Positions 1-30,483 of a DNA stretch of 30,483 nt are shown here, in pieces. The notes below the pieces were generated by a model. That model was not told the origin of the DNA, ran no database searches, and saw only the letters and a list, made by a program, of their open reading frames with translations. Position numbers and translations under genes: made by a program. Position 1 is the first letter of the stretch. Each line of letters starts with the position of its first letter. Source of the DNA: a virus; the IMG/VR virus record IMGVR_UViG_3300020347_000630, positions 1 to 30,483 of that record. One strand, given 5' to 3'.

Positions 1-1177
1 TATAGTGTTCTTCTAATACTGCTGGTGCAAATGGTCTAAAGTCTTCTCTCATTTTAATAGTTTGATTGATAATATCTTTTATATCGGGATTACGAGGGTC
101 AGCTAATATACTTCTATTACCTAATGCACGATTGCCACTTTCTGAACGGTCTTGATACCAACCAACAATCTTGCCATCAGCAATAGATTGTGCTATATCT
201 TTGTAATTGATTTCTTCTCCGTATGTGTGTGGGTATGCGTGACCACCAAATGTTTCTGATATATGAGTTTGTTTGTTTAGGTTATAATATGCGTGTTGAT
301 AAACACCAATTGCTTGGCCTTCATCACCTACAGCAGGTGGTACATAAACTTTTTCATAATGTTTTGTAAACTCTTCATTCATATATCCATTATATGCAAC
401 ACCACCAGCAATACACAAGTTGTCGCAACTCTTTAATGGATAAACATATTCTTTAATTTTATCTAATGTAATTTTTTGTAATGTAAATGCTAAGTCTTCT
501 ATACTATGCAATTTAATATGTTCAAACTTTTTTTGTTTTTTTTCAGTAATAGGTCCACTTAATATTGTTTGAAACACATCATAGTAATATTGACTATACT
601 GACCATATCCTACTTTACCCATAAGTTTACTTGCACCTAATGTACCGAATCCTGTCAAGTTAGACATATGATTCCATAACCAACCTATTGGCAATTCTTG
701 TGATAAATCTTTTATATCTCCGTCTTTGTTTACAAAGATACATCTAAATTTAGCACCAATGCCGTCAATGGCAAGTATATCTGATTTTTTAAAACCAGAA
801 TTTAAAAATGCATATGTAGCGTGAGATTGATGATGGTCACAATAATATACATTATCTTTCATCACATAGTCAAACAACTTTTTAGGAACAAAATCAAGAA
901 ACTCTTGGTCAATAAGTTCTTTACACATTCTAATACCACCAACAGTATAAGAAAATGCTAGTACACCTGTTTCTGGCTTATGAAAGTAATCTCTGACAAA
1001 CTCATTATTTAACCTATAATCACTAGGATTTAAAATGTCTGATTGATGAGCATAAGCTTCAGCGTGATAAGGTAGATTATGTTTGAATCTACTGTATCTT
1101 TCTATCTGTCTATGTACTTGACCATCATAAAAATTATGGTCGTGTAAGTTTAATGCTACTGAATATATTTTAGTCAT
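1..1177 (-). CDS. NodU/CmcH-family carbamoyltransferase, 3' end cut by window edge
   Basis: Read leftward from an ATG at 1177, the frame is open for 392 codons and runs off the left edge, so the C-terminus is missing. The N-terminal part has the metal-binding HHxxH pattern of the Kae1-like domain (H115, H116, H119, in DHHQSHA). Near the window edge is the family hallmark NRALGNRSILADPR followed by FRPFAPAVL. These enzymes move a carbamoyl group from carbamoyl phosphate, via carbamoyl-AMP, onto a hydroxyl of a sugar or small molecule. Family members are usually 550-600 residues, so roughly two thirds is present. The start overlaps the end of the upstream PP-loop gene by 8 bases (ATGACTAA), which points to translational coupling. 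T4-like marine phages often carry members of this family in glycan-type clusters. The acceptor is unknown. The family call is firm; the substrate is not. Confidence 0.93.
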   Translation of the reverse strand, partial: MTKIYSVALNLHDHNFYDGQVHRQIERYSRFKHNLPYHAEAYAHQSDILNPSDYRLNNEFVRDYFHKPETGVLAFSYTVGGIRMCKELIDQEFLDFVPKKLFDYVMKDNVYYCDHHQSHATYAFLNSGFKKSDILAIDGIGAKFRCIFVNKDGDIKDLSQELPIGWLWNHMSNLTGFGTLGASKLMGKVGYGQYSQYYYDVFQTILSGPITEKKQKKFEHIKLHSIEDLAFTLQKITLDKIKEYVYPLKSCDNLCIAGGVAYNGYMNEEFTKHYEKVYVPPAVGDEGQAIGVYQHAYYNLNKQTHISETFGGHAYPHTYGEEINYKDIAQSIADGKIVGWYQDRSESGNRALGNRSILADPRNPDIKDIINQTIKMREDFRPFAPAVLEEHY

Positions 1178-1847
1178 TGTATACCTCATTCATTGCCCAT
1201 TCTCTTTCAGCACACCACCAACATTTATCTTTTTTACATTTATTAACTATAATACAAGACTCTGTCATATTTAAAAGTTCTTCAATATTATAATCTTTAT
1301 AACTTTGTATTATAAATCTTTTATCAATTTTATTAAATGGTTTTTTTATATTATTGTTTCTATCATCAATAAGTTCATTATACAAATCATAACCTTTTAA
1401 TCTTAAAATAGTGTTATGGTCAACGGTATTAAATTTTTTCTGTATATCTATAGGTGGTCCTAGTGTTATAGCACATATAAAAATATCATACACCTTATAT
1501 GTTTCAAGTGTGTGAGTTAAATCATTTATATATTCATTTTTTACAGGTTCTAATTTAGGATTGGAATAAACTGTAGATATAGGCCATCTTATGTCAACTT
1601 TTGAAAATTTTTGTCTTATAAATTTTATTATATCTGGTAAGTTTTTAGAGTCAGCGGATGCGTGTATATCAAGTCCATTAAAAGGTTGTATTTTTATATT
1701 TAAATTGTTTTTTTCAATAACCATAGCACACAGATAACATAACATTGTACTATCAGCTCCACCAGACATAGAAATACCTATAGTTTTATTATTAAATATT
1801 TTCTCATCTAATATCTTAACTTCTCCAAAAATATTTTTACATATCAT
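1170..1847 (-). CDS. PP-loop ATPase, QueC/ExsB-like
   Basis: The 225-residue protein has the adenine-nucleotide alpha-hydrolase P-loop SGGADST at residues 28-34. Four C-terminal cysteines (C198, C204, C209, C212, within CKKDKCWWC) should form a zinc site. This arrangement matches QueC (7-cyano-7-deazaguanine synthase), which adenylates a carboxylate and converts it to a nitrile. Other PP-loop families, such as sugar amidotransferases, share the loop and can share a Cys cluster. In phages QueC homologues often serve 7-deazaguanine DNA modification, but no queD, queE or folE is visible nearby. The gene sits between a radical SAM gene and a carbamoyltransferase, so amidation or another ATP-dependent activation of a biosynthetic intermediate is as likely. 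It overlaps both neighbours by 8-11 bases. The fold is confident; the reaction is open. Confidence 0.78.
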   Translation of the reverse strand: MICKNIFGEVKILDEKIFNNKTIGISMSGGADSTMLCYLCAMVIEKNNLNIKIQPFNGLDIHASADSKNLPDIIKFIRQKFSKVDIRWPISTVYSNPKLEPVKNEYINDLTHTLETYKVYDIFICAITLGPPIDIQKKFNTVDHNTILRLKGYDLYNELIDDRNNNIKKPFNKIDKRFIIQSYKDYNIEELLNMTESCIIVNKCKKDKCWWCAEREWAMNEVYND

Positions 1848-2664
1848 TTAGTAACCTCGCATACTTGCTCATTGGAAAATGTCCTTTTGGTGGCACAAAT
1901 TCAGTACAAGTTTTACAATAGTTTTCATATTTAAATAACTGCCAATTCATCATCTTGTCCACATTCTCTTGTGTTAAGTCAAACGTTTTAGATAACTCTT
2001 TGTTGTTTGCAAACTTCTTACTACAATGTACAATATGTTTCTTTTCAAAATCTATTACAGGCACCTGTGGAAAAGCTGCACACATTTTTCTATCTATCTC
2101 TTCAGCCTGTATAACGTCTGTAAATTCTGGTGACCGACCATTAAATGCCTTCCACATTGTATTCTTATGATTCAACTTTTCTATTACTTCAGGATATTTG
2201 TCTTTGTATTTAAAATAATTTGGTGTTCTAACTACCACATTAAAGTTGTTGTAATCATTTTCTGGTACATAGTCAAAGTTACCTAGTTTCTTAACTTCAT
2301 CCTCATACCAATCTAGTATATTGTGTTCAACATATAATACATCTTTATCTTCTAATATATGTGGATATCTTTTACGTATAAATGAATTAGATAATACTGA
2401 ACATACAAAGTTTGGATACTTTTTAATTTCTGTAATAACTTCATCTAAATTTTTTATTAGGCCTGGCTCACCACCTAATAGATTAATTCTTACCTTATAA
2501 TCTTTTAGGAAATCTAATGTTTGTTTTAAGAATTGCATATCAACGGTAAGGTTACGCATTTCTAAAGTATAACTTGTACAGTAGTGACAATCTTTATTGC
2601 AAGACATAGATAAAAAGAAATCTATCGCTCGGTAATTATCTTGTATCTCTTTAAATGTTTTCAT
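1837..2664 (-). CDS. Radical SAM protein with C-terminal Cys cluster
   Basis: The 275-residue protein has the radical SAM cluster motif CNKDCHYC (C22, C26, C29; CxxxCxxC), which binds the 4Fe-4S cluster that cleaves S-adenosylmethionine. It is followed by the SAM-contacting segment LLGGEPG. The C-terminal part carries further cysteines (an HCSKK segment and a final YCKTC), consistent with a SPASM- or twitch-type auxiliary cluster. Such proteins usually modify peptides or sugars. The gene overlaps the preceding 102-residue gene by 14 bases and the following PP-loop gene by 11, so it belongs to the leftward operon. The substrate cannot be inferred from the sequence. QueE is an unlikely alternative, because its cluster motif is different and the protein has the extra C-terminal Cys set. 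Confidence 0.88.
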   Translation of the reverse strand: MKTFKEIQDNYRAIDFFLSMSCNKDCHYCTSYTLEMRNLTVDMQFLKQTLDFLKDYKVRINLLGGEPGLIKNLDEVITEIKKYPNFVCSVLSNSFIRKRYPHILEDKDVLYVEHNILDWYEDEVKKLGNFDYVPENDYNNFNVVVRTPNYFKYKDKYPEVIEKLNHKNTMWKAFNGRSPEFTDVIQAEEIDRKMCAAFPQVPVIDFEKKHIVHCSKKFANNKELSKTFDLTQENVDKMMNWQLFKYENYCKTCTEFVPPKGHFPMSKYARLLNDM

Positions 2665-2959
2665 AGTTTATCATATCAAAAAAGAATTTGTTAAATGCTA
2701 TCTTTAACTTATCTTTTGGCTTATCGTTTAACATAACAGACATATCAACCCATTCAGGCATTTGATAAGTCTTCTCAATTAAATGGTGGTAAATATCTTC
2801 AACATCTTTATCAATTAAACTTTCGTCAAACATATTATCACCTAAAACTTTGTACATAACCTGACACAACTGAATAGGACACTTATCAGTAATATCAATC
2901 ATATTACCTTTTTTGTCTATATAACTAAATGCAGTTAATGAATCATTGTGTTCTATCAT
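2651..2959 (-). CDS. Unknown small protein in the biosynthetic operon
   Basis: I do not recognise this 102-residue protein. It is acidic in its first two thirds, contains two cysteines close together (in KCPIQLCQ, about residues 27-32), and has a helical-looking C-terminal half rich in Lys, Phe and Asp. There is no signal peptide or obvious membrane segment. It overlaps the aminotransferase gene upstream by 4 bases and the radical SAM gene downstream by 14, so it is very probably translated as part of the operon. A small partner or carrier-like protein for the adjacent radical SAM enzyme is possible by position only. It lacks the Ser-containing DSL motif of an acyl carrier protein. Confidence 0.7.
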   Translation of the reverse strand: MIEHNDSLTAFSYIDKKGNMIDITDKCPIQLCQVMYKVLGDNMFDESLIDKDVEDIYHHLIEKTYQMPEWVDMSVMLNDKPKDKLKIAFNKFFFDMINYENI

Positions 2960-3996
2960 ACTAATAATAAGATTGTATTAATTACTCTATCTTGTTCCTC
3001 TTTTTTCATATACGGATGTAATGGTAAAGTCAATATAGTATCACATACAATCTGACTTATAAAACTTGTATCTTTCTTATGTTCTATATTTTCATACATC
3101 TTATTTGCAGAGATAGGTTTATCATAATGTATTTGGCCTATCTTTTCTTTTACTCTATCTCGTACCTCTTTGTTTTGAAACCTAACTACATATTTGTGGT
3201 AGTTATGATTTAATTCTGGTGGATTAGGTTGTACTGTAACCACATCTTGTAATTGTTCATCATAATATTTTGCTAGTTCTTGTCGTTTACTAATATAATC
3301 ATCTAACTTATTTAATCTATAATTAATTACTTCAGCATTAAACAATAACATTTTAGAATTATATCCTAATTGTTTGCCTTCACCGTGTTTTCGTAATCTC
3401 TTAAATATATCAGTATCACCATCTGTTAAGATAGCTCCACCACCAGCGATACCTGATACAACTTTATTTGCATTAAAACTCAATGTAGATAAGTCTCCTA
3501 TTGTTCCAGCCTTATTGCCATTATAACTGGATCCTAGAGATTGGCAAGCGTCCTCAATAAAATGTATCTTTTTTGCTTGACAAAACTGTTTAATTGTGCT
3601 AGTATCTGACATATTACCAAATAGATGAGGATATATGATTGCTTTTGTTTTATCTGTACACATATCTTCAATACTTTTCATAGACATATGATAAGACAAT
3701 ATATCAATATCACAGAATATAGGTGTAGCGCCGGTCATTGATATGACACTTGCAGTTGAAATCCAAGAAAAGTTGGTAGTTAATACTTCATCACCTTTAC
3801 CGATACCTAAGCTTAATAGTGAAAAGAATAGAGCGTCTGTACCACTAGCACACACAACAGCCTTTCTACCTATTTTGTCTGATATACTCTTTTCAAGAAA
3901 CTCAATGTTAGTCTCTTGTTCTTGTCTCATCACTTTATCAAAAAGTTGTAAATATTCTTTTGAGTATATCTCGTACTCTTTATCCCAACCTGTCAT
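2956..3996 (-). CDS. DegT/DnrJ/EryC1/StrS-family PLP aminotransferase
   Basis: This 346-residue protein is a sugar-type aminotransferase. It has the N-terminal cofactor-binding segment CASGTDAL, the PHLFGN segment, the FIEDACQSLG motif whose Asp contacts the PLP ring nitrogen, and the Schiff-base lysine K178 in FNANKVVSG followed by a glycine-rich GGGAI stretch. The C-terminal LPLHPYM motif is also typical. Members transfer an amino group, usually from glutamate, to a keto sugar nucleotide. The protein is slightly shorter than the usual 370-400 residues but appears complete. The start overlaps the SGNH hydrolase gene by 17 bases. With the carbamoyltransferase and the putative glycosyltransferase it suggests synthesis of an aminosugar or a related decorated molecule. 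Members without aminotransferase activity exist but normally lose the lysine, which is present here. Confidence 0.95.
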   Translation of the reverse strand: MTGWDKEYEIYSKEYLQLFDKVMRQEQETNIEFLEKSISDKIGRKAVVCASGTDALFFSLLSLGIGKGDEVLTTNFSWISTASVISMTGATPIFCDIDILSYHMSMKSIEDMCTDKTKAIIYPHLFGNMSDTSTIKQFCQAKKIHFIEDACQSLGSSYNGNKAGTIGDLSTLSFNANKVVSGIAGGGAILTDGDTDIFKRLRKHGEGKQLGYNSKMLLFNAEVINYRLNKLDDYISKRQELAKYYDEQLQDVVTVQPNPPELNHNYHKYVVRFQNKEVRDRVKEKIGQIHYDKPISANKMYENIEHKKDTSFISQIVCDTILTLPLHPYMKKEEQDRVINTILLLV

Positions 3997-4702
3997 ATAT
4001 TATCTCCATAATCTTTTTTTGTCCTTTTTCATTTGGATGTCTATCTAATTCAGATATTTTATCATCATTATTAAGAAACTGATTTATATTAAATCCACCT
4101 AATTTTTTATCTAAAGGCCATCCGATAAAGTTTTCATTTAATAGATTTTCATAAGAAGAAATTATTTTAAGTAATTTAGCTTCACTCAACTTCACATCAT
4201 CAACAAACTTAAACCTAAAGTCTTTGTCATAAGTACCATTTACAATACTGTTTTCACTAGGTCGCAAACCATCTAAAACATCTTTGTAAGAGTTAATCAT
4301 TTGAAAATTTTTATATTTTATATTATATTGTTCACACATTATTTTAAAACTTAAATAATATCTTAATGATTTTTTCATCCAAGAATATACATCACCATTT
4401 TGGTCAAATCTTATATTTGTCCATCTATCGTTTTTCTGAAAATCTTTTCTTTGATTTTGTGACCAAGCTGCGATAATTAATCCGATATTATTTGTATCAT
4501 TTGTTGTTATATAATCTAAAAGTGTAGAATAGATATATTCGTTACCGGCACCCGACATTGCTAAATTTACACATTGCATATCTAATTTTTCTGCTAATAA
4601 TTCTGGCCACATAGGCCAATTACAGTCCATATCAGGATGCATAATAGAATAAAAATTTGGGTCTGTATAACTACAACCACTTACTAATAATATTTTCTTC
4701 AT
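3980..4702 (-). CDS. SGNH/GDSL-type hydrolase-like protein
   Basis: The 240-residue protein starts with a hydrophobic strand ending in a GCSYT motif, with S11 at the position of the GDS nucleophile. An AMSGAGNEY segment fits the Gly/Asn oxyanion-hole block, and DRHPNEKGQ near the C-terminus fits the Asp-His catalytic pair. The first few residues look like a core beta strand, not a signal peptide, so the protein is probably cytoplasmic. SGNH enzymes remove or transfer acyl groups on sugars, lipids or peptides. In this operon an O-acyl esterase or acyl transfer step on a glycan precursor is a fair guess. It overlaps the SPASM-like gene upstream by 4 bases. The fold is likely; the substrate is unknown. 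Confidence 0.82.
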   Translation of the reverse strand: MKKILLVSGCSYTDPNFYSIMHPDMDCNWPMWPELLAEKLDMQCVNLAMSGAGNEYIYSTLLDYITTNDTNNIGLIIAAWSQNQRKDFQKNDRWTNIRFDQNGDVYSWMKKSLRYYLSFKIMCEQYNIKYKNFQMINSYKDVLDGLRPSENSIVNGTYDKDFRFKFVDDVKLSEAKLLKIISSYENLLNENFIGWPLDKKLGGFNINQFLNNDDKISELDRHPNEKGQKKIMEIIYDRLG

Positions 4703-5034
4703 ACTACACGTCCGCCTACTATTCCACCTTTGTAAAGATATGTTTCTTTTTTAATTTTAGTGTTATCTCTTTCTTGGCAATGGTGAATACAAATTTTAGG
4801 TATTTCTGGCCAATTTTCAGTTCTTAAATCTTCTTCAAATTTCATCCACGGTTTTGAAAATAATATCTCCTCAATATCTTCAACTTCACTAATTTTACTG
4901 ACATCTGTTAATCTTTTCAATTGAGGTGCTTTTAGTGCCCATTGTTCATCACAATAACAACAAGGTAATAATTCACCTCTGTTATTAACAGCAGTTTGTT
5001 GTTTTCCAGATAAACATTTTGGTTTAAACTTCAT
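4699..5034 (-). CDS. SPASM-like Fe-S domain protein, partner of the upstream radical SAM protein
   Basis: The 111-residue protein looks like a detached SPASM or auxiliary iron-sulfur domain. It has C7 in PKCLSGKQ, then a GELLPCCYC block with C25, C26 and C28, and C82 and C86 in ICIHHC. This order (an early Cys, a Gly-rich turn followed by PCC, and a late CxxxC) matches the C-terminal end of SPASM radical SAM enzymes. The start codon overlaps the stop of the radical SAM gene as ATGA, and I see no good Shine-Dalgarno sequence. It is therefore likely to be translated by coupling, or joined to the upstream product by a -1 frameshift. It may be the split C-terminal half of what is one chain in relatives. 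Confidence 0.75.
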   Translation of the reverse strand: MKFKPKCLSGKQQTAVNNRGELLPCCYCDEQWALKAPQLKRLTDVSKISEVEDIEEILFSKPWMKFEEDLRTENWPEIPKICIHHCQERDNTKIKKETYLYKGGIVGGRVV

Positions 5035-5660
5035 TCAGGTTTTTCCATTCTATATTCGTTTGTAGGCATTAATGGGTCGTTATTATTCAACCACCTTGAA
5101 GATTGTAATAAAATAAAAATTAAATCATTATCTTCAGCTATTTGTTTTGCTTGTTCTAAATGTTCTTGATTATATTTAAAAATTATATATTGCCAATATG
5201 GCGGTTGTATTAAATACTTTTTAGATTCTAACATTACCTTAAATAACTTCTCGCCATCTTGATTTACTCTATATATGTGGCTTTCATTAGGCAGACCATC
5301 AATACCAAATATCCATCTTGCGTTTGGATATGCTTGAAACGCTTTTATGTACCAAGACATAGGTTTTTGTGATGAGGCGTTGTGAACACTAACACCAATA
5401 TTTTCAGAATTTAAATGTTCTAATATTTCTATAAATTTAGGGTGGTGTACCGGGTCTGATAACTGACCACAAAAATCAAAATACTTATAATGTCTAGCTA
5501 ACTTTTTAATATCATCTAAAGATATATCTACACCATAAACTTTTTCACCTATATTTTTAAATGCAGTTTGTCTTTGACATCTAGGACATTCTAAAGCACA
5601 TCTATGTGTAATGTCTATGTTTAGACCTTTTTTTCTATTAAAAAATTTTAGACTTCTCAT
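5031..5660 (-). CDS. Radical SAM core protein (short form)
   Basis: The 209-residue protein has the radical SAM cluster motif CALECPRC (C21, C25, C28) after the strand LNIDITHR. The usual GGEP block appears to be replaced by FCGQLSDP followed by HHPKF. A later segment, WIFGIDGL, fits a core barrel strand. At 209 residues it holds only a partial barrel and no auxiliary cluster. The missing Cys-rich end is encoded in the next gene, whose ATG overlaps this stop codon. The two products may act as a complex, or they may be a split or frameshifted single enzyme. Its start shares one base with the stop of the upstream putative glycosyltransferase (TAATG). The substrate is unknown. Confidence 0.86.
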   Translation of the reverse strand: MRSLKFFNRKKGLNIDITHRCALECPRCQRQTAFKNIGEKVYGVDISLDDIKKLARHYKYFDFCGQLSDPVHHPKFIEILEHLNSENIGVSVHNASSQKPMSWYIKAFQAYPNARWIFGIDGLPNESHIYRVNQDGEKLFKVMLESKKYLIQPPYWQYIIFKYNQEHLEQAKQIAEDNDLIFILLQSSRWLNNNDPLMPTNEYRMEKPE

Positions 5661-6535
5661 TACAAACTCTTAATTAATTTTACTAAAATATTTATGTTCT
5701 CTTTATACATCTTTTCCGTAGGTACAGGTCGTTTCATATAAACAGGACCACCGTCTTGAATATTTTTATCTCTTAAATATATTATCTTTTTACCTAACCA
5801 TTTACATTCTTGTATGAGTCTAGGTGCTGGGTCATAATAGTTCTTTGTGTAAACGTAAGCGTTAAATAACCCTAATAGATTAGGCACAGGTGCAAATATA
5901 TTATTATAATCTTTGTTAATATATTTTTCATCATAAGTTAATATGCCGTGAGACTTAAAACAATTCGGACACTCTTTTATCTGTTTATCAATTTCTTCAT
6001 AGTAAACATTGTTAGTACCTAAAAACAAATACTCAAATTGCACATCTTCTTGTACAGGTTTATAGATACTAAAGTTAATCATCTTTTGAAAGTATTTACC
6101 AACACCTACTGGATAGACATCATAATCGCATAAGTCGTAAACTTCTTTTGGATTGTAATGTTCTAAAGCTAATGGATATTCTTTGACGTGATTTTCTGAA
6201 TATACAGATATAAGTTTACAACCAAATAGTAAATGTAAAGTTAACATTTGGTCATTTGTATAATCTTTTCTATTGATGTAGGATAAAGTCAACATACTTC
6301 TACCCATAATCAAAGTGATTTCTTCCATAGTCGGAGAATATGAGTTAAAGACCACATTTTCAAAGGTCTTATATTTCTCATTGATTGAGTCTATGTAATT
6401 TTGTATTGTAAAATTGTGGTGTGTAATAATTACTACTTGACTTTTAATGCCAATTGAGTTTAGATAATGACAATGTTCATAACTATAACAAAGTAATCCA
6501 TCACCAGGTTTACTGGTACATACTATATTAATCAT
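5660..6535 (-). CDS. Putative GT-B-like glycosyltransferase, first gene of the leftward operon
   Basis: I place the start at the ATG at 6533-6535, giving 291 residues. The frame stays open upstream to 6610, but that extension would cross the divergent promoter and the opposite gene. From this ATG the protein opens with INIVCTSKPGDGLL, a Rossmann-like strand and Gly-rich turn. Its C-terminal part has YDPAPRLIQECKWLG followed by a hydrophobic strand KIIYL, which resembles the donor-binding helix of GT-B enzymes. There is no clear catalytic signature, so the family call is inference. A GGAGG sequence abuts the ATG with no spacing, directly after a late promoter box, so the transcript may be leaderless or nearly so. 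Position at the head of a cluster with an aminotransferase and a carbamoyltransferase supports a role in glycan assembly. Confidence 0.6.
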   Translation of the reverse strand: MINIVCTSKPGDGLLCYSYEHCHYLNSIGIKSQVVIITHHNFTIQNYIDSINEKYKTFENVVFNSYSPTMEEITLIMGRSMLTLSYINRKDYTNDQMLTLHLLFGCKLISVYSENHVKEYPLALEHYNPKEVYDLCDYDVYPVGVGKYFQKMINFSIYKPVQEDVQFEYLFLGTNNVYYEEIDKQIKECPNCFKSHGILTYDEKYINKDYNNIFAPVPNLLGLFNAYVYTKNYYDPAPRLIQECKWLGKKIIYLRDKNIQDGGPVYMKRPVPTEKMYKENINILVKLIKSL

Positions 6536-6540
6536 CCTCC

Positions 6541-6554
6541 TATTTATATAAATA
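6541..6554. promoter_or_regulatory. Palindromic bidirectional T4-type late promoter
   Basis: The 14-base sequence tatttatataaata is a perfect palindrome that contains TATAAATA on both strands (plus 6547-6554, minus 6548-6541). It lies exactly between the divergent genes starting at 6535 and 6560. TATAAATA is the T4 late promoter -10 element read by gp55-type sigma factors. Both ATGs fall within about 6 bases of their box, so transcripts from it would have almost no leader. Confidence 0.8.
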
Positions 6555-6559
6555 TTAGG

Positions 6560-7351
6560 ATGGTCATTAATGAAGTGAAAAGTCTGTTTAAAGGTACAGA
6601 CGATAAACAAAAAGATTTTGGTTGGTATGAATTTACACTTGAAGAGTTAGGTTTACCATCAGTTGATAAAATCTTAAAAGGTGTTAAAGAAATAGAATCT
6701 AAAGTTGGTCTATTCAACTGGAGAACAAAACACCACACTCACGAAAAATATAAAGGTTTTGGATTAACTTATAATCCTAATTTCTTTGATAAAAATGAAA
6801 GTAAATATAGTCAAGTATGGGGCTCGCCTTTACTAGAGCAATATTATGGTGCCGAAAAGGGAACAGGTGACCATACACAAATGAAAGATACTTATTATGA
6901 TACTTTTGGATTTTGTAAAATAGATGAAACAATACAAGAACATCTAGGTTTCTTTTTAGATAAATTTACTTTTCCAATATCAAGAAGTCGGGTCGCATAC
7001 ATTTTTGGATATGGTGAAGAACCAAATAAAGACAAAGGTTGGCACGTAGATGAACCGACCGGTCAATTATTAAGAATTAATATACCATTACAAACAAGTG
7101 ACGAGTATGTTATGGAATGGTCAGACAAACAATATAAATTAGAGATTGGTAAATTATATTTGTGGAATACTAGGATGCCACATAGACCGACAATGATTAG
7201 AAAAGTTGAAACGAAACAACCTAGAATTAATATGGTATTAGGAATTACTCCTTGGTTGGATTTGAATCACAACACCTGTGAGTATACCAGAAATAATTTA
7301 TTTGGCAAGCCTGTAAACGAGATAGTGAAAGAAAAGTTATTTGTAAAATGA
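6560..7351 (+). CDS. 2-oxoglutarate/Fe(II)-dependent oxygenase (aspartyl hydroxylase-like)
   Basis: The 263-residue protein has a complete 2-His-1-carboxylate iron site: H162-V-D164 in GWHVDEPTG and the distal H208 in MPHRPTM. RINIPLQ after the first motif and KLYLWNTR before the distal His fit the core strands of the jelly-roll fold. The block resembles aspartyl/asparaginyl beta-hydroxylases and phage 2OG oxygenases. It should hydroxylate a substrate using 2-oxoglutarate and oxygen. The start is the ATG at 6560, immediately after an AGG and only 5 bases beyond the late promoter box. No later in-frame Met would keep the N-terminal segment. It overlaps the next gene by 4 bases and opens the rightward modification-enzyme operon. 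The substrate could be a protein, DNA base or small molecule; the sequence does not decide. Confidence 0.88.
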   Translation: MVINEVKSLFKGTDDKQKDFGWYEFTLEELGLPSVDKILKGVKEIESKVGLFNWRTKHHTHEKYKGFGLTYNPNFFDKNESKYSQVWGSPLLEQYYGAEKGTGDHTQMKDTYYDTFGFCKIDETIQEHLGFFLDKFTFPISRSRVAYIFGYGEEPNKDKGWHVDEPTGQLLRINIPLQTSDEYVMEWSDKQYKLEIGKLYLWNTRMPHRPTMIRKVETKQPRINMVLGITPWLDLNHNTCEYTRNNLFGKPVNEIVKEKLFVK

Positions 7352-8052
7352 ATATAACAAGAGAAAAAGTATTTACTGATTTAGTTTGTGTTGAGAAGTT
7401 AGGAAAAGTATCTGCTGAAGAACAATTAAAGTTAGCAGAAACAATAGGTAAAGTAGAAAAACCTAATCTTAATAATCCTAGACATAAAGAATTGTTTGAT
7501 AAATGGGGTGGCGTACCAGGTGTTGTCAAGGTTACAGAGGGTGGATTATTTGGTCATAAAGAAAAATTAGATTGGCACGCTAATAAACCTAGTGAAGAAA
7601 ATAGATGTTCAATAGTTTGGATATATGCAGTAAAAGGAACAGAGGGTAGTGTGACAAGTTGGATTGATAATAAGAAAGCATATGAAGATTTAACAGACGA
7701 ATACAAAGAGTGGTGTAGTAGAATAAAATTTACTTGTGGATTTAAAAAGGGTGGTTATACAGATGACCCAACATTTCAAGTTCATCATAATAAAGAAAAC
7801 GTATATAATTTAGTTTACACAAATGAATATGGTCAAAAAGGATTATTCTTTCCATTCTTACAGATTATGGATGGAATACCAAAAACATTATTTGATTTTT
7901 TAAAAGAACATATTTTGCAAGATAAGTATAGATACGACCATCATTGGCAAGACGGCGATTTAGTTGTAAGTGAACAATGGTTAACAATACATAAAAGACA
8001 CGCCTTTGATAAAATGAATGAAAGATTAATGAATAGAATAGCTATAAGATGA
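7348..8052 (+). CDS. TauD/TfdA-like oxygenase with HxN in place of HxD
   Basis: The 234-residue protein resembles TauD/TfdA oxygenases. A central LDWHANKPS block is followed by SIVWIYAVKG and GSVTSW, matching the family stretch after the first iron ligands. Near the C-terminus, WLTIHKRHAF (H215, R217, H218) fits the distal His and 2OG-binding Arg region. The striking point is that the HxD pair reads H77-A-N79, so the iron-binding carboxylate appears to be Asn. Known cases where this residue is replaced, such as the Ala in SyrB2-type halogenases, have changed chemistry. The protein could therefore be a variant oxygenase, a non-oxygenase or an inactive partner. It overlaps both neighbours by 4 bases (ATGA), so it is co-translated with another oxygenase and a radical SAM enzyme. 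Confidence 0.75.
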   Translation: MNITREKVFTDLVCVEKLGKVSAEEQLKLAETIGKVEKPNLNNPRHKELFDKWGGVPGVVKVTEGGLFGHKEKLDWHANKPSEENRCSIVWIYAVKGTEGSVTSWIDNKKAYEDLTDEYKEWCSRIKFTCGFKKGGYTDDPTFQVHHNKENVYNLVYTNEYGQKGLFFPFLQIMDGIPKTLFDFLKEHILQDKYRYDHHWQDGDLVVSEQWLTIHKRHAFDKMNERLMNRIAIR

Positions 8053-9014
8053 AACCAGAAAATAATACATATCCTATATTAAGTGTACAAACAACATATC
8101 AATGTAATATGGCCTGTGCTAATTGTTATCTTGGTGATATGTTAAATAATCCAAAATTTCCAGATGTAGATGTAAAGAAGTTTGAAGATGTAATCAAAAG
8201 ATTGCCTAATAAAACACATATTAGATTTATTGGTGCAGAACCAACTTTAAATGGTAATTTATTTGAGTTGATAAAGATTACTAAAAAATTTAATCACAGA
8301 CCAAATATGTTGACCAATGGATTAAAATTGGCAGATGAAGACTATGTTAAAGGTCTTAAAGAATCTGGTATGACTTGGATTGGATTAAGTATGAATGGTG
8401 GCTTAGATGATGAAGTATATAAAAGATTTGATAACGGTAAATATGCAAAACTAAAGATGAGAGCTTTAGAAAATTGTATCAAGAATAATTTAGTACCTCA
8501 CGTTAATGTAATTATTGACCCCTCTAATGTACATATATTAGAACCATTAATATCGCATATAGTAAGTCTATGTGAAAAATACAATAGAAAGATAGGACCT
8601 CATTTTCCTATAATGATAAGAGTTAAATCAATAGGTAAAATGGGTAATTTTTTAGATTCATATACTTTTACAATATATGAAATGATAAACTTAATGAGAA
8701 ATATGTTAGGAGATATAGTACCTAACTTTACAATTGATGGCGTTAAAGAAACAAATACTTGTACCTTTGATTTTAAAACCTCTATGGGCAAGATGTATGG
8801 CAAGATAACTGATTGGTCAGTAGATGATGATGGTCTACCATTGACAAATAGTAAAAGAAGAGGTATAATAACAGACGATTATCAAATAAAACCATTTTTT
8901 GATTATTACGGAAAAATAGATGAAACACAACACCCTAGATTGGAACAACCGAAGCGTTTACCCATTGCTACAAAACGAAGTGGACTTGATGGTCCTAGAA
9001 AACGTACCTTGTAG
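8049..9014 (+). CDS. Radical SAM protein (MoaA-like core)
   Basis: The 321-residue protein has the cluster motif CNMACANC (C19, C23, C26) after the strand ILSVQTTYQ. The SAM-contacting block is IRFIGAEPTLNG, followed by NMLTNG and the WIGLSMNGG barrel strand. It therefore has a standard radical SAM core. The C-terminal part has only one further obvious Cys (in ETNTCTFDF) and ends in a basic tail, so no full SPASM domain is visible. Its last part overlaps the next gene for up to 95 bases in another frame. It lies among three oxygenase-like genes, which suggests a pathway of C-H activation steps on one substrate. The substrate is unknown. Confidence 0.88.
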   Translation: MKPENNTYPILSVQTTYQCNMACANCYLGDMLNNPKFPDVDVKKFEDVIKRLPNKTHIRFIGAEPTLNGNLFELIKITKKFNHRPNMLTNGLKLADEDYVKGLKESGMTWIGLSMNGGLDDEVYKRFDNGKYAKLKMRALENCIKNNLVPHVNVIIDPSNVHILEPLISHIVSLCEKYNRKIGPHFPIMIRVKSIGKMGNFLDSYTFTIYEMINLMRNMLGDIVPNFTIDGVKETNTCTFDFKTSMGKMYGKITDWSVDDDGLPLTNSKRRGIITDDYQIKPFFDYYGKIDETQHPRLEQPKRLPIATKRSGLDGPRKRTL

Positions 9015-9645
9015 TCAAGTAAAAATTTGGAATTTTTTAGAATCATTTTTTAAACCGGCTCCACAGGATCCGTTTGACCAGATGTTTGTTAATATTGTTA
9101 GTGATGAAAGAGCATTAGCAAAAGAGAATCTAAAAGGTAATACAGAGTTAGAATGGCATATTGATAAAGGTTATGCTAATGATACACCTGAATACGTGGC
9201 TTTGTATTCAGTTGATATAGATGAAGACGCTGGTAATACTTTGTTTGTATCAAGTAGAATACTTGAAGATATACCAGACTATTATCGTAAACATAAAAAT
9301 GATAAAGTTTCTTTTGATATGAATAGATTTATTCACGATAAACAATATGGTTATCACTTTAGAAGTGAATCTGAAAGAAGATTGTTTAGAAGAAAATATG
9401 GAAAAGTTGAACACGATTTAGTTCAAGGTGATAACAAAGGCGTTTACTTATATTATTGCGAAGCATATAATGACTTACCTGAAATGCAAATGATTAAAGA
9501 TAAGTTGTATGACCCCGATAAAATTCATAGACACAAATGGCAAAAAGGTCAACTTTTAATTTATAATAATAAAGCAACCAATCACAAAAGAGAAAATGGT
9601 GGTAACAAGAGGCATTTATGGAAGATTGCATTGTACGAGAGATAA
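8920..9645 (+). CDS. TauD-like 2OG/Fe(II) oxygenase
   Basis: The 241-residue frame has H80-I-D82 in LEWHIDKGY, followed by EYVALYSVDI and a GNTLFV block, which is the TauD/TfdA pattern for the first two iron ligands and the following strands. H222 in ATNHKREN is the likely distal His, and RHLWKIAL supplies the C-terminal Arg region. This one keeps the carboxylate that the gene at 7348 seems to have lost. The start is uncertain. The first ATG (8920) overlaps the radical SAM gene by 95 bases; an internal ATG at 8989 would reduce this to 26 bases and still keep the whole catalytic core. Neither has a strong Shine-Dalgarno sequence. The substrate is unknown. Confidence 0.82.
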   Translation: MKHNTLDWNNRSVYPLLQNEVDLMVLENVPCSQVKIWNFLESFFKPAPQDPFDQMFVNIVSDERALAKENLKGNTELEWHIDKGYANDTPEYVALYSVDIDEDAGNTLFVSSRILEDIPDYYRKHKNDKVSFDMNRFIHDKQYGYHFRSESERRLFRRKYGKVEHDLVQGDNKGVYLYYCEAYNDLPEMQMIKDKLYDPDKIHRHKWQKGQLLIYNNKATNHKRENGGNKRHLWKIALYER

Positions 9646-10157
9646 AAGAGTTTAATAAGTTATCAGGACTTTTTATATTAGCAAGTTCTTTACCACACGA
9701 AAACTCTAAAAATTATACAATTGAAAATATGCAAAAAAGATGGTCAAACTATCTTATGTTTAATGTATTAGAGTATAAGGGAATGCCAATTAGTTTTTCT
9801 GGTGTGTATAAGTATGGTAATAATTTGGTAAGAGTTGTAGATAGATTATTTACAATGCCTGAATATAGACAAAGATTTATGTCTAAAGATATAATAGAAA
9901 AGATTAGACCGGCGGCCGATTACTTTATACCATATCAAACTAAATGGGCAAAGGCAAGAGGTTTTGATTGTTTTTTTTCTATTCAAACATCAAAGAAAAG
10001 AAATGCAGTTAAAAGATTAACTAAATTAATTAGTGATGATTTAGATTATAGGTTGTTGCCAGGTTTATATCAAACTAGTTCAAATGAAATTACTGGTTGG
10101 CAAAACGTATCTGCTACAACTGATAATATAAATTTACCTAAACAATCTATACAGTAG
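9618..10157 (+). CDS. Putative GNAT-like acetyltransferase
   Basis: The 179-residue protein contains segments that fit a GNAT fold weakly: a strand ISFSGVYKYG, then VRVVDRLFTMPEYRQ where the central strand leads to the acetyl-CoA region, then WAKARGFDCFFSIQTS, which resembles the C-terminal strand and helix. The classic RxxGxG/A loop is not obvious, so the family is tentative. It overlaps the preceding oxygenase gene by 28 bases and closes the rightward enzyme operon. Its last 11 bases overlap the convergent minus-strand gene at 10147. No signal peptide or membrane segment is visible. Confidence 0.5.
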   Translation: MEDCIVREIKEFNKLSGLFILASSLPHENSKNYTIENMQKRWSNYLMFNVLEYKGMPISFSGVYKYGNNLVRVVDRLFTMPEYRQRFMSKDIIEKIRPAADYFIPYQTKWAKARGFDCFFSIQTSKKRNAVKRLTKLISDDLDYRLLPGLYQTSSNEITGWQNVSATTDNINLPKQSIQ

Positions 10158-10482
10158 GTTCTTCAGCTGATTCAGATGTTGATTCTACAATACTATTATT
10201 AGTTTTAAAATCACCTTTTAATGTAGTATATTCTGCTTGACTTTCACAATAGGTCTTAAACTCATTGTAAGAAGATTCAGTATCAAATCCAATTTTCACA
10301 TACTGTTTCAATAAATCTTCACTATAATGAATAGAATAGTTAGTAATCTTGCCAGCATTTTCAAGTTCAATAATTTTACCACCTATAACAGACGCAGTTT
10401 TTACCTCAGCCACAGTTCTTCTAATATAAAACTCTGTGTCTGTATCTGGTCTAGTATATGTAGTTAATCTCCAATATGCCAT
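10147..10482 (-). CDS. Unknown 111-residue protein, lone minus-strand gene
   Basis: I do not recognise this protein. It begins MAYWRLTTYTRPD, looks mixed alpha/beta, and ends in an acidic Ser/Glu-rich tail. It has one Cys and no membrane segment. The call is well supported by an AGGAG Shine-Dalgarno sequence 6 bases upstream of the ATG and by a late promoter box at 10503-10510 on the same strand. It is the only minus-strand gene in the right two thirds of the window and converges with the acetyltransferase-like gene, overlapping by 11 bases. Late expression suggests a virion or assembly role. Confidence 0.75.
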   Translation of the reverse strand: MAYWRLTTYTRPDTDTEFYIRRTVAEVKTASVIGGKIIELENAGKITNYSIHYSEDLLKQYVKIGFDTESSYNEFKTYCESQAEYTTLKGDFKTNNSIVESTSESAEEPTV

Positions 10483-10502
10483 ATTTTTCTCCTATATAAC
10501 CT

Positions 10503-10510
10503 TATTTATA
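10503..10510 (-). promoter_or_regulatory. T4-type late promoter for the minus-strand gene at 10482
   Basis: On the minus strand the sequence reads TATAAATA, 20 bases before the ATG, with AGGAG between. It is separated by one base from a second box facing the other way. Confidence 0.75.
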
Positions 10511-10511
10511 A

Positions 10512-10519
10512 TATAAATA
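10512..10519 (+). promoter_or_regulatory. T4-type late promoter for the structural block
   Basis: TATAAATA lies 23 bases before the ATG at 10543, with an AAGGAGA Shine-Dalgarno sequence (10527-10533) between. It starts the rightward structural genes, back to back with the minus-strand box. Confidence 0.8.
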
Positions 10520-10542
10520 ATAACATAAGGAGAACAATTGAT

Positions 10543-10740
10543 ATGATTACAATAGATGGTAAAGAATTTGATGAGACTAAATTTAGTCCAGAATTACAAA
10601 ATTATTTGGTAGTAAGACAAGAAATTCAAGTTAATAAAACTAGACATACGCTAGAAATTGAAAAGATTGATGTACTAACTGATTTTTACAATAAGAAAAT
10701 AGTAGAATTACTTAAAAACGAACAGACAGAGACAAAATAG
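10543..10740 (+). CDS. Small conserved-looking phage protein
   Basis: The 65-residue protein opens with ITIDGKEFDETKFSPE and continues as a probable amphipathic helix rich in Lys and Glu, possibly a short coiled coil (residues about 20-60). From memory, similar short proteins with an ITIDGKE start occur next to structural genes of T4-like cyanophages; this was not checked. It has a strong Shine-Dalgarno sequence and a late promoter. Its stop is followed directly by the next ATG. The function is unknown; a virion-assembly or accessory role is likely from position. Confidence 0.75.
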   Translation: MITIDGKEFDETKFSPELQNYLVVRQEIQVNKTRHTLEIEKIDVLTDFYNKKIVELLKNEQTETK

Positions 10741-11076
10741 ATGGCTGCAATAGCTAACTTACAAATAGACGCAGGAGCAACTTTTACTTCGGATGTGACA
10801 GTAAAAGACGCAAATGGCAACCCTTTCAACCTTGCAGGTTACACAGCAACAGCAAAGTTAGCAAAAGGATTTGCTTCTACAAGAACAAGAGTAGCAATGA
10901 CTACTACAATCGCTTCAGATTCCGCTTCAGGAATTGTGACGCTAGCTCTATCTGCCTCCCAAACAGGCGCTCTGGAAGACACTAGGTACGTTTATGACCT
11001 AGAAATTCAAACTGGTGATGTTGTCACTAGAGTAATTGAAGGCGTTATTACAGTAAGACCACAGGTTACTACATAA
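10741..11076 (+). CDS. Putative virion structural protein (BppU-like beta domain)
   Basis: The 111-residue protein is almost entirely beta-rich. It has a pattern seen in N-terminal domains of phage baseplate or fibre proteins: NLQIDAGATFTSDVTVKDANG, a GYTATAKL strand, then YVYDLEIQTGD and a closing VIEGVITV. This resembles the BppU-type immunoglobulin-like domain that attaches receptor-binding proteins to baseplates. It starts immediately after the upstream stop with only a weak ribosome-binding site, so it is probably coupled to the 65-residue gene. It is likely a small tail or fibre-attachment protein. The fold call is by pattern only. Confidence 0.65.
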   Translation: MAAIANLQIDAGATFTSDVTVKDANGNPFNLAGYTATAKLAKGFASTRTRVAMTTTIASDSASGIVTLALSASQTGALEDTRYVYDLEIQTGDVVTRVIEGVITVRPQVTT

Positions 11077-11092
11077 TCTAGTTTATTAACGT

Positions 11093-11100
11093 TATAAATA
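11093..11100 (+). promoter_or_regulatory. T4-type late promoter
   Basis: TATAAATA lies 20 bases before the ATG at 11121, with a purine-rich GAGAGGGAG ribosome-binding site between them. Confidence 0.78.
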
Positions 11101-11120
11101 TAGTAAAGAGAGGGAGTTTT

Positions 11121-11369
11121 ATGCCTGATATTACAGCTAAAATTAACGTAAATACAAGTGCCGGTCCAAAAAAAGTTTCAGTTACCTTACCCTCTGCTCA
11201 GGCAGCTGGAAATAGCACTTTACAACTTAAATTATTAGGTGATGTTGACACAACAGAATTAAATGATGGTGCATTATTACAATATAGAGCTTCAGACGGA
11301 AAATTTGTAACCCGAACGGAGATTGTAACCACAACCGGAACGCTCTTATTTAATTGTGGTAACTTTTAG
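11121..11369 (+). CDS. Small virion protein, fibre-connector-like
   Basis: The 82-residue protein has two short beta stretches (ITAKINVNT and KKVSVTLPS). It then has LLGDVDTTELNDGALLQYRASDG, a stretch common in marine phage tail-fibre proteins where a coiled or beta segment precedes the shaft. It ends in TGTLLFNCGNF. It has its own late promoter and a good ribosome-binding site. Only 9 bases separate it from the 571-residue fibre gene, so the two are probably made together. The function is inferred from position and composition. Confidence 0.68.
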   Translation: MPDITAKINVNTSAGPKKVSVTLPSAQAAGNSTLQLKLLGDVDTTELNDGALLQYRASDGKFVTRTEIVTTTGTLLFNCGNF

Positions 11370-11378
11370 GATTAAAAA

Positions 11379-13094
11379 ATGGCAACAGTAATTCAGATAA
11401 AAAGAAGTTCAGCAACTTCAGCACCAAGTACACTCAAACAAGGTGAATTAGGTTTAACATATGGAACAGGTACAGTATCTAATCTAGGAGATAGATTATT
11501 CATTGGTACAGGTTCAGTAGATTTAAATGGTGACGCAACTAGTATTGACGTTATCGGCGGTAAATATTTTGCAGACTTAAATGACCACGCACACGGTTCA
11601 TTAACTGCTAACTCAACACTCATTGTTGACAACAACAAAGCAATAGACGAATTCATTGTTGGTAATTCAGCAACTATTGGTGGTACTATCAAATTAAACG
11701 AAGGTACTAACAACGGTTCTAATTTTATTGCCATCAAATCACCAAATGACGTATCTGCTACAACAACTTTTGTTTTACCAAACGGAGACGGTTCAGCAGG
11801 TCAATTCTTAAAAACTGATGGTTCAGGTAATTTAGGATTTGAAACAGTTTTCCAAAATATTGATATGGCCGGTGATACAGGCACAGACCAATACAACACA
11901 AATGAAACATTAACATTTGCTGGTGGTACAGGTATAGATTCGGCAATAACAGATAATACTGTCACTTTCAATATTACAAATTCAGGTGTTGACACAAATC
12001 AAATAGCTGATGACGCAGTTACCAATGCTAAGTTATCGACAAATGGTGAAACCATTTTAGGTAACTCTACTTTAACATTAGGTTCAACAACAACAGATAT
12101 TGGTGGTTTAACATCATTAGTAGTTGATGACATTACAATTAATGGTCAAACATTACAAACAACATCAGCAAACAAAGATATTAATATCAATCCACACGGC
12201 ACAGGTACAGTTAAAGTTCCTAGTGGTTACGAAGATAGAAGTGGTTTTGATAATCAATCACTTGTTAACAAATCATATGTTGACCAAGTTGCTCAAGGAT
12301 TAGATACTAAACCATCTTGTAGAGCAGGTACAACTGCTGATTTATCGGCGACTTACTCTAACGGAAGTTCAGGTGTAGGTGCAACATTAACAGCAACATC
12401 AAATGGTGCAATTGTATTAGATGGTGTTTCTCCGATTGTAAACGATAGAATTTTAGTTAAAGACCAAACAGACGCTTCAGAAAACGGTATCTATGTTGTT
12501 TCTACACAAGGTAACGGTTCAACTGCCTTTGTATTAACAAGAGCAACTCCGGAAGACCAACCATCAGAATTATCAGGTGGTGCTTTCGTATTTGTTGAAG
12601 AAGGTTCTGCTAACGCTAATAACGGTTATACATTTACACACACAGGCGCTCCAACATTCGGTACAACTGATTTAGATGTAGCACAATTTTCTGGTGCAGG
12701 TCAAATCACAGCGGGTGCAGCTTTAAGTAAAGCAGGAAATACTTTAGATGTTGAAGTAGATGGTTCTTCTATTGAAGTAGCTACAGACGCATTAAGAGTT
12801 AAAGCATTAGGTATTACTAACGCTATGTTAGCAGGTAGTATTGCAAGTTCTAAACTTGCTGACCCTATTTACTTTACAGACGAAACATCAACACAAGGTC
12901 AAGTTAGTGTTGGTGGTACTTTAGAATTTTTGGCAGGCGAAGGTATGAATACAACTGCTAACGGAAACACACTAACGATTACTGGTGAATTAGCAAGTAA
13001 TTCAAATATTGGTGTTGCAAAATTCAGTTCAGATAATTTTGGTGTCACTTCAGGTGATGTTGAAATAACTTTGATTGACGGAGGCTCTTTCTAG
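11379..13094 (+). CDS. Tail-fibre-like virion protein, 571 residues
   Basis: The N-terminus IQIKRSSATSAPSTLKQGEL followed by a GDRLFIG strand is a common opening of T4-like marine phage fibre proteins. The rest is low in Cys and rich in Gly, Thr, Asn and Ser, as in trimeric beta fibres. Around residues 300-450 is a fibre module recognisable by NKSYVDQV, DRILVKDQ, ENGIYVV and FVLTRA. Repeats of the ALSKAGNTLDVEV and ITNAMLAGSIASSKLA type follow. It probably forms part of a tail fibre or adhesin shaft. An AGGA sequence overlapping the preceding stop serves as a ribosome-binding site. The 143-residue gene at 13315 has a related opening. Confidence 0.82.
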   Translation: MATVIQIKRSSATSAPSTLKQGELGLTYGTGTVSNLGDRLFIGTGSVDLNGDATSIDVIGGKYFADLNDHAHGSLTANSTLIVDNNKAIDEFIVGNSATIGGTIKLNEGTNNGSNFIAIKSPNDVSATTTFVLPNGDGSAGQFLKTDGSGNLGFETVFQNIDMAGDTGTDQYNTNETLTFAGGTGIDSAITDNTVTFNITNSGVDTNQIADDAVTNAKLSTNGETILGNSTLTLGSTTTDIGGLTSLVVDDITINGQTLQTTSANKDININPHGTGTVKVPSGYEDRSGFDNQSLVNKSYVDQVAQGLDTKPSCRAGTTADLSATYSNGSSGVGATLTATSNGAIVLDGVSPIVNDRILVKDQTDASENGIYVVSTQGNGSTAFVLTRATPEDQPSELSGGAFVFVEEGSANANNGYTFTHTGAPTFGTTDLDVAQFSGAGQITAGAALSKAGNTLDVEVDGSSIEVATDALRVKALGITNAMLAGSIASSKLADPIYFTDETSTQGQVSVGGTLEFLAGEGMNTTANGNTLTITGELASNSNIGVAKFSSDNFGVTSGDVEITLIDGGSF

Positions 13095-13315
13095 TGAAAT
13101 GGTTTACAAAATTAATAGATATGGTTGTTGGTACATATTATGAACCACCTAAAGCACCAAAAAAATCAAACGTTGTTAGAATAGGTGATTTGCAATACAA
13201 AACTAAAAAAGAATTAGAAAATATCGGTAGAAAAATCGGTATTGAATTAGATAGAAGATTAACAAAAGATAAACTTATTAATAGAATTAAGTTTAAGGTA
13301 AAGAGTAGAAAATAA
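13094..13315 (+). CDS. Small basic protein with SAP/HeH-like end, GTG start
   Basis: The 73-residue protein starts at GTG, sharing one base with the previous stop (TAGTG). GGAGG lies 10 bases upstream, and the nearby ATG is out of frame, so the GTG start is well supported. The first 20 residues are amphipathic and aromatic. Residues about 35-67 (LQYKTKKELENIGRKIGIEL and on) form two Lys-rich helices with the spacing of SAP, HeH or Rho-N type helix-extension-helix motifs, which bind nucleic acid or mediate protein contacts. The protein is strongly basic. Its role between two fibre genes is unknown. Confidence 0.7.
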   Translation: MKWFTKLIDMVVGTYYEPPKAPKKSNVVRIGDLQYKTKKELENIGRKIGIELDRRLTKDKLINRIKFKVKSRK

Positions 13316-13746
13316 TGTCAACTGTAATCAAACCAAAACGTTCAGAAACTTCATTAGCAATACCATCAGCTGCTGTATTAGCAGTCGGTGAATTAGCTAT
13401 GAACGCAACAGACGGTAAGTTTTATACAAAACTTTCAAACGGTACTGTAAAAGAATTAGGTGGTGCTGGTTCTGTTATCTTACAAGATGTGACTACAAAC
13501 GGAGCGATTACAACAAATGATATTATACTTAACGGCTCTAATCTTATCTTTGAGGGTCTTTTAGAAAACGCATTTGAAACAACTTTAAAGGTTGTTGAAC
13601 CAACTGGTGATAGAATTGTCAGACTACCAAACGTATCTGGTGATGTTATTACAACTGGTAACTTAACTAAAGACGGTACGGCATCCGGTGACCCATTAAC
13701 GGGTGAGGGTGACGCTATTGCTTTTGCGATTGCTTTAGGAGGATAA
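13315..13746 (+). CDS. Fibre N-terminal-like virion protein
   Basis: The 143-residue protein opens STVIKPKRSETSLAIPSAA and then LAVGELAMNATDGKFYTKL, the same type of attachment domain as in the 571-residue protein and other marine phage fibres. It continues with short beta stretches resembling a shaft (DIILNGSNLIFEG, RIVRLPNVSGDV) and ends at GDAIAFAIALGG, which suggests a fibre module without a receptor-binding tip. The start shares a base with the previous stop (TAATG). It is likely an accessory fibre or connector. Confidence 0.75.
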   Translation: MSTVIKPKRSETSLAIPSAAVLAVGELAMNATDGKFYTKLSNGTVKELGGAGSVILQDVTTNGAITTNDIILNGSNLIFEGLLENAFETTLKVVEPTGDRIVRLPNVSGDVITTGNLTKDGTASGDPLTGEGDAIAFAIALGG

Positions 13747-13747
13747 T

Positions 13748-14077
13748 ATGGCTAGTTTATTTAAAAATGCAGGCGCTCAATGTGTGATTGTAGATAACTC
13801 TACAGCAGACGTTTATACAGCACCAGCGTCAACTAGAGCTGTACTTCACGCAATTATGGTCTCAAATACAGCAGCCACAAGCGCTGAAAAGGTGACTATT
13901 AAGGTAACAGTTGATGGTGGTACAACTTTTAGAAGTGTATTGACAAATGGTGAAGTTCCACCTGCTGATTCGTTGCAGATAGATAAGCCAATAAACCTTG
14001 AACCTGGTGATAAAATCAGAATTTTTGGTACGGCAACTAGTTTGGAATGTTTTTTGTCAATTTTAGAATTAACATAA
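13748..14077 (+). CDS. Small beta-rich virion protein
   Basis: The 109-residue protein is nearly all beta. It includes TRAVLHAIMVSNT, VTIKVTVDGGTTF and LEPGDKIRIFGT, and closes with CFLSILEL. The pattern matches small jelly-roll or Ig-like proteins that accompany fibre genes in T4-like marine phages. AGGAGG lies a few bases upstream of the ATG, overlapping the end of the preceding gene. No enzymatic motif is present. It may be a minor capsid, baseplate or fibre-associated protein. Confidence 0.72.
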   Translation: MASLFKNAGAQCVIVDNSTADVYTAPASTRAVLHAIMVSNTAATSAEKVTIKVTVDGGTTFRSVLTNGEVPPADSLQIDKPINLEPGDKIRIFGTATSLECFLSILELT

Positions 14078-14085
14078 TAAACTTT

Positions 14086-14093
14086 TATAAATA
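14086..14093 (+). promoter_or_regulatory. T4-type late promoter
   Basis: TATAAATA lies 31 bases before the ATG at 14125. An AGGAG ribosome-binding site at 14111-14115 selects that ATG over an out-of-frame one at 14118 that opens only a few codons. Confidence 0.78.
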
Positions 14094-14124
14094 TACATAG
14101 GATTTAAGTTAGGAGAAATGTTTA

Positions 14125-14571
14125 ATGTCATTAGTCGTTAACAAACAATACATTGCCAAAGACGCAAACGGTAAAACGATTACGGCAGATTATAGTTTTC
14201 ACGCTTTAAGTAGAGACGAAACAGGACTTTTAACGTACACTAAAACAAATTGGTTTGAAAGTAATACTATTCAAATGGATAATGGTGAGGGTCTAGCATA
14301 CAGTTCAGTTGCAGACTTTCAAAAAAATGAATTGACTAAGGCAAGTGGTAGTTATACAGCGGGTACTAATATAAATGAAATACCAACTGATTATAGCTCT
14401 TCTACTGACCCTAGAGAACCAAATACTAAATTCAGAAAGTATGAACAGCACGTTTTTGATGAAAACAATGCTACTTACTTTATGGACGCAAATGGAAACA
14501 TTGTGTTAAGAATTAATGACTCGTATCAGTATGGTGCTTCGCAAGATGGCGAAACAAGAAACTGGCAGTAA
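14125..14571 (+). CDS. Unknown late virion-associated protein
   Basis: The 148-residue protein is acidic and rich in Asn, Asp, Thr and Tyr, with no Cys, signal peptide or membrane segment. It begins LVVNKQYIAKDANGKTITA, a short beta hairpin, and ends with ANGNIVLRINDSYQYG, another strand pair. I recognise no domain. A late promoter and a strong ribosome-binding site show late expression. It precedes the 1237-residue adhesin by 19 bases, so a fibre-assembly or connector role is plausible but unproven. Confidence 0.7.
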   Translation: MSLVVNKQYIAKDANGKTITADYSFHALSRDETGLLTYTKTNWFESNTIQMDNGEGLAYSSVADFQKNELTKASGSYTAGTNINEIPTDYSSSTDPREPNTKFRKYEQHVFDENNATYFMDANGNIVLRINDSYQYGASQDGETRNWQ

Positions 14572-14590
14572 AAAAATATAGGGAAGTAAA

Positions 14591-17500
14591 ATGGCAGATT
14601 TTATACTAGGTAGATTAAAGTTTCACTTCAAAGGTGCTTGGACTACTGGAACAGCATACATTAAAGATGATGTAATCAGTTATGGTGGAAATTCATTCGT
14701 TTGTCTAGTAAATCATACAGGCGATTCAGACTTTTATACAGATTTAAACCACGCTACGGCAAAATGGGAACAAATGGTTGGTGGTCTTGATTACAAAGGT
14801 AATTGGGCAGGAACAACACTTTACAAAATTGATGACATTGTTACCTTTGGTGGTTCAACATACAGATGTATCACAGGACATACATCACAAGCAGATTTAT
14901 ATGACGATACTTCAAAATGGCAAGTGTTTGCTGGAGGTTTCGGTTGGAGAGGTGTTTGGGCAACATCTACATCATACAGAAATGATGACGTTGTAAAATA
15001 CGGTGCAAGTTTATATGTTTGTACAACTCAACACACATCTTCAGGCACAACAATGGACGAAACGAAATTTAATTTATTCGTTTCAGGATTAGAATTTGAA
15101 GATAGTTGGTCAGGTTCTTCTTTATACCAATTAGGTGATATTGTAACCTACGGTGGTTATCAATATGTTGCAGAAAGGTCAAACACTAACGTTGTACCTT
15201 ATAATAACTCTGCTGATTGGAAATTATTATCTACAGGATTTAATAACACAGGTACTTGGTCAAATGCGACAGCATACAAAACTGGTGATACAGTTAATCA
15301 CGGTGGTCATTACTATGTGGCAAAAATTGATGGTACGAACCAAGAGCCTACAGGAACAACAGATTCATATTGGGATTTAGTTGTAGAAGGATTATTTTGG
15401 AGAAGCAATTGGGCAACTGCCACTACATACAAAATTGGTGACGCAGTTAGTTATGCGTCTTCTTCTTATCGTGCAATTACAAATCATACTTCGTCAGCGT
15501 CAAACAGACCGGATGTTTCTGGTCAAACATCTTGGAACCTATTAGCTGAAGGTGATTCAAATGCAACATTAACTACAAGAGGTGATATTCTTACAAGAGA
15601 CGCAACTCAAAGAGTAAGATTGCCAATTGGGTCAGCAGGACAATTTTTAAAATCAGATGGTACAGATTTAGCTTGGTCTTATCCTAATATAGGTAACAAA
15701 GTTTATTACGTATCAACACTAGGTACTGACAACACAGATTCAGGCAGAGGCACAACTCCAGAATTACCTTGGAGAACATTAAACTATGCTTGTACTCAAT
15801 TAGCTTCAGATACAACAAATTTCAAAACAGTTAAAATAGAAACAGGAACATACACAGAGCAATTGCCTATTAAAGTTCCGAGAAAAACTGCTCTTATCGG
15901 TGATAACTTACGAAGTGTTACCGTTTCTCCAGACACTACAACAGACAATGGTGCTGGTGCAGGTATTTCAAGTGATAACTCTACACCTAATAATAGACAG
16001 ACTATGTTTAGATTAAATGACTCTTGTACTTTAACAGGTATGACATTTAGTGGAATGCAAGGTCAATTAGCTTCATCAGCAAGTGGTGATGGTATTACAA
16101 GATTAACAGAGGGAACAGGTAGTAATGCTTCAGGTTCAGTTGTTGCGTTAGACCCAGGAACAGGTCCAACAGATACGTCTGTACACATTATTCAAAGGTC
16201 ACCTTTCGTACAAAACTGTTCATCAATTGGTGGTAGAGCAGTTGGTATTAAAATTGACGGTACTTTACACAACGCTGGTTTCAAATCAATTCTTGCAAAC
16301 GACTTTACGCAAGTTCTTGATGGTGGTATCGGTTGTTGGTCTAAAGGTGGTTCAAAATCAGAATTAGTATCAGTATTTACATATTACTGTCACGTTGGTT
16401 ATTTAGCTGACGGCGGTTCAGTTATTCGTTCACTAAACTCTAACAACTCTTATGGTGAAAAAGGTTCAGTTGCTTCAGGTGTTGACGCAAACGAAACTCC
16501 AGCTACAGCAACGGTTACTACAAGAGATAATGAAGCAATTATCGGAAGAGCATTAGTATCAAACGCTGGTATTTACAGATTAGAACAAGAATACGCAGGT
16601 GAAACTTATACATCTGCTACAGAAACAATTACAGGTTCAGGCGCAAATGCTAACTTTACAGCTGACTTTGCTGATGGTGCTGTTAAACACATTGACACAA
16701 CAACAAACGGTGCAGGTCACTTTACTACAATCGGTGTTGCTCAAGGTGGTTCAACAACATCTATCAGACTGGCAGCTTCAGATACACAAGCAGATAACTT
16801 CTACAATGGTATGAGAATTACCATTACTAGTGGTACGGCTTCTGGTCAAACAGGTTACGTTGGTACATACACAGCTTCAACTAAAACTGCTACAATGTTT
16901 AAAGAAGACGGTTCAGCAGGTTTTGATGTATTTGGTCCAACAAGTGTTGCAGTTTCTCCAAACGCAACATCAAATTATGAAATTGAGCCAAGAGTGACAA
17001 TTACAGGCGGCGGTTCTCCAACAAGAAACGCAGTAGCAAGAGTTGTAATTGAAAATACAATCATTAAAAAATTCTTAATACTTGACGGTGGTGCAGGTTA
17101 CTCATCAGCTCCTTCAATTTCATTAACTGACCCGAATGCTACAACATTAGGAACAGGAACTGCTACAATTGGTGACGGTGTAATTTCAAGATGGACATAT
17201 GTAGCTGCAGGTTCAGGTTACAAACAAGAAAACACAACAGCAACCGTAAGTGGTGATGGTTACGCAGACATTTTACCAGTTGGTGCAATAGTAAAAACTT
17301 CAGGTTTATCTGCTTCACCAAAACCAGGTTCAAGTATTGTATTTGCAAATGCTTCAAGTGTAAGTTATATTATCGTAACCGTGTTATCACACGTAAACGG
17401 TGGTATTACTAGTATGGAAGTTTCTCCAAATATTTCAAAAGCAAATGCTCCTACACATACGACAGGTGCTACAATTAGAGTTAAATATTCTAACATAAGA

Positions 17501-18304
17501 TTAACAGGTCACGACTTCCTAGATATTGGTACAGGTGGTATTTCAACTACAAACTATCCTGATTTAAATGGTTACACACAACAACCAGACCAATCAGATG
17601 AAGTTGAAGATTTAGATAGAGGTAGAGTATTCTATACATCTACTGACCAAGATGGTAACTTTAGAGTTGGTGAATTGTTTAGAGTAGAACAGTCAACAGG
17701 TAAGGCAACATTGAATGCTGAAGCTTTTGACCTTTCTGGTTTGAGACAGTTATCACTAGGCTCTGTTGCATTAGGAAACTTTGGTGCAACTGTAAATGAA
17801 TTCTCAACTGACGGTACTTTAGGAGACAATTCTGATAATGCTCTCGTAACCGAGAAAGCAATTAGAACGTTTGTTGAAAACCAATTAGGTGGTGGTCAAA
17901 ACAACTTGACTGTAAACTCAGCTACAATTGGTAATATAAATATATTAGGAAATGATATTAGCGCAACAACAGGTGATATAAACTTTACGACATTACCTAA
18001 ATCTAGTATCACTCCAACTGTTAGTACACACTTGGCAACAAAATCATATGTTGATACAAATGTGACACCTACTTTACAAACGTTATCGTTTGATAGAGAC
18101 ACAGGTAATGTTAACAGAAAAGTAATAACTAACTTTAATGAAGTGACACAATTTGAAGATACATTATTTAATGCAGCTGAACAAAACGCAGGTTTTGATG
18201 TTATAAATGGTTCAATGAGAATTGCAATAGACAAAGCAGGAAATTTAGTTTACAAAACAACTGGTGATACTGAAAGTGCTTCAGAATCTCCAAGTAATCA
18301 ATAA
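14591..18304 (+). CDS. Giant tail adhesin with six CBM5/12-like modules and a beta-helix
   Basis: The 1237-residue protein has three regions. Residues about 9-320 are six tandem modules of about 50 residues. Each has a W, then a Y-x-x-D/G-D-V/I-V step, a GG-x-x-Y strand and a closing W or F; this is the pattern of chitinase-type CBM5/12 domains. Residues about 370-700 begin VYYVSTLGTDNTDSGRG and contain PWRTLNYAC and TYTEQLPIKVPRKTALIGD, typical of right-handed beta-helix (pectate-lyase-like) proteins. The C-terminal part has fibre features such as LATKSYVDT. It is probably a receptor-binding fibre that contacts host surface glycans. No catalytic residues are identifiable. An AGGGAAG sequence precedes the ATG. 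Confidence 0.85.
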   Translation: MADFILGRLKFHFKGAWTTGTAYIKDDVISYGGNSFVCLVNHTGDSDFYTDLNHATAKWEQMVGGLDYKGNWAGTTLYKIDDIVTFGGSTYRCITGHTSQADLYDDTSKWQVFAGGFGWRGVWATSTSYRNDDVVKYGASLYVCTTQHTSSGTTMDETKFNLFVSGLEFEDSWSGSSLYQLGDIVTYGGYQYVAERSNTNVVPYNNSADWKLLSTGFNNTGTWSNATAYKTGDTVNHGGHYYVAKIDGTNQEPTGTTDSYWDLVVEGLFWRSNWATATTYKIGDAVSYASSSYRAITNHTSSASNRPDVSGQTSWNLLAEGDSNATLTTRGDILTRDATQRVRLPIGSAGQFLKSDGTDLAWSYPNIGNKVYYVSTLGTDNTDSGRGTTPELPWRTLNYACTQLASDTTNFKTVKIETGTYTEQLPIKVPRKTALIGDNLRSVTVSPDTTTDNGAGAGISSDNSTPNNRQTMFRLNDSCTLTGMTFSGMQGQLASSASGDGITRLTEGTGSNASGSVVALDPGTGPTDTSVHIIQRSPFVQNCSSIGGRAVGIKIDGTLHNAGFKSILANDFTQVLDGGIGCWSKGGSKSELVSVFTYYCHVGYLADGGSVIRSLNSNNSYGEKGSVASGVDANETPATATVTTRDNEAIIGRALVSNAGIYRLEQEYAGETYTSATETITGSGANANFTADFADGAVKHIDTTTNGAGHFTTIGVAQGGSTTSIRLAASDTQADNFYNGMRITITSGTASGQTGYVGTYTASTKTATMFKEDGSAGFDVFGPTSVAVSPNATSNYEIEPRVTITGGGSPTRNAVARVVIENTIIKKFLILDGGAGYSSAPSISLTDPNATTLGTGTATIGDGVISRWTYVAAGSGYKQENTTATVSGDGYADILPVGAIVKTSGLSASPKPGSSIVFANASSVSYIIVTVLSHVNGGITSMEVSPNISKANAPTHTTGATIRVKYSNIRLTGHDFLDIGTGGISTTNYPDLNGYTQQPDQSDEVEDLDRGRVFYTSTDQDGNFRVGELFRVEQSTGKATLNAEAFDLSGLRQLSLGSVALGNFGATVNEFSTDGTLGDNSDNALVTEKAIRTFVENQLGGGQNNLTVNSATIGNINILGNDISATTGDINFTTLPKSSITPTVSTHLATKSYVDTNVTPTLQTLSFDRDTGNVNRKVITNFNEVTQFEDTLFNAAEQNAGFDVINGSMRIAIDKAGNLVYKTTGDTESASESPSNQ
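14612..15555 (+). repeat. Six tandem CBM5/12-like protein modules
   Basis: Six in-frame modules, each about 150 bases, begin near 14612, 14785, 14938, 15088, 15238 and 15391. Each encodes a GxW start, a DDVV/GDIV type step, a Gly-Gly-x-x-Tyr strand and a terminal hydrophobic pair before a Gly. DNA identity between copies is low, so the repeat is old or diversified. Confidence 0.75.
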
Positions 18305-18310
18305 TGAAGG

Positions 18311-18318
18311 TATAAATA
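18311..18318 (+). promoter_or_regulatory. T4-type late promoter very close to its gene
   Basis: TATAAATA ends only 9 bases before the ATG at 18328. By T4 geometry the transcript would start about 4 bases before the ATG, leaving the AGGA sequence (18318-18321) outside it. Confidence 0.75.
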
Positions 18319-18327
18319 GGATTAACA

Positions 18328-21300
18328 ATGGCAATCACTAGAACAAAAATTGGAAATTTATGGTTTAATTATCGTGGCGATTACGATAATGCGGCTACTT
18401 ATAAAAAAGATGATATTGTAATCTGGAATAATACTGATTACTTAAACGTTAGAGAAGCTAATGTGAGTGGAAAAAGACCACAACAAAACACACAATATTA
18501 TTACAATATTCAAGCTACAACAGACCCTAACGACTCAACTACAAAATTTCAAATAGACGCTGACATTACTTCTACTATTGAGTGGGCACAAACTCTTTAT
18601 GTAAGAAGAGGTGATAAAATAGTATTCTATCAAAATAATAATAACAATGATGACCAACCTTTAGCATTAGCTACTACAGCAACAAGTCAAACATCAAATT
18701 ACTTAACAACAGGTGTGACTTATTATCATAATGAAGAAATGGTTAGTCAAGCAGATTTCGTAACCACAGCAAAATTCAATACAAAAACTTCAAGAAAAGT
18801 TGTTATAGATTTTAATAAAGATACACCAGATGAAATTTGGTATTTCTCAGCTGGTACAGGTGGTGCAAACTACGGTGGTAAAATTGTAGTTGCAGATTGG
18901 GATACTTGGAGACCTTTAAGAAATTCATTTAGTTGGAAAGGTCTACACGTTTTAACATCTGGCACAACTTACTATGAGAATGACGTTGTTCAAGTTAGAC
19001 ACGGTATCAGTAATGATATGGGTACTGACTACGAAGGACAATCAAAGAAAGAAACTCTATCTACTTACATATGTTTAAGACAACATACAACAGATGGCAC
19101 AGAAAGATTTTTACCATACAACAGAAATGTTGATACAGATGGTAATATGTACTGGCTAAAAATGGGTGCTGAATACGAATCAGATGATGAAAGATATGAA
19201 CAAAATGGTGTTATAGAATCAGTTGATAGTATATCAGCTGCTGACGCTTCAAGATTACACGGAGTATTCAGAAATGTATCTCCTAAATCTACATCAAACT
19301 CGGCTGTTAACGCACATCCAGGATGTTTTAAAATTACAGTTCAAGGTAACGGTAGTATTTTAGATACGGATACATTTTCGGCTGCTGACGCTTTAAGAAC
19401 AGCAGGAACATACACAAACGTTTCACAATCAGCAACAACTGGTGTTGGAACAGGTGCAGTTTTCAATGTGACAGTTGACTCTACAGGCGCAGTTTCAAAT
19501 CTTGAAATTATCAAAACTAGAAATAAATCAACTACACCAACAGGTGGTTCAGGATATGTTGATGACGAAACAGTAACAATTGCTGACGCTTCATTAGGTG
19601 GCGGTGGTGGTGCTGACTTTACATTTAATGCAAATGGAGTTGGTGTTGCAGGTTCAGCTACAATAGAAGTTGAAAGAGTTAGCTTTGATTCAAAAAGAGA
19701 CCAAAGATGGTTCAACGATACAGGTATGATTTCGGGTGGTGAAAATAATGTCATTAATGATACATTAACATTTGATGGAGATATTTTTGGCGGCGGCGCA
19801 GATTTAACTTGTGATGTTGCTACGCTTAGAAAACAAACTAGAGGTGCTTCATCTTTATTTTCAGGTAACTCTCACGAATGTATGTCACTAATTAATAACG
19901 GTCCAATAGGTGACGATAACAAATATTACAGATTATCAGGACAAAGAACATCAAGACATTGTGTTAACTGGCCAGTATTTTTAGGTGGTACAGGTAATAT
20001 ATGGACTTGGGGTTCTAACTCAAATGGTCAAAACGCATTTAACCACGACTTTATGACTGCTACTCAAATGTCATTTAACCACTATGATTGGTGGAGAAGT
20101 ACAGATAACGGTGGTACAGGTGTTCACACAACTCCAGACGGAGAAGTACCTAAAGTAATTCAAATTGAAGGTGGTTACCAATCAGGTATGGCGCTTATGA
20201 ATTCAGGCGAAGTTTATCATTGGGGTTATGGTGGTCACGGACAAAATGGTGACGCCTCAACTTCTAACAGAGACCACCCCGTAAGAGTTGGTGGTTCTAA
20301 TCAAAATGTTTTCTTAGCTGCTACAGATTCAGCACACGTATTTAGAAGTGTAAGAATTAAAAGAATTTTCTTATCTAACTGGCAAGGTTACAACTCTAAC
20401 ACACACTCTTGTTATGCAATTGATGAAGATGGAGAATTGTGGTCTTGGGGTTATAACGCATATGGTCAATTAGGAACGGCAAACACAACAAACTATAACA
20501 CACCTCAAAAAATTGCAAAAACAAATTTCAATAATGAAGAGATTGAGGCATTTTGGACAATTGGTGACGCTTATGCTTCAGCATATGCATATACTAAAGA
20601 GAAAAAATTATATGTTTGGGGAAGAAACGCAGATGGTCAATTAGGTATCGGTAATACTACTGACCAAAATACACCTCAATTAGTTTCAACGGTAACTTTT
20701 GATGGCACAGGTGTTGGTGAAATTAAAAAATTCCAAGGTCTAAACCATTCAGATGACAATACGGTTGCAATCTTGACTGAAAGAGGAACACTTTATACAA
20801 CAGGTAGAAATAACCAAGGTCATATGGGTAATGGTAACACAACAGTATTAAACACTTGGACAATTTGTTCAAATGGTTGTGGTAATGCTGCCAATGCAGA
20901 TTGTAATAATTTCTGGATGACAGGTAACGGTAATCACGCACAAATGTGGATAGAAGACTCGTTGGGTAATATTCAATGTGCTGGTTATAATAACCACGGT
21001 TCATTAGGAAACGGTAATGCTGATACACAAAATAGTTTTGTGACACCTAAATTTCAATTAGGTTCAGATACCGAAAGAGAATTCCATAATGTTAAATTAG
21101 TTGCAGGCTTCCCTCACGGAAATGACTTATCAACAAAAATTTTAACTTGGGACGGACACGTATTCCAGTGTGGTGATAATAGATATGGTCAATCTTCAAA
21201 TGGTTGGTCATCAACTAACTCAACAAATGATAGAAATGCTGAAAATTTAAAAGAACATTTCCAAGGATACCATTTCAACCAAGTAAGATTTCCTATGTCA

Positions 21301-21486
21301 TTAACAGGAAATGTTGAAGATATGAGAGGTTGTGGATATGGTGATAACTCTGACGCTGTTTATGCATTTTGGGAATATAAATCATTTGATAACAGATATT
21401 ATCTAAACGGATATGGCGGAAGTTATATGCAAGGAAATTCTGATGGTCAACTTTATTGTACAGCTCACGTACCAATTTTAGGATAA
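18328..21486 (+). CDS. RCC1-propeller tail adhesin 1 (1052 residues)
   Basis: Residues about 8-40 form one CBM5/12-like module (FNYRGDYDNAATYKKDDIVI). Residues about 88-190 look like a degenerate cupredoxin-type domain (YVRRGDKIVFYQ, PLALATT, IWYFSAG) lacking copper ligands. From about 555 to 965 there are seven RCC1-type repeats with the WxWGxNxxGQLG core, for example LWSWGYNAYGQLG and LYVWGRNADGQLG. RCC1 repeats form a seven-bladed beta-propeller, mainly a binding scaffold. A YDWWRS segment precedes the propeller and is shared with both paralogues. The C-terminus ends YCTAHVPILG. In phages such proteins would be exposed tail or fibre tips; this is inference from context. It is the first of three paralogues in a row, with its own late promoter. 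Confidence 0.86.
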   Translation: MAITRTKIGNLWFNYRGDYDNAATYKKDDIVIWNNTDYLNVREANVSGKRPQQNTQYYYNIQATTDPNDSTTKFQIDADITSTIEWAQTLYVRRGDKIVFYQNNNNNDDQPLALATTATSQTSNYLTTGVTYYHNEEMVSQADFVTTAKFNTKTSRKVVIDFNKDTPDEIWYFSAGTGGANYGGKIVVADWDTWRPLRNSFSWKGLHVLTSGTTYYENDVVQVRHGISNDMGTDYEGQSKKETLSTYICLRQHTTDGTERFLPYNRNVDTDGNMYWLKMGAEYESDDERYEQNGVIESVDSISAADASRLHGVFRNVSPKSTSNSAVNAHPGCFKITVQGNGSILDTDTFSAADALRTAGTYTNVSQSATTGVGTGAVFNVTVDSTGAVSNLEIIKTRNKSTTPTGGSGYVDDETVTIADASLGGGGGADFTFNANGVGVAGSATIEVERVSFDSKRDQRWFNDTGMISGGENNVINDTLTFDGDIFGGGADLTCDVATLRKQTRGASSLFSGNSHECMSLINNGPIGDDNKYYRLSGQRTSRHCVNWPVFLGGTGNIWTWGSNSNGQNAFNHDFMTATQMSFNHYDWWRSTDNGGTGVHTTPDGEVPKVIQIEGGYQSGMALMNSGEVYHWGYGGHGQNGDASTSNRDHPVRVGGSNQNVFLAATDSAHVFRSVRIKRIFLSNWQGYNSNTHSCYAIDEDGELWSWGYNAYGQLGTANTTNYNTPQKIAKTNFNNEEIEAFWTIGDAYASAYAYTKEKKLYVWGRNADGQLGIGNTTDQNTPQLVSTVTFDGTGVGEIKKFQGLNHSDDNTVAILTERGTLYTTGRNNQGHMGNGNTTVLNTWTICSNGCGNAANADCNNFWMTGNGNHAQMWIEDSLGNIQCAGYNNHGSLGNGNADTQNSFVTPKFQLGSDTEREFHNVKLVAGFPHGNDLSTKILTWDGHVFQCGDNRYGQSSNGWSSTNSTNDRNAENLKEHFQGYHFNQVRFPMSLTGNVEDMRGCGYGDNSDAVYAFWEYKSFDNRYYLNGYGGSYMQGNSDGQLYCTAHVPILG
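19975..21230 (+). repeat. RCC1-like propeller repeats, adhesin 1
   Basis: Seven repeats of roughly 50-70 codons each carry an aromatic-x-x-G-x-N core. The best are WTWGSNSNGQ, YHWGYGGHGQ, WSWGYNAYGQLG and YVWGRNADGQLG; the last two blades (QCAGYNNHGSLG, FQCGDNRYGQ) are more divergent. Confidence 0.8.
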
Positions 21487-21489
21487 ATA
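21482..21489 (+). promoter_or_regulatory. Late promoter variant overlapping a stop codon
   Basis: GATAAATA includes the TAA stop of the preceding gene and lies 19 bases before the ATG at 21509, with an AGAGAG ribosome-binding site between. The first base differs from the T4 consensus. Confidence 0.6.
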
Positions 21490-21508
21490 ATAAGAGAGAT
21501 TAAAAACT

Positions 21509-24500
21509 ATGGCAAAAATAAATTTAGGACGAGTAAAATTTAGTTACCAAGGAGATTGGAACAACGATACTACATATCGTAAAGATGATGTGTGTTGGTT
21601 TGACAATACACTCTGGATTTGTACTAATCCTTACTTATCAAATGGTTATGATAACTATGCTCCAGGCGATAAAGGCACAGGTTATTTTTGGACAAGAACA
21701 TACTCAAACGACCCTAATTTTAGAAGAGGTTATCACGTATTAGATGATGACTTCCAAAGAACAAATGAAACTGGTAATCCTATTATCAACACTTCAAGAT
21801 ATGGCTCAGATGAAAACACACAAGAGTCAACAAGAAATGGCCAAAAATTTGGACAAGCAAATTGGTTTTCAAACAATTCATCAAATGGTGGTTACTTACT
21901 AGATTATCAATCACATTTATTAAATGATGAAGAAGATTATGTTATGGGAGACAAAGGCGACTTCTTTGGTTATGGTGAATTAAATACAAACAAAATTTCA
22001 ATCTTTCAAAATTACGTACCAGTAGAAAACAATTTTAGAGTTGATGTTCAAACATCTCCTTCAAACAAATTTAGATTTGACAATAGATTAGGTAGTGTAG
22101 ATTTAGGAAGAGAAAACTTTGGTGGTCAAGGTGGTGGTTTCAGACACTTTACACATTTCAAAGAAGGATACAAATACAGATTTGACCAAAGAGACGAATC
22201 AAATAAAACTTTTCCATTAGGATTTTCAAAAACTGCTGATGGTATTCACAATGCTTCACCAGGAACATCATTAGCCGCTGATTTAGACGGACCTTATTTT
22301 GTTATTGGCGAAACATCAACAGGCGATTCAGGTAACTTCTATCCTTTATATCTATCAGCTGCAGGTGCTAATGCTGAAGACACAAGAATGAATGGTGCTG
22401 GTACTTCTACTTCAATAACTTTTTCAGAAATTATTAGAGGACCTAATAACGAAACAGTTAATGATAGTACAACATTTTATTTACCAGACACAATTGATGG
22501 TACTGCTGTTGATGAAAGAATTTTAGAAGTTGAAGTTGTTTCAGGCAACCCAACTAATCACCCATATTACAACACAGGTTCAACAAACAAATATTCAATT
22601 AACGGTTCAACAGCAACAGCTGATGTTGCGTTAAACTTAACAGAGGGTAAAACTTATAGATTTGAACAATCAGATAGTTCAAACACAGGTCATCCTTTAA
22701 GATTTTCTACAACCGAAGATGGTACACACGGTTCAGGTTCAGAATACACAACAGGCGTTAAAGTTGTAGGTACACCAGGTAAAAAAGGTGCATACACCGA
22801 AATTACTGTAAGAAAAGGTGCACCAAAACTTTACTATTACTGTACTGCTCATTCTAAAATGGGTTATTCTTCAGAAACAATTACTCCATCATCAAGAGCG
22901 AGAGCATTTGCTCCTTCAAACACTCCAATGTGGAGAGGCGCTAACAAAAACGGTTTAGTAAGATACTTCTTAAACAATAAACAGGTTACAGAAACACAAT
23001 ACAAAGAAACTTTTGCTGACACAATACAAAATGATGGCTCTTTATACACAGGTGATATGCCAGCATACACAACTGAAAATGGTTTAACAAGAGGTGGTCA
23101 ACAATACTCTTGGAAGAAAAATCAAGACAGACACGTTGAAGTTTATATACCAATTGGTTACTTTAAAATGGAAAGTCAAACAATTTATCCTTTCTGTTTA
23201 GCTGCAAGTAAAACTGATATGAATTCTGATTTAGGTTGGAATGTTGAAGAAACTTGGAGAGGTTACAAACATTGGGATAGATTACAAACAGGTATTAAAT
23301 TTAGAGGTGAGTATGATGTAAACACTCACTACAAATATAATGATATAGTTATATACAGCAAGAAAAAAAGAAGAGCAGATGGTACTGGTTCAGAATTTCA
23401 ACCACTATCACCTACAGGTATGTACAGATGTTTAAGAGATTCTTTAGGTAGACCTCCTCATTACGGTCCACAAGAACCAACAAGGTCTCCTTTGATGACA
23501 AAATCTACTACAACAAGTGGTAAACTTATTGCAGAACAATATCAAGAATATCCAGCACATATACAATCTTATTGGAATGACTGGGAAGATTTTGGTGGAC
23601 AAGTTAACCAAGTTAGAGAAGCTAATGCTTGGTATCCTAACAGAGGTCCTATTCATTGGCCTTACAAACACAGTACACAAACGGTGTCTCATATTGATAG
23701 TCAATACAGACACATTGATAAAAATGGTGTTGCTTGGGGTATTAACTATCCTAGAACAGGTTTCCAAACATATGGTTCTTTTTATGCTTCATTCTATCAC
23801 GAAATCAACTTCATTTGGAGAGATTGGTGGAGAAGTGAAGACTTAAACTACACAGGTTACAACGAGAACAGAGGTAGAAATAGAAGTACAGTAAGAAAAC
23901 CATTACACACACCTAGATGTATTCAAATTGCTGAAGGTAGAAATAGAACCTATTGGTTAATGGATAACGGAGAATTATATGTAAATGGTGAAAACTCAAA
24001 CGGTGAAATGGGTATTGGTAACGAACAAGGCGATAGAAACGGTACTTTTAGAGTTCACGGTTTAGAAGATGTTAAAATTGTTAAAGTAGCTAATGATCCT
24101 TGGAGTGATGGTACAGGTCACACTTTAGCGCTTGACGATAAAGGTACAGTATGGTCTTGGGGTTACAATGACCAAGGTCAATTAGGTGATGGTAGAACAC
24201 AAAATAAAGCTGCACCTTACAGAATACCTAACAAATATTTTGATAACGAAAAAATTATTGATATTTGTACAACAAATAGAAGCTCATATGCAAGAACAGC
24301 TAGTGACCAAATATACGGTTGGGGTAATAACGGTATCGGCCAATTAGGTGATACTACAACAACTGACAAATACAGACCTACAAAAATGCAAGGTTGGGAT
24401 CCTGTTGCAAACAACGGTATCGCAGTATGGCAAATTCAAGGTAACGGTGATGATGGTTGGGTAACCTTACTAGACGGTAACGGATATATTTGGAATTGTG

Positions 24501-25132
24501 GTGAAAATAACTATGGTAACTTTGGTGATGGTACAACAACAAATAATACACAGTTAACAAAAACTGAAGTTGCACCAGGCGGAGACATTGTTGACTTATG
24601 GACAATGTACTGGAATGGTTACAAAACTTCATTTGTTAGAACAAAAGATGGTACTACATATCACTTTGGACATAATGGTTCTTACCGTAATGGTGGTACA
24701 GGTAATACTAGTAACGATACATCTCCAGTTGTAGTGCAAAAAGTCACAAATCTAAAAGAAGTACACGTTTCAGGTGATTATTCAGACCAAGGTAAATCTT
24801 TCTGGATTACAGATAGTGGTGAAGCATTTTGTTATGGTTATGATTCAAGAAATTCTATGTTGCACCCACAGGCGGGTACAAACTGGACTGGTGAAGATGG
24901 TAATAATCATCCTTTCCATTGGGTGACACCTGCCGGTGCTAGAGTTAAAACAATGCATATTACTTCAGATGACCAAGGTTCATCTGAATATGCTGGTGGT
25001 TACAGATACACAGATGAACACGGAAAAATGTTTTATTGGGGAAGAAATTATTGGTTGTCTGGCCATAACTGGTGGACACACGGTTGGACTTCATCAAATG
25101 GACAGGCTTATAATCAAGGCCACGGTAGATAA
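21509..25132 (+). CDS. RCC1-propeller tail adhesin 2 with a cupredoxin-like domain (1207 residues)
   Basis: Residues about 9-40 are a CBM5/12-like module. Residues about 219-290 are a degenerate cupredoxin-like copy (YKYRFDQRDES, TFPLGF). Residues about 375-456 are a second copy with what looks like a full type-1 copper set: H395 in GHPLRF, then C445, H448 and M451 in YYYCTAHSKMG. The Cys-x2-His-x2-Met loop matches that of amicyanin. A second CBM-like segment lies near residues 605-640 (FRGEYDVNTHYKYNDIVIY). Residues about 815-1190 hold seven RCC1-type repeats such as WSWGYNDQGQLG and YGWGNNGIGQLG. It is probably an exposed tail protein. The copper-site call rests on motif spacing only; the domain could also be a structural relic. 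Confidence 0.86.
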   Translation: MAKINLGRVKFSYQGDWNNDTTYRKDDVCWFDNTLWICTNPYLSNGYDNYAPGDKGTGYFWTRTYSNDPNFRRGYHVLDDDFQRTNETGNPIINTSRYGSDENTQESTRNGQKFGQANWFSNNSSNGGYLLDYQSHLLNDEEDYVMGDKGDFFGYGELNTNKISIFQNYVPVENNFRVDVQTSPSNKFRFDNRLGSVDLGRENFGGQGGGFRHFTHFKEGYKYRFDQRDESNKTFPLGFSKTADGIHNASPGTSLAADLDGPYFVIGETSTGDSGNFYPLYLSAAGANAEDTRMNGAGTSTSITFSEIIRGPNNETVNDSTTFYLPDTIDGTAVDERILEVEVVSGNPTNHPYYNTGSTNKYSINGSTATADVALNLTEGKTYRFEQSDSSNTGHPLRFSTTEDGTHGSGSEYTTGVKVVGTPGKKGAYTEITVRKGAPKLYYYCTAHSKMGYSSETITPSSRARAFAPSNTPMWRGANKNGLVRYFLNNKQVTETQYKETFADTIQNDGSLYTGDMPAYTTENGLTRGGQQYSWKKNQDRHVEVYIPIGYFKMESQTIYPFCLAASKTDMNSDLGWNVEETWRGYKHWDRLQTGIKFRGEYDVNTHYKYNDIVIYSKKKRRADGTGSEFQPLSPTGMYRCLRDSLGRPPHYGPQEPTRSPLMTKSTTTSGKLIAEQYQEYPAHIQSYWNDWEDFGGQVNQVREANAWYPNRGPIHWPYKHSTQTVSHIDSQYRHIDKNGVAWGINYPRTGFQTYGSFYASFYHEINFIWRDWWRSEDLNYTGYNENRGRNRSTVRKPLHTPRCIQIAEGRNRTYWLMDNGELYVNGENSNGEMGIGNEQGDRNGTFRVHGLEDVKIVKVANDPWSDGTGHTLALDDKGTVWSWGYNDQGQLGDGRTQNKAAPYRIPNKYFDNEKIIDICTTNRSSYARTASDQIYGWGNNGIGQLGDTTTTDKYRPTKMQGWDPVANNGIAVWQIQGNGDDGWVTLLDGNGYIWNCGENNYGNFGDGTTTNNTQLTKTEVAPGGDIVDLWTMYWNGYKTSFVRTKDGTTYHFGHNGSYRNGGTGNTSNDTSPVVVQKVTNLKEVHVSGDYSDQGKSFWITDSGEAFCYGYDSRNSMLHPQAGTNWTGEDGNNHPFHWVTPAGARVKTMHITSDDQGSSEYAGGYRYTDEHGKMFYWGRNYWLSGHNWWTHGWTSSNGQAYNQGHGR
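23960..25080 (+). repeat. RCC1-like propeller repeats, adhesin 2
   Basis: Seven repeats, the clearest being YVNGENSNGEMG, WSWGYNDQGQLG, YGWGNNGIGQLG and WNCGENNYGNFG. The last three (YHFGHNGS, FCYGYDSR, FYWGRNYW) keep only the core strand. Confidence 0.78.
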
Positions 25133-25134
25133 CA

Positions 25135-25151
25135 TATAAATAGTATAAATA
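25135..25151 (+). promoter_or_regulatory. Tandem T4-type late promoters
   Basis: Two TATAAATA boxes (25135-25142 and 25144-25151) are separated by one base, 42 bases upstream of the next ATG. This is the only same-strand doubled box seen in the window. Confidence 0.75.
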
Positions 25152-25175
25152 GTAATACAATAATATATTACTATT
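25148..25175 (+). other. Leader hairpin with 10-base-pair stem
   Basis: AATAGTAATA (25148-25157) pairs perfectly with TATTACTATT (25166-25175) around an 8-base loop. It sits in the 5' leader just before an AAAGGAG ribosome-binding site and overlaps the end of the second promoter box. The pairs are nearly all A-T, so the stem would be weak. Confidence 0.55.
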
Positions 25176-25193
25176 CTAAAGGAGAAAAAGAAA

Positions 25194-25613
25194 ATGGCAA
25201 AAAAAGTATTCAGACTTAAAGAGATTGCTCTTGAAAGCGATTACGTACATCCTGCCGTATCAACTGGAACAGGTCCTGTAGCGTTAATGACAATTGATGG
25301 TTACAACTATTCCTCTTATGATGACGGTGAGGTAACAATTACAACTACTGGTGCTAATGATACCACATATGGTGTAAAAGTTATGGATGCTACAGACGCA
25401 GACGATTTAGCAATTATGAAAAAGTTAAGAAAAACACCTAGTTTAATGTTAGAAAGAGCAACACTTCAAGAAGTTTTTGATGACACTTATTCAAAGGTAG
25501 AAGTTTATGACGCTTTAATTAATGATGTCACTGCTGTAAAAACAGCACACGACACTTTAAAAAGCGACATTAATGCTGTGTTTACTAATCACGGTTTACC
25601 AGCTTTAATATAA
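25194..25613 (+). CDS. Unknown late protein between RCC1 adhesins, probably well expressed
   Basis: The 139-residue protein starts AKKVFRLKEIALESDY. It has a beta-rich first half (VALMTIDGYNY, EVTITTTGAND, TYGVKVMDA) and a helical second half containing Leu/Ile/Val heptad-like stretches (about residues 95-135). I recognise no domain. It has doubled late promoters, a leader hairpin and the strongest ribosome-binding site (AAAGGAG) in this block, which suggests high expression. Only 24 bases separate it from the next adhesin gene, which has no promoter box of its own. It may be a fibre chaperone, connector or minor virion protein; none is shown by the sequence. Confidence 0.75.
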   Translation: MAKKVFRLKEIALESDYVHPAVSTGTGPVALMTIDGYNYSSYDDGEVTITTTGANDTTYGVKVMDATDADDLAIMKKLRKTPSLMLERATLQEVFDDTYSKVEVYDALINDVTAVKTAHDTLKSDINAVFTNHGLPALI

Positions 25614-25637
25614 TAAGAAAATATAAAAGGTAAAAAA

Positions 25638-27881
25638 ATGGCTTTTGAATTACAACAATTTAAACTTACTTGGCAAGGTCCTTGGAGAGATAGAACAGCT
25701 TACACTAAAAATGATATTGTAGGTTGGAAAGGTAAATCTTATAGATGTATAAGAGATTGCCCTATTTCATATACACTTTCACAAGATAGTATTGTTAACA
25801 CAGCTAACTATTCTTTCGACCCGGTAAGAATAGTACAAAAGTCTTTTAGACCAGACAACGCAAAATACTGGCAATTATTCTTACGTTCAACAGATGATGT
25901 TGGAGAGTGGGAATTTTACAGACAATATGAGCCAGGAGAAATGTGTTCAGTTGGTAGAAAAATTTACCAATGTATCAAAAGAACAAGACGTTATAATACT
26001 TGGGTTGTTGAACACGATGGAACAACAAGTGAATATTGGGTGAAAATTTACGAATCACCTTTTGCATATCCAGACAGAAATAAAATTGTATCTTTCACTA
26101 ATAGAGCTCCTTTAGGGTGGAAATACAATATGGGTAGAAATTCAAGAGAACAACAACATAACTATACACTTGGTGCAATTCATTCAGATGGTGATTTTTA
26201 TGGCCACGGTGGTAATAACAACAATGGTCAAATGGGTATGGGTGATTCACAATCAGGTAATGCAAGACGTGGTTCTCCTAAAAACGTAGGTTTTACTTTT
26301 GTTGATTGGATGACTTCAGTTGATAATAAAGACATTGCAAAAGGTACCGAGTTTACAGGAAATATGGTTTCGCCAGATGGTGAAACTCCTAAATGTATTC
26401 AACACGTATCTTCAAATAATACTTCTTGGTGGTTGATGAATAATGGTGAAGTTTACTCTGCTGGTTATAACTCACACTATCAATTAGGTTATAACGAGGG
26501 TGGTAACACAAATACTAGCGACAGAAATTACACGAACAGAGTATCAGCAAGTGATACCGTTGACTGGTTAGGTGAAACAATACGTCCATTTAACGAAACT
26601 AAAATGGTTAAAATTGGTTCTTCAGGTCAAGGTCAAAACAACTCTGCTTGTATGCAGTTTGCATTAGGCGAAGACGGTTCAGTATGGATGTGGGGTCATA
26701 ACAACCAAGCTCAGTTTGGTGGTGGTAACCCTAGTATCAATAATTCAACTGATACAAACGCAGGTTCGCCTTACTCATTTTCTTTCTATTCAGTTAATGT
26801 AAAAAGACCTATCAAAATTCCTCAAGCATTCTTTAATGGTAAAAGAATTGTTGATATGTGGGCAAACGGTAATGAAGAAATGTTTTTCCACGCTCTTGAC
26901 GAAGACGGATACTTATGGTTTTGGGGACAAAACATACACGGTTGTGGTGGAACAGGTGAAGGCTCACACACTTCTCAAGGAGTAAAATATTATTATATTC
27001 CAAGAAGAGTAGAAGTAAATTGGAATTTATACGGTGGTATGAAAATGATACAACATTGGTCATACTCTTCACAATCACACGCAGGTACTTGGGTACTTGA
27101 TGGTGAAGGATATTTGTGGTACACAGGTTACTTAACAAACGGCCAAGTTCCAGGTATATACGGTATAGGTGATAATGCAACTAGATATATCTCACAATTT
27201 CAAAGAACAGATTTTCACTTAAACGGTGATGTTGATGAGTTTTGGTGTGGTGGTGATGAACATAAATGGTTTTACTTTAGACAAAAATCAACTGGTATGA
27301 TGTGGGTAAATGATGGTAACTACGGAACATATGGTAGTAGAGGTTCACGTTCACAAAACGGATACTGGTACAATTCAGGTGGTATTCACGGTATGTTCTC
27401 TCATTTAAGAGGACCAAAATACATTAGACAAGTTGGTGGTATGAATGAAAACAGAGGTGATGGTAGTTATATCTACGACCATCCTCTAATATTAGATGAA
27501 GAAGGCTCAATGTGGTACGGTGGTTACGATAGTGGAGGTTATTATCCTTCAAATACAGACTCAAATCCTAGTAGTCAGTCAGACGGTTATCATCATATGA
27601 CAGAGCAAGCATTTGAAGCAAACTCTGAAAATAGACATAGAAAAAGACGTGGTATACAACCAAATAATATCAAGTTGGTAGACGTTCATTGTTATGGTTA
27701 TCCAACTGCTCAAAACTTTGCTACTAGAGATAGTCACGGTAAATTATTGAGAACAGGTTACCAAGGTAATAACCAGACTTATATGTATGACATTATGCCT
27801 TATAGATACTATTCTCAAACGATTTCATCTTGGGGTTCAAATAACTATCAATCTCACTGGTCTTCATCGCCTGGTGATTAA
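25638..27881 (+). CDS. RCC1-propeller tail adhesin 3 (747 residues)
   Basis: The N-terminus has a CBM5/12-like module (LTWQGPWRDRTAYTKNDIVG and SYRCIRDC), with a second similar segment near residues 93-120 (YEPGEMCSVGRKIYQCI). Residues about 184-715 carry RCC1-like repeats, including YSAGYNSHYQLG, WMWGHNNQAQFG and LWFWGQNIHGCGG. The later blades (LWYTGYLTNG, MWVNDGNYG, MWYGGYDSGG, LLRTGYQGNN) are degenerate, and I count about eight. The block before the second repeat (VDWMTSVD, then PKCIQ and WWLMNNGEVY) aligns by eye with the same stretch in adhesins 1 and 2. It is probably expressed from the tandem promoters upstream of the 139-residue gene. Confidence 0.84.
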   Translation: MAFELQQFKLTWQGPWRDRTAYTKNDIVGWKGKSYRCIRDCPISYTLSQDSIVNTANYSFDPVRIVQKSFRPDNAKYWQLFLRSTDDVGEWEFYRQYEPGEMCSVGRKIYQCIKRTRRYNTWVVEHDGTTSEYWVKIYESPFAYPDRNKIVSFTNRAPLGWKYNMGRNSREQQHNYTLGAIHSDGDFYGHGGNNNNGQMGMGDSQSGNARRGSPKNVGFTFVDWMTSVDNKDIAKGTEFTGNMVSPDGETPKCIQHVSSNNTSWWLMNNGEVYSAGYNSHYQLGYNEGGNTNTSDRNYTNRVSASDTVDWLGETIRPFNETKMVKIGSSGQGQNNSACMQFALGEDGSVWMWGHNNQAQFGGGNPSINNSTDTNAGSPYSFSFYSVNVKRPIKIPQAFFNGKRIVDMWANGNEEMFFHALDEDGYLWFWGQNIHGCGGTGEGSHTSQGVKYYYIPRRVEVNWNLYGGMKMIQHWSYSSQSHAGTWVLDGEGYLWYTGYLTNGQVPGIYGIGDNATRYISQFQRTDFHLNGDVDEFWCGGDEHKWFYFRQKSTGMMWVNDGNYGTYGSRGSRSQNGYWYNSGGIHGMFSHLRGPKYIRQVGGMNENRGDGSYIYDHPLILDEEGSMWYGGYDSGGYYPSNTDSNPSSQSDGYHHMTEQAFEANSENRHRKRRGIQPNNIKLVDVHCYGYPTAQNFATRDSHGKLLRTGYQGNNQTYMYDIMPYRYYSQTISSWGSNNYQSHWSSSPGD
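26180..27790 (+). repeat. RCC1-like propeller repeats, adhesin 3
   Basis: About eight aromatic-x-x-G repeat cores, more divergent than in adhesins 1 and 2, with longer insertions between blades. Confidence 0.68.
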
Positions 27882-27887
27882 TAAATA
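27880..27887 (+). promoter_or_regulatory. Late promoter variant before the bilin operon
   Basis: AATAAATA overlaps the stop codon of adhesin 3 and lies 36 bases before the ATG at 27924. It is one base off the consensus. It is partly contained in a stem-loop. Confidence 0.5.
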
Positions 27888-27905
27888 GTTTTTGATTAAC
27901 TATTT
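27883..27905 (+). terminator. Possible stem-loop terminator after the adhesin genes
   Basis: AAATAGTT (27883-27890) pairs with AACTATTT (27898-27905) around a 7-base loop, followed by a T-rich run (tttatt). The position right after adhesin 3 fits termination. The stem has only one G-C pair, so efficiency is doubtful, and it overlaps the promoter variant. Confidence 0.4.
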
Positions 27906-27923
27906 TTATTATGAGGAAATATA

Positions 27924-28667
27924 ATGTACAAAACGAAACAAAACTATTTAAGTTTTAAGAATCACGAAATCTTTACAGATAAGTTCAAACAATATTCGAA
28001 AGAACAGCAAGCTACATATTGGTATAACATTTGGTATATACTCAATATAATGGAAGGCTGTCTTTCTGTTATTGATTTTGAACATCATAATGCCGGCAAA
28101 AAACTAGTAAATAAATGGTTAGAATTATGGCCATTTAAAGCACAACCTAATTTTGCTCAAAGAGTACCAACTTTAGTTGATGGTGTTGATTATCTAGGTA
28201 ACAAATATAAATTCAATCACACAAGACCAATAGATACAAAAACCAAAATAGATTACTTTGATTATCAAGTTGTCTATGGCACAGTTGTTGATTTATTTAA
28301 AGATGAATTAAACATTTCAAAAGAAGATGTTGACGCATTTTTAAATCCTTTAAAAGAATATAAATTAAGAAAATATGCAGTAGTGAGACACGATACTATC
28401 AAAGCGGTTGTTGGTATGTCTGACTTTTTTATGAATACTAAAAATGTTTGGGAAGAAACAAAAAATTTTGGTGATTGGCGTATTATGGATTCTAATAGAG
28501 CAATTGAGGAATGGAAACAAGGTGTACAAGACCATTCTGTTAGAGAAGATTATCCATTAGATAAATCAAAAATAATTGACCATAGAAATGGTGTTGATGA
28601 TAATAGATGGAAAAGAGAATCGTTTTTAGATGTGGAAAAAGAAGATGGTGTCAGAGAAGAAATATAG
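27924..28667 (+). CDS. Unknown protein leading the bilin operon
   Basis: I do not recognise this 247-residue protein. It is rich in Lys, Asp, Trp and Tyr, has a single Cys (about residue 46, in MEGCLSVIDF), and shows no signal peptide or transmembrane segment. A helical N-terminal half contains YWYNIWYILNIMEG; the C-terminal 60 residues are charged (WRIMDSNRAIEEWKQ and on). A GAGGAAA ribosome-binding site precedes the ATG. Its end overlaps the heme oxygenase gene by up to 38 bases in another frame, so it is co-transcribed and probably coupled with it. A role in bilin handling or lyase-type attachment is possible by association, but an unrelated late gene is equally possible. Confidence 0.75.
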   Translation: MYKTKQNYLSFKNHEIFTDKFKQYSKEQQATYWYNIWYILNIMEGCLSVIDFEHHNAGKKLVNKWLELWPFKAQPNFAQRVPTLVDGVDYLGNKYKFNHTRPIDTKTKIDYFDYQVVYGTVVDLFKDELNISKEDVDAFLNPLKEYKLRKYAVVRHDTIKAVVGMSDFFMNTKNVWEETKNFGDWRIMDSNRAIEEWKQGVQDHSVREDYPLDKSKIIDHRNGVDDNRWKRESFLDVEKEDGVREEI

Positions 28668-29244
28668 AATTACCGAATTAGTTTGGGAATATCATAAGAA
28701 CGCTGAAAGACAACAGTTTGTACAACTTTTAATGTCTGGTGAAATAGACGAAAAACTTTATGCAACTTATCTTTACAATCAATTAGCTTGCTATTCTAAA
28801 CTAGAAGAGTATTGTTTAGAAAGTTCTTTGTTTATAGATACTAGAAACTTGCCAAGAGCACCTCATATTTACTATGATTACAAACACTTATGGCAAGATG
28901 TTGATAATAAACCAGAATTAACAGAAAGTACAAAAGCATATGTCGAACATTTAGAAACTATTAGAGGTGAGAATGAAAAACTTTATGCACACGTTTATGT
29001 TAGACATTTAGGTGATTTATCAGGTGGTCAAATGATTAAAAGAAAAACACCAGGACCTAATAGATATTATGTATTCAAACATAACGAAGCAAAAGAATAT
29101 AAAAGAATTGTTAAAGAAAGAGTTGAAAGTTATTTAAATCTGTATGAGATAAACGTATTGCCTGAAGCAATATTTTGTTTTGAAAGTGCAACAAAATTAT
29201 TTAAGGAAATGTATGATTTGGGACCGACTAATAAAGTGGAGTAA
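28630..29244 (+). CDS. ho1: Heme oxygenase (biliverdin-forming)
   Basis: The 204-residue protein matches the HO-1 family. The proximal heme ligand is H22 in VWEYHKNAERQQF. The distal-helix signature is GDLSGGQ at residues 128-134, preceded by YVRHL. The length is close to the usual 210-240. It opens heme to biliverdin IX-alpha, CO and iron using ferredoxin electrons and oxygen. The start is uncertain: ATG at 28630 or ATG at 28645, both upstream of the ligand and both overlapping the preceding gene. It overlaps the bilin reductase gene by 32 bases, so the two are coupled. Marine phages often pair ho1 with a bilin reductase. The call is firm on both motifs. Confidence 0.95.
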   Translation: MWKKKMVSEKKYRITELVWEYHKNAERQQFVQLLMSGEIDEKLYATYLYNQLACYSKLEEYCLESSLFIDTRNLPRAPHIYYDYKHLWQDVDNKPELTESTKAYVEHLETIRGENEKLYAHVYVRHLGDLSGGQMIKRKTPGPNRYYVFKHNEAKEYKRIVKERVESYLNLYEINVLPEAIFCFESATKLFKEMYDLGPTNKVE

Positions 29245-29917
29245 TGAGACTGTTGAAGTCTTAAATAAAAATCTGGTTGAATATGATGAACCAGGTATGG
29301 ACAGATTCAATAATAAAGAATTAGGCTGGGTAAATAGAACCTGGAATAATAGATATATTAGACGAGCTCATTTAGATGTTGTTGATGTTAGAGAAACAAA
29401 AGGTTTATGGATGGCACATCTATGTTTGTTTCCTATGTTAACAAACGGTGGACCAATTTATGGTTTTGATATAATTGCAGGTGAGAAAAAAGTCACAGGT
29501 GCATTTCACGATTTTAGTCCTTTATTACAAAAAGACCACCCATTAACAAAATGGTTTATAGAAGAAAATAAATGGTACAAACCTAGTAAAGAGAGGGAGT
29601 TGCCGGATTGGGCAAAGGCTATCTTTTCGGGAGGTATGATAGCCGCCGGCAATGTAAGAGAAGAAGAAGAGTTAAATAAAATATGTACAATGGCTGTATC
29701 TAATTTAAACAACTATATAGATAAAATTAAGAACCACGAAAATGAAGCCAAGATGTTAGATGTTATAAAAGCACAGAATTATTACTGTGAACATCAACAA
29801 AAAAATCCACATACACCTAGGGTTATGCAATCTCTTGGTTTACCAGACGAAGATATTAAATTATTCTGTTCCGACAACCTATTTCCTTATGTGTCAGAAA
29901 ACCAACCCTATCTGTAA
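29213..29917 (+). CDS. pcyX: Ferredoxin-dependent bilin reductase, PcyA/PcyX-like
   Basis: I place the start at ATG 29213 (234 residues), preceded by AAGGAA; the frame is open from 29180, deeper inside ho1. The family shows in the MAHLCLFP segment (H69), the GGPIYGFDIIAG segment (D86) and the C-terminal YYCEHQQKNPHTPRV and LFPYV. H69 and D86 are 17 residues apart, the same as His88 and Asp105 in PcyA, which favours the PcyA/PcyX branch over PebS. An acidic residue, D55 in AHLDVV, lies near where PcyA has Glu76; from memory PcyX has Asp there. PcyX reduces biliverdin to phycoerythrobilin. Assignment as PcyX and not PcyA needs a tree. Reductant would come from a ferredoxin not seen in this window. 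Confidence 0.85.
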   Translation: MIWDRLIKWSNETVEVLNKNLVEYDEPGMDRFNNKELGWVNRTWNNRYIRRAHLDVVDVRETKGLWMAHLCLFPMLTNGGPIYGFDIIAGEKKVTGAFHDFSPLLQKDHPLTKWFIEENKWYKPSKERELPDWAKAIFSGGMIAAGNVREEEELNKICTMAVSNLNNYIDKIKNHENEAKMLDVIKAQNYYCEHQQKNPHTPRVMQSLGLPDEDIKLFCSDNLFPYVSENQPYL

Positions 29918-29924
29918 TAACTAT

Positions 29925-29932
29925 TATAAATA
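29925..29932 (+). promoter_or_regulatory. T4-type late promoter for the neck gene
   Basis: TATAAATA lies 21 bases before the ATG at 29954, with an AAGGGTG ribosome-binding site between them. It restarts the core virion genes after the bilin operon. Confidence 0.78.
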
Positions 29933-29953
29933 TACCAGAAAAGGGTGTAAACA

Positions 29954-30483
29954 ATGGCAGAACCAGCAACTAGAGAGAGTTTAAAACAATATGCTTTAAG
30001 GGCGTTAGGAAAGCCTGTTATTGAGATTAATGTTGATGATGACCAACTTGAAGATAGAATTGATGAAGCAGTACAATACTTTGCTCAATACCACTATGAT
30101 GGTGTTAAAAGAACATATTTAAAGTATCAATACACACAAGCAGATAAAGACAGAATGACAGCTGACGCTTCTGAAACAGCAACAGTCGATTCTAGTACAA
30201 CTACTTGGAAAGAAGGACAGAATTGGTTAGGTATACCATCATCTATTCTTTCAGTTATTAATATATTTCCCTTTTCAAATAAAGGTAGTATGAATCTATT
30301 TGATGTTAGGTATCAATTAAGATTAAATGACCTTTATGATTTTTCTTCAACTTCAGTTGTAAACTATGATGTTGTATTAAGACATTTAGATTTTTTAGAC
30401 CACATATTGGTTGGCGAAAAACCTATGAGATTTAATCAACACGAAAACAAACTTTATATAGATATGGACTGGAAAAATGATTT
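29954..30483 (+). CDS. 13: T4 gp13-like neck protein, 3' end cut by window edge
   Basis: The frame is open for 176 codons to the right edge. The N-terminus, with LKQYALRALGKPVIEINV followed by DDQLEDRIDEAVQYF and QYHYDG, aligns by eye with T4 gp13 (an ILRRLGAP segment, then PDQIYDCI and EYHFDG). gp13 forms the neck that seals the DNA-filled head and joins it to the tail. T4 gp13 is 309 residues, so a little over half is present. In T4, gene 13 follows the baseplate, short-fibre and whisker genes, which matches the adhesin block here. It is the strongest single indicator that the phage is T4-like. Confidence 0.88.
   Translation, partial: MAEPATRESLKQYALRALGKPVIEINVDDDQLEDRIDEAVQYFAQYHYDGVKRTYLKYQYTQADKDRMTADASETATVDSSTTTWKEGQNWLGIPSSILSVINIFPFSNKGSMNLFDVRYQLRLNDLYDFSSTSVVNYDVVLRHLDFLDHILVGEKPMRFNQHENKLYIDMDWKND

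Follow-up and report, generated by a model that had tools for sequence, protein, structure and literature searches.

A predicted heme oxygenase–pcyX cassette in a probable T4-like pelagimyophage and a third gene that may belong with it

What would a phage of a heterotrophic bacterium gain from making a bilin? SAR11 bacteria rank with the most abundant cells on the planet and, to our knowledge, have no phycobilisomes. The question is raised by IMG/VR record IMGVR_UViG_3300020347_000630, in which a sequence-only reading had recognised an operon of heme oxygenase and bilin reductase at positions 27924-29917. The record is exactly the 30,483-base stretch analysed here (the window) and extends no further; for the remainder of the genome we therefore turned to relatives.

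All features of the locus lie on the + strand. The upstream neighbour (25638..27881) encodes an RCC1-like/CBM5_12 protein, with a match to PF25390 (E 2.6e-18, below the curated cut-off) and with RCC1 repeats and CBM_5_12 (E 6.8e-06) just above their Pfam cut-offs; a similar protein occupies the same position in many relatives. We read the RCC1-like/CBM proteins upstream of the operon as tail-fibre-type, the "adhesins" of the earlier reading. Downstream, a gp13-type neck protein or head-tail adaptor (29954..30481; PHROG 211, E 6.5e-22) runs off the record end. The operon does sit between the neighbours that had been named. The heme oxygenase gene (28630..29244, 204 aa; PF01126, E 3.6e-18; alternative ATG at 28645) and pcyX, predicted to encode a phycoerythrobilin synthase of the PcyX family (29213..29917, 234 aa; PF05996, E 3.3e-17), overlap as claimed. 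The overlap is 32 nt because we start the reductase at ATG 29213 rather than at the mechanical TTG 29180. The proposed interval holds for this pair, but its first 744 nt are a third open reading frame that had gone unmentioned: orf27924 (27924..28667, 247 aa), the first gene of the apparent operon, which itself overlaps the heme oxygenase gene.

To identify the reductase, we compared it with known structures and families. It aligns end to end with crystallised PcyX_EBK42635 (PDB 5owg; E 1.9e-154), and 214 of its 234 residues are identical, leaving 20 substitutions; the next PDB chains are PcyA, at best E 1.5e-15. Counting residues from ATG 29213, D55, H69 and D86 are present in 15/15 aligned PcyX rows, the window included, and in 6/6 rows from large phage contigs. 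All 13 PcyA-side rows, six cyanophage PcyA rows among them, carry glutamate at the D55 position, so D55 separates PcyX from PcyA. Asparagine occupies the H69 position in 9/9 PebS, PebA and PebB rows (3/3 for PebS), so the earlier argument that the H69/D86 pattern favours the PcyA/PcyX branch over PebS is upheld. Asp55 has been named as PcyX-specific and is absent from the CB_2 enzyme (PMC11480375).

A tree of bilin reductases, proposed as a check by the sequence-only reading, groups the window enzyme with PcyX and not with PebS or true PcyA. It contains 43 rows, 15 of them PcyX (the window, EBK42635, Mosig and 12 IMG/VR loci). These 15 form one side of a branch (87/92) that recurs in 90% of 200 bootstrap trees, and the smallest starred set holding the window comprises six rows, all PcyX (100/99). 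The sister set is the large-phage-contig group, joined to PcyX at 100/99, followed by three Roseomonas/Acetobacteraceae FDBRs (100/99); this nesting among alphaproteobacterial enzymes matches the 'AX' lineage described in PMC10151467. PebA, PebB and PebS rows lie beyond a 100/100 branch. Cyanophage PcyA and PebS were flagged for long branches, and the Roseomonas rows for unusual letter composition. The deep joins are therefore less certain than the position of the window protein, which is set by small starred groups of PcyX. Cyanophage PcyA is represented by six rows for 27 records and PebS by three rows for 29, and the PebA, PebB and PcyA labels of cyanobacterial rows are our own; for L107, which we checked, the best structure match is PebA 2x9o. 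Most of the 72 PcyX loci described below are outside the tree, as are L099 (which ends like the PcyA of cyanophage P-TIM40), L100, L112 and L095, and, among large-contig rows, L143-L145, L149 (partial), L148 (frame broken), L085 (the same protein as L140) and L086 (partial).

By clade, by Asp55/His69/Asp86 and by its co-occurrence with heme oxygenase, the predicted protein classifies as PcyX; it has Asp where PcyA has Glu, and its tree placement and lack of the Asn set it apart from PebS. The enzyme of the freshwater phage CB_2 was expected to be PcyX and proved to be a real PcyA (PMC11480375), and the PcyX clade adjoins alphaproteobacterial FDBRs in our tree. A window reductase that is likewise a true PcyA yielding phycocyanobilin is nevertheless very improbable given Asp55 and the 214 residues shared with 5owg.

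The heme oxygenase frame at 28630-29244 is intact and matches PDB heme oxygenases (best E 3.1e-11). His22, which we take to be the heme ligand, is invariant in 14/14 aligned relatives, and the motif GDLSGGQ is found in 13 of these, with GDLAGGQ in the other. On family match, aligned histidine and GDLSGGQ, the protein is predicted to be a heme oxygenase of the HO-1 type. Such an enzyme would open heme to biliverdin IXalpha, freeing CO and iron, and PcyX would then use four electrons from a ferredoxin to convert biliverdin to 15,16-dihydrobiliverdin and on to phycoerythrobilin. The PcyX of a close relative does produce phycoerythrobilin (PMC11480375, PMC13197396). In a cyanobacterium PcyX works, but with an estimated activity of less than one-tenth that of PebS or PebA-PebB (PMC13197396). 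Activity of the window's own two enzymes is predicted from these likenesses, and we are highly confident that they would give phycoerythrobilin from heme. We read the locus as the heme oxygenase–pcyX cassette of a T4-like pelagimyophage.

Which cell would this take place in? The sequence-only reading had pointed to PcyX genes on marine phages whose hosts might not be cyanobacteria. This is borne out, and the neck gene, too, supports a non-cyanobacterial host. Window gp13 is 81% identical to that of Mosig (EXVC030M), a phage isolated on SAR11 strain HTCC1062 (PMC7892664), compared with 64% for HTVC008M, 62% for Melnitz, an OM43 phage with a host in the Methylophilales, and at most 51% for cyanophages among the best 20 of 584 matching records. 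A pelagiphage link of hemO-pcyX has already been published, with a gp13 tree that points to pelagimyophages (PMC11480375). One could still regard the pair as photosynthetic auxiliary genes for a cyanobacterial host, like cyanophage pcyA and pebS: cyanophages do carry FDBRs, and a 2026 paper lists PcyX among cyanobacteria-infecting viral lineages (PMC13197396). Besides the gp13 identities, the placement of the FDBR outside cyanophage PcyA and PebS makes this most unlikely. Neither photosystem Photo_RC (PF00124) nor Phycobilisome (PF00502) was matched in any of 21 related records, which also speaks against a cyanobacterial host, but these are mostly fragments, so the absence proves little. The host is likely SAR11 or close kin rather than a cyanobacterium, with OM43-like hosts also possible. 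In HTVC008M, 2OG-Fe(II) oxygenase genes occupy the site before gp13, so the site looks like an accessory spot.

We then asked how consistently the genes travel together. An IMG/VR scan found 71 pcyX loci, making 72 outside the window with Mosig, many of them near-copies. Directly after pcyX comes gp13 in 68/68 loci where 150 nt or more are available. Where more than 250 nt can be read upstream, in 65/65 loci, pcyX is accompanied by a heme oxygenase gene, which frequently overlaps it; in L052 the two are about 0.6 kb apart. An orf27924 homologue is present in 35 of the 60 pcyX loci with more than 900 nt upstream. Conversely, loci found by heme oxygenase contain pcyX in 41/41 and gp13 in 39/41 cases; 36 of these 41 contigs had already been picked via pcyX, leaving five that are independent (L190-L194), and all five contain pcyX. 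In the four of them whose ORFs are listed (L190, L191, L192 and L194), one gene lies between pcyX and gp13. All of these scans extend to close relatives and no further.

Selection offers a view of what the pathway is for. We calculated dN/dS (Nei-Gojobori) for each locus against the window, so that all comparisons share one partner and are not independent, and the pcyX and heme oxygenase values share the 32 nt of overlap. Unmatched medians were 0.07 for pcyX (66/67 comparisons usable), 0.094 for gp13 (66/67), 0.156 for heme oxygenase (63/63) and 0.258 for the RCC1-like protein (25/25); orf27924 evolves fast, with medians of 0.427-0.441 (unmatched 0.441, 33/34 usable). Across the 57 matched loci that carry all three of these genes, the medians were 0.069 (pcyX), 0.093 (gp13) and 0.156 (heme oxygenase), and pcyX fell below heme oxygenase in 57/57 and below gp13 in 51/57. 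It also had the lowest median, 0.064, in the 23 loci with all five genes. These ratios show that pcyX is under strong purifying selection, at least as tight as that on a virion protein.

Heme oxygenase alone frees iron, yet pcyX is tightly held, which favours a role for the reduced bilin. The low dN/dS of pcyX suggests, as an argument rather than a proof, that the bilin has a value of its own beyond iron or CO. Which product counts cannot be read from the constraint on an enzyme, and we put the chance that the reduced bilin is the product that selection maintains at about even. In the non-photosynthetic cell under infection it would act as an antioxidant, a ligand or a cofactor, and the freed iron would be a by-product. 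A bilin-binding partner was not found in the related records searched, mostly fragments, and any use proposed for the bilin is therefore conjecture.

The alternative is that iron or CO supply is the purpose of the heme oxygenase and that PcyX merely clears biliverdin. Iron is scarce in the open ocean, which counts in its favour. An iron-supply role has also been discussed (PMC11480375). We think this somewhat unlikely because pcyX is more constrained than heme oxygenase throughout the matched loci, because the five independent heme-oxygenase loci all keep pcyX even though iron is free after the first step, and because 5-aminolevulinate synthase occurs in two of five large-contig relatives, apparently feeding heme in. 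Heme breakdown for iron or CO alone, one of the uses floated by the earlier reading, fits poorly with the constraint on pcyX.

We also considered a ferredoxin dedicated to the reductase. Fer2 was matched in two of ten pcyX records, Mosig and the 109-kb contig of L068, and was unmatched in the other eight (28-63 kb), mostly fragments. By tblastn, the ferredoxin is found in Mosig alone among 50,697 phage records. Judged by eye, the Mosig and L068 proteins are of the CX5CX2C adrenodoxin-like kind and not the plant kind. A relative of the ferredoxin occurs in 65 viral loci, and no FDBR was matched in 9/9 records comprising seven ferredoxin-bearing contigs (18-74 kb, most too short to decide), HTVC008M and Melnitz. 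The last two lack a Fer2 match as well, which fits a dedicated ferredoxin, whereas its relatives in contigs with no FDBR match count against one; in the L250 contig the ferredoxin was matched by tblastn and not by Fer2. Because of its adrenodoxin-like kind, and because a 74-kb contig carries a relative with no FDBR match, the ferredoxin is only a candidate electron donor, and a ferredoxin dedicated to PcyX likewise a candidate. On the large-contig side, Fer2 was matched among ten records only in a MAG genome, on another contig. We also considered a ferrochelatase feeding the cassette, as Mosig_00059 is so annotated, and rejected it: PF00762 is unmatched in Mosig and in 14 viral contigs, and its sole match among 16 records is in a MAG.

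When would the operon be expressed? The sequence-only reading had placed a late-type promoter before it. An element is indeed present 44 nt before the first start, AATAAATA at 27880..27887 (+ strand), but it is one mismatch from TATAAATA and so at most a possible off-consensus T4-type late promoter; the exact consensus, TATAAATA at 29925..29932 (+ strand), lies after the operon as the late-promoter-like site of gp13. Distinct operon upstream sequences carry AATAAATA in 14/15 cases, AAAAAATA in 1/15 and exact TATAAATA in 0/15. Because AATAAATA shares bases with the upstream gene's stop codon, its conservation is partly coding, and a site with at most one mismatch to TATAAATA occurs in 8.9% of random 60-mers. 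Exact TATAAATA precedes gp13 in 24/24 distinct upstream sequences. Of 30 gene starts in the window, 7 have it in the preceding 60 nt, compared with 0.9% of 20,000 random window 60-mers; window-wide it occurs 11 times against 5.7 expected, a count that 5 of 100 shuffles reach. The annotation of Mosig includes late-transcription factors. The window's phage probably uses T4-type late promoters, and late expression of the operon is plausible. Read-through from TATAAATA sites at 25135 and 25144 is an alternative to a promoter of the operon's own. A hairpin terminator before the operon is unsupported (z -0.83; 39/200 shuffles equally or more stable).

Could the third gene be the partner of the bilin pair? 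Searches with the window protein of orf27924 gave no match in Pfam or among PDB sequences, and none by tblastn (E 1) against 50,697 phage records; its homologues give chance-level weak Pfam matches to three families, one member each. A profile built from orf27924 recovered 36 loci, of which 35 are on pcyX contigs, while the contig of the other, L131, breaks off just past the ORF.

AlphaFold2 models made with the window or the L007 sequence first, from largely one alignment, reached mean pLDDT 72.7 and 70.5, respectively. Foldseek found nothing significant for the first model: AhpD came top (E 0.21), AetD, TenA and heme oxygenases followed at E 0.5 to 3.5, and the best hit in a viral library had E 0.38. 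VIA-align, a second look at the Foldseek candidates, gave best Z scores of 11.2 (rmsd 3.5, 163 aligned) and 11.5 (rmsd 3.5, 161 aligned) for the first and second models, both under the caution line of about 13 below which scores can be common for helical models. For the first model, HO/TenA-superfamily chains filled all 50 rows listed (Z 11.2 to 9.7); for the second they made up most rows, with aldehyde-deformylating-oxygenase and ferritin-like chains from Z 8.0. UndA, HamA, CADD, PqqC and AetD are counted in this fold.

A direct profile comparison of orf27924 with heme oxygenase gave a probability of 2.5% and E 0.019 over 46 columns, in a register that, as far as the range ends tell, approximates the structural match. 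Its score, 22.66, exceeds 40/40 column-shuffled controls (highest 18.97), the reversed alignment (15.0) and an FDBR alignment (14.4). We lean modestly towards a shared HO/TenA fold. Extending the weak 46-column alignment puts an invariant asparagine of orf27924, N7, at the place of heme oxygenase His22, so we do not call orf27924 a heme oxygenase.

The evidence is evenly poised over whether orf27924 is unrelated to bilins, an accessory or virion protein first in the operon by chance. Its fast evolution, its absence from 25 of the 60 loci long enough to show it, Mosig included, the lack of a significant Foldseek fold, with AhpD first, and the Asn in the weak profile alignment all point that way. 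The near-exclusive occurrence of its homologues on pcyX contigs, the overlap with the heme oxygenase gene, the best alignments of both models with HO/TenA folds and the profile score above every shuffle point the other way. A fuller scheme is speculative and on present evidence improbable: the operon would comprise three genes, orf27924, as a diverged HO-fold protein lacking the catalytic histidine, would carry heme, biliverdin or phycoerythrobilin for heme oxygenase and PcyX, and a SAR11 phage would make and use a bilin late in infection for a non-photosynthetic end. In any case orf27924 is a concrete candidate partner for the bilin pair, and the protein may be an undescribed helper.

How does the locus compare with known systems? 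PcyX_EBK42635 has D55, H69 and D86 in common with the window enzyme and falls in the same small starred set; unlike it, the window copy can be seen in its genomic context, orf27924 included. The Mosig cassette (Mosig_00054 and Mosig_00053) shares the gene order of the window, with heme oxygenase followed by FDBR (83% identity) and then the neck protein. Upstream of heme oxygenase, however, Mosig has annotated 2OG-Fe(II) oxygenases, and the window orf27924 and RCC1-like proteins. Viral hemO-pcyA/X-valaS cassettes share the hemO-pcyX pair (PMC11480375), but no AlaS-type Pfam match was found among the 28 window ORFs scanned, and TIGR01821 (AlaS-type) had no match in 16 pelagimyophage-type records searched. 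Cyanophage PcyA and PebS are, like the window PcyX, ferredoxin-dependent bilin reductases of T4-like marine phages, but PcyA has Glu at the place of Asp55, PebS has Asn at that of His69, and both have separate places in the tree.

The heme oxygenase–pcyX pair is thus essentially published already (Nat Commun 2024; PMC11480375), and what we add are the linkage counts, the constraint on pcyX, orf27924 and the large-contig sister clade. In the main text of open-licence papers we found no report of a third gene like orf27924, of a measure of pcyX constraint, or of a bilin reductase under 'jumbo phage'. A two-enzyme pink-pigment pathway kept in phages of this type, under selection no weaker than that on a virion protein, turns the purpose of a bilin in a heterotroph into a testable question, for which the isolate phage Mosig and a defined gene pair are at hand.

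A genome scan for bacterial PcyX returned 12 loci, L084-L086 among them at 51% identity. We rejected these three as bacterial enzymes and take them to be probable phage contigs binned with MAGs: their neighbours look phage-like by eye, and the L085 protein is 100% identical to that of an IMG/VR contig (L140). With L140-L149 they form the sister PcyX-like clade, on contigs of up to 357,559 bases and with Asp55 in 6/6 aligned rows. The 5-aminolevulinate synthase seen in two of the five large-contig records searched is perhaps the 'broken cassette' arrangement of PMC11480375.

The reductases related to the window's PcyX include a sister clade (loci L084, L085, L086 and L140-L149), whose members share approximately 51% identity with the window reductase and lie on contigs of up to 357 kb. 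At L084-L086, the PcyX-like gene adjoins a heme oxygenase gene, along with genes that look ClpS-like and Hsp20-like by eye. A 5-aminolevulinate synthase was found in two of the five sister-clade records searched.

Three of the heme oxygenase loci carry an additional gene between pcyX and the neck gene gp13, encoding approximately 340-353 residues (L191, 1262-2323; L192, 4254-5276; L194, 4254-5276). The start of its product resembles a signal peptide, and the protein appears porin-like by eye. In L190 a different gene occupies this place. Near the gp13 site, genes annotated as ferrochelatase are present in Pelagibacter phage Mosig (L073, 16357-17127) and phage HTVC008M (L260, 3074-3715). When tested on Mosig, the ferrochelatase profile PF00762 did not support that annotation.

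In another clade, a gene lying a few genes upstream of heme oxygenase (L036, 6088-7641; L047, 6073-7623) encodes a protein whose start looks flavin halogenase-like, with a GGGSAGWM motif. HTVC008M also has an annotated tryptophan halogenase nearby.

Elsewhere in the window, genes for radical-SAM proteins, a DegT aminotransferase and a TauD dioxygenase type are clustered at 1170-10157, and a set with similar annotations occurs at 60-71 kb in Mosig. Three large adjacent proteins with RCC1-like repeats (18328-27881) are, in our reading of gene position, candidate tail fibres.

One bilin reductase (L099) lies on a contig of a Nonlabens genome, where it is perhaps contamination. Its first and last residues match PcyA of cyanophage P-TIM40.
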